Assembly (NCBI GenBank): GCA_950295325.1
Contig: OX485808.1
Span: 7,750,501-7,814,500, forward strand
Direction: 5' to 3'
Length of the DNA: 64,000 nucleotides
Source of the DNA: Polytrichum commune
Lineage: Eukaryota > Streptophyta > Polytrichopsida > Polytrichales > Polytrichaceae
How positions within the stretch are numbered: position 1 is the stretch's first letter; each line of letters begins with the position of its first letter. The position numbers and the translations under genes were made by a program. Of the stretch, positions 1 to 64,000 are shown piece by piece. The notes under the pieces were generated by a model. It saw nothing but the letters and a program-made list of their open reading frames with translations. It made no database searches and was not told the origin of the DNA.

Positions 1-560
1 TTGTAAAACTACTACATAATCTTCTTCAAATACATCCTTCAACAATCGTTTCAACTCGTTGCGTCAATATGTACTACGACCCACCCACTCATGAACTTTG
101 TTGGTAAAATGATTCAACATTTGAAACTCTAAAAAAACTCTAGTCGCATCTTCTGCAACTAAAGCTTCACAATGCGCAATACAATGCACATTTATGAGAG
201 TTGGAACCTCTACACTCATTCTAGCCACTAGTCATGTACGGTGTCCCATCATACTAGAAGCTCCATCAGTGGCTAAAGCTACTTGGTTGAGAAGCATCCA
301 ATGCATTTTCTCTAATAGTCATGTAACAACCTCGTACAGAGATTATGTTATACCATCTCGAAGAGCCAAAAGCTCAGCAAATCTTGTAACATGATGTCCT
401 TTCCCATTATTTGATGAATAAACAACATAAACAAATTAAATGTTCAAGAGTTCAATCAGTGGCCTCATCTATCATCAAAGAATAAGATGGGGAGAATTGT
501 GCCTTTTTTAAAGGTCCATCACTAATACATTGACATACTTTAGGGACTTGTGAATATTGT
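1..560 (-). pseudogene. hAT-like transposase relic (ZNF862/KIAA1586-type)
   Basis: Read on the minus strand, bases ~300 to 1 encode a stretch with the motifs ATDGASSMMG, then VPTLINVHCIAH and EALVAEDA. This matches the catalytic/helical core of hAT-like transposases, where an (A/N)DGA-S-M-G block precedes a C..H pair. The same blocks (NDGANSMVGS, CRCVAH) occur in the relic at 45.7-48.1 kb. The frame is broken by stops near 243 and 65. Between ~300 and 560 other frames show SLMIDEATD, the usual D-containing block upstream, so frameshifts are present. The fragment runs off the left edge of the window. It is not a functional gene; the superfamily call rests on motif order only. Confidence 0.6.
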
Positions 561-1139
561 GGCATTCAAATTTCAAACCCAACAACAAAACTGCTTCCAA
601 TCTAGCTTTAATTTAGTCATTGTGAATTGTACATTGCACATTAAACTAAATTTGAAGGGGATCCCTGCACTATACAAAGTCTACCTCAAATCATCCCAAT
701 GTCAAGTTGAGACGCCTTAGAGTTAATCCAATATTTGACCAGCCAATGCATCACTCTTTGAGATCTGCTGGGGCAAATTATTCAAGAGTTTATAATACTC
801 AAATTGCCTAGTAATACGTGTCATTTCAATTTTTAGCGTGTCAATTGACATGTGTTTTTTTTCTTCACAAGTCACAGTGCGTATCAAATTGTAAATTGTG
901 CATGTCAATTGATGTGCGTTTTTTTTGTGTGCAAGTTTTTGCATGTCAAAAGTGAAAAACTTACAAAAACTTTGTCAAACATATACATTGGAGAGACCAT
1001 ATTACTTGATTACTTCAACCTGGATCATATCTACATATCCATATGTAAACCTGAGACAAATATTTGGAGCACATTGGTCATGGGTCAAGTGCTACCACCT
1101 CCTGTGATCTCTATCTCTAATTTCACGATGATATTATGT
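561..1139. other. Non-coding, AT-rich spacer
   Basis: I find no convincing gene here. Between about 838 and 935 there is an imperfect direct repeat: GTCAATTGACATGTG followed by a T-run, repeated ~64 bp later as GTCAATTGATGTGCG followed by a T-run. The short ORFs across it are low-complexity readings of these T-runs. Confidence 0.4.
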
Positions 1140-1778
1140 CTACACATGTGTATATAAAGCATTTACATTGGTTATAAGTTCTTGTTGACTAATGGCTTCA
1201 AGCCTTTCATCTAGAATAATCAACAAATACAATAACCCTGATGGAACACTCCCATCAAGTAACAAAGGCAAGTTGATCAGGTGTAGGTCTTTTTGAAAGA
1301 TGTCTTTAATAAATTTTTCTTTTTCATCCTTGTTATACTCCTTCGCTTTTCCTTTGGGTATGTTGTCCGCAGGGCCACAACACCTGATTAAAATCTCATA
1401 GGCTCGCTCTTTCTCTCTGTCACTAGGTTTTTTCCTACTCAGCCATACTTTGAAATCAAACCTCTCGTGTTCAGTGTTGGAGTGCAACATCTTACTGAAA
1501 GTGCACAGCACCTTGAGTATGCAAATATTGAAAATTCTGATGATCACGCAGGGTATATAGCATAGCAAATTAAGCCCAAGTTGTAGGTTGCACACTGTGT
1601 GCCCTATCAATTTGTCAGGAAATTTCTCAAAATCTGCATTGGATTCGGATTCCACATACAAAGAATTCCGTCCCAACATGTAGGCAACAGTCGCCTTGGT
1701 AAAATCATCTGGTGAAGGCCCTTTGTCGAACAAAAAGATTCTCCTGAAGGCTTTCCAAAATCCTTGCTCTTTAAGACC
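1140..1778 (-). CDS. Exon of an unrecognised protein (possibly 3' part of the membrane-protein gene upstream)
   Basis: An open frame on the minus strand enters after a CAG acceptor-like site near 1778 and ends at the stop by 1140, giving about 210 residues. Recognisable stretches include FDKGPSPDDFTKATVAYMLG, a hydrophobic patch (LGLNLLCYIPCVIIRIF) and a charged block (KGKAKEYNKDEKEKFIKDIF). The composition is normal coding, with no transposon motif. The minus-strand multi-pass protein at 2278-3450 lies directly upstream on the same strand with ~500 bp between, so this may be its soluble C-terminal exon. I do not recognise the family. A plant DUF4220/DUF594-type layout (membrane N-terminus, soluble C-terminus) is conceivable, but I see no diagnostic motif. 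Confidence 0.5.
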   Translation of the reverse strand, partial: GLKEQGFWKAFRRIFLFDKGPSPDDFTKATVAYMLGRNSLYVESESNADFEKFPDKLIGHTVCNLQLGLNLLCYIPCVIIRIFNICILKVLCTFSKMLHSNTEHERFDFKVWLSRKKPSDREKERAYEILIRCCGPADNIPKGKAKEYNKDEKEKFIKDIFQKDLHLINLPLLLDGSVPSGLLYLLIILDERLEAISQQELITNVNALYTHV

Positions 1779-2277
1779 TGAAAAAAAAAACAGCAGCCAA
1801 AGAAATGCAACAACTGTTCTATTACTTACAAATTACATGAATGAGAAGGCAACATCTGGCATGGCATGATAAAGACTCTTATAGATGGATTATTGTTCTT
1901 ATTTAACAATTTATGAATGCAATGAGTCCAATAATAGACAATAATCGAACTAATCTGAACTAAAAACTTGAATATGGTGGGAACTTCAAGTTTCATCAAG
2001 AACTATATAAGCAACCACGCAACTGTAATATTGCTAAACTAAGTGAAAAACTGAGGGAAAAAAGAGCATGCTACTCAAATTTTCAAAATGGTCAAAATCA
2101 ACAAACTTGGACTAGACCCACATTTTTTGATGTGCCCAACCAACTTACATCTCCTTACTTAACATGTTGTTTTTGTTAACATATGTCATTGAGTTATTCT
2201 AAATTTGTACATATATGTCACATAACCCACCATTTAAGGTAGGATACATAGCTTGCAAAGAAAAAACATTTATTAGG

Positions 2278-3450
2278 TCATTCCACGACCCTCCATAATC
2301 TAATAAACCACCATAATGCCATTGGTTGGCTACTTGTGCTCATCTGCATGGGAACACCTCCCAACCCACCCACTATTATGAAGAATCTGGTGGGCGACGG
2401 CCTACATGCAAAGTCCGGCGCAGTAAGTCGCAACCCACGACACTTACCTCCGGTGGTCATGAAATCGAAGCTGGCGAAGCGCAGCAGGTGGATCTCCGTC
2501 GACATCATCGCCAGCGTCAACAAGACGGGGGGCACATACAGCATGATCTGGAACAAGATGAAGTCGTCAGTGCAAGTATGTTTCAGGTACTGTCGGCACT
2601 GCACTACAATGATCCACGCCAAGATGAGCATGATAAGGCCGACGCTCCGGCCGATGCCCGTGTGCCAAGTTGGGTGGCCTTGCCCCGCGGCCAGAAACCA
2701 CAACTTACTCATGTGATGTTTCTCTGTTGTGGTTCCTCGAGCTGTCTGTTTCTTCCACGCTGCGATCCAGTGCGCTCTGTAGCTGATGGTTCTGTATACG
2801 GCCGAATGGAGTGTCCATACCAATGCCAACGACAACATCACCAAGGCTTCCCCACGGATCGCGTATGCCGGTTTGTCCGTATAAGGATTGGTGAATGGGG
2901 CGACGGCGAGGGTGTGGTATAAGGGGAATATCGTAAACGAGAGCAAGAACACGGCGGTCGCCTCTGTCCCGATTCCGATGGCGTACTGGAAGCCGGAGAA
3001 GAAGTAGCTCAAGATGGCGAAATCCATCGCGGTGACAATTGGGTACAAAATCGTGTCCACGTCTTGGCCGCTGAATATGACCAGGAAATAGGAAGTTAAC
3101 CCCGTTTTGAGAGCCAAGCTCCCCATCGTCGTGATCCTGAGCTTCAGCGACAGACCCGGCCAGATGCCGCCCAGGAGGTGAAGGAAAGCGAGAATTATAA
3201 CACTCATGAAGCATATCCAGATGTTGATGGCTCCCACTGCGGACGCTCCCTGGCATTGGAGTGCATCGAGCACGGCGTTCGATGTGTTACAATAAATCTT
3301 GCAACATCCTATGAACATCGTCTGGAAGGTGCTCTCGAAATTTTGAGAGACAAATAAGGTCAAGTTCATGCACTCGGTGTGATTAGGATAAGCATTGTGA
3401 ACGCTAGCGCAGAAACGGCCATGGCACGAAGATGGAGACGTCGAAGCCAT
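2278..3450 (-). CDS. Multi-pass membrane protein, unrecognised family
   Basis: Open frame of ~390 residues on the minus strand. I place the start at the ATG at 3450 (MASTSPSSCHGRF); the frame stays open a few codons further but without an ATG. At least seven or eight hydrophobic segments are visible, for example INIWICFMSVIILAFLHLL, FAILSYFFSGFQYAIGIG, TAVFLLSFTIFPLYHTLAV, VGLIMLILAWIIVV and IMLYVPPVLLTLAMM. These indicate an integral membrane protein with a cysteine-rich N-terminal segment (CCKIYCNTS). The region is clearly more GC-rich than its surroundings, which favours a real gene over relic. No transporter signature is recognised. The exon may continue into 1140-1778 on the same strand. 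The 5' end is partly duplicated just upstream (3380-3790). Confidence 0.6.
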   Translation of the reverse strand: MASTSPSSCHGRFCASVHNAYPNHTECMNLTLFVSQNFESTFQTMFIGCCKIYCNTSNAVLDALQCQGASAVGAINIWICFMSVIILAFLHLLGGIWPGLSLKLRITTMGSLALKTGLTSYFLVIFSGQDVDTILYPIVTAMDFAILSYFFSGFQYAIGIGTEATAVFLLSFTIFPLYHTLAVAPFTNPYTDKPAYAIRGEALVMLSLALVWTLHSAVYRTISYRAHWIAAWKKQTARGTTTEKHHMSKLWFLAAGQGHPTWHTGIGRSVGLIMLILAWIIVVQCRQYLKHTCTDDFILFQIMLYVPPVLLTLAMMSTEIHLLRFASFDFMTTGGKCRGLRLTAPDFACRPSPTRFFIIVGGLGGVPMQMSTSSQPMALWWFIRLWRVVE

Positions 3451-3790
3451 CGAATCTTGGTCGCCTTCTGCAGATTTGGGCAATTTTTCAGAAATGAATT
3501 ACACTGTGAAAACCCAAACATTAGAAACTTGACAAGAAGCGAAACCATGGCAATTATTTACAGGTGTGCACCCTTAGTAGATGGATCATATTTTAATGTG
3601 TTTGTATAGTCATTTCCCGTCTATCTTATCTAAACAATACACAGAAACGGTCGTGGCACCCATATTTCAGCCTGTCGTCTTGGCCTTCTGCATCGACAAA
3701 TTTTCAGGAATAAATTGTACTCTGGTGAAAAAATAAGACACTGGACAAGAAGCGAAACCATAGAATTTACAGACGCGCCTCACTAGATGT
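3379..3790. repeat. Tandem duplication of ~180-200 bp at the 5' end of the membrane-protein gene
   Basis: The block AGAAACGGCCATGGCAC ... TTTTTCAGAAATGAATTACACT ... GACAAGAAGCGAAACCATGG (about 3410-3550) reappears as AGAAACGGTCGTGGCAC ... TTTTCAGGAATAAATTGTACT ... GACAAGAAGCGAAACCATAG (about 3640-3765). The copies are diverged by substitutions and small indels. Only the copy nearer the gene still encodes the N-terminus. Confidence 0.65.
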
Positions 3791-4882
3791 TTTTGTTTTG
3801 AATCTGATTTTATTATTATTTTAAGGTTATTCTCTTCCATGATCTTATTTAATCAATGTACAAATTTCTACAAACATGAGCAGCAAAGATTTATGGAAGA
3901 GCTTGGAGGTATTTAAACGGTATGTCCTCACGTATACCTCTGCACCTAGAAGAGCTAGAAATATATGATACTTACAACTAAAGCCTCATGTTGATACGAG
4001 CCCATACAAGTTCAACATCCAGAATTCAGATTATGGTGAGAGCAAGTACTCAAGTGGCGCTTTTGATTCGAGACGCTCGTAAAGGTGAAAACCTTACAAA
4101 GACACAGCTTTGCAGGCTTCTGAAACCATCCTACTATATAGACATCTGACTCGCGGCCTCAAATATGAATTGCATGTGGATCGAAGGGGCGTCATAATTC
4201 CTCCACCCACCACTTTGCCTGATGGCTCAAAGCAAGAGTTAATAGCAAGAAGTTCAACTGGAAGCTGAATCTGTCAACCTGACAAGTCACTTACCTGCTT
4301 GCCGACGAGACCACAAGAAGATATGCCACTCCGACGTTGAAACTTGAAATGACAAACCAAGTTAGATCGGGTTCGCAATGTCATTGCTAAGCGGAGGAAA
4401 CAATTCCCGATGCGAACCGATCCAACGGTCAGAATTGTGTGTGGAGTTGCCAGTGCGCAGAACAGGACCACACAACTTATATTAATGGTTTCATGTTGAC
4501 AAACTTAGTAGTGCTACCAAAAGATACTCACAGTCTCATAAGCAACTTAGTAGTCCGCCGAGTGCTCCACGAGTTGATGATAATAATAATAATGGTTGGT
4601 GGCCGAATAAGTTTTGTAAAAGCACAGTGTCCACTGGTGCTGACATTTTTTTTTCCCCCAAAAATCAGTTAATTGAACTTTATAATGTAAGGTCGCATGC
4701 CTATTTGAGGGTATCTGTTGTTGGAGCTGTTAAGGGACCTCTACCATTTCTTCGTAACAACTCTCACTACATCCCACCTCCAGAAGTCCACTTACCAAAA
4801 CTTGAAGCTTCAAGAATCAAGGTTTGTCTCTTTTCAATTTTTAAAACAAATTGTTGGGAACTAACAAATCCCCATTGACATA
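3790..4882. other. Intergenic; one possible orphan exon at ~4660-4822
   Basis: Mostly featureless. One frame at about 4627-4822 on the plus strand reads RSHAYLRVSVVGAVKGPLPF ... PPPEVHLPKLEASRIK and stops at a GTTTGT donor-like site. It looks like a real exon fragment, but I do not recognise the family. A similar ending (YPHPEVHCQ, followed by GTTTGT) occurs at ~52065. Confidence 0.3.
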
Positions 4883-4885
4883 TAA

Positions 4886-5398
4886 GGGGCGGTTTACACT
4901 ATGGACCATGAAGTTGTCCCACGTAAGAGGCCTATTTTGCGTGGGACAACTTCATGGGACGACTTCCATGGTCCGAGTTACTAAAATATTAGTTTTCATG
5001 GTTCATGGGCCCTTCACTAGGTGTAAACCGAATGTGGACCATGAAGAATGACCATGCCAAAAAGTGGAGGTGCTGATTTTTTTAATACATGCCCAAAAAA
5101 AACCGGGAAAAAAAAATATTAAAAAAAAAATTCGGCCAATGGCTGATTTTCAGCCTTACGGCTCCCTTGATTTCCGTTGAGTCGAGCATTTTGCCTCGCC
5201 TCAACGGAAAACCCGTTGGACCATGGCACATTATCCAAATGGCAGATTTTAGTAGTTTTTGGGGACCTCAAAGTTAGTGGTCATTCTCCTTTTTTCAAGG
5301 TAGTGTAAAGCCAAATGGGACCAAGAGCACTTTACTCTCCAATCACAGATTTTAGAATTTCATGGTCATGGCTCTTGGTCCATAGTGTAAACCGCCCC
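4886..5398. mobile_element. PIF/Harbinger-type MITE (513 bp)
   Basis: Begins GGGGCGGTTTACACTATGGA and ends with the reverse complement (TCCATAGTGTAAACCGCCCC). It is flanked on both sides by TAA (4883-4885 and 5399-5401). A 3-bp TAA/TWA duplication and G/C-rich termini are the signature of PIF/Harbinger (Tourist-like) elements. Just inside the left end, ATGAAGTTGTCCCACG and its exact reverse complement form a 16-bp-arm hairpin at ~4909-4955. There is no coding capacity. Confidence 0.8.
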
Positions 5399-5401
5399 TA
5401 A

Positions 5402-7860
5402 GTGCCGAAAGTCACCAGAATAATGTGAAATTCCCCCTTGGGTTAGAAAACATAAGGCCAACATGCTAATCTCTTCCAGGAGTTCGTCCACCTCTTGGAT
5501 GATAAGGTTTGTGAACTTGTCTTTGGAGAGGCCAATGTTGGCTTGGAGACTGTCTTAACTGTTTAGTGAGCCTCCCGTAAGCCTAATTTGATCATAGGTG
5601 TCATTTCTTGCTTGAGAACTATCTCCGAGGGTGTCTATAAGCCCCTGACTTAACATATGTACGAGAAATGACATTAATTGGTTTACTAGATTGATTATCC
5701 CATTTAGTGCATGTGGTACTAATTCCCGATACACACACTAATTTGTCAAATTTTAAAAGTAGTGAGGGCTGAAATGTTTATTAGTGATACTAAATTCATG
5801 AATACATGTCACACCCACTCACATGGTTTGTTAGAATCTACATCAAGCCTACCTCTTGGAGGTGGACTTGAAGCAAATTTCGGCAAATCATGAAACATTA
5901 TTTATGGTATGCTATATAGGAAAGATTCATCCATGACTATTTTTTGGGGGCCCTTAGGCCTTCACATTCTAGTGTGAAATGAACTCAAACGATCTTGGCC
6001 TTTTCAACCAATGAGAGATCTTAGTATGCAATGGTAATGGGCCTTCAATCTCGTGTGTAAATCGGCCTTTATAGTAATTTTACTAATGGGTTGCTCCATG
6101 TTCTGCCCTAATCTATGGATTGTGTTAGTTTCTTGGAAGAGTATGCCATTCACATTTTGGAGTTGTTCGCTGAGCATGATAGGGTGGCCGTAGAATGTGG
6201 ACGGGCTCTGCTAGAAAGGCCTTGCCATGTTTGTGAGGTAAACATCATGTTGTAGTTGGGGAATGGACTCCATTATCAAAGTAGATGTTGGTGTTGGTTT
6301 AGACTTTGCAAAAAGGAGCCTTCATTGAAGCCTTAGCCTCTACCACCCTAGTTGAGCAATTATGCCAAGGCCTCCACTCATGCGTGGATGGTGTGTTGAC
6401 ATGCCTCAAGGAGGACCACTCCAATTTGGAAGTGTTCGTCATGGAGATGAAGGACTCTTGTGAAGGTAGAGAGTTCTCCCCACACCCCCAACCTTAAGCA
6501 ATCCTCAATTTAACCTTGAAGTGCTACTATATTGTAGTCATGGTAGCACAAGGAGACCTTCAATCCCTTACTAAGTCCTCCCACACAAAGACTAGTCGAA
6601 TACTAGAATCATCTTACATTCAACATCAATTAAATTAGACACAAATAATACTACCCACTTTGAACCAACAACCCTCCAATGCATAGCACTAAAGGGGGTT
6701 CTTATGTTATTGTATTGTTGAGGAACCCACCCTCAGTGCCATACTATGTGTACACCACCTTCCCATTCCACTTCCCAAAACCAACCTCCAATCCAACCTT
6801 CATGTTCACAAAACAGCCACCATAACATATATAAAATTAAAATTTATTTTATTTACAAAGGAAAACACCTTTGGGTGAGGTAGACTATCATAATAGAAAA
6901 CTATGTGAAAAAACATAGGGTGAATTTAAGAGCCCATACATATTTTTGGGATAAATTTCTCTAAAAATTCAAATAATCAAAATGCACAGTCACATGGAAC
7001 CATCATTTAGTCTAAATTTTTCGTGGCTCACATTCCAAAAAAGAGTGCCCCCCCCCTTTGACTTTTGGGAAAAGGTAAAATGAAATGAAAAACATGGAAA
7101 AGAGTGTGTCATGATTACATGCAAAATTTTCTTAAACTAACTGGATCAATTTGAGTTTGTTAAAACCTCGGGGGGGATCACACCTCCTTACATTTTGTAA
7201 CCACGTGCGATAATGGGGTATTTTATGGGGGGATATTTATGAACCTCTCAATATTTTTTTCCTTCCTATTTGTAGATATAAAGCTACTTTGACATAATTT
7301 TTAGCACCCTATATTTATTTGTAATTATTTAGAGAGGCTATTTTTTGGCACCATCTTTTAAAATAAATCGTACAAGTACCAAATAGTGGACATAATACTA
7401 TAGCATTGCAAAATCGACTATGTGAGCAACAAACGTTCCATACCATCCATCTTGTCATTCAATTGGTTTGAATTAGTTATACCAAAGCTAAATCATTCAA
7501 AGTCCCATTCAAAACACAACCAATGGCACTTGGATATTAGTTAAAAGGTTATCAATAAACATGAAGATAAACAAAATGTACAAGCTAACATAGACAAGTT
7601 GTAAACGCAGATAGAACAAAACAAGAAATACAATCAATTATCACAAGACATGAAATTTTGCACAACTATATTCTCCAAAAACAAAAGATTGCATTCAAAT
7701 GAAATAAAACTAAATACAAAAATTGAAAACATTTACTTTAATTGTGTTCACATACACATGGGCCCATTCACGGTTGGGGTACCACTTTTGGGACAAAGGA
7801 CTTAAGGACTCGCAATATATGGGTTCGTTTAGGGTATTTTGATTTATTACTAAAAATTAT
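5402..7860. other. Gene-poor AT-rich stretch
   Basis: I see no supportable gene. Frames are short and lack motifs. Homopolymer runs occur (C near 7046, G near 7171). The segment 5945-6075 carries a weak inverted pattern (GGCCTT-rich ends) that might be a decayed MITE, but I cannot define its termini. Confidence 0.4.
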
Positions 7861-8281
7861 TATATTCCACTGCCCGAGGGACTCTTACCATTCCCTAAAC
7901 CCTAAATTGCATGGACTGACCAGCGCCTGCCGACTCAGTTTCCACAACTTTCTTCTAGCTCTCTTCCAAAGCTTCCCACCAACTTTCAATTTGAAGTCGT
8001 CATCTCCCTCCTCGAAATCTCCCTCATGTTTGCTTCCCTCCAATCTCTACTCTTTCATATCATTTAACCATGAAGATTCTCATTCCATTTCGCATTGGCA
8101 AGGTTGCACAGACATTGACAAAGGTGAGTAAAATTACATTAGGTTTTCATCATTACACTGTGTTTGTTGTTTAGTTGTGTGGAAAACATGTTTTTGTGAT
8201 CCCTTTGTTTGTATTATGGAAGTTATACAAGTTTTCCAATAACACAATGTACTTAGAAACCACATGTGCAGGTAAAAAGTA
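7861..8281 (+). promoter_or_regulatory. Pyrimidine-rich leader and probable 5' intron of gene 1
   Basis: From ~7930 to 8100 the plus strand is rich in C and T (TCTTCTAGCTCTCTTCC, CTCCCTCCTCGAAATCTCCC), like plant Y-patch/5'-UTR sequence. It is followed by a GGTGAGTAA donor near 8122 and a TGTGCAG acceptor at ~8272, just before the ATG at 8282. Gene 2 has an equivalent pyrimidine-rich leader at 13500-13630. No TATA box is asserted. Confidence 0.45.
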
Positions 8282-9746
8282 ATGGCAACCTTCAGAACGC
8301 CCCAATGGTTTCAGGCAACGAGGGGTCTGCGCAACAATGGACTGGAAGTGTTGAGGATTTCACAGAGGGATGTCAGCAAGGAAGAGTTGGCACAAGCATT
8401 TGGTCCAAAGTCCAGTAAGAATGGTTGGCGTTATGATTACCGCCTCACACCGGAAGCGGCTAGAGAAGTTGAAGAATTGTATTGCAGAGTGACTTCTAAA
8501 AACAAAATTACTAACAATGAACTTACTCTACAGTTTGCTCGGGGACTCCTTCTTGAGGGTAGGGGTGTTCAAGTCAATTGGGCGGCCTTTGCTACACATC
8601 TTCATTCTCACAGAGAGAAGGTGTGCTTTGTGAAAGCAGAAAATACAGTAACTGATAAGAAACAACGTGAGCAAGGGTCTAGTGGGGTCATGTCACATCC
8701 CTCTAAACCATCCTGTATTAGGTCATCTGTAGTAGCTAAGACGTGCTCATCTACTCCCATTTCAGGGTGTGCGCCACTTCCTATTAGAGCTCCTTCTGAG
8801 GTTAGAATGGGTAGAGGGAAGATGACTTTTACGAAGGCTTTAACACCTCCTAATTGGTATGTATTGGACATTGAGGTCATGAAAGCCACATTGGTCAGTA
8901 AAGAACAATTGTGTGCAAGTCTAAAACAGAAGGCAAAGGTCCTCAAATTAGAAGGAGAGAAAAAAAATATTGGGGCTCAAAGGATTCAACTTTTGTTATC
9001 CCAACATGAAGCCATTTACAATGCAGCCTTGTCTGAGTTTGAGAAATGTGATGTTAAAGTTACTGCAGCCAAGGTGGTTGTTGAGAACTTAGAGACCGTG
9101 CTTAAAGACCTTTTAGTGAAAAAATCCGTTTGTTTAGACATTGGATACAGTGGATCTGATATTGGGCAATTTGATTATGAAATTGCTCAAAAGAAAGATG
9201 CGGTGAGGTTGGCTTTTGAAACCCTGAAGGAATTAGAATGCCAGAAAGCATGTGAAAGGATGACTGAGAGGTATGCAGCAGAGAAGCTTAGGGTTACCAG
9301 AGAGGAGTGTGATGCCCTACATGAAGGCGAGGGCTCAAACGGGAAGGAATACAAATCTATTTTGGTCATCCTAAAGTCCTTGGAGTCCTTGCTTCCTGCT
9401 TTCGAGCAACAAATTTTGAGAATGGAGAAGGGTGGAGGTGCAATCCTCTATCCACAACCCCTTCCCTCACATCCAAACTCCCCAAAAGAAAGTATTTCCA
9501 TACTCAACCCTTGTCCTGTTTGCAATTTGTGGTATGAATGTCATGAGCATTTGGCAGCTAGTTGTGGCCACACCTACCATCCATGGTGTTTTACAAAACA
9601 TGCTAGAAATTTGCTAGCATGTTTAGTTCATGATTGTGGAGAAGATTTTGACATCAAATGCCTCACAACATGGGGAATAAGACCTTATGCAGAACATGGG
9701 CGGAAGCCTACAGTTCTTGCCTTAAACAACATATCTCCTCAATCTG
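8282..9746 (+). CDS. Gene 1, main exon: unrecognised coiled-coil protein with C-terminal zinc-binding motif
   Basis: Starts at ATG 8282 and runs ~488 codons to a CTG|GTGAGC donor. Residues 1-115 form a globular domain (MATFRTPQWFQATRGL ... VNWAAFATHL). Residues ~120-190 are Ser/Lys-rich. Residues ~200-390 look alpha-helical and coiled-coil. At about 415-460 a Cys/His cluster reads CPVCNLWYECHEH, then CGHTYHPWC, then CLVHDC, which resembles a RING/PHD-like zinc site. The domain ending VNWAxFA recurs in gene 2 (VNWALFAAMVQ at ~30170), so these are relatives. The family is unknown to me. It could be cargo of an old transposon or a lineage-expanded gene. The exon itself is intact; downstream exons are damaged. 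Confidence 0.65.
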
Positions 9747-10416
9747 GTGAGCACACTTACTCTAACTTACATTATTTAATGTGTTCATTTCTTGTTTGGT
9801 GAAATAAATGACCTAAATAACTTTGCAAACATTCCTAGTACTACTGGCTTTCATTCCCTTCTCCTTATATCTTCTGCATGCTTTGGAGTATATTCAAGAC
9901 AAAGTCCTTTCCTTGTATGCTTCATGGAAGAACAAAAAACCCATTCCTGACATGCATGGAATGTGTTTGGAGTTCAATGAATTCCTTGGAAGTCATGGGT
10001 GAATTCTGTGGGTTTAGGGTTTAGGCGAAAGTAAAGCCTAAGGATGTATGGGAGTCCTTTTCAATCTTCAGGAACTTCCTAAACCGTTTGCCATTGGCAC
10101 AAAGTCCTTTATGAATATTTGGTACTTCTGGCTGTTTATTTCTTATTTTCATAGATTACTTGCCTTGTAAGTTCTTTACTTTTTTTTCCTTCTCTCAATA
10201 TTAAAGGACTTCAAAGGTCCTGAATCATACCAAAACTAGTTCACAAAGTCCTGAAGTTTCCTTGAGTGACATGTTGCCTTCCTTTTGCATGCCAAAGTGA
10301 TTTTAACATTCCTGACTTACTACTTTTACCTTGCATAAATTTTTCAGGAAAAAAGTCCTTTGAACCATAAAATCAATAAATAAAAAATTTATTTCCAAGT
10401 ACTAGTTTTTTTGCAG
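9747..10416 (+). other. Intron of gene 1
   Basis: GTGAGC donor after 9746 and TTTTTTTGCAG acceptor ending at 10416. The interior contains repeated AAAGTCCTT-like words (for example 9901, 10101, 10350), probably a decayed repeat. No ORF of note. Confidence 0.5.
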
Positions 10417-10872
10417 ATTCAGGTACTATTTCGGAACATGGGGCATTGTGCTATGCTCCATCCAGCTCACCTTCGACTCATCACCACATTCATTGGCTAC
10501 TGCTCATAAACTTGGACTCCCCACACCTCACCAAATACACAAGGAGTCACAACAAGATTCGATAGATGATTCACCTCATCTATCACATGATGATTCACCC
10601 AATAGTACTACCGGTCCCAACATTGCAAAAAAAACCACTTCAACCTTGCAAGATATGTGCAATAAATCCAGCCAAAGTTTGCCTTCAGGTACGATCCCTT
10701 TTTGTGTTAGTTCAAAGGAGTTGCTTCATCAATGACCTTTGTAGTTTCTATTTCAATTGTTTATGCCATTAACATGATGTGTGGATGGCTACAGGATTGT
10801 GGACATGCTGATTTTTGTTTCGCATGTGTTCAAGGACTAACAAGCTGCCCAACATGTTCAACCACAATTTAA
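10417..10872 (+). pseudogene. Gene 1, RING-finger exons (split by an intron, probably frameshifted)
   Basis: The exon at 10417-10688 ends PCKICAINPAKVCLQ. After an intron (GTACGA...CTACAG, 10689-10794) the frame continues in phase as DCGHADFCFACVQG ... CPTCSTTI and stops at 10872. Joined, this is a C3HC4 RING of the IAP/MDM2 type (C-x2-C, CGH, C-x2-C, C-x2-C), usually an E3 ubiquitin-ligase module. Within the first exon the frame in phase with both splice sites hits TAG at 10563, while the neighbouring frame reads a natural-looking Ser/His-rich linker up to an A8 run at ~10626. Either indels (one likely in the A8 run) or a nonsense change has occurred, so I call it a pseudogene or a decaying exon. 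Confidence 0.5.
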
Positions 10873-11198
10873 GGGTGGCACCTTCTACAACCTAACTCCC
10901 CTCCTGTACATCCCTTGGTCCTATCTCTGTCGGCAACATTTAATTCCTCCATCATCTGCAACAATTCCAACCAGATGACTAGAAAGAATAAAAAATGAGG
11001 GCTGCAATGTGTAGAAACTGCAGGGGATGATCCAATCCTAGGTAACAGTTCTCTTACTGATAGTAATGATGATGATGCAGGATTACTGACCTAGGTTGCA
11101 AGTTTAGAGAAAGATCGTGAAACCCAAGTTAGTAATATGGAGTCGGAGCCTCAACTGACTACAACTGTAGATAATACAGTTGATGATCTTGCTCTTTG

Positions 11199-12789
11199 TG
11201 AGGCCAAACCCACCACCCTTTAGCGTCCTAGTCCGGGTGATGGTTTTGAGAATCACATTCACTTCATAACACCAAATGTGGATTGCTATGTAGCTCTCAT
11301 GTCCAAGGTACTCACTTCATCTTAACTCAACTTGCTTTATTATTTTGAGCCTCTTGGCTCGTGGTGGAATTTGATTTTTCAAGGGTCCAACCCGCGGCCT
11401 TGGCCACGCATGCCCTTAAAGAGATTCTCCTTGCACCCTTGGTTTTGACTTCCTTTGTTTGGCCATCACCGGAGTCCTTAATATTGTCCATCAACTCGTG
11501 TACTTAATTTAGTGAATAGAGAAGTCTCAAGTGTTCAAAAACACTATTCTCTCTTCCCAATGTTAGGTACACTTAGTCACACCCAACCACACACACAACC
11601 CTACTATAATGAGTTCAACTATTCATCTTTTTTATGTTTTACTTGAGCTATCTCCTAAATGCAACCATTAAGTGGCTCCTCCGTGTGACCAGTTTAATCC
11701 TAGCTTGATTAATGCAGTTTCCACTAGTTAACTGCTTCGGCAGTTTGAGTAGTCCAGTAAGCCTTAGCTGCCGGTAATCCCAGTAACTCGGTGCAGTCCC
11801 AGTAAGCCTTAGCTGCTGGGCAGTGCAGTAAACCGGTGCAGTCCAGTAAGCCTTAGCTGCCGGTAATCTCAGTAACTCGGTGCAATCCCAGTAAGCCTTC
11901 GCTGCTGGGCAGTTCAATAAACTGGTGCAGTCCAGTAAGCCTTAGCTGCTGGTAATCCCAGTAACCCGGTGCAGTCCAGCCAGCCTTCGCTGCCGGTAAT
12001 CCCAGTAACTCGGTGCAGTCCCAGTAAGCCTTCGCTGCTGGGCAGTTCAGTAAACCGGTGCAGTCCAGTTTGGTTCTCAGCTGGGACCTTAACCCAACTC
12101 CTTCTACTAAGTATTTAAACCCTAAGCACTCACTAATCCTAAGAATGTAAGAACAACCAAGACTAAGCTAGCTTTAGACTAAATTAACCATAAGCCTCTA
12201 GCATCTAAGAACTAATGATCAATGAACTAGTGTCCAATTGACTAAACTTCTTTGGGGTTAAATCCTAAGCCACATGTGACCCACTAATCACACATGCTCC
12301 CCCATGTGTTCCTACACACCTTCACACTCGAGAGTGGAGGATGAGCAAACTTGAAGAGAGAAAAGAGAGAGGAAAAATGAAAGAGGGAAGTCTTAAGTAG
12401 CCAAGAGGGAGAGAGGGAGATTGAGGTAAGGATAGGGTGAGGAAATTAGCACCTCCAATCACAACCCCTTAACCTTTTCCTCCTAAGTAGGGACTCATCC
12501 CATCCACAAGGCCTTTCCCTTCCTAAACTAACAAGATGGATCCTAATGTGGGCATTCAACCCGCGGAGCTCACCTTGCCTCACCTTGCTCCATACTCACC
12601 TAGTCAAGGCATTCCCTCATTGAACTTAAACCTTGAAACAATCACACAACACCACCTAATGTCTAAACTTAAATCCACACCACACTTCACTCTTTTTATA
12701 TTTTTGTGAACAATCATAACACTTCAAAGTCTAACTAAAATTGGTTTCAAAGAGTTAATCACCACATGTGGGCACCATTTTGGGCTCAC
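11199..12789 (+). mobile_element. Short-TIR element, copy 1 (1.59 kb)
   Basis: Starts TGAGGCCAAACCCACC and ends CCATTTTGGGCTCAC. It is flanked by GCTCTTTG (11191-11198) and ACTCTTCA (12790-12797); the three differences between these 8-mers are all transitions, as expected for an old 8-bp target duplication. It shares the terminal blocks TTAAGCGTCCTAGTCCGGG-like (5') and CACTCTTTTTATATTTTTGTG (3') with copies 2-4. No transposase is encoded, so it is non-autonomous. The short TIR and 8-bp duplication would suit a hAT-type element, but the ends are not canonical hAT ends. It carries an internal minisatellite. Confidence 0.75.
11735..12070. repeat. Minisatellite inside element copy 1
   Basis: Alternating units around CAGTAAGCCTTAGCTGC, GGTAATCCCAGTAACTCGG and GGTGCAGTCC recur several times, with a higher-order period of roughly 100 bp. 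It occupies the same internal position as unrelated minisatellites in copies 2-4. The shared theme is AGCTG/CAGCT. Confidence 0.75.
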
Positions 12790-12951
12790 ACTCTTCATAA
12801 TGAAAGTCAAGGCACAAAAGAAAACAACACAAGGGAGGTGAAAAAAAGGAAAAAAAATCCGACACAGCCTGCCCCCTTTCCAAGAGTTCAAACCAGGCTA
12901 CGAGGGCCTCCTGCTCCCATAAAAGGAAAAAAAATGATGAAATTGTCTTAG

Positions 12952-13632
12952 AGCTTTCAAGTTCTCTTTCTTGGTTTCATAGGCTCTAGTATATTTAGGA
13001 ATTTAGTCAATGTAGATCAACAAAATATTGTTTTGCCATTTGGTATTCTGTTCAAAATGGAAAGCCACTTTTTGAATTCAAGAGCATTGCACATGGACTC
13101 TCATCATTGCATGTGTTAATTCCCCAACTAATCCTTGTATCTCTACTTTGATCCTCATTCCACATGTTTTACTAGTGTTCAATAATGCACTTGATGGTGA
13201 GTTTCCTAGTCATCATTGCCTTTAAATGGCCTCAATTGCACAAGGTACATTTCCTCGCAAACCCCCCCCCCTTGTATCATTTCAATTTATGAATACCATT
13301 TGAGTTTAGGAGTACTTCCCCTTGCCTTAATTAAGTTCAAATGACCATCTCATTAGGAGTAGTCAAATTCATCGTAAATCTATGTATTAATGACTAATGT
13401 GGACATAACGTGCAGGTTGCATGAAATAATTGCTACTTCTATGTGAGAAACTATTCCAACCCAACGTACTATGTAAAGTTTCTTTCTCTACCTGGTCTCT
13501 TCCAAGTTGTCAGCCCCCTCCCACTCTTCCTCTTCTCATTCTCCATCTCCCTCCTCCTTCTTAGCTTCCCTTCCATATCTCTCTTCCTTAGCTTCCTCCC
13601 CTTCACTTCCATATCTACACTTTGCATTCCAG
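12952..13632. other. Spacer and pyrimidine-rich leader of gene 2
   Basis: 12952-13490 is AT-rich with no gene. 13500-13625 is almost pure C/T (for example CCTCCCACTCTTCCTCTTCT) and ends just before the ATG at 13633, resembling the leader in front of gene 1. It is probably the 5' UTR/core promoter of gene 2. Confidence 0.4.
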
Positions 13633-13698
13633 GATGGTTGAGAGTAATTGGGGTTCATTTGAGTGGTTCAGGGACCATGTGGGTCTTCCTGCTGTGGA
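13633..13698 (+). pseudogene. Gene 2, first coding segment (cut by the 16.2-kb element)
   Basis: ATG at 13633 begins MVESNWGSFEWFRDHVG and runs to LPAVD, where the giant element begins. The frame resumes 16.2 kb downstream: the bases encoding LPAV (CTTCCTGCTGTGGA) are duplicated at 29916, followed by LNPRKVDFEG. The joined N-terminus parallels gene 1. Beyond the junction the frame runs into the TIR and stops (EAILRAVSGNF, stop), so the gene cannot make its normal product from this allele. Confidence 0.7.
13685..13698 (+). repeat. Left copy of the 14-bp target-site duplication
   Basis: CTTCCTGCTGTGGA here is identical to 29916-29929. The two copies border the 16.2-kb element and lie at the break in gene 2's reading frame. 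At 14 bp it is longer than the ~9 bp typical of Mutator-like elements. Confidence 0.75.
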
Positions 13699-13700
13699 CG

Positions 13701-13733
13701 AAGCTATTTTGCGAGCGGTGAGCGGTAACTTTT
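13701..13733 (+). repeat. Left terminal inverted repeat (33 bp)
   Basis: Begins AAGCTATTTTGCGAGCGG and ends GCGGTAACTTTT. It is the exact reverse complement of 29879-29911. Contains a GCGAGCGGTGAGCGG direct motif (two GAGCGG words) that could be a transposase site. Confidence 0.85.
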
Positions 13734-14144
13734 GAGATATTTTGATTCACATGTTATTTTAATCATTAAGTTTAGGGTAATTTTGGACTAAAAGTAATTT
13801 TGGTAAATTTTTTACTAAATTTAGTCAACGGTGGGACCTATGTCCGTGGACAATTAAGGGCTCCGATACAAGAAAAATTGTAATTATATGAGCAAAAAAT
13901 ATGGTATATGTGGTAAATTGAACATTTGGAACTACTATCAGTAAAAAATAAATTACTGTCTCCACTCAAATACGTATTGTTTTGGATTAATGAGAATTAG
14001 TGGTACTCTAAAAGGATCATGCAACTTTGGAACAAATAAATACATGTGGTGCGTCAAATGACTTGTAGTGGCCCTTTTAGTCTCACTACATCATGATTAT
14101 AAAAGATCTTGCATACATATGTTTCTTTAAAGAAACAGAAAACT
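13734..14144. other. Left subterminal non-coding region of the giant element
   Basis: AT-rich with no ORF. Lies between the TIR and the 3' end of the convergently oriented transposase gene. No promoter is identified. Confidence 0.4.
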
Positions 14145-17100
14145 CTAAGAGTCAAGGTACTTCAATAAACCAGCCTCCAAAACTCGTTTCACTTCGTTGA
14201 AGCTAAAACTAGCTGCATGAATGAACGTGTCTGAATCTGAGTCCAAACCACACACTACAGTAAACAAATAGTACAAATGCTTACAGTTGGCCCATTGACC
14301 CCTTTTCCCAATTGCTTTAGTCGCCATCTCCTTGAAGTTAGGACAAGTGCATGCTGGCAGCTGCGAAATCGTCAAGTAGTATTGCTGAACCTTTGGGGGC
14401 GTGCCGGAATCCAACGAGACTATGCATCCTAATGCAGGGGCTGGGAGCATGCACAATTTGTGCACTTTGGCATTCAGTGAAAGGGCTGACGCACAATTAT
14501 TGGCGTGTTTTGTTGATGGGGCCTTGGTGTTGCACCTAATCAACTTCCCTGAACGTCGGGTGGGAAACTCATCGGGATATGCAGGAATCGTGTAGCTTGC
14601 CAAGTCCAAAGGTAACGGGTGGTCCTGAAAAGTTCTGGAAGGTGTCATCTCCTTCCGCTGGGGCAGTCTAAAGCCTGCGTTTTCTAAAGAGAGTATCTCT
14701 TTGCAGGTTAAGTTGGTTCCCAACTTAACCGGCCATACATCCGGAATGTTCGGGACTGAGACCACCCATCTCCTTTTTGTACCCTTAACGCATCTCTCAA
14801 TGTCGTCATTGCAGAAAAAGAAGTCTTGAGGGTCCAATCTCTTCTTCCGATAGTTATCCATGAGGCCCGAGTAGGTAGGTGCAGCGGTGCTCTTCCCGTC
14901 TTGTACAATCCGAGCGACGCATTTTTTCTTGGTGATTGCTTGTAGAGCAAAGCAAGCCTTCGCAGATGTCTTAGGCAGCCGTGCGATGTGCCACTGGGCA
15001 GGGTTGCATAATGTCTCTTCAACCGCGGTGACGTGGTACCGATCCACCTGATGCGAACCGTCAAGTGTTGGAAGTTCCGGCTGCTCTTCATGTGGAATTG
15101 TGGGAGAATCTGGAGTTGTGGGAGAATCTGGAGTTGTCACAGGAGGTGGAGAATCGTTAAGACGGGCAGACCTGGTTTGGACACGTGGTTGGGATATACT
15201 GATCTTGTCTGGCCTGTGAGATTCGCGTTCGTCACCGAAAGCAATATCTGGTTTACGCTTCTGAGAAACAAAAACCTCTTCCCCTTCGAGGTGGGGAGTC
15301 CTCGTGCACCACTCGTCAGCGCCAGGCATCTTCAAGATGGCCTCATGCAGCGGTTTCGATATACCTGTTTTTGCGGCAGACCTTTGAGCACGCCTCAGCT
15401 TCAATTCCTCCTTCGACGGTCCAGTTCCAGGGTTGTCTCCCTTCAGGAACTGGGAATATGCTGAGCACTGCATGAAAGCACGCACGAAATCATCGACTGT
15501 TGCCACATAAAGGTCGCTGCCTCGATCGCCGGATTGTTGCTTCCACTTGTTATATATAGATTCAGCAAGGTTACAAGATGGCATTTCCGCTAGTTCAGCT
15601 TCACTTAGATTCTGCAATGCCCGTACAGTCCGAATTAGAATAATGTAGTTGAAGTAAGTGTAGTTGAACTATAAAGAGGAAACTATACAGGAAAGGGTTT
15701 GGCAAGAGTTTAGGCTTACCAACTCCATAAAGCCACCCCATTGGCGGTAACGGAAATGCCAGAAGGCCAGCCAGAGCTCGAGTCGAGGTAGAGCTTGTTC
15801 AGTTGCTGCTCCGGATGACATCCACCATGCCCGAATTGCCAGAAACTTTGTCTCGGCCTCGGCCATCGATTTCGCATTCTTGTATTGCTGGCATAGGATT
15901 CGATGTTGATATTGCAGGTCTTGACGGATATCGGCCTTGGTATGTTTCTCCAAGGACTGGGTCCAATGGAAAAGACAAGTCCTCTCTCTGTCCACCATCT
16001 TCTCAGACGCATCTCCACTTCCGTATATGATTCGAATAGCATTCCAGTTGGCTTGGGCACTGTCGGCCATGAAACCTTTAAAATTGACTTTGTGCACTCC
16101 ATGTTGAGCCATGAGAGCGTTCAAGTTCTTCCACACGACTGACTGGGCAGCAACATCTTCAGATTGCATGTCGCATACTGCGATGGTCATGACACGGCAA
16201 TATGTGGAATCGTACACATGGCAAGCCATTGTGGTCCATGACCTGACCCGTTTGACATGGTCAAACATGATCCACGAGTTTTCCAAGTCACCACCGGGTT
16301 GCATTCGTTTGACCAGGTCGACGCCGCTGCCCGGCCCAACTTCAGACATTTTGAAGACAAAGACCTTGTCCATGTCTGCTCTTTGCCCTGGAAACCTATT
16401 ATGCTGCACGAACTTCCAATTGCTAGCACCGCGTAACTTGGTAATACTGTCCATGACTCCAAAGCGACGCATAGTCCTGAACGTGGTGACTGCATTACGA
16501 ATGTTGGGCGATGTGAGGTGCTTACATCGATCGAAAATGAGTTGAAGCTCGTCGAGCTCCAACAGCTTCTGAGGGTCACCTTCTTTAGCAAGGAGGAGTG
16601 GACCCAGCACTTCCTTTGCAGTGTCAAGCACAATAGTTGAGCGAGTGGTTGAAGGGGTGCGTTCGACTTGCTCCCCAATCATTTTATCTGTGAAATCGAT
16701 GAAGTCTCGATGATCACCTGACTTGACGGGATGGGCGTGAGATCCCAAATGCACACAAGCCCTCGACATGTGAGGTGTCGCAGTAACATAGTAGATCTTG
16801 GCAGGGCAGACAGCAACACAAGTGGGAGGGACGTTGCATGATTTGCAAACAACCGTGGAACCAGTGGGAGGCTTGGACCCAACTTCAAACACTTTCTCTG
16901 ACAATCCTTCCCACTCTGTTTCATTGACTTTGGAAGTCCTGTGGTCTCGCCGAAGATACTCACATGCAGGATTGTCGCAACGGAGGTGGCCAAAACAGGA
17001 TGATGTACGAAACAAAAGCTTGAGATCATTATGAATATTGGATGTAATCGTGCGAGACCAGGCATGGCCATCGTACCTTCTATCCATTCCACGAAGGAGC

Positions 17101-17810
17101 TTGGCCTTTGTATTATGGCCATGATGACCCAACGGTGGAAATTCGAAGATAACGTCCCCGTCGTAACGAGGGGGAAGGTAATCAACATGCTGGAGTCTGA
17201 TTGTATCAAAGTTAATTCGAGACAAAACACTTTTGGACCGCTTACGACCTCCTAGGCACATCAATGAAGTAATGATGCTGACAACAGGAGTGGCCACAAC
17301 CTTGGCCTGATCTGGATTACGAGACGGACTAACAGGAGGAGTTGTGTCCTTGCGAACTACTTGTGGAGATAGGGAAGCTTGGACTTTACTCTCTGAATTT
17401 AAGAATTCAACATCGGCGTCGGAATCATCACTCAACTCATGAATTGTATTTAGACCGGGCTCAACTTTGACCCTAGCCAGCAGCGGTCTCTCAATGCTTA
17501 CAGTGGACGACTCCTTAGGTGTTAGAAGTTCAGTGGAACATTCAAACACAGACTCCGAGACTCCATAAACACGATATTTTCCGGGCTTGAGCAACCAGAA
17601 CGCACATACATCATTCTCTAATCTAGTGTGACGAACTGCATGTGAAACTAGACCGGTTTGATCGTCAAAAACGTCTTCTTCGACAAAGATAGTGACATCA
17701 CGATATTGAAACCTCAAACTCAATGTGGCACAAGTGACTATAGCATGACCGTCTTCACCTAATGGAAAGAGGACCGGAACATAATCAGATTCAGCACGAA
17801 GGAGGGCCAT
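14145..17810 (-). CDS. Mutator-like transposase with GCM/WRKY-like zinc region and SWIM finger
   Basis: Two exons on the minus strand. Exon 1 is 17810-15720 (ATG at 17810, MALLRAESDYVPV) and ends GGFMEL at a GTAAGC donor. Exon 2 begins after GCATTGCAG near 15611 (NLSEAELAEMP) and ends at 14145, giving about 1185 residues. From M1: acidic linker ~100-160; a Cys/His-rich GCM-like DNA-binding region ~215-365 (CFGHLRCDNPACEYLRRDH, then CKSCNVPPTC); a MULE DDE core ~500-650 with first Asp in VYDSTYC (~534), second in FMADSAQAN (~583) and the C..H pair in RTCLFHW (~612-615). A C-terminal SWIM finger reads PACTCPNF ... WANCKHLYYL (C-x-C...C-x-H). The reading frames look intact. WRKY/GCM fingers fused to MULE transposases are known; this one is probably active or recently so. 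The N-terminal hydrophobic codons upstream of M1 are intron or leader sequence. Confidence 0.8.
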
Positions 17811-18185
17811 AGTATAACACAGATCTATGAAAAAAACAAGTACCCCGAACAATGAAATGGCAAGAATATATAACACAGTAAGAAATTTCAGGGCAAACTG
17901 GCAATGTATGTACAAGCAAGCGGAATTTGAAACGTTAATAGATAGTCATGCATAGTAAGCTGAAAGACGGCTGAAAAACCAAGTTTAGATGCAAGACCGA
18001 CATATGTAAGAAACCAAAATAGTAGAATCCAATAACAGGCATACATATCAAAAAAGTATAATCCAATAACAGGCATACACTATAAACATTGATGATTATA
18101 ATATATGTTGGCAAATAAGGTCATAAGAATGACGGCCGCCACGAATAATGTGGATAGCATGATAGAATAGAATGCTACATTGTGA
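17811..18185. other. Upstream region of the transposase gene
   Basis: Contains two direct copies of a ~40-bp word (ATAATCCAATAACAGGCATAC-type, near 18025 and 18060). Probable promoter/5' leader for the minus-strand transposase. No core promoter motif is claimed. Confidence 0.35.
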
Positions 18186-18614
18186 TTAACGACGAATACG
18201 CTTATGGGGCCCTTTGCCATATTTGACAACATCATGTTTATGACAATGGTCAATCCCTAAACTAAGAACTGCATTGCATCCTGCGCAACCGAGTTTCTGA
18301 TCATCGGGACGTGGGGCATTCCTTAAAAGAGATTTAGAGTAATTGCCAGGTCTAATAACCCCTGCTCTAGAATAGGCATGAGTCCGTAAAGGAGACTTGT
18401 CCTCTATCAGCGTTGCAACATCTACTTGCAAAGATGGAGTCTGTGGATTAGGAGTGTGAACCACGACCGCCGGAGTAACTGAGATATCAGGTGGGTTGGC
18501 AATCTTCATGCTGTTGACGTTTGCAGAACCATCGATGGACAAAGTGGTATGAATGTGAGATGAACTAGGAGCACATATAGGAGTAAGGCATGGGATAACT
18601 GAGTCAGTACCCAT
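18186..18614 (-). CDS. Small cargo ORF with C-terminal Cys/His cluster
   Basis: About 142 codons from ATG at 18614 (MGTDSVIPCLTPIC); the frame stays open further upstream. The N-terminal two thirds is Ser/Thr/Pro-rich. The end reads LGCAGCNAVLSLG, DHCHKHD and finishes in a basic tail (KGPHKRIRR). The C-x2-C ... H-C-x-K-H spacing could bind one zinc ion, and the tail could contact nucleic acid. It lies on the same strand as, and 5' of, the transposase, so it may be an accessory element protein or an upstream transposase exon. No family is recognised. Confidence 0.45.
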   Translation of the reverse strand: MGTDSVIPCLTPICAPSSSHIHTTLSIDGSANVNSMKIANPPDISVTPAVVVHTPNPQTPSLQVDVATLIEDKSPLRTHAYSRAGVIRPGNYSKSLLRNAPRPDDQKLGCAGCNAVLSLGIDHCHKHDVVKYGKGPHKRIRR

Positions 18615-18758
18615 TGGAGAAGAATATGATGAGATGACATGAAGAATGGGTTCAAATAATCGGGATATATACACATTGAGTAGACAATAAGAGCCGAATT
18701 TTTGACAACCTGTTAGATCAGTTAATAGTAAATATTTATTCATGTAGATTCTGGACAA

Positions 18759-19038
18759 CCTGTTTCATGTATGAATAGGATGTACTAGAATAGTGGTCAT
18801 CCCTTAATCACCACAAATTATATGACATGGAAGAAAAACGATTATGTAGAAAAGATTTTAGCGCCGCCTTTTGTAGTGTATTAATGCAGTGCGGATTAAC
18901 AAAGGAACAATTTAAGTAAGTGAAGAATAACTATCTAATTACATCGTAATATGAACATAACGATGGCGCATAAGATGTTAACTCTGACATACTTGAAAAT
19001 GATATATAAGATTTGTTTGCTCCACATGTTTGTTAGAG
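18759..19038. promoter_or_regulatory. Probable bidirectional promoter region between minus- and plus-strand genes of the element
   Basis: This short interval separates the leftward genes (Cys/His ORF, transposase) from the rightward ParB-like/methyltransferase gene beginning at 19039. No specific motif is identified; the promoter role is inferred only from divergent gene orientation. Confidence 0.3.
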
Positions 19039-22000
19039 ATGAACACTAGGTCGAGAGCAAGAGCAGAACAAGAAGTTAGGAGGAATACTGAGAAACAGAA
19101 GAGAATTGAGAGAAGGCAAAGGTTAGAATCAAGAGTAAGCATAGGGACGCCGTACAATTTGCGGACAACAATGGGTAGACGAGGGGTTAATTCTTCTAGG
19201 GGTACAGTTAGAGGTTTGGAAGGGGAAAAAACATATGATATCTCCGCGGTAGCTCCCATCGTTTTATTTCCAGTATCAGAAGAAGACAACACAGTTGGAA
19301 AAGGGGGCAGTGAGGTGTTGTTAATATGCATTACAAAAGATACTTATTTATTTGCAATCGCAGTGTTCAATTCTATCATGGAAATTGCTTTGTACAATTC
19401 ATAAGCAATTGAGACATATTAAGTCAGTTTGTAATTTGGCAATGTAAAGGGATTCTTTATTGGTTTTTTTATATGTGGTGTTGGAATGGGAATTGGTGTC
19501 GGGATATTGAACAGGGAATGACGCAGAATGACCTACAACCTGGGGCAACTTCGAGTGCATCAACATCAATACATAGTGAGAGCCAAGTTTGTAAATTAGT
19601 TTGGATTTGGATACTTTTAGGGTTTCGGGTTAGGGTAATGTTCCTTTTCAATGATAGCAGTTTCTTATGGCCACTTCATTGGTAATGGGCACATGCAATG
19701 TCAACTTTTCAGAGCCTAGGTGAATGCAATCGGGACGCCCATATTGTGGATCTTTGCGAAGGCAGCATGGAAACGGAGGAGGAACTCTTCCGAGAAGAGG
19801 TACAATTGTATATTTTCAAGTTTTGAAAGTTCGATATTGGCTAGAAACCGAGACACACATTTCTGTGTGGGGCATTCATATAGATGGTTCAGAAGAGTTT
19901 GTATTGGAATCGGTATTGGAATACAAGGTATGATTAGGGGTGGGTTAGTCATGTCCGAATTCAGTTAGTTCGATAAAGGGTAGGTTATATATTTTCAAGT
20001 TTTGAAAGTCTGGAATTGGCAGGGAAAGGTGTGTCTCGGCACGGAGACTAACATTTCATTGAGGTTCATTCAAATATGTAGGGTCAGATTTGAGGGTTCA
20101 GGAGGGCTTGTAGTGGATTCAGTCTTGGAATATAAGGTCTGATTAAGGGTGGGTTAGTCCTGTTTGAAGTCTGCTGAGTCACACAAACACTAGTTTGTGT
20201 AAGGGTAGGCTTAATATTTTCAGGTTTTGAAAGTCAGAAATTGGCTAGGAAATGTGTGTCTCGGCACCGAGACACACATTTGTGTGTGGGTTATTCATAA
20301 ATGTACGATCAGATTTGAGGGTTCAGAAGGGCTCGTAGGGGATTCAGTCTTGGAATATACGGTCTGACAATGGGTGGGTTAGTCCTGTGTGAATTGAATT
20401 TTGTCATACAAAAGCTAGTTTGATTAAGGGTAGGCTGTATATTTTCAACTTTTGAAAGTCAGAAATTGGCTGGGAAATGTGTGTCTCGGCACCGAGACAC
20501 ACATTTGTGTGTGGGTCATTCATAAATGTATGATCAGGTTTGAGGGTTCAGAAGGGCTCGTAGTATATTCAGTCTTGGAATATAAGGTCTGATTAAGGGT
20601 GGGTTAGTCCTGTTTGAAGTCTGATGAGTCATACAAACACTAGTTTGTGTAAGGGTAGGCTTAATATTTTCAGGTTTTGAAAGTCAGAATTGGCTGGGAA
20701 ATGTGTGTCTCGGCACCGAGACACACATTTGTGTGTGGGTCATTCATAAATGTATGATCAGATTTGAGGGTTCCTATAGGCTGCATATGATTGGGTCTTG
20801 GAATATAAGGTCTGATTAGGGGTGGGTTAGTCATGTTTGAAGTCTGCTGAGTCACACAATAGGTAATTTGATTAAAGGTAGGCTTAATTTTCTCATGTTC
20901 TGAAAGTCTGAAATTGGCTGGAAATGTGTGTCTCGGCACCGAGACACACATTTGTGTGTGGGTCATTCATAAATGAATGATCAGGTTTGAGGGTTCACAA
21001 GGGCTTGTAGTGGATTCAGTCTTGGAATATAAGGTCTGATTAGGGGTGGGTTAGTCATGTTTAAAGTCTATTCAGTCAGACATATGTTCATTTGTTTAAG
21101 GGTAGGCTGTATATTTTTCAAGTTTAGAAAAACTGAAATTGGCTGGAAAATGTGTGTCTCGGCACCGAGACACACATTTGTGTGTGGGTCATTCATAAAT
21201 GTATGATCGGGTTTGAGGGTTCAGGAGGCCTCGTAGTGGATTCAGTCTTGGAATATAAGGTCTGATTAAGGGTGGGTTAGTCCTGTTTGAAATCTGCTAA
21301 GTCACACAAACACTAGTTTGTGTACGGGTAGGCTTAATATTTTCAGGTTTTGAAAGTCAGAAATTGGCTGGGAAATGTGTGTCTCGGCACCGAGACACAC
21401 ATTTGTGTGTGGGTCATTCATAAATGTATGATCAGGTTTGAGGGTTCAGAAGGGCTCGTAGTGTATTCAGTCTTGGAATATAAGGTATGATTAAGGGTGG
21501 GTTAGTCCTGTTTGAAGTCTGCTGAGTCACACAAACACTAATTTGTTTAAGGGTAGGCTGTATATTTTCAACTTTTCAAAGTCAGAAATTGGTTGGCAAA
21601 TGTGTGTCTCGGCACCGAGACACACATTTGTGTGTGGGTCATTCATAAATGTATGATCAGGTTTGAGGGTTCAGAAGGGCTATTAGTGTATTCAGTTTTG
21701 GAATATAAGGTCTGATTAGGGGCGGGTTAGTCATGTTTGAATTGAATTATGTCATTCACAAGCTAGTTTGATTAAGGGTAGGCTGTATATTTTCAAGTAT
21801 TAAAATTCTGAAATTGGCTGGAAATGTGTGTCTCGGCACCGAGACACACATTTGTGTGTGGGTCATTCATAAATGTATGATCAGATTTGAGGGTTCCTAT
21901 AGGCTGCATATGATTGGGTCTTGGAATATAAGGTCTGATTAGGGGTGGGTTAGTCATGTTTGAAGTCTGCTGAGTCACACTATAGGTAGTTTGATTAAGG

Positions 22001-25000
22001 GTAGGCTGTATATTTTCAAGTATTAAAATTCTGAAATTGGCTGGAAATGTGTGTCTCGGCACCGAGACACACATTTGTGTGTGGGTCAATCATAAATGTA
22101 TGATCAGATTTGAGGGTTCCTATAGGCTGCATATGATTGGGTCTTGGAATATAAGGTCTGATTAGGGGTGGGTTAGTCATGTTTGAAGTCTGCTGAGTCA
22201 CACTATAGGTAGTTTGATTAAGGGTAGGCTGTATATTTTCAAGTATTAAAATTCTGAAATTGGCTGGAAATGTGTGTCTCGGCACCGAGACACACATTTG
22301 TGTGTGGGTCATTCATAAATGTATGATCAGATTTGAGGGTTCCTATAGGCTGCATATGATTGGGTCTTGGAATATAAGGTCTGATTAGGGGTGGGTTAGT
22401 CCTGTTTGAAGTCTGTTGAGTCACACAATAGGTAATTTGATTAAAGGTAGGCTTAATATTCTCATGTTCTGAAAGTCTGAAATTGGCTGGAAATGTGTGT
22501 CTCGGCACCGAGACACACATTTGTGTGTGGGTCATTCATAAATGTATGATCAGATTTGAGGGTTCCTATAGGCTGCATATGATTGGGTCTTGGAATATAA
22601 GGTCTGATTAGGGGTGGGTTAGTCCTGTTTGAAGTCTGTTGAGTCACACAATAGGTAATTTGATTAAAGGTAGGCTTAATATTCTCATGTTCTGAAAGTC
22701 TGAAATTGGCTGGAAATGTGTGTCTCGGCACCGAGACACACATTTGTGTGCGGGTCAATCATAAATGTATGATCAGATTTGAGGGTTCCTATAGGCTGCA
22801 TATGAGTGCTGTCTTCAAATATATGGTATGATTATGGGTGGGTTAGTCATGTTTGAATTTAATTAAGTCAGACAATTGCTAGTTTGATTAAGGGTATGAT
22901 TTATATTCTTTACTTTTGAAAGTCTGAAATTGGCTGGGATGTGTGTGTCTCGGCACCGAGTCACACATCTAGGAGAGGGTAGGTTGAGGCAAGTAATGTT
23001 TGCAAACCAAATTCTGATATTTTTGTGGCTATGCTTGCAGTTACAGAACATCGTCATGGAGGATGTTATTGTGTCTGTAGGCAATTCTGAGGAGGTTCAA
23101 GATGAAGATGAAGAAGGGCTTGGATATAGAGATACAGACGAAGGGGATGAAGATGATATTAGAACCCATCATAAATTGAATTCCATTGCCACGATATCTA
23201 CCCTGAGAGTCCAACCCTTTAATTCTTCAAGGTTTAATATTCCTTTGTGCAGAATGTTGGCCATGCCTATGGTCAGGTCAACTCTCTCAAGCGACCTTGC
23301 AAAATTAAAGCAGGAATTTGTGCATGGGTATAGAGAGGGTGCCTCGGTGTTTTATGTGACACTTACAGATGAAGAAGGCAAGACACGTGAGGTTACTGAA
23401 TCGCATAAGGCATCGTGGGGTCCCTTATGGAGATCAAAAAATGAAGAATTCAACTCATTTCTTAGTTCCGTCCCTGAGTTAGCAAGTCTTACGAACTTCA
23501 TGTTCTTTGTTTGCGACGGGAACCATAGGCGTCAAGCTTGGTTGAATCATATTGCACGTCTTCACAACTCGGAAGAGAATTGGCATTATTCGGTGGATAG
23601 TATCCTCCTGGATACCAAGGGAAAAATAGGTATTGTCATGCAAGCTATGCATGACATCAACAAGTAAGCTTTTCATTATCTAATGTTTTCATCTATGTGA
23701 AGTACTTTACATATTCATATATTCTGTTGAATATATATTTAATTGATGATTGTTACTTATAGGCATACAAAAGATTCTCACGTGAAGACCAACACAGTCC
23801 ACACTCTGTTTAGGGTGCAGAAATATGGTCTTATGCCTCTTGAACAATTCCATGACATATTGACTCCAGCCGAAATCAAAAGATGTAGGAAATCACAAAA
23901 TGCGAAGAAGACGTGGTATTCGTTGAACCTTCATGTTTTTACGAGGTTCATATAGAAGGTATATTCTCTATAATACTTAATATGTATGTCTTTCTCTTTA
24001 TGTATATCCAGTTGTATATTTCTGAACTAACTACAGTGACCTCTTTGCAGCACGAACTGGGACTTGCTGCAGACGAAGGTGTTCGTCAACTTGTTGAACA
24101 CACGGATGGAGAGGTATGTGCGGCTGAAAGAACAACCGCCATGAAGGTTGCTGCTTCAAAGAGAGCCGAGGCACTTCATAAGAAAATGTCAAAACTAGTT
24201 TGTGTGGCAAACCCAGATTTGACAGACGGATGGCTTCAGGAGGTATGTGCATTACTTTAAATCCAATTTTTCATTAATCAAGAAATGCAATGTACTACAT
24301 GATTCTAATATATTGCTTCTTATTTGACAGATTGCGCGTCACTACACTCTTAATTCAATTGCACCGGAGCTCAACTTAGAGAAATTGCAGTTAATCGCTA
24401 CAGCAAAAGCATCTCCCGCTTCAAAAATCAAATGGTTGGAATATTTCAATTCCTCTGCATCAACACGTGAGGCCCGTAAACTACCAGCCAAGCCCACCAA
24501 CGAGGAGAAATTGCAAGCATTCTTAGGCAAGGCATGCTTTTGGGAAGGAGTGAGTACTTGACCCCCTTTCTTTCCTTTACTTATAAGTGAGCATTCTATT
24601 GGTATTGCAATATATTGATACGTGTTTTTCTCATTCATGTTAGCTCGTTCCTCAGATATCCGAACAAGCTTCCATCATATTTGAAGACACTTTGCGACAA
24701 GACAGACTCCCCATTAATTTAGACATACCCAGCGAGCCCTTGACGTTGGCGGCGTACATCGAGGACTGTAGGATGAAATTATGGGACAATGTATTTCCAA
24801 CTTTCTTCCGAGGGCAAGAAGCTTTTAACAAAACTCTGGAATTTGTGGGATTTACCGGAACTGACTTAGTTGTGCGAAGAGTCCTCTTTCGGTAAGTACT
24901 CTCTTTAACTACTATAAATATATAAAATTACTATCTGATTTGAGTGTTCAGATAAACTGGCTTAGGATTCAGTTCACAAGGGCTTTGTGTGTTGGTCATT

Positions 25001-28000
25001 CATAAATGTATGATCAGATTTGAGGGTCCAGGAGGGCTTGTAGTGGATTCAGTCTTCGAATATAAGGTCTGATTAGGGGTGGGTTAGTCAGGTTTAAAGT
25101 CCGTTCAGTCACACGAATGCTAGTTTGATGAAGGGTAGGCTGTATATTTTCAAGTATTAAAATTCTGAAATTGGCTGGAAATGTGTGTCTCGGCACCGAG
25201 ACACACATTTGTGTGTGGGTCATTCATAAATGTATGATCAGATTTGAGGGTTCAGAAGGGCTCTTAGTGGATTCAGTCTTGGAATATAAGGTCTGATTAG
25301 GGGCGGGTCTGTCATGTTTGAATTGAATTATGTCATTCACAAGCTAGTTTGATTAAGGGTAGGCTTAATATTTTCAGGTTTTGAAAGTCTGAAATTGGCT
25401 GGGAAATGTGTGTCTCCGCACCGAGAGACACATTCATGTGTGGGTCATTCATAAATGTATGATCAGATTTGAGGGTTCAGTAGGGCTTGTAGTGGATTCT
25501 GTCTTGGAATATAAGGTCTGATTAAGGGTGGGTTAATCCTGTTTGAAGTCTGCTGAGTCACACAAACACTAATTTGTTTAAGGGTAGGTTGTATATTTTC
25601 AACTTTTCAAAGTCAGAAATTTGCTTGGAAATGTTTGTCTCGGCACCGAGACGAACATTTGTGTGTGGGTCATTCATAAATGTATGAACAGATTTGAGGG
25701 TTCATATATGCTTGTATTGGATTCAGTCTTGGAATATAATGTCTGATTAGGGGTGGGTTAGTCATGTTTGAATTATGTCAAGTCAGACATCAGCTAGTTT
25801 GATTAAGGGTAGGCTGTATATTTTTTGATTTTGAAAAACTTATATTGGATGTGAAATCAGTTAAATCTGACATTATCGATTCTGTTTATGCTAAACTAAT
25901 TACACTCTGAATTTCCACAATGGTTTTTTAATCTGATTTCCTGAAATTTGAAGTTCATTGATAGTTATGATTGGATGTCATTGTGTCTTTCCTGTAGGTA
26001 TCTCAAGTACGAGCTCCTTGCAAAAGGAGCAATCACAAAAGAAGACCTCCCCATATTTCTCTCTGCATGGGTTGACAGGTCTAACGCAACTTGCATGTTC
26101 TCAGCTAATCAACAGCGGACCTGGTCAACCTCGCATCTCACAGGAGGTGGATGGTATCTCGACTGTGCTCCCAGTTTTACACCGGTCTTTGAAATTGAAC
26201 TTAGGAAGTCCAGGGAAGCTGTAGGAGAGTCTGGAGTTGAAATGGTAGATTTACTGGGCATAGAAGACGAGCACGAGAGGGCAAAGGCCCTCTCGCGAAG
26301 TCTAGAAGAAGATAGGAAAAAAACACTAAGGGTTAAGGAAGCAGAGGAGAGAGCAGCGCAGAAAGATAAGGCGAAACTCCAGAAGTCTCTGGAGAAGTCT
26401 AACAAGAGGGGGAAGAAGAATATGAGCCCCCCTCCAGAGCCAGAATGTAAGAGCCCACCTGCGCCTAGTCCTACATATGACTCTGGTTCTCATGCTCCAA
26501 CTCAGTCTAGAGGAACCAAACGCGATTCCTCCTATGAGCAGTTAAGCCAGGGAATCCCTGCTTTCACTTCGGTTGAGGAGCATGATGGCCAAGTTGGGGA
26601 GTGGATTAAAAACTTCTCCCTAGAGCAAGTCCTTGGTGGCGACACTGGCAGCCTAAGTCCATTGTATGATGACTTAAAGAGCTTCATCTCTAAGGTAGCA
26701 TACTGGTCAACACATTTGCGTTGTTGATGTCTAATATCAATTCTAATTCTAAAGCTCCTGAGTTTGTAATGTTAGCTCTGAATTGTCTTTCAATCATTGT
26801 TTGGTCATCATTCTGAGTTCATTGCCATCCAACTCACCATGTACTGAAGTGTGATTGAGTTCTTCCCCATTTGCTATTTGATATTAAATCAAATCAAATT
26901 TTCCTAATCGACTTGTATTTTACAAGTTGATCATGTACTTCATTCACAATAATTCACAACGATGTCCAGTTAGAATGTGTGCAAGTAAGTCAGAGCTTTC
27001 CTAAATTTCATTTCTTGCGCAGTACTCAAGTGAGAAACGCCGACGCTACAAGGGATCTGCTGCGGAATTACCCTGTGTGGATTTGATTCTAGCAGATCTT
27101 CCTGAGGGCCTTCCTGTTCCTGGAATTTCGAATCCACCTTCATCTGTTCCCGCCTGGAACATCGAACCTCAGGATTGGTTTCAAACAATCTTTGATTTCG
27201 CTGATCATCACCTCCAAGACGATGGGGCGATAATTTTGTTCCATCCTTTTTGAGTTTCTACAAAGTCAACCATTCTTGGGTGTTGTTCCACATATGGATT
27301 TGCCGTTCGCAAAGAGTGGTGGGGGATGAACAAGCTTCACCTGATGTCCCCAATTAATCCAGTATTGACTGTGAGTTTTTTCTTTGGTATTTCTTATTGC
27401 TAATTTGATTGATAAGCACGGCAGTTTTGAGGATCCACTTTCTAAAAGTAATCTTCCATTTCATATATTGCAACGTGCTTACTGATTAGATGTTGATTGG
27501 ATTGTGATTAGGCCTATAACATGATTTGCATGGGAAGTTAGTTTGGATTAGTTGGTGGCAAGGTTGTGATTAGGCCTCTTCTATGATTTGAGTGTGAATT
27601 CAGTTTAGTGTTGATATTGGCAAGGTTGTGATTATGCCTCATCTCTGATTTGAGTGTGAATTCGGTTTACGTTAGATGTTGGTAAGGTATTTCGTTTAAT
27701 GATTTTTATCTTCTTTTGTAAGTAATCTAATTAATTGTTTTTGACATCTGTAGACCATGAGGTTCGGTATAACCTTGGTTGTGAGGAGCATTCCTGAGGT
27801 GTCTGCTTCCATATTTTGCTTTCAACACATCCCTGCATTAGACCGTCACGGGGTTGATGTGGCACGGGATGACATCCTCCAGAACTTGGTGTCAAGGGAG
27901 GATCAGTTAATGCATGGATCCACCCCATGGCGTGGTCCTCGTGAAAAATCCCTCTCCCTTATGCAGATGCTCATTCATGCATCTTCTTCGCCTGGGGATA

Positions 28001-28728
28001 TTGTTCTAGACTGCTCTACATCTACGGGTACGTTTAACATCTCTTATTGTTACCCAAAATAATGTTTGACCATTTCATGTTCCTTAATTTTTATGTTGTT
28101 TGAGAACTGAACTTCATTGTTTTCTAATTTTGCAGGAGTTTCTATTCATGCCTACCGCAATGTGAACCGCCACATTGCGGCATTAGAGGATGATAAGGCA
28201 ATTTTTGAAGCCTTAATCGCTCCTCTAATTCGATCTCCTCCTGCCATAGAAGTGAAATCAAGAGACGTTGTCATCTCAGAGGATCCAGATAGCGAAATCA
28301 TTGTTGTTCAGAAGATCGTGAAGAAGTCAAGGTTTAGTAAGTGAGTATAGCTACAATTTAAACTGCTAGTGTTGTCTTTTCTGATTTGCTTTCATATGTA
28401 GCGATTTTATGACCATGTTGCCATTTGCATTTGCAGAAGCGGTGATTTGAGATACCCTAGTCACCGCCCTTTTTTTGGTGACACTCAGTTCTATCCGAGC
28501 CCTCCAAAGTCCTGGCAACTCCCTCCGTACGCAAATGACGTTGCCAATGAATTAGCGAATGGTTCATATCGTACATTTAGACCTAAGGAGTTGATGCTAG
28601 GAGGTATAGAGTATGTTGATTTAGAAGCTGTTGAGTATGAAGATGAAGGTTCTTCAGATGCAGATAGTAGCGATTCTAAAGTCTCTGTAGCATTATCTGA
28701 TCATTGTGATTTCGATTTTATGAATTAG
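19039..28728 (+). CDS. ParB-like / DNA N4-N6 methyltransferase-like fusion gene (13 exons)
   Basis: Proposed exons, phase-consistent: 19039-19314, 19515-19586, 19713-19799, 23041-23663, 23763-23958, 24051-24242, 24331-24549, 24656-24891, 25998-26694, 27023-27370, 27754-28027, 28136-28340, 28437-28728; about 1,230 residues. The start MNTRSRARAEQEVRR is Arg-rich. Residues ~200-360 resemble the ParB N-terminal fold (VRSTLSSDLAKLK ... FFVCDGNHRRQAW ... MHDINK). A charged helical linker follows (~755-840). The C-terminal half resembles the Pfam N6_N4_Mtase layout: VDLILADLPEG in the motif IV position, PWRGPREKS then GDIVLDCSTSTG at motifs X/I, then NRHIAALEDD. Two in-frame stops are visible (TAG 23953, TGA 27251), so it may be decaying or my exon 5 boundary is wrong; exon 6 is also open in a second frame. 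Bacterial/phage ParB-methylase fusions are common; introns exclude contamination. Confidence 0.65.
19800..23040. repeat. Satellite array 1 (15 units of ~223 bp) inside intron 3 of the ParB-like/methyltransferase gene
   Basis: Units share blocks such as ATTTTCAAGTTTTGAAAGTC, GGGTCATTCATAAATGTATG, TATAAGGTCTGATTAGGG and GGTGGGTTAGTC. Palindrome starts at 20250, 20475, 20699, 20922, 21148, 21373, 21598, 21822, 22045, 22268, 22491 and 22714, with degenerate units near 19846, 20025 and 22939. From 21822 onward spacing is exactly 223 bp and the units are nearly identical, showing recent homogenisation. Donor (19799/19800) and acceptor (23040/23041) bracket the array precisely. Since 223 is not divisible by 3, minus-strand 98-codon ORFs recur in it as by-products. 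Confidence 0.9.
21822..21853. repeat. 32-bp palindrome of the satellite unit (representative copy)
   Basis: Arms AAATGTGTGTCTCGG and CCGAGACACACATTT around a central CA; 15 of 15 bases pair. The same sequence is perfect in most units of both blocks, while flanking satellite sequence varies more. It could extrude as a cruciform, fold as an RNA hairpin in the intron, or be a dimeric protein-binding site. Confidence 0.85.
24892..25997. repeat. Satellite array 2 (three to four units) inside intron 8 of the same gene
   Basis: Same family as array 1, starting shortly after the GTAAGT donor and ending ~170 bp before the acceptor at 25997. Palindromes at 25179 (perfect), 25404 (degenerate: CTCCG and a shifted right arm) and 25629 (paired changes). 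Units are more diverged than the right half of array 1. Confidence 0.85.
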
Positions 28729-29000
28729 GTAGAAGTATCTGTCTTATTGCTTGCATACTAATAAAGTTTTGCATTTGCTTGTTAATTGTCCGTTTAGTGC
28801 GGTAATCTTCATGGTTTTCTGTAGATAGTGAATTATATATTGTAATGCCTTCTTACACTCTTACCCTAAATCCTCCTTGCACTCAACAAGATAGAATGGA
28901 AGAAAAATGGAATAAGGAAAAAAAAGCTTGTGCATATAATATGGACCTCATCCTATGTTTTATGTTCAAATGAAACATCAAACCCCAAGAAATCCTAGGC
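28729..29000. other. 3' flank of the ParB-like/methyltransferase gene
   Basis: AT-rich, with AATAAAGTTTTG near 28760 that could serve as a polyadenylation signal about 30 bp after the stop. No ORF. Confidence 0.35.
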
Positions 29001-29790
29001 CATATCCAAAGTGGCCACTCCCACACGAAATCCGAACCACTTGGCATGCCGGGTCTAAACCTTCAACCAATGATTCGATTTCAAATTTATGGTTGTAGGT
29101 TGAATGTAGCTAAACACAAAACCCAACCATGGCATTCCTACATGCAACCACAAACCATAAAACTTGACCTCAAATCAAACATAAAACCCCTACAAATAGG
29201 AGACCTTCTCCAAAGTGGCCACTTTGAAGTCGGCTCCATTTGGCATACCGAGACTCAACCTAAAACCAATGAATCGATTTCAAATTTATTGATTCAGGTT
29301 GAATGTAGCTAAACATGAAACCCAAACATGGCATGCCAACATTCAACCGGAAACAATAAACTTGACCTCAAATCAAACAGCAAACCCCAAGGCCAAGGGA
29401 CCTCGGATCCGAGGCCTTCTGCAAAGTAGCCCCTCCACTTCAAATGCCGAGACCCACCTAGAAACCACCAACTTTAAACACAATCAGAATTTAGGGGCTC
29501 AAGCCATGAGGCCTGGGGTCCGAGGCTTTCTCCCAGTGGGACTTAGTCCACCTCAAATGACAACCTGTAAGCATCCGAGACCCATTCCCAACCTACAAAC
29601 CTTATACCCAATCTGAAATGATACCGCAGCCATGAGGCCTGGGATTCGAGGCCTTCTACAAGTGGGACTTAGGCCACCTCAAATGACAACCTGTAACCAT
29701 CCGAGACCCATTTCCAACCTACAAACCTTATAAGATAAGGTGTGTCAACCATGGTTATAGGTTCCGCAACCACGGTTATAGGTTTTTTGT
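29001..29790. repeat. Right subterminal tandem repeats of the giant element
   Basis: Two copies of a ~205-bp unit (both containing GATTTCAAATTTAT and GTTGAATGTAGCTAAACA, near 29070 and 29275), then two copies of a ~125-bp unit (AAATGACAACCTGTAA and CATCCGAGACCCATT, near 29558 and 29683). AACCATGGTTATAGGTT / AACCACGGTTATAGGTT follows at ~29748. Subterminal repeats are common in large Mutator-like elements. Confidence 0.65.
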
Positions 29791-29878
29791 CAATAAATTT
29801 GTCAATAAAAATTTCAAAAGTTAGCTCTACACCGTGGTCATAGGGCTTGTTTCACTTGACAAAATTTTGATATTCTAG

Positions 29879-29911
29879 AAAAGTTACCGCTCACCGCTCG
29901 CAAAATAGCTT
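29879..29911 (-). repeat. Right terminal inverted repeat (33 bp)
   Basis: Exact reverse complement of 13701-13733 (reads AAAAGTTACCGCTCACCGC ... AAAATAGCTT). Followed after four bases by the right 14-bp direct repeat at 29916-29929. Confidence 0.85.
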
Positions 29912-29915
29912 TTCC

Positions 29916-30344
29916 CTTCCTGCTGTGGATTTGAATCCTAGGAAGGTTGATTTTGAGGGGCGAGATGGCTTGATTCGAGAATGTGATAGTCTGTGGGGAA
30001 TTAGGCAAGGTCATGGTGGTTACCATTTCATGGATGCAGGTCCCAAGGACCTGCAGGAGAGGATCCTTACCTTGTGGCCCCTGGTTTACCAAAGAGAATG
30101 GCCACAAGCCAAAGAAATTGGCCTCTCCTTTGCACTTGGAGTCATGGCTGAGAGGAGAGGTAGTACAGTCAATTGGGCCTTATTTGCAGCTATGGTTCAA
30201 GTCTCTGGCTATAAAACACATAAACGTCCACCTTCAGATTTTGTGACAATTAGCTCTCCTAGTACTTCACCTGTCACAACAAACATGAAGGGAAAGGGTA
30301 AATCTCCTATTACCTCTCCTAAGTTTCCAGCTTGTGAGAGAGTG
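29916..30344 (+). pseudogene. Gene 2, second coding segment
   Basis: Continues gene 2 from the duplicated LPAVD codons into LNPRKVDFEGRDGLIRECD, then HGGYHFMDAGPK, LYP-type helical sequence and VNWALFAAMVQ, ending SPKFPACERV at the next insertion. The VNWA(A/L)FA motif and overall spacing match residues ~1-115 of gene 1. The segment after it (SSPSTSPVTTNMKGKGK) is the Ser/Lys-rich linker also seen in gene 1. Function unknown. Confidence 0.6.
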
Positions 30345-32221
30345 TGAGGCCAAACCCCCCACCCTTAAGCGTCCGTAGTCCGAGTAGTGGGTTTGGGCTC
30401 ACATTCCTCCGCGGTATTGGATTTGGACTTGGATGAGTCCATAGTGCAAGGTTCACCCTTCAAGTGGTCTTGGATTTAACTTTGGTCTTTGCTTCCTTTG
30501 TCTTGCCATCGCGAGAGTGCTCCACATTCTCCATTAATTTGTGCACGTGGTTTATTTTTAAAGAGAGGATGCAAGTGTTAAAAAAACACTATTCTCTATA
30601 GTCAATCTCAAATACATTTACTTGTGAAAGCCACACATAACACTAACTAGCATAATGTAACTAACTACTTGTCTATGAGCTAATTAGGTAGGCTATCTAC
30701 TAAGCTCCTTCATGAACCCATCTCTTTACTTTCTAATTACATAAACCTAGCTCCTTCATAAACCCAGCTCCTTCATAAACCCAGCTTCTTAGCTTCTAAC
30801 TAAACAAACCCAGCTCCTTCATGAACCCAGCTCCTTAGCTTCTAACTAAACAAACCCAGGTCCTTCATAAACCCAGCTCCTTACTTCTAACTAAATAAAC
30901 CCAGCTCCTTACTTCTAATTAAATAAACCCAGCTCCTTCATAAACCCAGCTCCTTCATAAACCCAGCTCCTTAGCTGCGGCTACTTCTAACTAAGTTTCT
31001 CCACCCTCAACCACAAAAACCAGAAAATGAACAAAAGAGAGCTTCTCCAAGGCCTCCCCCTAATTCACCTACCTAATTCCACTAATCCCACTAAGTCCCC
31101 TACCTAATTCCACATTTTTTCCCGAGCTCTAAGAGCTCAACTTCCTAGAGAAGAGAGGGAGAGAGAGAATTTCCTAACTTCACTAAGACTAACTAATCCA
31201 CACAAGTATATTTTTGCACTCATCACAACATCAAGTGCTCAACTCTTAAACATGGAACTTGCAACCACGTGTATTCAAAACATGAACTTTAAGTACCACA
31301 AATTGGAATCATGAATTAACTTTAAAATCCTTCACGTCAACACTAATTCTACCAAGAGGTCAAGCCCTCTTCAAGGCTAACAAGCCTTGGCTCTCAAACT
31401 AAAAACTAAGCACACACATGTGCTCCAATATGGCTTCCCACACCCACACTTATAACTCGTGGGGTGCCTTGGAGCACAAAGGAAAGAGAGGATGAGTGAG
31501 GGAAGAATGAGGGATTATATAGTAAGCTTGAGGGGGTGAGCACCCTCAAGGCTCACGATAAGCCCTTGAGATTTCCTCCTACTTAGTAGGCGCCAATCCT
31601 ATCTTCTAAGCCTTCCTCCCTCAAATGATCAACAAGGATCCTAATTCGAACATTTAACTAGCCTTGGCTTTCTACCTACCACACTTTACCAAACTTGGGA
31701 TGCTTCAACCCAAACTTAGCCTCCTTCGCTTTCCGCCGCCATAACTTTCTCCCCTTACTTTCCCAAATCGTCGCTCACCACGTAATTCAAACCACGATGC
31801 TTAACTCGTGATTTGATTGGTGCTTTGAGAATTTGCTTATCCTCCACCTTGCCTTCTTCCTTGGGCCTTCCCCATTAAGTGGCCATGATGAGGTGGTCCA
31901 CTTGTGCGCTCCATGTGATCCTCCATTCATCCCAATTCGAATGCACTTGCCTCTTGAGTCACTTTGGTTGTCTCCATCCATTTGTACTAGCCTACTCACT
32001 AACTACTCAATCCAAGTTCTCCTTACCTATCCTCATTCACTCAAATCCTTCCGAAGGTAAAAACACAATAACAACTCACATCCTAGCCTCTTACAGCATG
32101 GTACTTCTAAGACTAACATTTCACTCTTTTTATATTTTTGTGAAGTAACATGCTACTTCAAAGTGCATCAACTAACGTTTCAAGGGTCTAAGACTAAATG
32201 TGGGCACCCTTTTGGGCTCAC
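30345..32221 (+). mobile_element. Short-TIR element, copy 2 (1.88 kb)
   Basis: Starts TGAGGCCAAACCCCCC and ends CTTTTGGGCTCAC. Perfect 8-bp target duplication AGAGAGTG at 30337-30344 and 32222-32229. It interrupts gene 2 between ...ACERV and ...SDAPVASQKR. Shares the 3' block TTCACTCTTTTTATATTTTT with the other copies. Non-coding. Confidence 0.85.
30715..30980. repeat. Minisatellite inside element copy 2
   Basis: Repeats of AAACCCAGCTCCTTCAT and AACCCAGCTCCTTAGCTTCT. Different from the minisatellites of copies 1, 3 and 4 but at the equivalent internal position. Confidence 0.8.
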
Positions 32222-33300
32222 AGAGAGTGAGTGATGCTCCTGTTGCAAGTCAGAAGAGAGTGAGTGAAGCTCCTATGAAATCTCCCAATCCATCATTTGT
32301 AAATGAAGATCATGTTTGCAATATGAAGAAATAAGCACTTGCAAAAAAAATAGAACTCCTGATGAGGTTGTTGAGTGATAGAGATGCATTTGTGATTGGG
32401 CTAAGGGCAGAGATTAAGCTTGTTCAAAGTAATCTTAGCCAGATTGGATTCCAAACCTTGCAGTGCAAGGAACGCCTTGAAGTGGCGTGTGCGCAACAAA
32501 CTGCTTGTGGTCCTGAGGCTGATGCAGACTTTCACATTTTTTGTGCATTGGAAGTAAAACATGCTCTTGATGAATTAGTTTCCCTTGTTGGAGAAGGTGA
32601 TACTCTTCAAAAGAACATTGATTCCATACAAAAAGGATTGGATTCTGAAATTGGTGCCAAAAAAAACATTCAACATGATTACCATGCTACCTTGGCACAA
32701 TACTATGTTGTAGATAAGAAGATGATGACTATTAAGTCATCCCAAGAAATCCCCAATTTTGCAACTAAAACTTATGAAGTCCTCAATTCTGCAAGAACAA
32801 TTCCAGGTATACACTTAACACTCACCCACATGATTTAACATATATATGTTACTCTTATTTGATTGTAGTGTTTTCTTCCTACTTGCCAGTTGTACTCATA
32901 AGTTGTGATGTTGCAGATGTTTGCCAACCCAATCAACAACACCATGTTGAACATATAGAGTAGTCCTCATTTTTAGGTTCACATCTTCTTCTTTTTGTCA
33001 ATTCAAGTCCTGTAAGTTGTGCTTGTGCAGATTTGCTAGCATCTGCACCAACACTACCATTTATACTCATTTGTTGTGATTATGCAGATAGAGGTGCACT
33101 TGCACAACCTCCATCAACAACAGATGGATTGTCATTGTTGAGTGATGTGGCATCCACTCCTACAACAGGTCATGCATCCTCATCTGGACTAGCATCAAGG
33201 ACAAGACGCAATTCGAGGATGGGGGTTTCCACCTCTGAAACTAAAACACTATCAACCCTAAAGGTAAGTCCTCTACAACTAAAACACTATCAACCCTGAA
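32222..33300 (+). pseudogene. Gene 2, third coding segment and 3' exons
   Basis: After the element the frame continues VSDAPVASQKRVSEAPMKSP, meets a TAA near 32333, and continues in frame as ALAKKIELLMRLLSDRDAF into a ~150-residue coiled-coil-like stretch ending near a GTATAC donor at 32808. Short exon candidates follow after CAG acceptors at ~32917 (DVCQPNQQHHVEH), ~33030 and ~33088 (Ser/Thr-rich, ASTPTTGHASSSGLASRTRR). The last exon ends at a GTAAGT donor at ~33264 that is itself duplicated ~41 bp downstream. No RING exon is seen here, unlike gene 1. The TAA and two large insertions make this a pseudogene. Confidence 0.5.
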
Positions 33301-33983
33301 GGTAAGTTTATTCCTAGATTTAGGTATATGATGCACAAAGTTTTCATATTTACATTGTTTGCAATTGACAAAGGATTTACATGCAAACAAAACAAACAGG
33401 ATAATATGTTATAAGGGTTCATGTTGCATCATACTGAAGTTGTTTAATGCGTTGGGTCACTCCTGACACATTTGTTGTTTGCATGTACAGGAATGTTTTG
33501 GGAGCTCCTCTATGCTGAAGTTCATTCTCTACCATCTACTATATGAATAGTTATAGTTCCTAGAGAAACTGTAGACAAAACAATTTTGATATTGTGTTCC
33601 AATCTTCAGTTGCAATGCTCCACTTCTTGGTATTGAGCCTAGACTGTGATGGAGAACTGTAATGCTACATTGTATGAAAGTAATTTTTGGGAAGAGCCTT
33701 GATTCAGAAATATTGTTGTAAGTTATGCATGTTCTTCTTTGAAACTATCTTTCAGCCCACTCCAAGTGTTTGTGTCACTCTAGGATGTCAAAGTAGTCTA
33801 CACCTCAACAACTGTATGTTATGGAATTCTGTCCATTTCAATGTGTATGTTGTATAAGCAAATGAGGAAAGTAGATACTTATTCGTGTCACTCAGATTTG
33901 CACTCATAAAACTCTCAGTGTTATGTGCACTCTAAGTGCTCTAAGCCATACTTTGAATGTTATAAGACTATGAATTTTATGAA
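33301..33983. other. 3' flank of gene 2, no gene seen
   Basis: AT-rich, with only short frames. Probably former 3' exon/UTR sequence of gene 2. Nothing recognisable. Confidence 0.35.
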
Positions 33984-34093
33984 GCACTTAGTCCAAACTT
34001 GCATATGACAAAATTGGAGCACTTAGTCCAGTTCACACTCAAAGTCTGTGGCAATTGCTCCAATTTTGTCATATGCAAGTTTGGACTAAGTGC
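33984..34093. repeat. Perfect 38-bp inverted repeat (hairpin)
   Basis: 33984-34021 and 34056-34093 are exact reverse complements (outer words GCACTTAGTCCAAACTTGC / GCAAGTTTGGACTAAGTGC) around a 34-bp loop. Further partial copies of TGCTCCAATTTTGTCAT follow at ~34092 and ~34200, so it may be part of a foldback repeat. Confidence 0.85.
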
Positions 34094-34229
34094 TCCAATT
34101 TGTCATAGTCCAAATTCTGCTCAATCACATGCTAGGTCAATTTTGTCACATGCTACGTCAATCACATGCTTCAAAAGCTTGGTTTGTCACTTCGCCTAAG
34201 TGCTCCAATTTTGTTGTCCATTCTAGCTT

Positions 34230-35149
34230 GTTGAGAACATACATAAGAAGGGGGCAAGGGTTGAGGGGCTACACAGGATGGAAAAGTTTCATGATATGAG
34301 GTCTAAGAAATATGAATGGGCTAATCTTTTTGTCAATTCCAACCTCCAAATTCAAAGCAATGGATATGAAAAACAATTGTACGCGCTATCATTTGAGACA
34401 TGTGAGGCATAGAGAAGCATGGTTACACATTTGAAACTACATGGTCTACATAGCAAATCCCATGCTCTTTACACATAAAATGGTAAGACCCTTGTCATGG
34501 TGTCTTTTTCATTCAATAGTGAGCACGCATTGTCACACATAGTATATGATAAGGCTATAAAATTGTACCAAAAACGCTTTAAACATGCTCTAAGAGCAGA
34601 TGCATGCAAATTGGCCACATGAAGACACCATCCGGGATTTCACTCAAGGGAGTGCATGATTGGTTTTGGTTCAGGTTACAGTAGATGACTGCTTGAGGTT
34701 GGAAATCTTCATGAGTTGAGTCCTCCTAGCCCTTGTAGTTGTGTTCCCTACCATGCAACCATGCCACTCTACATATCAACAACCTTAGCTGACAATCAAT
34801 TCAACAACTAGTTGGCATATAAGGCACGCCCTCATATAAAACCACAACAACTCTCTAGAATTGAGAATGATTAAATACATGCCTTAAATACTAGTACCTC
34901 TTGGGATTCCTCATATACTGAACCAATGACCTAGTACATACTCCTTGGTTTTTTATGAATGATGAATACAAAACCTTTAGATAAGAAGCTGATGCATGTG
35001 GTTATAACCCAATTCTTCTAGGATCACACCATTGATATTGACAATTTTTTCACCATTATACCCTAAACATTTGAACACTGAACATAATTGAAAGAATAGA
35101 TAAGATGTGAATGAGAAAATATATTCTTTAGTGGAAGTACTTACTTGGG
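34230..35149. other. Spacer, no gene seen
   Basis: No frame with recognisable motif. Lies downstream of the minus-strand transposase-like gene; its termini and any TIRs are not found here. Confidence 0.35.
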
Positions 35150-38100
35150 TCAACATTCATCGTCATCAGATCCTCCACACTCCTCCAAGGTTGCTTCTAT
35201 CTCATGTAGTGCAGTCTGTGGGAGTGCATACACAACTTTGTCCCCTTTTTGCGTGTGATGAGCTTGCACCATGGGGAACTTTGATGCAATTACCCAATGG
35301 GAGTAAATAAAACATGGACCCATGTCTGATTGTAGAACAAACGATGTAGGACTTCGTCCAGACTGCTTATAGTACACACCAAGCACTTCCTCGTCACCTT
35401 GGTCCACTTTGATACCATATGGATCTGGTCCTTCATCTTTGTTGACAACATGCAGTCTTTTGAAACATTGGACTATGTAGAATGATGCTCCTTCTCCATC
35501 AACGGAGTCAGCCTTGACAGCAAAGTTGTCTCCAACATCCAACATGGACGTAAGCTCATTACTATCCCCTGGATTGCCCCAAACATCAATGCGTAGTTCT
35601 ACATCACATTCGGCATCATCAGCTGCACATGGTTGCAATGTCATTAACTTCCAAGGAGGCACATGTGATGTAGATACACAAAATAATCCAGGTTTAGGGT
35701 CAACACATCCATCACAAAAACATGCCAATGCTCTGGTTTCCAACAAGACATTGTTGGATTGACTCATGGAGCGCACTGAGTGCAAGCTACGTGACCCTTT
35801 TACTGTCCGGCAATTGAATCCATGTTGACGATCAACCATGTTCTCCTTGATCTCATGGAAGTTTCGTTTCACCTCCCTTCGAGCACCAACATATGCTGCA
35901 TGGTCCTTATTCATGGAGTTTTTGAGGAAGTCAACAACATCAAATGCATTTTGCAAACGTGCTCCATACGGCTTCAATTGCTCCTTTCGCAATGCTTGCT
36001 TAAGGCAAGCACCTGCCCCGTCATGAGGTCCCTTTCCATGACCGGACCCCCAATAATTCCATTGCATTGCGCAACCAAGTGGCAATTGATCACATGATAT
36101 CAAACTGGGATAACGTGACACAAAAAACCAAGGCCTTGCACCTTTAAATTGGCTTGCACAACCATCGCTCCAGACTATATGGCGTTTTGGATAGAACCCC
36201 AATGATGTTAAATATTGCCAATGTAGATTGAGACAATGTTGGACAAACAGGTTGTCGTGTTTGCGATGGTCACTTATGTAATAGTGGTAGTCAGTGTTTA
36301 ACCTTAGGCTCTTACTATCACTAGGGTCATACTTTGGGTTCACCCTATATGTAATATGCACTAAAATCGAAAACTGGAATTTATACCAATGTTGCTCTTG
36401 CACCTCATTTTGTGTCTTGAAGGAGTAATTCTCAGAGAAATCTATAAGGGACATGATCTCATCTTCTTTTAAAGTTTCCTTACTAATCCTGAATTGTCTA
36501 TCCTGCCATTGTGCCACAAAATTATGCATGATAAATTTCTGAATTTTGGGAGCTGCATAAATAAGGAACTCTTTAGGGCTCGACATTTTTCTCTCTAGCC
36601 TAGTGACAAACTTATCCTCTCCTTTCTTAGTTTTCCCTGCAAGAACTTTCTCAAATCTTCTCCAAGCTACTAAAGTAGTGTTTTCAGGATCCAATTCCTT
36701 GCTGCAAGCTAGGAGTAGTTGAACACCACATTTGACACAACTACTTGTCAAACATTTTAAATTGAACCATTCGTGTCCCCTAACTTTTGGACATAAAAAT
36801 TTTTCCCATAAATCTGAACAAGATTTGTAGGTATGGTAAGCATGATACTCCTTGCCCTTAACCTGCTCCGTTGATTGGATTCCCACAAATGGATTCACAA
36901 CAACAAGCACAGGGAGAATTCAAACCTTGTTGATGTACTGTTGGGGCCCTCAAGTTATTGAAGCCCACCTTGATTTCTATCATCTCTTGATGATATTTAC
37001 AACAACATGTGTTGAAATCTTTCAACTTCCTCACAAAATAAGGCTTCAGCTTGTGAAAGGAAATGAATCCAATATCCATTGTTGGATGTGCAGCTTTGAA
37101 TCTAGTGTAGAAATCCACCTATGTTTGCATGCAAAACATTGTACACATTAGTACACATGCAGGTGAGAGTCATGTTAGGTACTGCTATGCAAAGAATATA
37201 TGTAAGTACTATGGAGTGTAATAAAATGACGAAAAGTCATGATGTGCCCCATTCTGTGTCTTGAAGGAGTAGATGGAGATCAAGGAATAAAGATATTTTG
37301 CATTTGGGATCCAATGAATGTACAATAATATAATAATTTATGTGACAATACATCAATATTAGAGAAATACTGAAGGTTCCCAAGGAAACTTTTGGAAATT
37401 TAGGAGTTCCTAACAAATCTCCAGGAAGTCTCATGAATATCAAAGAGTTACTTTGAATTCCCAAGGAAGCTCAAAGGAAACTTGAAAGTTCCTTAACAAT
37501 CTCCAAGGAATGTAATGAAGATAAGAAAGTACTTTACATTCCCAAGGAAGCTTCAAGGAAACTTGAGAGTTCCTTAAGAATCTCCATGAAGTGTGATGAA
37601 ATTTAGAAAGTACTTTAAATCCCCAAGGAATCCTCAAGGAAATTTGAGAGTTCCTTGAGAATCTCCAGGAAGTGTAATGAAAATTAGAAAGTACTTTACA
37701 TTAGAAAGTACGGCGCCGTACTACATTATCCATGTCTGGACTCGTTCTTGTCTCTTCAAGATACCACTTCCCAACTAAATCTTTGACATCTTCTGGAATG
37801 GAGTCTTTTCTAGGCTTTCTATCACCCTTTGCCCAACATTCGTATTCCTCCTCAGCATCAAGTAGTTGCCTACGATGACTAGCTCTCAAAAGTGCTCTTC
37901 TATTGAGTCCAATGCATTTTCCAACACCCAGCATGTTGGACCCGGAGGTTGTGGACACTACTGCAACCTCAACCACATTTCTAGCCACATATTTATCCTT
38001 ACCCTTCCCAAATTTTAAGTGGTCCTAGGCAGATGCAATACTATCACAAACAACCTCACACCCTAACAACTTCTTGCGTTTTAGTACATATTATGGCATG

Positions 38101-38456
38101 ACATGTTGCAGAGCCGTACTACCCAAGATGCTTTCAACTACCAATTTTTGAAACTCCAACCCTCTTGTGTTGGTTGCCTGTAACAAAGATACAGCCCAAC
38201 TTTTACTGAATCGGGATGCAGCTTTTGTTGAGGATGATGGACCTTCTATGGGGGTTCCAGGACAGTCTCAGCTAGACGTAAGCGAAAAAACCTGGTCCGC
38301 ATTTTCAGATTGCAATCTCAAGTTTTGTTGGTGCTTCCTATGTTGTGCCCTGTTTTTACGCTTAGCTTGTGTATTCTGGATCCTCTTAGCTGCAATTGCG
38401 GCCAATAACTTCCTACTATGTTGACCTAGGACCTGGCGGTTTCGTTTGTTTGCCAT
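35150..38456 (-). CDS. DDE-transposase-like gene (HGKGPHDG family), multi-exon
   Basis: The main exon, about 36,910 to 35,150, encodes ~585 residues. Core motifs: HIVWSDGCASQFKGARPWFF (first acidic block), then MQWNYWGSGHGKGPHDGAGA (second block, His-Gly-Lys-Gly), a layout seen in diverse eukaryotic DDE-type transposase-like proteins. An N-terminal Cys cluster (CLTSSCVKCG) and an acidic C-terminus (GGSDDDEC) are visible. Upstream on the same strand, 37118-36860 reads SFHKLKPYFVRKLKDFNTCC (a typical FxxLKPxxV...C-C segment), 37988-37701 reads RRALLRASHRRQLLD ... ETRTSPDM, and ATG 38456 begins MANKRNRQVLGQHSRK (basic, possibly DNA-binding). The join between 36,860 and 36,910 needs an intron or frameshift. 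Not assigned to a named superfamily. Confidence 0.6.
37378..37706. repeat. Tandem repeat, about four units of ~87 bp, between exons of the DDE-like gene
   Basis: Each unit contains CCCAAGGAA(A/G)CTT, GAGAGTTCCTTAA(G/C)AATCTCC and AGAAAGTACTTTA. It lies in what would be an intron of the minus-strand transposase-like gene. Short frames across it are repeat artefacts. Confidence 0.8.
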
Positions 38457-41400
38457 CGTATCCTCGACAATGATGTTGAACTTAAGATCTTACCTATACC
38501 AAACAATCGTGTTTTCGGTTAGCCCAAACATACGTGGTTTCATCACTTGCATCACAGACAACGAAATTGTTATGGTCACGCATCAATAATATCCTAGGTA
38601 ATCACTGAAATTTCAAGACACCTACCAGTCCATACCAAAAACACAAACCATGAAAGCAATTATGTGTTACTTGAGAGCATGTAGGTTCTTTGAAAGCATG
38701 TGGTTTAATTCTTCACCTCAAGATATGATAGGAGTTGCTTAAACCTATTGCGTACCCTAGACATATGACAAAGTAATTTTGGGCACTCTCTTTGTAGTTG
38801 GGAAGTTTGCTACAGGAACACATTTGCAATTCAAAAATTGGCATATTGTATTCTTGTGCAACCTAAATACTGCTCCACATATCCATTTTCTCATTAAAGG
38901 ACTCTCAAACTGACCCTTGTCATTCCCCAAAATTCTATGAGGAGGAGTTTAAGGTGGTGTATGAAAATCTCATCTCATGATTCATAGTACTCAAAAGATC
39001 ATGGATTTGACTCAATACACAACACATAATGTACAGACGTAGAATGTTAGAGTACACCCACCGTAGCAGCTCCGTGATTTCGAAGTGACTGACGAAGAAG
39101 ATGTGTTCTAGAGTTTAGGTTGATGTGGGTGGCCACTGTTCCATGGCGCCCAAACAAGCGGCCAAGATGAGATCTTTGGGAATCGTTTGAACAGATCTCG
39201 GGGAGAACCAACGGCCAAGATCTTCTCGGTTAAGCGTCAGTGGGAAGGTGACGGGATTTTCAGAGCAACATGAATCCAATATAAAAAATGAAAATTTGGC
39301 CACATCAATGGCATTTTTTGCTATTTAGGTGTGCATTAGAGGTCGATTATTTCTTGTTTTGCATCTTAGTACCTTGATAAAAGTGTCATGTGTCCATACA
39401 TATAATTTTTTATGTCCAATTGTAATACTAAACGTTCTTTTTTCATGTAGCCATGATTTGTGTATTTTTGGCCATGTTTGATGCCACATGTAAAGTTATA
39501 CAATTGGTATGGAATACATTTTTGGTTCTATTGGTACACACTTGAACAATGATTATGAGAAAAAAAATTGGGATCATTTCGATTAATTTTTGGTGTCCTT
39601 TTCATTCCTTGATCCTAAGGTGAACAATTGTGACAACACCCATGAATGTCCTTTAAGGAATCAAAATGATATTTTAAATAACCCTATTCCTTGTAAATTA
39701 ACTTTGTCGGTGTACTCAATATGGAGTATGAAATATAGGTATGATCCAAAATTTGCTTCACAATACAAATCTAAGCACACCAAGTATGTGAAGTTATCTA
39801 AAATAGTCCTTTTACCGTTAGATACCCAAAAGTAGTACCCCAACCGTGAATGCCCCCATATTCAACCTTGTACCAAATATTTACAATGTGGAGGGTTAGA
39901 ATATAACTATACACCCTCCAATATATGTCAAGGTACATGTCAATATCCTCTACAATGTCATGATAAGATTAAACAATTGTGAGAGGTTTAATACCAATGA
40001 TGACGAATAACTAAAACTAATTCTTGGCATGAGGCGGACAACCTTCAAAGTCTCCAACCACTCCAACACGTCTTCCTCCAAGGCAAAGCGCAATCCCCCG
40101 AGTCTACCATGATGAGGTTGCCAAATGTTGTAGCACACCATCGATCATCTACAAAAGGTTGTTATAACAAAATAGCAATTAATAGAATGTTGGCATATTG
40201 GAAACTACTAGCAAGACAAGTAAGAGCAACAACAAAAATTGATGAAAAATGAACAACAAGCCAACCTTGATTCTCATAATTTTATAGCTTGGAAACTAGG
40301 TTTTTTCATTTAGAAAATTGAACATGCTCATTAAAAAATCTATTCAAGACCAAATAACAAGAAAATGTGCAAATTTAAGGTTTAAAGGAACATTGAACCT
40401 AATTTCTTTCAAATTTAGATTCAAAGTTGACTCATCATTTTGATGCATTTGAAAAGTCGAATACATGCTTATCACTTCAACCATCCAAAACTCATTAATA
40501 AATGACATCGTTGAATGAAGCAAGAGAATTTCATAGATTAAATAACACCTACTAACTTAGAAAACATTTTTTACAACAATCATTCATAATTTGTATACTA
40601 GGAAGAAAAAAAAAAAATTTGTGGTATGGGTATGGGATCACAACCAATATCCTACATTGCTATCAATTTCATGTAGATTTTTCAACAAATTCATTTAAGG
40701 AGTTCTCATCAACCGGATCAAGCTCAAAGACATCCCTCTCTACATCAAATGACATAGTCATTGTACAAATTATGCTATCTACATCAACCCAATTAGAATC
40801 CGAGTGGTCATATATGAATTTGAAGTGTCTAGGGATTTTTTTTTAAATAATTAAGATAGACCATAAAACATGTTCCAACAACATTTGTTTGTTTACCTTT
40901 GTTCACCTCCCAATTAAGACGGTCACAGGAATGCCTGCAACTTCCCCACCTTGTACCTACCTTTCATCTCATTTTTTGAGCTCGTCATATACACCACATG
41001 CCCCGGTCAACTCCATTGAGGACACATGTAGGTTGCAGATTTTTGGAAGGTCTTCCCTTAGTCCTCTTAACAACTGATTTAACTGTAGATGAGATAGTTG
41101 TTGTATTGCTCTGCATAAAATATACTTTTCAATCCATCCCAAGATCCAACAACATTCTCTCTGTAGAAGACAAAGCATTGATGTAATCATTAACATCTCA
41201 TCTTTCTACGTTCACATTCAAGTCTTGTAACTCTTCATCTTTCTACATCTCACATTCAAGATGGCGTCGGAAATCAATAGTATGTCGTCGAAAACGAACA
41301 ATGAAAGGGAAAAATCAAAGAGTTGGAGTTTGAAATCGACTCTTACCGCACGAGAACGAAACAAGCCGAATCTTTGGTGCTTGTGAAACACCCTATGTGA

Positions 41401-42297
41401 ATGCTATGGAACAAAGAAGAAAACTCCAAAAAATGTGTCTTACCTACCGCCTTCGCGCCACTATGCTTGCCCAAACCCTAAGCAACCCCAAGGGTCGTTG
41501 AGAAGTCGCAACATTCCTTCCCCCAAAAAAAATCCACAACATTTCCCTCCATACTAACATGTTTCGTTCAAATTTGGAGGAATTTAAACAATATTCATCC
41601 AAGTAGTCAAACCCATAATTATTCCATTGATCCTACTACACACATTTGGGGGGATCCAATATCTATGACCTTTTTTTTTCTATTGATTACCAAAATGAAG
41701 GATTTATTCACCACCTTATTTTACGTATAATCATGTAGGGGACATATTTCCAATGCTATGATAGATCTAACAAATTTATAAAATTTACCCTCAACAAATT
41801 AAATTGACCCTATATTTTATCTCACGTGGTTTCTAAAATTCCGATAGTCACCTCCCCGAGGTTAACACCCCCGAAAGTCCCTCCAAGTCAATTTTGAGGT
41901 TATAAATGACCCCACTATATTTAAGAGTTTTAGAAATGGAAAAAAGTCTTCTCTCTCTCTCTTTAGTAACTTTTACATCCCAACTCCAATCTTAAAACTT
42001 GACATGACCACCACGATTGTGAAATTTGCAATTGCTAACTTTGTAGATTTTGCAATTCCCAATCTGATCCAATGGCCTAAATTGTGGAGCTGGATGTGTC
42101 TACAATAGGATCACTCACAGACCTTACCCACGATGTACAGAAGCTGCACTTATTCAATCATATCTGTTGATCATATTCATTGTGACAACTCTCTGTCAAT
42201 CCCCAACCCCGCATGTTTCTGGGGCCGGATCTTGACTTTGTTTCTCTCCATGTCTGTAATCCTCAAATACACCAGCTAATATAAGTATGTACTTGAC
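38457..42297. other. Gene-poor region
   Basis: No supportable gene. A few short minus-strand frames have protein-like composition (GGLRFALEEDVLEWLETLK at ~40080; LRGLREDLPKICNLHVSS at ~41050) and might be relic exons, but I cannot assign them. The sequence is AT-rich with homopolymer runs (A at ~40608, T at ~41672). Confidence 0.4.
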
Positions 42298-44194
42298 TTG
42301 ATGTATTTTAACTTAAACCTATTGGGTCCAAATAACAGTGAAAGATGTGCATTGAAAACTGGGTCTCACAAGCATCCCTGCAGTAGTGTCTTGGGAGATT
42401 TTTGGGCATATATATATGAACTGGAAAAACTTCAAGAAGATATACTATGTTATATAGGCCTTTCACATGATTTCATGGGCCTGGATTTGGGAACCATTAT
42501 CTCGGAATGTCCATTGTTTATTTTGTTTCATTTCCCCGAATGGAAACTCAGACTATATGCCAATCTCAGAATCTTCGTCATTTCCTTTCTTTCATATACC
42601 CATCTGCTGCTGTAGCTCTTTGAGGCGGATGTTTAGCCTGTCTAGGGATTATGATGGGTTGCATATGGGGATTCGTGGTACTAATGTATTCTCATTAGTG
42701 AGAGTTCATTCATTTCTGCGGATGAGATGAACCACTTTAGATACTTCCATACGTCGTCGGCTCCTTGTCTCAAGGGTTTCCAAAATACCAAGTTTTAGTA
42801 GTTTTAAAAATCCTAGTCTAATCTAATACTTAAGGCACCAATATAAAGGGGTATAGACATAAAAAATAAATAATGCCTCATATAGAAGCAAGTGGGGGCA
42901 TCTTGTGTTGCCAACCTATCACTACTAATCCGGTTATTTTTAAAGAAAAATTAACATGGGCGGACGTTAAATACCCCCTCACGAAGTTTCGGAGGTATCA
43001 AATCCGGGTTGGGGCAACCTTCTATAGAATTTTTCCAAACCCGACCGAAAATTGTTGTCCGCCTTGCCCAACTTCGAAAAAAACACTGCCCTTGCATTCT
43101 TGAAGGCTGCTTGACTACAAATCCCATATTGAGTGCACTTCACCTTCAAGGTCTAAAATCCAATATATATGTGCACTTCTAATTAGTAAATAAGCAATTG
43201 ATTGGGATTTCATTCCGGAAGTGAAACCATCAATGAAGCACGTAATTAACTTGGAGGTCAAAAATATTACAAACTCCTCATTAACATTGAGGTTATAATT
43301 TTGTGACTTACCATTTAAAATTATCTTTGTCATTCTAATGATAGATTAGTGCAAGTGTTCATAAGATGACCAAAATGAAACAATGAAGATAGAATATAAA
43401 ACACTTAACAAAAAATTATATAAATTTCAATTATATATTTTTAGGTGATATAATATAAGGTATAAATAAATGATATTTTATTTGGAATTAGACTTGTGGG
43501 ACAACGTTATGGATGGGGTATACTCAAAAAATCATAAGTTTTTGACTATAGCCTATATGAATTATTATAATAATGTATCCTCATCACATATTGTATTATC
43601 TTTAAAATCACATGGTGCATATTATTATTTTGAAATAAATATCTATTATTATTATTATATGGAATTTTTTTCTTCAATTCACCAATTTATCATAAGGTGA
43701 TATATATTATTTTGACATATTACAAATGTTTGAGCAATGACACCCGTGCAAAATAAACGAATTATGAACTAAAAAAATGTCTATGACAACACGTCATAAT
43801 TATATATTGCACACGTTGATATCTTGCCATATTTATCAAAATAACCATGTGGAATTCAAAGCCACATCATGGCCTTGGAAACAACTCATGGGAGGTTAGA
43901 AAATACACTTAGAGCATCCAAGGCCACATCATTGCCCCTTGCCAACTAATTAATATTTATAAAATAACTATGAGGGAGAAAATAGGTCTTACATGCCAAC
44001 TCATAGGTGTTTCACTAAAGTAAGCTCCATCCGAGCTTCTTGATGGACTCATTCGATTTTCGTTACCGGATGACTTTACTTGAATGCCACGAATCCCCGG
44101 CCTTGCATATGAGCTTTCTAATGTATGTTGCCATATGGATTCCGTGTTTATGCAGAAGCGTATACATACATTCCAATTTAAATGTTGAGAAAAC
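42298..44194. other. Gene-poor, strongly AT-rich region
   Basis: Open frames up to ~105 codons (42298-42615) have no recognisable motif and are hydrophobic or AT-biased. 43330-43720 is particularly A/T-rich with TTATTATTATTATATGG. Nothing else is claimed. Confidence 0.4.
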
Positions 44195-44570
44195 TACACT
44201 AGATATGATATTTAGTGTCACCAAATCTAAATGTCTTGCTCAATACTATTTGTAAATCGCAGTGCAGTGTCACCAAAATTAAATTCCAACCCAACATTAT
44301 ATGTCATTCCTTGTAAAAAATTTGGGGGATTATAGATATAAAGTGCCGCAATTACTATCACTTACCCAGTGATTTTTCATCCAAATTTCAATCATCCATG
44401 ACAATACTTGATCACAAGTTGCTGACAAGAGAAGGTAGGGTTTTGGCCAATGAGTAAAACCATCCATCAACCATGACAGTATTTGTTCACTTATTCATAA
44501 GGAGCGTCATCCGAAAAGTTACCCTAGTGACATGAAACACCATATGACACTAAATATCACATTTAGTGTA
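44195..44570. mobile_element. MITE-like inverted-repeat element (376 bp)
   Basis: 44195-44220 and 44545-44570 are 26-bp inverted repeats with 24 matches (TACACTARATRTGATATTT pattern). Each end is itself nearly palindromic (TACACTA...TAGTGTCA). No clear target duplication, so the superfamily is not assigned. Confidence 0.55.
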
Positions 44571-45688
44571 GCAGTTGGGTCTCCCTGTTCAATGAACAGG
44601 AGGACAAGTATGTAAGTAGGCTGGGTACAGTGTCTGCACAGAAGCCAATGCTCATATAAATCACACGTCTCCGTCTTCAACTGCAGAGGACACTAACTTA
44701 TTGTCATGGAATGCCTTTGGTATCACTCCTCCCGTGGTGTGAATGTGCCATATTTCTCAATGAGTTTCAACTAAGATTACGGTCTATGAATCGAGTCCAA
44801 TTGGTTTTTCTCTTAACATATGGAGATCTTGTGGATTGTGGGTCTTACAGTAACTGACAGTATTATTCTTTGTACCATCGGGTAACCCTCATTCTTTAAG
44901 TTGTGAAGTTCAGGACTTTTTTGTTCAAATGTGGTGGGTTTTACAGGTCACTAGTAAGTAAGTGAATTATTTTAAAACATGTTTTAGAATAGTTATGTGA
45001 ATGTTTTAGAATAGTTTACTTACTTAGTACGTTTTCGCCTTCTTATTAAATGAGTTTATGTAGACACCATAAATGATCTTCAACCAACTAGATATGGGTA
45101 ACTTAGGGCTAGTTTCCATGTAAGTCATTCTTGCCAATGAACGGGTAGTGCCGGCAGTTAGTTACGAGCTAGCTGGTTGATTTTGAGAATTTCCGAATGC
45201 AATTGGAACGTTTAGGAAGGGGTTCCGGAAGAAAATGAAGGTTTACGGAAATGGGCCGATTAGAAAAATAAAATGCCGGCATTTCGGCAAGCTGCCCTAG
45301 AGTATCCACGGCAAATTGCCGATTGAGAAATTATTTTCACGGCGGGCAGCCGACCAAATATATATATTTTAGGTAAGGTTTTCAATACTATGCATAGTTG
45401 GAGACTATGCCTTGTTGGCTTGTGGTTTAGGCCCTTTAGGGTTAGAGTGGCTTGTGGTTTAGGGCTCCCCTTGCTTCCCTAAACCAGCTTTGACTCCGTA
45501 GTAGTGGAGGTTCCATTTTCGTTGTCGGTTTCATAAACAAGCATCCTGGACCCTAAATTTGTTGTTACTTCTGTGAGAGAGTTATTGTGTCGTCGTAGTA
45601 CCTGCAAGCCTGTGTGAGTTGTGAGGGAGCCGGCCTTTCTGAGTTCAGCTCCTTATTATTTATGTTTCTTTTCAGGAGGTTCTTCTTC
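44571..45688. other. Spacer; possible isolated terminal repeat at ~45135
   Basis: At ~45135 GCCAATGAACGGGTAGTGCC...GTTAGTTACGAG...CTGGTTGA resembles the left arm of the long inverted repeat at 50320 (GCAATGAACGGGGAGTATC). It may be one end of a related foldback element whose partner is missing. No gene seen. Confidence 0.35.
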
Positions 45689-46409
45689 ATGACTAAGAGA
45701 CAGAAATCGATCCGCGATGCCTACTTTGCAAAGTCCCGAGACTTTGATTCTTCTACGAGTGACAACATCATTTCTATTTACAAACCTAGCACAAATCAAG
45801 CACAACCGCGGGCTTTGTAGGGAGAAAGGTGGCCGCTCAATATACACCAAGGATGGATCAAAAAATTTCAAAGTCAGTGCCTTTACAGACCATTCTCGAT
45901 CAAATGAACACCAAAGGCTTGCTTGGGCCTGCACCATCGGAGAGAAAACCATGGAGAAAGCAATTTTCACTGGTCAGCATGCTTGTGATGAGGCTTTGCA
46001 AACCCTCTTCAAAGCAACGTACTTCACAGGGAAGCAGTTTCTTCCATATTCCAAATTCCCTGCACTCTGTAAATTGTTGATGTCTGTCAATGCTCCTATT
46101 ACAGCTAACATATACCAAGATGAAAAAACTTGCAGTGATTTAATAATCTGTATTTATGTAGTAATAAAAAAAATACTTTCTACGATTCGAAATTCTCCAT
46201 TCTTTGGCATTATGATTGATAAATCTACAGATATTAGTGCCACTGGACATCTTGTTATGTTTGCCACAATTGTAGAGAAGGGTCTGCCCAAAATTGTTTT
46301 CTTAGGGTTGTTATAGTTGGATGGTGGTAAGAAAGATTCGCTTCAATTTTTGACTGTGTCATATCTCAGTTATGGTTGTAGGATTTAGATTTGTGCAAGT
46401 TACTGGCTA

Positions 46410-47845
46410 TGAGGCCAAACCCACCACCCTTAAGCGTCCTAGTCCGGGTGATGATTTTGAGACTCACATGTGTCACACCAAAAGTAGCAACATGAGATAT
46501 AAGTCTCATCTCAATGAACCCCCAACTTCTCTTAAGTCATGATATTTTATTAATGCAATTTTCTTGAGTGGGTATAGCATTGGCCGCCTCAAGGGTCCAT
46601 CCCATAGCCTTAGCTACACATGCTCTTAAGGATTTCCCTCTTGAAACCTTAGTTATGGCCGTTGATTATTCACTAGTGCTCGTCACCTCGCTGAAGCTGT
46701 GACTTGTTGACTCCATGTGATGAGTACACAAGTGTTAAAAAACACTCATCACTCTCATCACTTAGCGTTACATCCTCTTCCGCAATTCTTCGCCATTCAC
46801 TTCCAAGTTCACCCGTCAATGTCATTCCTAACTTTATTAGCCCAACCACCTAATGTCACAGCTGTGGGTATACTCAGTTCCTTAATATCACACATGTGGA
46901 TTCACCCAGCTCCCTAATATCACACATGTGGATACACCCAGCTCCCTAATATTACAACTGTCGATACACCCAGCTCCCTAATATCACAGCTGTGGATACA
47001 CCCAACTCTCTATTATCACAGTTGTGGATACACCCAACTACTGTGGGTACACCCAACTCCATAATATCACAGCTGTGGATACACCCAACTCTCTACTATC
47101 ACAGCTGTGGATATACCCAACTCCCTAATATCACAGCTGTGGATACACCCAACTCTCTACTATCACAGCTGTAAATACACCCAGCTTCCTACCAAATGTT
47201 AAACTTAACTAATCTAACACTATAATCTAAATACTATAATTCTAAATACTATAAACTAACCACTATGAACTAAACACTTGTTTCTAAATGCCTTAAGTTA
47301 AAATGCGACATCTAAACAATGTAAAGCTAATTTCAAGACTAATTGGTTTTGGCTCTTCACCTTGCACATACACATGCACCTATCTTACTCCTCACACACC
47401 CACACTTATAACACATGGGGTGCCAACGGAGCACGAAGGAAAAAAAAAAAAAAAAAGGAGAGTGGAGGTTATATAGTGAGGTGAAAGGGAGTAGGTGAGC
47501 ACCCCCAAGGTTCAAGATAAGCCCTTGTGATCATTTCCTACTTTGTAAGCTCTCATCCTATCCTCTAAGCCCTCGCCTCTTTAAACTAACTACATAGATC
47601 CTAATTTAAACATTTAACCCAAGGAACTACCCTTGGTTCACCACCCACTACGCTCACCTACCTAAGGAATTTCTTCACGTTATTAACTTCTAATAAATCC
47701 ACTCCACACTAATCTAATGCGTAAACATAACTTCATTCAAGCTTCACTCTTTTTATATTTTTGTGAATAATCATAAAACATCAAAACATAACTTCTAATG
47801 GTTTCGAAGGGTTAAAAACACATGTGGGTACCATTTTGGGTTCAC
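46410..47845 (+). mobile_element. Short-TIR element, copy 3 (1.44 kb)
   Basis: Starts TGAGGCCAAACCCACC and ends CCATTTTGGGTTCAC, with target duplication ACTGGCTA (46402-46409) / ACTGGCCT (47846-47853). Insertion is in the hAT-like pseudogene. 3' block CTTCACTCTTTTTATATTTT is shared. Non-coding. Confidence 0.8.
46860..47190. repeat. Minisatellite inside element copy 3
   Basis: About ten units of ~31 bp around TATCACAGCTGTGGATACAC and CCCAACTCCCTAA. ATCACAGCTGTGGAT contains CACAGCTGTG, a perfect 10-bp palindrome. Unlike the minisatellites in the other copies. Confidence 0.85.
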
Positions 47846-48123
47846 ACTGGCCTTTGGTAATGATGGAGCCAACAGCATGGTGGGTTCTCAAACCGGTGTT
47901 TCAACATGACTCCGCAAAGAGGTAAATCCATTTTTCTTAGTTTGTCGTTGTGTCGCTCATCGCATGAATCTTGTTACTTTGGATGCTGCCAAAACACCGG
48001 ATTGTAAGGTTTTTTCCACTGAAATAGATGTTTTGATAAATTTTATTTCAAGTTTTTTTCATAAATCAAGTAAGTAAGAGATTCAGTGAATTTGATTGCC
48101 CTCAATGTCGCATCATAGTGATA

Positions 48124-48810
48124 CACTCTAACCTCCCTGATATCACACCTATGGCAACCAAGGTGTACATGATATTAAGGAGGTTTGTAGGGTTAACATG
48201 GATGTATGATAATAGAGCATTAGTGTGTTGTGTGACATTACGGAATACCACAAAGTCAACATTGCAATAATGACAACGTGATGCATTTGAATGTGTGGTT
48301 TGAATTCTTTGGCGAATTATTTTCATGTCAAAACTTATGTTATATAGGAGGAAAATGTGAGAACAAGGAGGGAGATATAAACTAAGCACATATGTTCCTT
48401 GGGGTTTGGGGATATAAGAGAGGGAGTGACATTATTACGGAGGTTAGGATTTACACTCAACCTCCCCAATATCATGCCTATGGCAACCAAAGTGCACGTG
48501 ATATCAAGGAGTTATGTAATGTTAACATGGATCTATAATGGTAGAGATTTAGTGTAGCATGTGACATTATGGAATAACACAAAGTCAACATTGCAATAAT
48601 GACAATAACTACAATGATGACAACATGGTGCATGCGAGCACGTGGTTTGATTTCTTTGGTAGATTACCATAATGTCAAAAACCATAATATATGGGAGGGA
48701 AATGTGACAACAAGGAGGGAGCTTTAATTTGAGAACATCCATTCGCTAAGGTTTTAGGTCATAAGAGAAGTAGTGACATTAAGAAAGGTGATATTATGAA
48801 GGTTAGGGTG
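48124..48810. mobile_element. Tandem pair of Tc1/mariner-type (TA-flanked) MITEs
   Basis: Unit 1 (48124-~48449) and unit 2 (48454-48810) are diverged copies of each other (shared: CACAAAGTCAACATTGCAAT, TATGGCAACCAA). The pair starts CACTCTAACCTCCCTGATAT and ends ATATTATGAAGGTTAGGGTG; each start and the final end are bordered by TA (48122-48123, 48452-48453, 48811-48812). TA duplication with CACTC ends suggests Tc1/mariner-derived MITEs. Non-coding. Confidence 0.7.
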
Positions 48811-48812
48811 TA

Positions 48813-50319
48813 TTGATGCCCCTAAAATAAGTAAATGCCCATGAATTTAATTTTTTTGATACATAGCAATAGTAGGGTTCACCCAATTTGTATCGTTTCG
48901 AATATTTTTGAAAAATACATGTACAAAACAAGGAGCATAGAGTTTCGACAATGTACATAAGAGACTTTTCTCTCTCACGCATTGGCAACAACCTAAGGTT
49001 GCTATGCCAACTTGAGATGGGTTTATGGAGAATTAGATCATGGTTTAAGGGATCCTTGCTTCCTTCCAAGAGGTGATCGTTGTGGGTGAATAGGTACACA
49101 TTCTAAAGAATACTTTAACATATACTAATTTGGTCTTGAGTTAATCTGAGTAGTACTAACCCAATATATGGAGCCAATGGTCATGTAAAACCCTTTTGAA
49201 ACTTGACAAGAGGAAATTATTGCATATCTTTCACTTCAACAAAAACGTCATAAAGTAGTACGTCACGTAGATGTTGCTTCTCACATGCAATTTGGCAATG
49301 AAACTACCTTCACTCCCCCCCCCCCAAAAAAAATTAAAAATTAAAAATTAAAAATTAGAAAAATATAGTGAAGCACGTTTGAGACTAATCAACCACAAAT
49401 ATATTAGGGAACATGTTTTTAATATGGATGGATGGTCAAGAGGTACAATCAAACACAACAATGTCCTCTTGTTGTGCGAATTGAGCAAATATATGCAACA
49501 TAGATAGAAGGAGTATATCAATTCTCATTATATATTTGATTTAGTCTAGGCATTAAGATTGATGTGCCATGTTGATTAGAGTGCAATATGAAGATAGTGG
49601 GAGGCGACTTGAGCTTCATACCGCAATCCTTCTTGGGCCAAGCTACTACCCCTACAATCGTTGCATAAGACAAACCCTATGAAGAGTCAAGTATTGTGGA
49701 TATTTGGCCCAAGATGGCTCAACCTCTCTTGCTACTACTTAGCGGCCGAGTGAGTCCATAGGTGTGGTTCATGTAGGACGGCGAGAACGACAGCCCACAC
49801 TATTACCGTTTGATGCTACTATATTCGATAAAGTAAAGGCACCACCACCGGCGCAGCAAAGTGACTCAAAGGCCCAACCCCATCTGAATGAAAGGAGTTA
49901 TGCTCGTCCAAAAGGCCAACCATGCTTTATTAACATAACATTGTTCAGATCCATAACAATGTTATGTGGGACCGACAATATTTCATGAAATATTCCCCAC
50001 ATTCAGACTAAATGTGAAGGACAACCATAGATATTTTGTGGAATATCGTCGGTCCCACGGAACATTGTTATGGATCTGAATAAAGTTATGAATAAGTACA
50101 CAGGCAAGTTACTTCAACCTTTGGGAAAGATGCCCACACCCACAACCAATGCTGTGGCCACATGTGGCGATTATTTGGCCACTTTTGGGAGTCAATGGGC
50201 AAAATTATGCGGAGGCTTATTATACTTGAATCTCTATGCAAGTTAAGTTAACTGGAGCCGGGGCCTTTGCATGCCACAGCCATTTGCCAGATTAAAGTAC
50301 GAGGAGATGCCTCATCCAT
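48813..50319. other. Spacer with a ~38-bp inverted repeat at 49946-50078
   Basis: Arms 49946-49983 and 50041-50078 (CAGATCCATAACAATGTTAT... and ...ACATTGTTATGGATCTG) pair with a few mismatches around ~57 bp; probably a small MITE. A short homopolymer C/A tract with AAAATT repeats lies at ~49313-49360. No gene is supported. Confidence 0.45.
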
Positions 50320-50881
50320 GCAATGAACGGGGAGTATCAACTGCTAGTTACAGATGACCTGGTTGAGTTTCAGAAATAACCTGTTGAAATTCAAGACTTT
50401 GGCAAAAATAACGATCATTTTAAAGGAATCTATGGAGTTTACCTCAAGTCAATAAAGAAAAACCAAAAGTTGGCAACATGTAACTAGTTGGACTTGGATT
50501 CCACTAGGATTTTGACCAATTATGTTCAAAAATCTTCCTGGATACTGCTTGTCTCATCGGCTGGGGTGAACCAACCCGTACACTGGTTCTTTGGAGGCAA
50601 GGGTTTAGGCATCCAACAAGGAACGAGTGTATGGGTTGGTTCGCCCAAATTCTGCTTCATCCATGTCCTTGATGAAGCAACCCAACTTGTGGACAATCCA
50701 CCAACCCTCCAATGCCAGGAGAGCATTGGGATCTTTCGGTTTTTCCTTATGAATTTGAGGAATTTTCTCTAGATACTTGAAAATGATTGGTAATTTTCCT
50801 AAAGTCTTGAACTTTGACCGGTTGTTTCTCAGAGGCAACCAATTCATCTATAATTAGCGGTCAGTTCTCCCCGTTCATTGC
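50320..50881. mobile_element. Foldback element with ~145-bp inverted repeats
   Basis: The left arm starts GCAATGAACGGGGAGTATC and the right arm ends CTCCCCGTTCATTGC. The two arms (about 50320-50466 and 50737-50881) are diverged reverse complements across their length (both contain AAGACTTT and CAATCATTTT/CGATCATTTT words). Long TIRs resemble non-autonomous Mutator-like or foldback elements. No target duplication is found with confidence. Confidence 0.55.
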
Positions 50882-52163
50882 AACCCTCTGCTCGTTGCGT
50901 GCAGTTTTGAAATGGCTTCACAACACCTACCCAAGGGGGTGGGAGAGGGAATAATTATTGCATATGAGCATAACTCTCATCCATCCAAGATAAAACTAGA
51001 TCCCTTATACATTGGTGGTTGATTCATCTCCAATGACTTGGACTATACTAGGAAATTTAGTGTTCTCAAAGCTAATTCTATAGTTAAACCAACAAAATTA
51101 AGTAAAACTTGGGTTGCATATTATATTATGGTGTTCATGTTGGGTGAAAGGGAGGTGCACTCGTATCCTATAATTTCCTCTCTCATGAGGGGAATGCAAA
51201 TTGAAAGAGGGGAGGGTTAAAATGTTGATTTCTATTAAGGAATTGGGGGATTGTTAATTTTTAGCTAAATTGATTCCTACATTAGGGTCAAAGACTTTGA
51301 ATTAGTCTAGTGAACTTATATTGGAATGAATCATCTCGAACCTATAGGATGTCAAGTTTTATTATTACCTTGTCAGTAGGTGTTAGGAAACCAAACCGGT
51401 TGTCGGCATGCCATGCATCTTTAACTTGCTCCCCCTCAAGAGGTTAGGTAGTTGGTGCTAAAACCGTTACTCTAAGTGATGAGAATGGATATTGTTATTG
51501 GATTTGAACATGTTTAAATAACTATTGTTAGCAATTGACATGGGATCTAACAAACCAAAGTATATCTTATTCAAATTTTGTATGCAAATGTCATAAATGT
51601 TCAAATATTCATTGGTAAATGACCCAAAACCAAACTGGAGGTTTGATATTTAAGGTGGTGGACATTCTCAAAATCAGTGTGTATTTATTATGCAAGAGTG
51701 TAGGGTATGGATATTGGGTGGGGTGTTGGGTTTTAGGATATGCTACCTTTCCCAATTATTGGAGTGTTATGAACATGTAGTGCATCTTCAAGTTACAAGT
51801 ACTTCTAAAGAGGTAGCGAGGTGATCACCTAAGGTAAGTAAGCCTAAAACAATCTTTGTTGAGTTTGCATTGCTTTTCCTAGAATATTGAACGCGTAATT
51901 AATACAAATTGATTAACATATCCAAGCCAAGGACATAGTCATGTGGCTTGTAAATATTGGAGCTCATATGAGATTTTATTACTATCACTATATTCGCTAA
52001 TTGGAGATTTTGGAAAGTCTCAAAATAAACCTACCTTATACCCGCATCCAGAAGTTCATTGCCAAGGTTTGTATCTTTCCCTTCGTCATTTTTCAGGCTT
52101 CTTTCCTTTTGGTTTGTTTCTTTTTTTCCTTGCTCTTGTTTTTTCATGAAGTTATATTTGCAG
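50882..52163. other. Spacer, with possible upstream exon of the methyltransferase-like locus at ~51945-52064
   Basis: No ParB-like exons are found here, unlike the paralogous gene at 19-28.7 kb. Just before a GTTTGT donor at 52065, one frame reads SLKINLPYTRIQKFIAK, comparable to the end of exon 9 in the paralog (SPLYDDLKSFISK); another frame reads YPHPEVHCQ. Both are weak. Confidence 0.3.
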
Positions 52164-53311
52164 GATGACGCAGGTCGTTCCCGTGTGAACACCTCGACTA
52201 CAACTCACAAGGGCCTCGATCTGCTCTTCGCAGACATTCCCGAGAATTTGCCTGTATCCAACATCTCCACCGATGTTCCTACTTGGAACAAGCTCCATGA
52301 ATCATACTATGAGTGTCTTTTTACATTTGCAAAATCTAACCTCTATGATCATGGTGTCCTTGTCTTTGCCCATTATGCAAGTGCCTTTGTTTCCAAGACT
52401 GTTTTTATTGGGCATACACTTACGATTTCTACGTTGCTGAAGATTAGTTTGGTATGAATGATTTGGACCTCCAATCCCCTATGGTCCCCTCTGGAGTGGT
52501 AAACACCTCTTTGTCTCTTACTACGCTTATGTATTGTGTTTTATTTCACTTCTTCCGAGTCTTATGAAATCGTCTTAATTTTTTCAGACTCAGAAATTCA
52601 ATATCAAGGTTCTTGTTCGTGCTAACTCTGTTCTCAGAGTGCGTGAGGAGGCCATGCAAGAGTATGGTTACAACCTCCAACGAGATGGATGGTTGAATGC
52701 CTTCACCGATGAGAAGAGCCAGACGATGCGCTCTGATGGGATACCTTGGAGAGGTGCTCGTGAAAAACATCATGTTTTCTTCTTTATCCTTCTCGCTACT
52801 CTCACCGACAAGAATGATGTTATTATGGACTGGTAGTGTGGTGTAGATACGCCTTCTTTTTTAACATCATCCTTACTTTGAATTTTCCGTTTTTTTTGCT
52901 TCACTAGTTTCCATACTAACCTTTTAGCTCTCTTTACTTTAGGTGGTTTGATTACAGCATGTCGCTCCCTTGAGCGGCATATTGTGGCCCTTGAGAGTGA
53001 CCCCATCATTTTCAATGCACTCCTACTCTCCATGCACGATCTCCAGCCTGCTCGTACATCTCGCTCAGTTGCCCCACCGTCTACCTCTATTTTTTATCCG
53101 CCTCAGAAAATGACCAAACGTGCATTTGGTTTTCTTTATGCGTAAGTCTTCTTCATATGTTTTGCCATGTTTACCTTCATGTCATTTTCCCATCTTCATG
53201 TGTCATTTTGTTTCTAATCTTTTGTCTTGGGGGTTCAAAGTGCCAGGGGAGAATGCCGTCCTTCGTCGAGGCATGTATTCAAGCCTTTCCAAGACGTTCG
53301 AGCTCCCTTCG

Positions 53312-54268
53312 TGTCGCGCACCTCTCCATGAGGAGTGCCCGAAACACCGTGGGCACAAGGGGAACCCCGGAGTGACACCCGGGACTTGTGGCGCTGTTGG
53401 TGAGAGGGCCCAAGTGATCCTAGTGTGGGCGAGGGCCCCGGGCGTTGGGAACGCCTCCCATCCATAGAGACTAGGAGGTATGAGGGTAAGGCCATAAGCT
53501 ATGCGTAGCTCATGATATGGTGATTCTAGAATGCTCAAGATCAGCTCAATCGGAGGTGTGAACTAAGAGTTATGGCAATTTGAGTGGGGCGCTGGTACAG
53601 TAGTGCCTGGGAGTGATTCCCGGGACTGCCAAGGTTTAAGCAGGCATAATTTCCTCAATACTTGCCTGAATGGGGCAAGTGAGGAGTCCATCGGCATTTA
53701 CGTGAAGCGTAGATGAAGATGGAGTGGTTGCTTGTTAACATCAGACATCATACAAGGAAGTTATGATGGTCTAAAGCTGCTGAGGGCTTCTACGCCCAAC
53801 GGCTAAAGGAAAGTGTACACTTGGCCCCAACTCTTGGTAGAGAAACAAGATGTTTCTTTACGGTGGGGTAGGGGCCTCGCGTAGAGTCCTAGAGGCTTAT
53901 ATGGGTGAGGTGGTGTGGCCTCACCCACCCGAGGCCGAACGTCACGGCCTTCATGGGCTTCGGCCCATTGTGAGGCCATAGTTGCCTAGTATGGTTCGGG
54001 TTGTTGTAGTGTTGGTCCAGCAACGCAATGATCAACATAAAGATTGGACTTCCATGGATGGAAGTCCACATCTAAGAATTGGTTACCGATCAAGGGGTGA
54101 GTCCCAAAATCAAAGTAGGAGGGTTGGTTCCCCTCTTATGAACTAATGGTCCGGGGTAAGAGGAGCTAACCATTAGCATGGCGGTATGCGAAGGGTTAGC
54201 GCTCGTAACCTTTCCTAGAAAATGAAAATTGGCAAGATTGTTAAGGAGGACTAGCAAGGGTTGCGACA
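53312..54268 (+). mobile_element. Solo LTR A (957 bp), Ty3/Gypsy family of the window's right end
   Basis: Starts TGTCGCGCACCTCTCC and ends CAAGGGTTGCGACA (TG...CA). Flanked by the 5-bp duplication CTTCG (53307-53311, 54269-54273). Homologous to LTR B and, reversed, to LTR C. Sits within the last exon of the methyltransferase-like pseudogene. ORFs across it are LTR artefacts. Confidence 0.85.
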
Positions 54269-54311
54269 CTTCGTATGCTGCTGAGCTTGCCAATCTTTTA
54301 GTGGAAGCTCT

Positions 54312-56393
54312 GTGAGCCTAAAATGGTGCCCACATGTGGTGATTAACTCTTCGAAACCAATTTTAGTTTGACTTTGACGTGTTATGATTATTTACAAAAC
54401 ATAAAAAGAGTGAAGTGTGGTGTGGATTTAAGTTTAGGCATTAGAATGTGTTGTGTAGTTATTTCAAGGTTTGATTTCAATAAGAAGATGCCTTGATTAT
54501 GTGAGTAAAGGGTAAGGTGAGGCAAGGTGAGCTCCGCGGGTTAAATGCCCACTTTTGGATCCACCTTGGTAGTTTAGGAAGAAAGAAGTTTGGTGGAAAG
54601 GGATTAGTCCCTACTTTGAAGGTGAAGGTTAAGGGATTGTGATTGGAGGTGCTAATCCTCCCACCCTATCCTCACCTCTCTCTCCCTCTCTCCCTCTTTG
54701 CTACTTAAGGTGTTCTTTCTCTCATTTGCGACTCTCTCCATCAAGCGCTCTCAAGGGGAGCAAGCTCTTAAGAGCTTGAGCACGTGTGGGTGACATTAGT
54801 TTTTAGTAGAGTTGATTAGTTAAGCTCTCTCTCAAGGCCCAAAGTGAGGGAGCTCTTGAGTTTAAGGTTGCATGTAGTGATTAGGTGTTAGTTAATTAAA
54901 GTAGTGTGTTAGATTAGCGCATGATTTAGCATCAAAAGAAAGAAAAGAAAAGAAGAGTTAGGACCTTGATGATGCATGGGAGAGGTTGTATGAAGGGTAG
55001 CCAAGACTAAAGTAGAAGCTGACTGCTGGAGGATTCGGCTGGCCTAAGGCTAACCAGCTTAGTTGCTGGACCAAGGTAGAAGATGACTGCTGGAGGATTC
55101 GGCTGGCCTAAGGCCTAACCAGCTTAATGCTGGACTAAGGGAGGAGCGACTACTGGAGGATCCGGTTGGCCTAAGGCCTAACCAGCTTAGTTGCTGGACC
55201 AAGGTAGAAGCTGACTGCTGGAGGATTCGGCTGGCCTAAGGCCTAACCAGCTTAGTTGCTGGGTTAAGGTAGAAGCTGACTGTTGGAGGATTCGGCTGGC
55301 CTAAGGCTAACCAGCTTAGTTGCTGGACCAAGGTAGAAGATGACTGCTGGAGGATTCGGCTGGCCTAAGGCCTAACCAGCTTAATGCTGGACTAAGGGAG
55401 GAGCGACTACTGGAGGATCCGGTTGGCCTAAGGCCTAACCAGCTTAGTTGCTGGACCAAGGTAGAAGCTGACTGCTGGAGGATTCGGCTGGCCTAAGGCC
55501 TAACCAGCTTAGTTGCTGGGTTAAGGTAGAAGCTGACTGTTGGAGGATTCGGCTGGCCTAAGGCTAACCAGCTTAGTTGCTGGACCAAGGTAGAAGCTGA
55601 CTGCTGGAGGATTCGGCTGGCCTAAGGCCTAACCAGCTTAGTTGCTGGGTTAAGGTAGAAGCTGACTGTTGGAGGATTCAGCTGGCCTAAGGCTAACCAA
55701 CTTAGTTGCTGGAGCAAGGTAGAAGATGACTGCTGGAGGATTCGGTTGGCCTAAGGCCTAACCAGCTTAGTTGCTGGACCAAGGTAGAAGCTGACTGCTG
55801 GAGGATTCGGTTGGGTCCTAGGCCTAACCAGCTTAGTTGCGAGAAGATAATTTGGCTTGGGCCTAAGTTATTTAATTAGTTCTAATTAGTTAAACTACTA
55901 GGGGGGTCGTAGTTAGGACAATCCTCCTAGGATTGATAGACCATAATAGATTATTGCATGCCATCTTGGTTTTGGGTAGAGTTGGATCTACTAGGAAGGT
56001 AGAAGTGTGTGGGACTTTCAAATGTGTGGATGGTTACCCATTGAAGCAAGTGTTTTTAAACACTCGTACCTTTGGTTGGAATATAATACGTGCACAATCA
56101 ATGGGAATTGTGGAGGATCCTAACAAGGACAAGATAAAGGAAGTAAAAATCAAGAAGTCTAGAGGGATCTCTTTAAGGGCATGCGTGGCCAAAGCCGCGG
56201 GTTGGACCCTTGAGAAATCGAATTCTACTACGAGCAACGATGCTCACAATAATAAAGCAAAGGAGTTAAGATGAAGTTAGTGCCTTGAACATGAGAGCCA
56301 TATAGCAATTCATGTTATGGTATTAGGAATTGAAAGTGAGTCTCAAAGCCATCACCCGGACTAGGACGCCTAAGGGTGGTGGATTTGGCCTCA
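54312..56393 (-). mobile_element. Short-TIR element, copy 4 (2.08 kb), reverse orientation
   Basis: On the plus strand reads GTGAGCCTAAAATGGTGCCC ... GTGGATTTGGCCTCA. Target duplication GAAGCTCT (54304-54311) / CAAGCTCC (56394-56401), 6 of 8 identical. Contains a frame at 55933-56274 (112 codons) with protein-like composition (KIKEVKIKKSRGISLRACVA), whose LKACVA-like segment also lies near the 5' ends of copies 1 and 3 as CATGC(C/T)CTTAA. This may be a remnant of an element-encoded protein; too weak to name. Confidence 0.75.
55005..55850. repeat. Minisatellite inside element copy 4 (about 13 units of ~63-66 bp)
   Basis: Units contain GACTGCTGGAGGATTCGG, CTGGCCTAAGGCCTAACC and AGCTTAGTTGCTGGACC. 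A higher-order pattern of units ending in ACCAAGG or GTTAAGG repeats. GGCCTAAGGCC is a short palindrome in each unit. Not shared with copies 1-3. Confidence 0.9.
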
Positions 56394-56504
56394 CAAGCTC
56401 CGTCTCCACCTCCTAGTCGCATCCGACCTTTCAACAACCTAGTATTGGATTTCCTAGATATAGAGGCCGAAGAGGGCGAGGATAGTGATAGACTATCGTG
56501 TTAG

Positions 56505-57058
56505 TCATGGTAGTGCAAGTACTTGACTACGCCTCGTGCATTTGGAAACTCTATCTCATATGTATTGTTTTTTTTAATATATTTTCTAAGTTCATTTGTT
56601 GTATTTCCTTGTGTATTTTGCAAATTCCCATTCAAGTCCTTCTATATATTTTGTTGATGTTTGAGGTCAATTGCTGACGTCAGCCCTAATTTGATATAAA
56701 ACCATTTCAAACCTAGACTATAAGATCTTTGATAACAATTACATTCTTCCACGCCTTTAGGTTCTACTTGTTTCTCAAACTAGGATGCATTATAATCTCC
56801 ACGGAAATGGGGTACCTTTCCAACAAATTTTCCTCACACTATCTATAAATTCCACGGAAATAGGTACACATTGTCCTAAAATTACCCAACAAACTCAAAA
56901 TTCTCCGCTCTCGGCTTTCCGCTCTACGCTCACACTACTAAGTTTCCCCCGGAGCCACCAAGTGAAGATGTTATTGCCACGAATTTGCCCCCAACTCTGC
57001 GTGTCCAATTGGACAATTGTGCCAAGGACAATAAAAGTCGATATGTTTTTGCATATTT
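56505..57058. other. 3' flank of the methyltransferase-like pseudogene
   Basis: AT-rich, no gene. Contains a short duplicated word (CTCCACGGAAATGGGGTACC / TTCCACGGAAATAGGTACAC near 56797 and 56849). Confidence 0.35.
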
Positions 57059-57170
57059 GTGAGCCCAAAATGGTGTGCGTGACATGTGTCTTAGGAGTAA
57101 GGATTGGTAGCTTTTAGGATTTAATGTTTTATGTCAATTATCAAAACATAAAAAATGTGCAAGTTATGAG
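57059..57170 (-). mobile_element. End fragment of the short-TIR element (copy 5, truncated)
   Basis: GTGAGCCCAAAATGGTG begins like copy 4, and a CAAAACATAAAAAATGTGCAAG block follows ~90 bp inside, as in the other copies' 3' ends. I cannot find the opposite end, so this is probably a truncated or diverged copy. Confidence 0.5.
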
Positions 57171-58749
57171 TTTGGAATTGAATCTAGTGTTAGAGGGTTA
57201 GGGGGTGTTTTAGTATTTGTGGGAACTATTTGGATTACTTGGATTTAAATGCTAAGTGTTGGACCTTAGTGTCTATTAATTTAACTGTGAGCGGGGTTTT
57301 TAGTGATCGAATTAGACTTGTTGGTGTTTGTTTTAGGCCTGGGTTTGGTTCGGATTGGGAGTTAGGCAGTTAGAAGATTGGGTTATCCTTAAACTCCGGA
57401 TCCAGGGAATGCCCTGGATTTCTCAGGCTCGGGAAGGAAAAAACTCTCTTTGTATTCGGTGTGCAAGAGCGTCTCGGTTGCGGCGGCAGCCTGGGTCCAG
57501 CCGCATGGGATCCTTGGCCAAGGAGGCCAGTAAGAAGGAGGAGGGTCAATGCAGGGCATAACGCCGAGGATTTAAGGATTAGCGGCAAACTTAGTTCAAG
57601 CTGTCAATGTTGGAAGAGGAAAGGGGAGTTGTGTCGAAGGGCGGCAAAGTTCGGTGAATCACTGTTGGAGGGCCACCTTCAACCATCCAGCCTCAGACGG
57701 TGTAACCCGCTGTTGAACCGGTTTACATGGAAGTTACTCCCACCAAAATTAGATCTTCTCTTCTCTTAGTCTCGTGAAGGTGTTTGCATTCTTCTGTATC
57801 TCAATTCCGTAACATGCAGTTCCAATATCCTTATAAACTCTCTAAGAGTAGTTGGTCTAAGATTACCAGTTTATGTTTCCCTGAATCTAATGTCAAGGTT
57901 TGGTGTTCCTAAACCTTGACATAGATTTAGTAACACAATACTTTTCTTAATCAAGAATATTGTGTTCAAGACCCTTTTTATAAATCCCTAGGGATAAAGT
58001 GTCCAAGTTGTCAAGCTTATGTTCCCCGAAAGTGCCCTTAACGAGAACACTTCTACAATATCTCTCAGTATGTAGTTCCTTTTAAATAATCTCTTAAATG
58101 GATAGGTACCTTAGATCTTAAGTTAATGTTTCTCAAACGTGTAATGTCAAGGTTAAGTGTTTCCCCGAGAGAAACATCCTCATACAATATCTTTCATGGT
58201 GGAATCCATCTAAAACATATTCCAAGTTTATAACTCTCGTAATTTGAAATCACCTACCTACAATATCCTTCATGTTTTGAATTTATATCACACCGATTTA
58301 TAATCCTATATAGAATCCTTATTCATTCCTTTTAAATTCCAATGCAATATCCTTTATTCCGTTCAAGTTTTCAAACCCGTTGCCTAAATACTTTCATAAG
58401 GTAGCATACTCCCTCGCTAAGACAACCTAGCTCGTGGAATATACTTAGACCTAATTAAAATCCCTTTACATTCCAATAATCATAGGTGTATGCTCTCGAG
58501 CCAAATCTCTAAGACTTAGCACATAATTGCCACTCCTTAGAAGATTCCAAGTATTTGGCTAAGGTCGGCCAAATTCCCAGAATATTCTCTTAGGCCGCCA
58601 AAATCCCTCAGTGCTAAGATAGGGAATTTTGGTGACGAGGCCACATCTCGGCCACCTTTGGTTCCAATCCTTTGCTTGCTCTATGATTTGATTAGTCTTA
58701 TCAAGTCCTCTCAAGTGAACTAATCTCGGTGCCTCAAATCCAATGGCGT
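57171..58749. other. Repeat-like region without gene
   Basis: 57390-57770 is GC-richer with a few short frames lacking motifs. 57887-57930 carries an inverted repeat (ATGTCAAGGTTT ... AAACCTTGACAT). 57950-58450 has repeated words (AATATCTTTCATG, TCCTTCATG, ATATCCTTTATTCC). Probably decayed LTR or satellite sequence. Confidence 0.35.
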
Positions 58750-58750
58750 G

Positions 58751-58812
58751 AAAGGTAATGATGTGGACTTATGCTAAGGTGTCAAGCTTCGGCTTGAGGC
58801 ATCATTACCTTT
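58751..58812. repeat. Hairpin with 13-bp perfect stem and nested TTCG-loop hairpin
   Basis: AAAGGTAATGATG (58751-58763) pairs with CATCATTACCTTT (58800-58812). Inside, TCAAGC-TTCG-GCTTGA forms a second 6-bp stem with a TTCG tetraloop. Lies 20 bp upstream of solo LTR B. Confidence 0.65.
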
Positions 58813-58831
58813 TCCATCAATGAGCACTACC

Positions 58832-59806
58832 TGTCGCGCACCTCTCCATGAGGAGTGCCCGAAACACCATGGGCACAAGGGGGACCCCGGAGTGACACCC
58901 GGGACTTGTGGCGCCGTTGGTGAGAGGGCCCAAGTGATCCTAGTGTGGGTGAGGGCCCCGGGCGTTGGGAACGCCTCCCACCCACCAAGACTAGGAGGCA
59001 TGAGGGTGAGGCCATGAGCTATGCGTAGCTCATGGCGTGGTGATTCTAGAATGCTCAAGATCACCTCAATCGGAGGTGTGAGCTAGGAGTTATGGCCATT
59101 TGAGTGGGGTGCTGTCCCGGGACAGCGCCCTGGTACAGCAGTGCCTGGGAGTGATTCCCGGGACTGCCAAGGTTCAAACAGGCATAACTTCCTCAAGACT
59201 TGCCCGAATGGGGCAAATGAGGAGTCCATCCGCATCTACGTGAAGCGTAGATGAGGATGGAGTGGTTGGTTTCTGGAATCAGACATCATACAAGGAAGTT
59301 ATGATGGTCTGAAGCTGATGGGGGCTTCTAGGCCCAGCGGCTAAGGGAAAGTGTCCACTTGGCCCCAACTCTTGGTGGAGAGACAAGAGGTTGGTTGACG
59401 GTGGGGTAGGGGCCCCGCGTGAAGTCCTAGAGGCTTATATGGGTGAGGTGGTGTGGCCTCACCCACCCGAGGCCGAACGGCAAGGCCTCCATGGGCTTTG
59501 GCCTATTGTGAGGCCATAGTTGCCTAGTATGGTTCGGGTTGTTGTAGTGTTGCTCCGGCAACGCGATGATCAACATAGGATTGGACTTCCATGGATGGAA
59601 GTCCACATTGGGGAAATGGGTTACCGATTAAGGGGTGAGTCCCGAAAGCAAAGTAGGAGGGTTGGTTCCCTCCTATGAACTATTGGTCCGGGGTTAGAGG
59701 AGCTAACCATTAGCATGGCGGTATGCGAAGGGTTAGCCACTCGTAACCTTTGCTAGAATTGAAAATTGGCAAGATGGTCAAGGGGGGGCTAGCAAGGGTT
59801 GCGACA
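58832..59806 (+). mobile_element. Solo LTR B (975 bp)
   Basis: TGTCGCGCACC ... GGTTGCGACA with a perfect 5-bp duplication CTACC (58827-58831, 59807-59811). Very similar to LTR C; contains GCTGTCCCGGGACAGCGCC, a palindromic stretch absent from LTR A. Confidence 0.85.
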
Positions 59807-59811
59807 CTACC

Positions 59812-61386
59812 TAGGTGATTTGGTTTACTTAGCTTAGATCCTCTTGCCTCAATCTCTTGCCAAGTGTGGGTAATTTTACCGTATTGCATGCGTAATCCAA
59901 GTTGCCATGAAATAACCTCAAGTTTGTCGCACGCAATTTACTTCTTATATGAATTTCACAAAGTATTTATCGGAGTTCCTCTATATGGTGCTTGGCCAAT
60001 GAGCCGCATGCAAATCCTCGGGTCATCTCTTTTCCAAAACTTTGCTTGTCTTACAATTCGGTAATGGCCTAAGCCTATGTGAGTATGTTGCTCTTTGATT
60101 GCTGCATCTTATTTTATCGCACCGTGGTTGCCGAATACGATCCCTAGACACAAACTTATTGCACCGCGGGTGCCGTTTTCTATCTAATGGCGATCCCTAG
60201 ACTCAAACTTATTGCACCGCGGGTGCCGTTTTCTATCTAATGACGAACTCAAGACTTCAAGACTCGGGAGCTCGGACACTCATGTAAAATTTGCTTGAGC
60301 GAATGAAGTGTATTAGGGGCCTCTAGTTGGCCTCTTTATATAGTCTTACAAATCCATATTTTTCTAGGATTTTTGTAAATGTTAGTTCGGCTAATTTTAG
60401 CTCTGTATCTATTAATAGCCGAATTCAAATGTCTTTACTCCGTAGAGTTCAAATCTAAATAGTCTAATATGTAATTCATGCGTACATATCCTTTCATATC
60501 CAAGCCTATTTAATTAGGCACGTGCTCCTAAAGCATGCCTCTTCTAATCTTAACTAGCCCTATTCCCACTAGCTACTTCTGGTGCCCCTACCTTTAGCCG
60601 CTCGTTCCCGGTTCCCGTTCGTTCCCGGCTCCTGTTCGTTCCCGGTTCCTGCTCGTTCCCGGCTCCTGTTCGTTCCCGGCCTTCGGCTCTTGGTTCCCTG
60701 CGCTCCCGACCTTTCATAAGCTACCAAGTCCTTCCCTAGGTGCTCACGGCCTTCCATAAGTACCCAGGGCCTTCTATCAGTTTCCAAGGCCTTCTATCAG
60801 TTCCCAAGGCCTTCTATCAGTTTCCAAGGCCTTCTCCGGGTCCCCCCCTTACGCATCGCTCCCAGGGGCCCCTTTCGCCACGCGGCCGCTTCTCTCGCAT
60901 TCTCCGATTCGCCTCTCCTTCGTCGTGCTCCTCGGCTTCTTGCTTCCCGACCTTCTCTTCCGTCTCGGAGGGGGAGAAAGAGCGAGCTTACCAATCACAC
61001 AATCACAAGGGAAATTGGGCAAGAGGTTGAGTCCAATTCCCTCTAAAGGGGGTAACTATCGCTGGCAGTGTAAGAACCTCAAAATTTCACTTGGAATTCG
61101 AGACTTCAAAGTTTCAGTGGTCGTTCAATGAAGAGAAATTAGTGCAGGGGGACTGTGCACAGGGCAAGTGGCAACAAAGGAGATTCATTTAATGCTGCAA
61201 CCACATGAAAATGTTCATTAGCACTATCTGATGCAAGCTCAGAATGCACCAGGGCACCATATTGCGAAGGGGGGATACTAGTTTAGATTCTGATGTGCTA
61301 GTTGAATTCGGAAGCAAGAACAGGGTGGTTCGGAGCTTCATGAGCGTCACTGGCTCACCTCATCACGAATCAGGAAGGAGCTCGAA
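59812..61386. other. Spacer with tandem repeats
   Basis: Two direct copies of a ~55-bp unit at ~60138-60242 (ATTGCACCGCGGGTGCCG, TTTTCTATCTAATG). At 60600-60690 about five copies of GTTCGTTCCCGG(C/T)TCCT. At 60765-60835 four copies of a ~22-bp unit (TTCCAAGGCCTTCTATCAG). GC-rich frames across these (60569-61030) are repeat artefacts. No gene supported. Confidence 0.5.
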
Positions 61387-62359
61387 TGTCGCAACCCTTG
61401 CTAGGTCCCTTAACAATCTTGCCAATTTTCGTTTCTAGCAAAGGTTACGAGCGCTAACCATTCGCATTCCGCCATGCTAATGGTTAGCTCCTCTTACCCC
61501 GGACCAATAGTTCATAGGAGGGAACCAACCCTCCTACTTTGCTTTCGGGACTCACCCCTTAATTGGTAACCCATTTCCCCAATGTGGACTTCCATCCATG
61601 GAAGTCCAATCCTATGTTGATCATCGCATTGCCGGAGCAACACTACAACAACCCGAAGCATACTAGGCAACTATGGCCTCACAATAGGCCAAAGCCCATG
61701 GAGGCCTTGCCGTTCGGCCTCGGGTGGGTGAGGCCATACCACCTCACCCATATAAGCCTCTAGGACTCTACACGGAGCCCCTACCCCACCGCCAACCAAC
61801 CTCTTGTCTCTCTACCAAGAGTTGGGGCCAAGTGGACATTTTCCCTTAGCTGCTGGGCCTAGAACCCCCCCAGCAGCTTCAGACCATCATAACTTCCTTG
61901 TATGATGTCTGATCATAACAACCAACCACTCCATCCTCATCTACGCTTCACGTAGATGCCGATGGGTTCCTCGCTTGTCCCAATCGGGCAAGTCTTGAGG
62001 AAGTTATGCCTGTTTGAACCTTGGCAGTCCCGGGAATCACTCCCAGGCACTGCTGTACCAGGGCGCTGTCCCGGGACAGCACCCCACTCAAATGGCCATA
62101 ACTCCTAGCTCACACCTCCGATTGAGGTGTTCTTGAGCTTTCTAGAATCACCACGCCATGAGCTACGCATAGCTCATGGCCTTACCCTTGTGCCTCCTAG
62201 TCTTCGTGGGTGGGAGGCGTTCCCAACGCCCGGGGCCCTCACCCACACTAGGATCACTTGGGCCCTCTCACCAACGGCGCCACAAGTCCCGGGTGTCACT
62301 CCGGGGTCCCCCTTGTGCCCATGGTGTTTCGGGCACTCCTCATGGAGAGGTGCGCGACA
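61387..62359 (-). mobile_element. LTR C: 3' LTR of a Ty3/Gypsy element on the minus strand (973 bp)
   Basis: Reverse orientation of LTR A/B. On the minus strand it is immediately preceded by a purine-rich tract (GGTGGGGGTGAG, 62360-62371), as expected for the polypurine tract before a 3' LTR. The internal region with integrase sequence lies to its right, so the element continues beyond the window edge. The 5-bp flank is TCGAA; its partner is outside the window. Confidence 0.8.
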
Positions 62360-64000
62360 CTCACCCCCACCAAACGGAGTCGATGCCCTCATCGACTATA
62401 CTCGTAGTCGGCACACCAATTCTCAAGTTGCCATCCTCTATGGTGCCGCATTGTGTTTACCTTAGGGCGCGACCCCCACAATGCATCTTCAAATTTGGCA
62501 TAGTCCCAAAGGTGTCGTTCCTAGGTGGTCCGTTAGCGACCTTGGATCTCTCCTCCAAGGACCTAACCTACACTAGACCCACCTACTTTGGGACTCACTT
62601 GGGTTGCCCCTCCTTTGGGGCCTCCCCCGTTAGGCTCCACTAGCCTAACGTGACACATCTAGGCGAGACCTCAACGCTTCCACTAAGTTGTCTCGGTTGC
62701 AACTCCGAGATGGCTTTCCATTGTTAAGCCACGCCTCGATCGCACGGGGGTGATGCCAAGTCCCGCCCGACTCGGTTCCCACTTTGCTTTTTCGAGACAT
62801 GGGTTCATGACTCCCATGCGCCAACTTTCGTTAGCTCGCGGGTAGCACTTTTATGAGCACGCGCCATCACCTTGTCCCCGCCCGGACAAGCCCACAATTA
62901 AGAAGTTTCTTGGTTTTATCCAAGGCCCCTCCAAGCCATGGCCCCCAATTACTCGGCTTACCCAACCTAGTTTGGCATGTCTATTCCCCCTCTTCCATTA
63001 ACCAAGCACAAGTACAAGACTAGGACCTCATCTCATACTTTTCTCTTTGCACCACTAAAGTTTGGATTTTATTCCCTCAAGCCAAAGAACAAGTTCATGT
63101 CGTGGAGCAATTAACCTCGAAGCTAAGTGTGCTACTAGCGTCTCTCCCCCACTAAAGGAGATTGATGGCCTCATCAATGCCTACGCTTCATTTTATTGGA
63201 ATCCTTAGCCTTAGTTTCTTCAAAGTGCTTCACCAATTCATTGGTGTTCACCATGTCACTTGCCGCCACCCAAGCGGTTTCTTTCTCATGGTATCCTCAC
63301 CATTTCACCAACTACTCCTTTGTACATTTTTTTTTCATTTTCACTTGGGCTTCCTACACTTGAGGATGCCCTCCTACCTCATGTTCCAAGTGACCTCCAC
63401 AAGGTCGGGACGTGGCCTAATCACTTGCTTGTGATCGGGCCACAAGGTGTCGTCCTAAAATGACTTTCGTAATGAGACATGAAATGTCGGATGCACTTTG
63501 ATGTCCGGCGGTAATTCCAACTTATACATGTCCTTGAACACTTGTTGCACAATGGAAAACGAAGTTCCAATTTTGGACATGAACTTTTGAAGTAAGGCCT
63601 TTGGGCAAGGTGAAGTTGTCCACATTCAACAACACCTTATTGGCCCACCTCATACTCCACTTCGCGTCTTCCGGCATTGATTTGCACTCCGTAGCACCTT
63701 CGGGCTTTCTCCACCAACAACTTGGTCATCTCCAACACTTGTTTACCATCCTTGGCCAAATCCTCACCATCTTGGTTGAACTCTAGTGTTGAATGTGCCC
63801 CCTCGAGAGTTAGGTTAATAGGTTGGAGCACATCCACTCCATAAGCCACCACCAAAGACCACCCCTTGGTAGCCAAGTGCGTGGCTACATTGCAATTACA
63901 CTCCACTCGACCCACATAGTCCGCCCAATCTCCTTGGTCCGCCCCCACCAAGTTCCTCAAGTATTGCTTCAAGACTCCATTCACACGCTCCGTTTTCCCA
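62360..64000 (-). pseudogene. Ty3/Gypsy internal region: integrase C-terminal part, frameshifted
   Basis: On the minus strand from the window edge: VNGVLKQYLRNL (the conserved ERVN-x-x-L region of Ty3/Gypsy integrase), then DWADYVGRVE, and VEYEVGQ, a frameshift, VLLNVDNFTLPKGL, another shift, FMSKIGTSFSIVQQVF, YKLELPPDIKVHPTFHVSL. The last block is the typical GPF..V...Y.L.LPP..K.HPVFHVS tail of plant Gypsy polyproteins. At least two frameshifts show it is inactive. Sequence from ~63400 down to the polypurine tract has no clear chromodomain. The 5' part lies outside the window. Confidence 0.75.

Follow-up and report, generated by a model that had tools for sequence, protein, structure and literature searches.

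What does a gene with predicted ParB-like and methyltransferase-like halves do for the transposable element that carries it? The window analysed here (the whole stretch of 64,000 nucleotides) contains one such element, whose features are collected in Table 1. We give an even chance to the reading that this large Mutator-like family possesses a self-recognition module, in which a protein of ~1,100 aa, assigned to the ParB/methyltransferase accessory class, would act together with the element's own dyad arrays, probably against silencing.

Table 1. Features of the element and its flanks in the window.
Feature	Position	Strand	Remarks and evidence
Whole element	13696..29916	.	16,221 bp; ends from 7 copies with both termini
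Left target site duplication	13686..13695	+	10 bp, TTCCTGCTGT; sequence and copy comparison
Right target site duplication	29917..29926	+	TTCCTGCTGT; sequence and copy comparison
Left terminal inverted repeat	13701..13733	+	33 bp, perfect; 31-nt pattern search of genome
Right terminal inverted repeat	29879..29911	-	33 bp, perfect; 31-nt pattern search of genome
Transposase exon Tp2	14148..15611	-	488 aa, C-terminal Cys/His cluster; ORF, open
Transposase exon Tp1	15723..17810	-	696 aa; open; genome matches
Small Cys/His ORF	18189..18614	-	142 aa; open; 68-75% identity in 6 of 9 other loci
Cargo N-terminal coding exon	19039..19311	+	Present in 7 of 9 other loci
Array 1	19966..22968	+	13.4 tandem units of ~223 bp, most with palindrome AAATGTGTGTCTCGGCACCGAGACACACATTT; presumed cargo intron
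Cargo exon with ParB-like signature	23041..23663	+	GNHRRQAW; at least 150 scored genome matches
Cargo exon B	23763..23958	+	In-frame TAG at 23953-23955 in window copy; conservation
Cargo exon C	24051..24242	+	Conservation in other loci
Cargo exon D	24331..24551	+	3' boundary approximate; conservation in other loci
Cargo exon E	24644..24892	+	Boundaries approximate; conservation in other loci
Array 2	24984..25824	+	3.7 units of the array-1 repeat, in what is presumably the E-F intron
Cargo exon F	25998..26694	+	232 aa; 150 scored matches of 976 candidates
Cargo exon G	27023..27370	+	Region of methyltransferase motif IV (DLPEG); window copy has an in-frame TGA (27251-27253)
Cargo exon H	27754..28027	+	Methyltransferase; conservation in other loci
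Cargo exon I	28136..28341	+	Methyltransferase motif I region; profile and sequence comparison
Cargo exon J and stop codon	28437..28728	+	
Single dyad near right end	29402..29413	+	CTCGGATCCGAG

Element boundaries and transposase

The 33-bp perfect inverted repeats of the original prediction are present, and a genome search with a 31-nt TIR pattern (up to 3 mismatches) returned 57 matches, compared with none for the reversed control. The 14-bp direct repeats reported with them are also identical (13685-13698 and 29916-29929), but the target site duplication (TSD) is 10 bp, because other copies fix the start of the element at GGACGAAGC and its end at ..TTTTCCC, which rules out a 14-bp duplication; in the longer repeat, the 10-bp TSD is extended by a single element base, C, and by GGA, through chance matches to the flanks. 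Read by eye in all seven elements with both ends, the TSD measured 10 bp in the window copy (W), D1, D2, S and B2, 10 bp with one mismatch in B1, and 9-10 bp in A1. As had been proposed, the segment interrupts the reading frame of gene 2: when joined, its flanks (146 nt) correspond at 89-98% to six unbroken copies elsewhere, of which five are equal in length and one is shorter by 3 bases, and the two best uninterrupted relatives match at 143/146 and 141/146.

Mutator-like elements have TSDs of 8-11 bp (PMC6446971), a length that fits in 7/7 two-ended elements, and TIRs are found family-wide and are perfect in the window copy. Tp1 occurs at at least 64 places in the genome, the other listed ones being 77-92% identical, and the Cys/His ORF has no match in element D1. 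Both transposase exons and this ORF are open, in line with the intact MULE transposase and Cys/His ORF first described, but no Pfam MULE model matched (PF10551, the MULE transposase domain, in 0 of 24 transposases at E-values up to 10). We take the C-terminal Cys/His cluster of Tp2 to be SWIM-like; the CxC...CxH and D..D..CxxH-like patterns seen by eye in the transposase, which lack a profile match, may represent a SWIM finger and a DDE triad. The assignment as a Mutator-like element with ParB/methyltransferase-type cargo therefore keeps its TIRs, its Mutator-length TSD and its cargo as a family trait, but the label, which rests on TSD length, TIRs and the presumed zinc-finger pattern, is weakened by the PF10551 result.

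A family of cargo-carrying elements

The element belongs to a large family with dozens of related copies in a plant-type genome. At 46 of the 64 listed transposase places (65 matches, one second fragment being dropped), cargo exon F lies divergent and downstream within 45 kb, compared with a mean of 0.59 and a maximum of 4 under random placement (300 trials); a listed cargo partner is absent at the other 18. This exon F set comprised 126 places after removal of the 24 weakest of 150 matches, which were mostly second fragments of listed places and included about 5 separate places. Six of the seven two-TIR elements carry the transposase and the full set of cargo exons, some of them interrupted by stops or frameshifts, and gene order is identical in the six complete TIR-bounded elements; the seventh (S) has only fragments. 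Because six of seven hold both components, the TIRs mostly do not enclose the transposase only; 9 of 57 TIR ends lie within 30 kb of a listed transposase and of no listed cargo. Nor, for the same reason, does the cargo seem to reside mainly outside TIR pairs; 60 of the 126 listed exon F places have no listed TIR match or transposase nearby.

The original 13-exon model gave way to ten coding exons (23041-28728) and an upstream N-terminal exon, with splice sites placed by consensus and conservation rather than RNA data; the protein would measure 1,097 aa from the ParB exon to exon J. Two in-frame nonsense codons exclude an intact cargo gene in the window: the TAG in exon B is read through in 7/7 other copies (two of which have a different stop in the same exon), and the TGA in exon G in 8/8. 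Across the family, the cargo is nonetheless under purifying selection, with median dN/dS of 0.175 for the ParB exon (from the 66 of 300 pairs with usable dS), 0.148 for exon F (13 of 28 pairs usable) and 0.132 for exon G (14 of 28). A recent chance gene capture is ruled out by these values, well under 1, together with the size of the family.

Transposase and cargo are discordant in their divergence. Faster cargo evolution was rejected as the cause because synonymous divergence is discordant too (for the W-B1 pair, dS is 0.235 in the transposase vs. 0.976 in exon F), and module exchange fits better.

The two halves of the cargo protein

Profile and sequence comparison show that the C-terminal half is genuinely related to N6/N4 methyltransferases, and its catalytic motif is degenerate. 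PF01555 scored above its cut-off in the A2 and D1 copies (7.3e-9 and 2.7e-8) and just below it in the window copy, and the cargo matched DpnA at E 7.8e-8. Active N6A/N4C DNA methyltransferases have a catalytic motif IV of the form (D/N/S)PP(Y/F/W). Methylation by the cargo is doubtful because D-[LIQ]-P-E replaces this DPPY-type motif in 9/9 exon G copies; motif IV reads D-L-L-E in L068, and D1 has DCTAATGSS in its motif I loop, where DpnA has DPFMGSGTT. A cargo enzyme that is still active and places N6A or N4C methylation on the dyads of its own element, a role of the kind suggested for the algal proteins, would agree with the PF01555 homology and with an Ectocarpus protein described, in the accessible part of the report, as a predicted maker of N4mC or N6mA (PMC12477816), but both altered motifs speak against it and we consider it distinctly unlikely. 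Of the earlier suggestion that the cargo may modify or mark element DNA, modification is thus in doubt, and the site arrays described below lend more support to sequence recognition.

The "ParB-like" designation is weakened, its evidence being at motif level: a G-x-H-R-x-x-A-W signature is invariant in 25/25 copies of the ParB exon, and the most frequent match, a weak one, was PHROG_1033 ("ParB-like partition protein"; 11 of 25 copies, best E 0.046). Pfam ParB models matched none of the 25 copies, two AlphaFold predictions of the exon were uninformative (pLDDT 34 and 44) with no Foldseek match, and hhalign of the cargo, entered as four-copy alignments in which B2 exon I was in the wrong frame, against 120 prokaryotic ParB-methyltransferases was not significant. 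A PF02195 search of the genome at E-values up to 1 found one match on contig C12, two on C23 and one on C10, none of them in the cargo. The loci on C12 and C23 look bacterial or phage-like. A scan of 5.8 billion proteins, in which 7,992 candidates were scored, revealed no relative of the cargo, and IMG/VR contained none of the ParB exon or transposase.

Dyad arrays in presumed cargo introns

The window element contains ~19 copies of a ~225-bp repeat in two presumed cargo introns, 13 of them with an exact 20-bp dyad; the original prediction did not describe these arrays. The array dyads have a 2-bp centre and two-fold symmetry, and GTGTCTCGGNNCCGAGACAC or near forms are common to the arrays of W, A, B, S and C1, whose units are otherwise dissimilar (periods of 223-225, 244, 295, 139 and 233 bp, respectively). 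With the motif masked, the best cross-family unit similarity was E 0.011 over 13 bp. Weak similarity was seen between W and B2 units (44 bp, 75%, E 0.038) and between W and C1 units (29 bp, 79%, E 0.038), so distant common descent is possible for some arrays. Within arrays, the conservation margin of the motif is small in W (0.915 vs. 0.911), 5 and 18 of 149 windows outside the motif are equally conserved in A1 and C1, and in S the value is too high because of units placed in both orientations.

Genome-wide, GTGTCTCGGNNCCGAGACAC has 997 exact copies compared with 0 for the control, and all 50 sites listed are at such elements. TCGG-N2-CCGA was among the top 3 arm-4 dyads at 11 of 12-13 cargo loci examined, and NCGG-N2 dyads with at least 3 copies were found in neither of two control stretches; in C2, where the 5' half of the cargo is missing, the best NCGG-N2 dyad ranks 28th. 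Tandem repeats are frequent in the window and the genome, and the unrelated palindrome TTTGGGTCGNNCGACCCAAA is present 9,731 times, as expected if the arrays were ordinary minisatellites and the palindromes hairpin- or cruciform-prone by-products of tandem duplication with no partner protein. That explanation is very improbable in our view, given one 20-bp dyad common to otherwise dissimilar units, the location of all 50 listed of 997 sites, and dyad flanks that shift with cargo lineage.

The bases flanking the dyad core follow the cargo lineage and not the transposase. With a transposase of 44% identity, C1 nevertheless carries the dyad of the W type (1 exact copy, 13 with a single mismatch), whereas D1/D2, at 86-87% identity in Tp1, have an altered site. 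In L067, whose cargo exons match at 54-81%, GG[GT]TTCGGNNCCGAA[AC]CC occurs 19 times when 2 mismatches are allowed, 16 of these copies being exact, and the W-type site is absent. The core itself is not universal, L074 being the exception: in this 43%-identity lineage, the 4 kb upstream of the ParB exon contain no CGGNNCCG, and a different dyad, GGGTGCCGT..ACGGCACCC, occurs once in perfect form and imperfectly in a 95-bp array.

Dyads near the right end, present in W, A1, D1, D2 and S, and the retention of arrays in the S derivative, from which most coding sequence is gone, would also suit sites that bind the transposase or regulate transposition, with the cargo a transposition helper like mudrB-type ORFs. 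We regard this as unlikely, since most dyads lie inside presumed cargo introns and not at element ends, the right-end dyad is missing from B1 and B2, and sites track the cargo rather than the transposase lineage (C1 vs. D1/D2). A ParB-like partition or clustering system that joins element copies or aids segregation, unrelated to silencing, would draw on the ParB-like signature, the weak PHROG matches and the palindromic, parS-like arrays; it is hardly credible, as elements integrated in chromosomes have no need of partition, the fold comparisons gave no confirmation of ParB and no ParA-type match was found among six element and flank ORFs scanned.

Proposed mechanism

The preferred reading is self-recognition. 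We infer that the cargo protein, probably as a dimer, binds the intron dyads and would load densely on its own element, which would then escape silencing or have altered chromatin, as with VANC on VANDAL arrays; ParB-like spreading outward from the dyads is possible. The methyltransferase half, its catalysis probably lost or altered, may serve DNA recognition. What the analysis establishes is the architecture, the copy number, the purifying selection, the site arrays and their shift with cargo lineage; binding, dimerisation and anti-silencing are the inferred steps. Put in terms of parS, the case stands evenly poised that the family has a system of its own, in which a ParB/methyltransferase-derived protein and intron dyad arrays coevolve by lineage (a CGG-N2-CCG core with changing flanks, and a different dyad in the distant lineage) and cargo modules are swapped among elements with near-identical transposases.

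If the dyads are recognised by the cargo protein, this would be a newly seen form of transposon self-marking or self-protection. A ParB-methyltransferase gene is paired here with a base-level binding prediction and with diverged protein-site pairs in one genome; therefore the function of the protein class is testable by one binding assay. If true, cognate sites are predicted for the whole algal ParB-methyltransferase class.

Comparison with known systems

ParB-methyltransferase accessory genes are known from brown, red and green algal transposons (PMC12477816). The original statement that no MULE with such cargo has been described may remain correct for MULEs as such, but algal transposons with this class of cargo are in the literature; one is Sola1-1_Ec32 of Ectocarpus, a giant DNA transposon whose ~1,100-aa gene, on the strand opposite the transposase, is described as joining a ParB-like domain to an N4/N6 DNA methyltransferase domain (PMC12477816, accessible part). 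The cargo described here likewise has an N4/N6 methyltransferase-type domain, ~1,100 aa and an orientation divergent from the transposase; the likeness to Sola1-1_Ec32 and to the red-algal (Bostrychia) and green algal transposons is drawn from their description. Sola1-1_Ec32 differs in being a Sola1 element of a brown alga, whereas ours is Mutator-like with a 10-bp TSD in a genome with TTTAGGG telomeres, and the available text on it mentions no site arrays and does not contain the word "palindromic" (PMC12477816). TET/JBP-carrying fungal transposons, in the part of their description available, are likewise DNA transposons with a DNA-modification enzyme, but of another class (PMC12730594).

Prokaryotic and phage ParB-N6-methyltransferase fusions, exemplified by the L063 ORF (with 479 relatives at an E-value of 1e-10 or below), have a ParB-type part followed by a PF01555-type part, as in the cargo; that ORF differs in its 443 aa, canonical DPPY and PF02195 domain, and profile comparison of such fusions with the cargo was not significant.

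VANC-type proteins carry DUF1985, with Ulp1 in some members of the anti-silencing family, and no VANC-type Pfam domain was found in the cargo pieces scanned. As far as the available sections of the reports go, VANDAL21/VANC21 of Arabidopsis is similar in being Mutator-type, with a cargo that recognises short motifs spread by tandem repeats in introns and noncoding DNA, and in that protein and motif diverge together (PMC5735166, PMC10398659). Our family also has tandem-repeat motif arrays in presumed cargo introns and a motif that diverges with the protein, the L074 core excepted. The VANC protein is unrelated and its motif, YAGTATTAY, is 9 nt long and arrayed in one orientation (PMC5735166, available sections), in contrast to the 14-20-bp dyads and methyltransferase-related protein seen here. 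If true, our reading would place in this family a sequence-specific anti-silencing system that arose independently of the VANC type and, beside VANDAL/VANC, would offer a possible second, unrelated case of sequence-specific self-recognition by a transposon.

Ends of the element and related empty sites

The cargo-bearing Mutator-like element of the window is real, repeated and selected. The original prediction gave it 33-bp perfect inverted repeats, which are present, and identical 14-bp direct repeats, which are also present but are not its target site duplication (TSD). A 111-bp left-end query against the genome (G000; 408 Mb in 64 contigs, with TTTAGGG repeats at 4 of 5 chromosome ends read, which makes the host plant-type) produced 40 scored matches among 114 candidates, and the 39 outside the window begin at query position 4–8, so that the element start falls within the supposed 14-bp repeat. 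Seven elements with both ends, read by eye, start with GGACGAAGC, end in TTTTCCC or similar, and are flanked by duplications of 10 bp (five elements), 10 bp with one mismatch (one) or 9–10 bp (one). A TSD of 14 bp was thereby ruled out, and the window element was delimited from the termini and duplications of these copies (see table).

Joined through a single TSD, the window flanks have uninterrupted counterparts at six other loci (89–98% identity), five of them without length difference and one shorter by 3 bases; base by base, the two best agree with the joined flanks at 143/146 and 141/146 positions. The empty site sought for gene 2, the reading frame split by the element, was thus found as related loci, since uninterrupted copies elsewhere make gene 2 a repeated family. 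That family may itself be mobile.

Coordinates of the element and of other features (contig names are distinct from loci C1 and C2)
Feature	Location	Remark
Window	C6:7750501-7814500	in G000
Terminal inverted repeat (TIR)	window 13701-13733 / 29879-29911	33/33 identical
Window element	window 13696-29916	TSD TTCCTGCTGT
Gene 2	window 13640-13695 and 29927-30347	six or more uninterrupted family members elsewhere
Tandem array outside element	window 55005-55840	13 copies of 65-bp unit; GCCTNAGGC palindrome at 12 places
TIR-bounded derivative (L030, L031)	contig C3:45893701-45903774	most coding sequence lost; dense 139-bp-period dyad arrays, both orientations
Dyad-array locus	contig C1:463006-471927	dense 139-bp-period dyad arrays; only left-end match and sites seen
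Distant cargo lineage	contig C3:38989732; further examples, contigs C1:20227830, C5:42528178, C7:11394587	nearly equal scores in ParB exon search
PF02195 matches off chromosomes	contigs C12:29034, C23:8829, C10:13362	
TTTGGGTCGNNCGACCCAAA palindromes, examples	contig C1:616089-617338; L068:8974	

Family size and linkage of transposase and cargo

A 31-nt TIR pattern (≤3 mismatches) matched the whole genome 57 times and its reversed control 0 times. The search with transposase exon Tp1 (64 scored among 2,435 candidates) gave at least 65 matches at 64 places, the non-window copies being 77–92% identical. Cargo exon F (exF) and the ParB exon each gave at least 150 matches (the best 150 of 976 and of 1,232 candidates, respectively), the latter in lineages at about 65–85% and at 40–45%. 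Linkage was compared for 64 transposase, 126 exF and 57 TIR places, leaving out the 24 weakest exF matches, and all counts are lower bounds among the matches listed. At least 46 of the 64 transposase places have a divergent exF no more than 45 kb away and oriented as expected, against a mean of 0.59 and a maximum of 4 pairings in 300 trials of random placement. Transposase or exF lies within 30 kb of at least 49/57 TIR ends (26 both, 9 transposase only, 14 exF only and 8 neither, by neighbours listed), and at least 66/126 exF places lie near a TIR or transposase, the other 60 being without either among the matches listed.

Among the predicted proteins of public genomes and metagenomes are 58 transposase relatives (P0001–P0058; 46–95% identity), mostly on short contigs; since they are up to 95% identical, the window's organism or a close one seems to have been sampled in public data. 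In the distant cargo lineage, whose ParB exon is about 44% identical, many open copies have nearly equal scores, which makes it a candidate for recent activity.

Gene order and the cargo protein

To read the anatomy, nine other loci were searched by tblastn with the exons of the window element, and they show one gene order. Exons Tp2/Tp1 lie with the Cys/His ORF on one strand; next come the N-terminal cargo exon, an array and the ParB-like exon, and then exons B–E, an array in some copies, exon F, again an array in some, and exons G–J. Every cargo exon, some with stops or frameshifts, is TIR-bounded in the window copy (W) and in loci A1, B1, B2, D1 and D2, so the same cargo does recur inside other TIR pairs. 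The Cys/His ORF had no tblastn match in D1, the stretch read for A2 took in just the left end of that element, and locus C2 lacks the 5' cargo half. Locus C1 showed no TIR in the 20 kb read; its transposase piece is 44% identical and its cargo exons, up to exF, 65–79% identical. Locus S, a 10-kb derivative between TIRs, retains MTase exons, large arrays and a fragment of the transposase.

The cargo measures ~1,060–1,100 aa (from W, A2, B2 and D1). Two nonsense codons stand in the window cargo where other copies read on, and many copies have individual open exons, openness being judged exon by exon rather than for the whole gene. The cargo is under purifying selection, with median dN/dS of 0.175 for the ParB exon (66 of 300 pairs in usable dS range), 0.148 for exF (13/28), 0.132 for exG (14/28) and 0.157 for exH (4/21); the transposase median is 0.252 (9/10).

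By profile similarity, the C-terminal half of the cargo is a methyltransferase relative: PF01555 fell just under the cut-off for the window cargo (E 1.7e-5) and above it for A2 (7.3e-9) and D1 (2.7e-8), and DpnA matched the D1 cargo at E 7.8e-8. Motif IV reads D-[LIQ]-P-E in 9/9 copies and D-L-L-E in the distant locus L068, and the motif I loop is likewise altered. G-x-H-R-x-x-A-W is invariant in 25/25 ParB exon copies, for which the commonest match was PHROG_1033, "ParB-like partition protein" (11/25, weak, best E 0.046). Pfam profiles matched 0/25 of these copies, a PDB profile search with the ParB half returned no relevant match, hhalign of the cargo against 120 prokaryotic ParB-methyltransferases was not significant, and an AlphaFold prediction of the ParB half was uninformative. 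PF02195 matched contigs C12, C23 and C10, off the chromosomes; the loci read on C12 and C23 resemble bacterial or phage DNA and are probably assembly contaminants, and one of them encodes a canonical ParB-N6-methyltransferase fusion of 443 aa (L063).

Apparent module exchange between elements

Transposase dS is 0.20–0.24 for W–A1, W–A2 and W–B1, and exF dS for the same pairs is 0.33, 0.32 and 0.98. Protein identity of exF is 89% for W–A1 versus 77% for W–B1, and that of the ParB exon 73% versus 76%; ParB-exon dS of W is 0.93 to A1 versus 0.59–0.60 to L045 and L046. From these discordant divergences the elements seem to exchange modules, and the W cargo looks like a mosaic.

Dyad arrays and their relation to the cargo

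Two presumed introns of the window cargo contain about 19 copies of a 223–225-bp unit, 13 with an exact palindromic 20-bp dyad and 17 at ≤3 mismatches; all 14 genome matches to its 26-bp core (≤1 mismatch) are inside the window element. GTGTCTCGGNNCCGAGACAC or near forms occur in otherwise dissimilar units of A1, A2, B1, B2, S and C1 (28, 28, 12, 13, 25 and 19 sites, respectively, at ≤3 mismatches). After masking of the motif, unit consensuses from different families resembled one another at best with E 0.011 over 13 bp (W–B2 and W–C1, 0.038 each). The 20-column windows outside the motif that were as conserved numbered 0/149 in each of W, A2, B1, B2 and S, with a narrow margin in W and a value in S helped by inverted units, 5/149 in A1 and 18/149 in C1. 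Exact GTGTCTCGGNNCCGAGACAC occurs 997 times genome-wide (control 0), and the 50 exact sites listed, all on contig C1, form six clusters, each at an element also matched in the left-end, transposase or cargo exon searches.

Arm-4 dyads with spacers of 0–4 and at least 3 copies were also ranked by excess over Markov shuffles. TCGG-N2-CCGA ranked first in W, D1, A2, C1 and L068, second in B1, B2 and L067, and third in A1, D2 and S. In C2 the highest-placed NCGG-N2 dyad came 28th, and two control stretches within the window had none with 3 copies or more. TCGG-N2-CCGA was absent from a 13th locus, L074.

The pairing of site and cargo was read in 12 loci and 4 kb of L074. D1 and D2 (Tp1 86–87%, exF about 60%) carry sites of TTCGGGYCCGAGCA type (6 exact in D1; 1 exact and 3 near in D2), and D2 also holds, in an array, an ATGCCGTNNACGGCAT dyad (2 exact, 1 near). 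Locus C1 (transposase 44%, exF 72%) keeps the window's dyad, mostly with one mismatch. L067 (cargo 54–81% by exon, exF 71%) has none of the window's type and 19 copies of GG[GT]TTCGGNNCCGAA[AC]CC at ≤2 mismatches, 16 of them exact; L068 (cargo 28–46% by exon) has TGTCGGNNCCGACA three times. In these loci, therefore, the site varies along with the cargo rather than the transposase. L074, of the 43% lineage, contains no CGGNNCCG, which counts against a universal core, as does the second dyad of D2; some 0.6 kb upstream of the L074 ParB exon there are instead a 95-bp array and another palindrome. The most economical reading of sites that track cargo lineage is that the cargo protein binds the dyads.

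Another palindrome, TTTGGGTCGNNCGACCCAAA, has 9,731 exact genome copies (reversed control 0). At the places listed it often recurs in tandem, the periods being various and the 2-bp centre free, a dyad geometry as in the element arrays with a different sequence; these are perhaps sites of a second system.

Comparison with known systems

Our search, which covered few subscription papers, preprints and supplements, found neither a Mutator-like element described as carrying a ParB-methyltransferase cargo nor a report of dyad arrays for this protein class. In Arabidopsis VANDAL elements, according to PMC5735166, VANC21 binds YAGTATTAY, which tandem repeats array in the VANC21 and VANB21 introns and upstream of VANA21. 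From this parallel we infer that the cargo may have an anti-silencing role.
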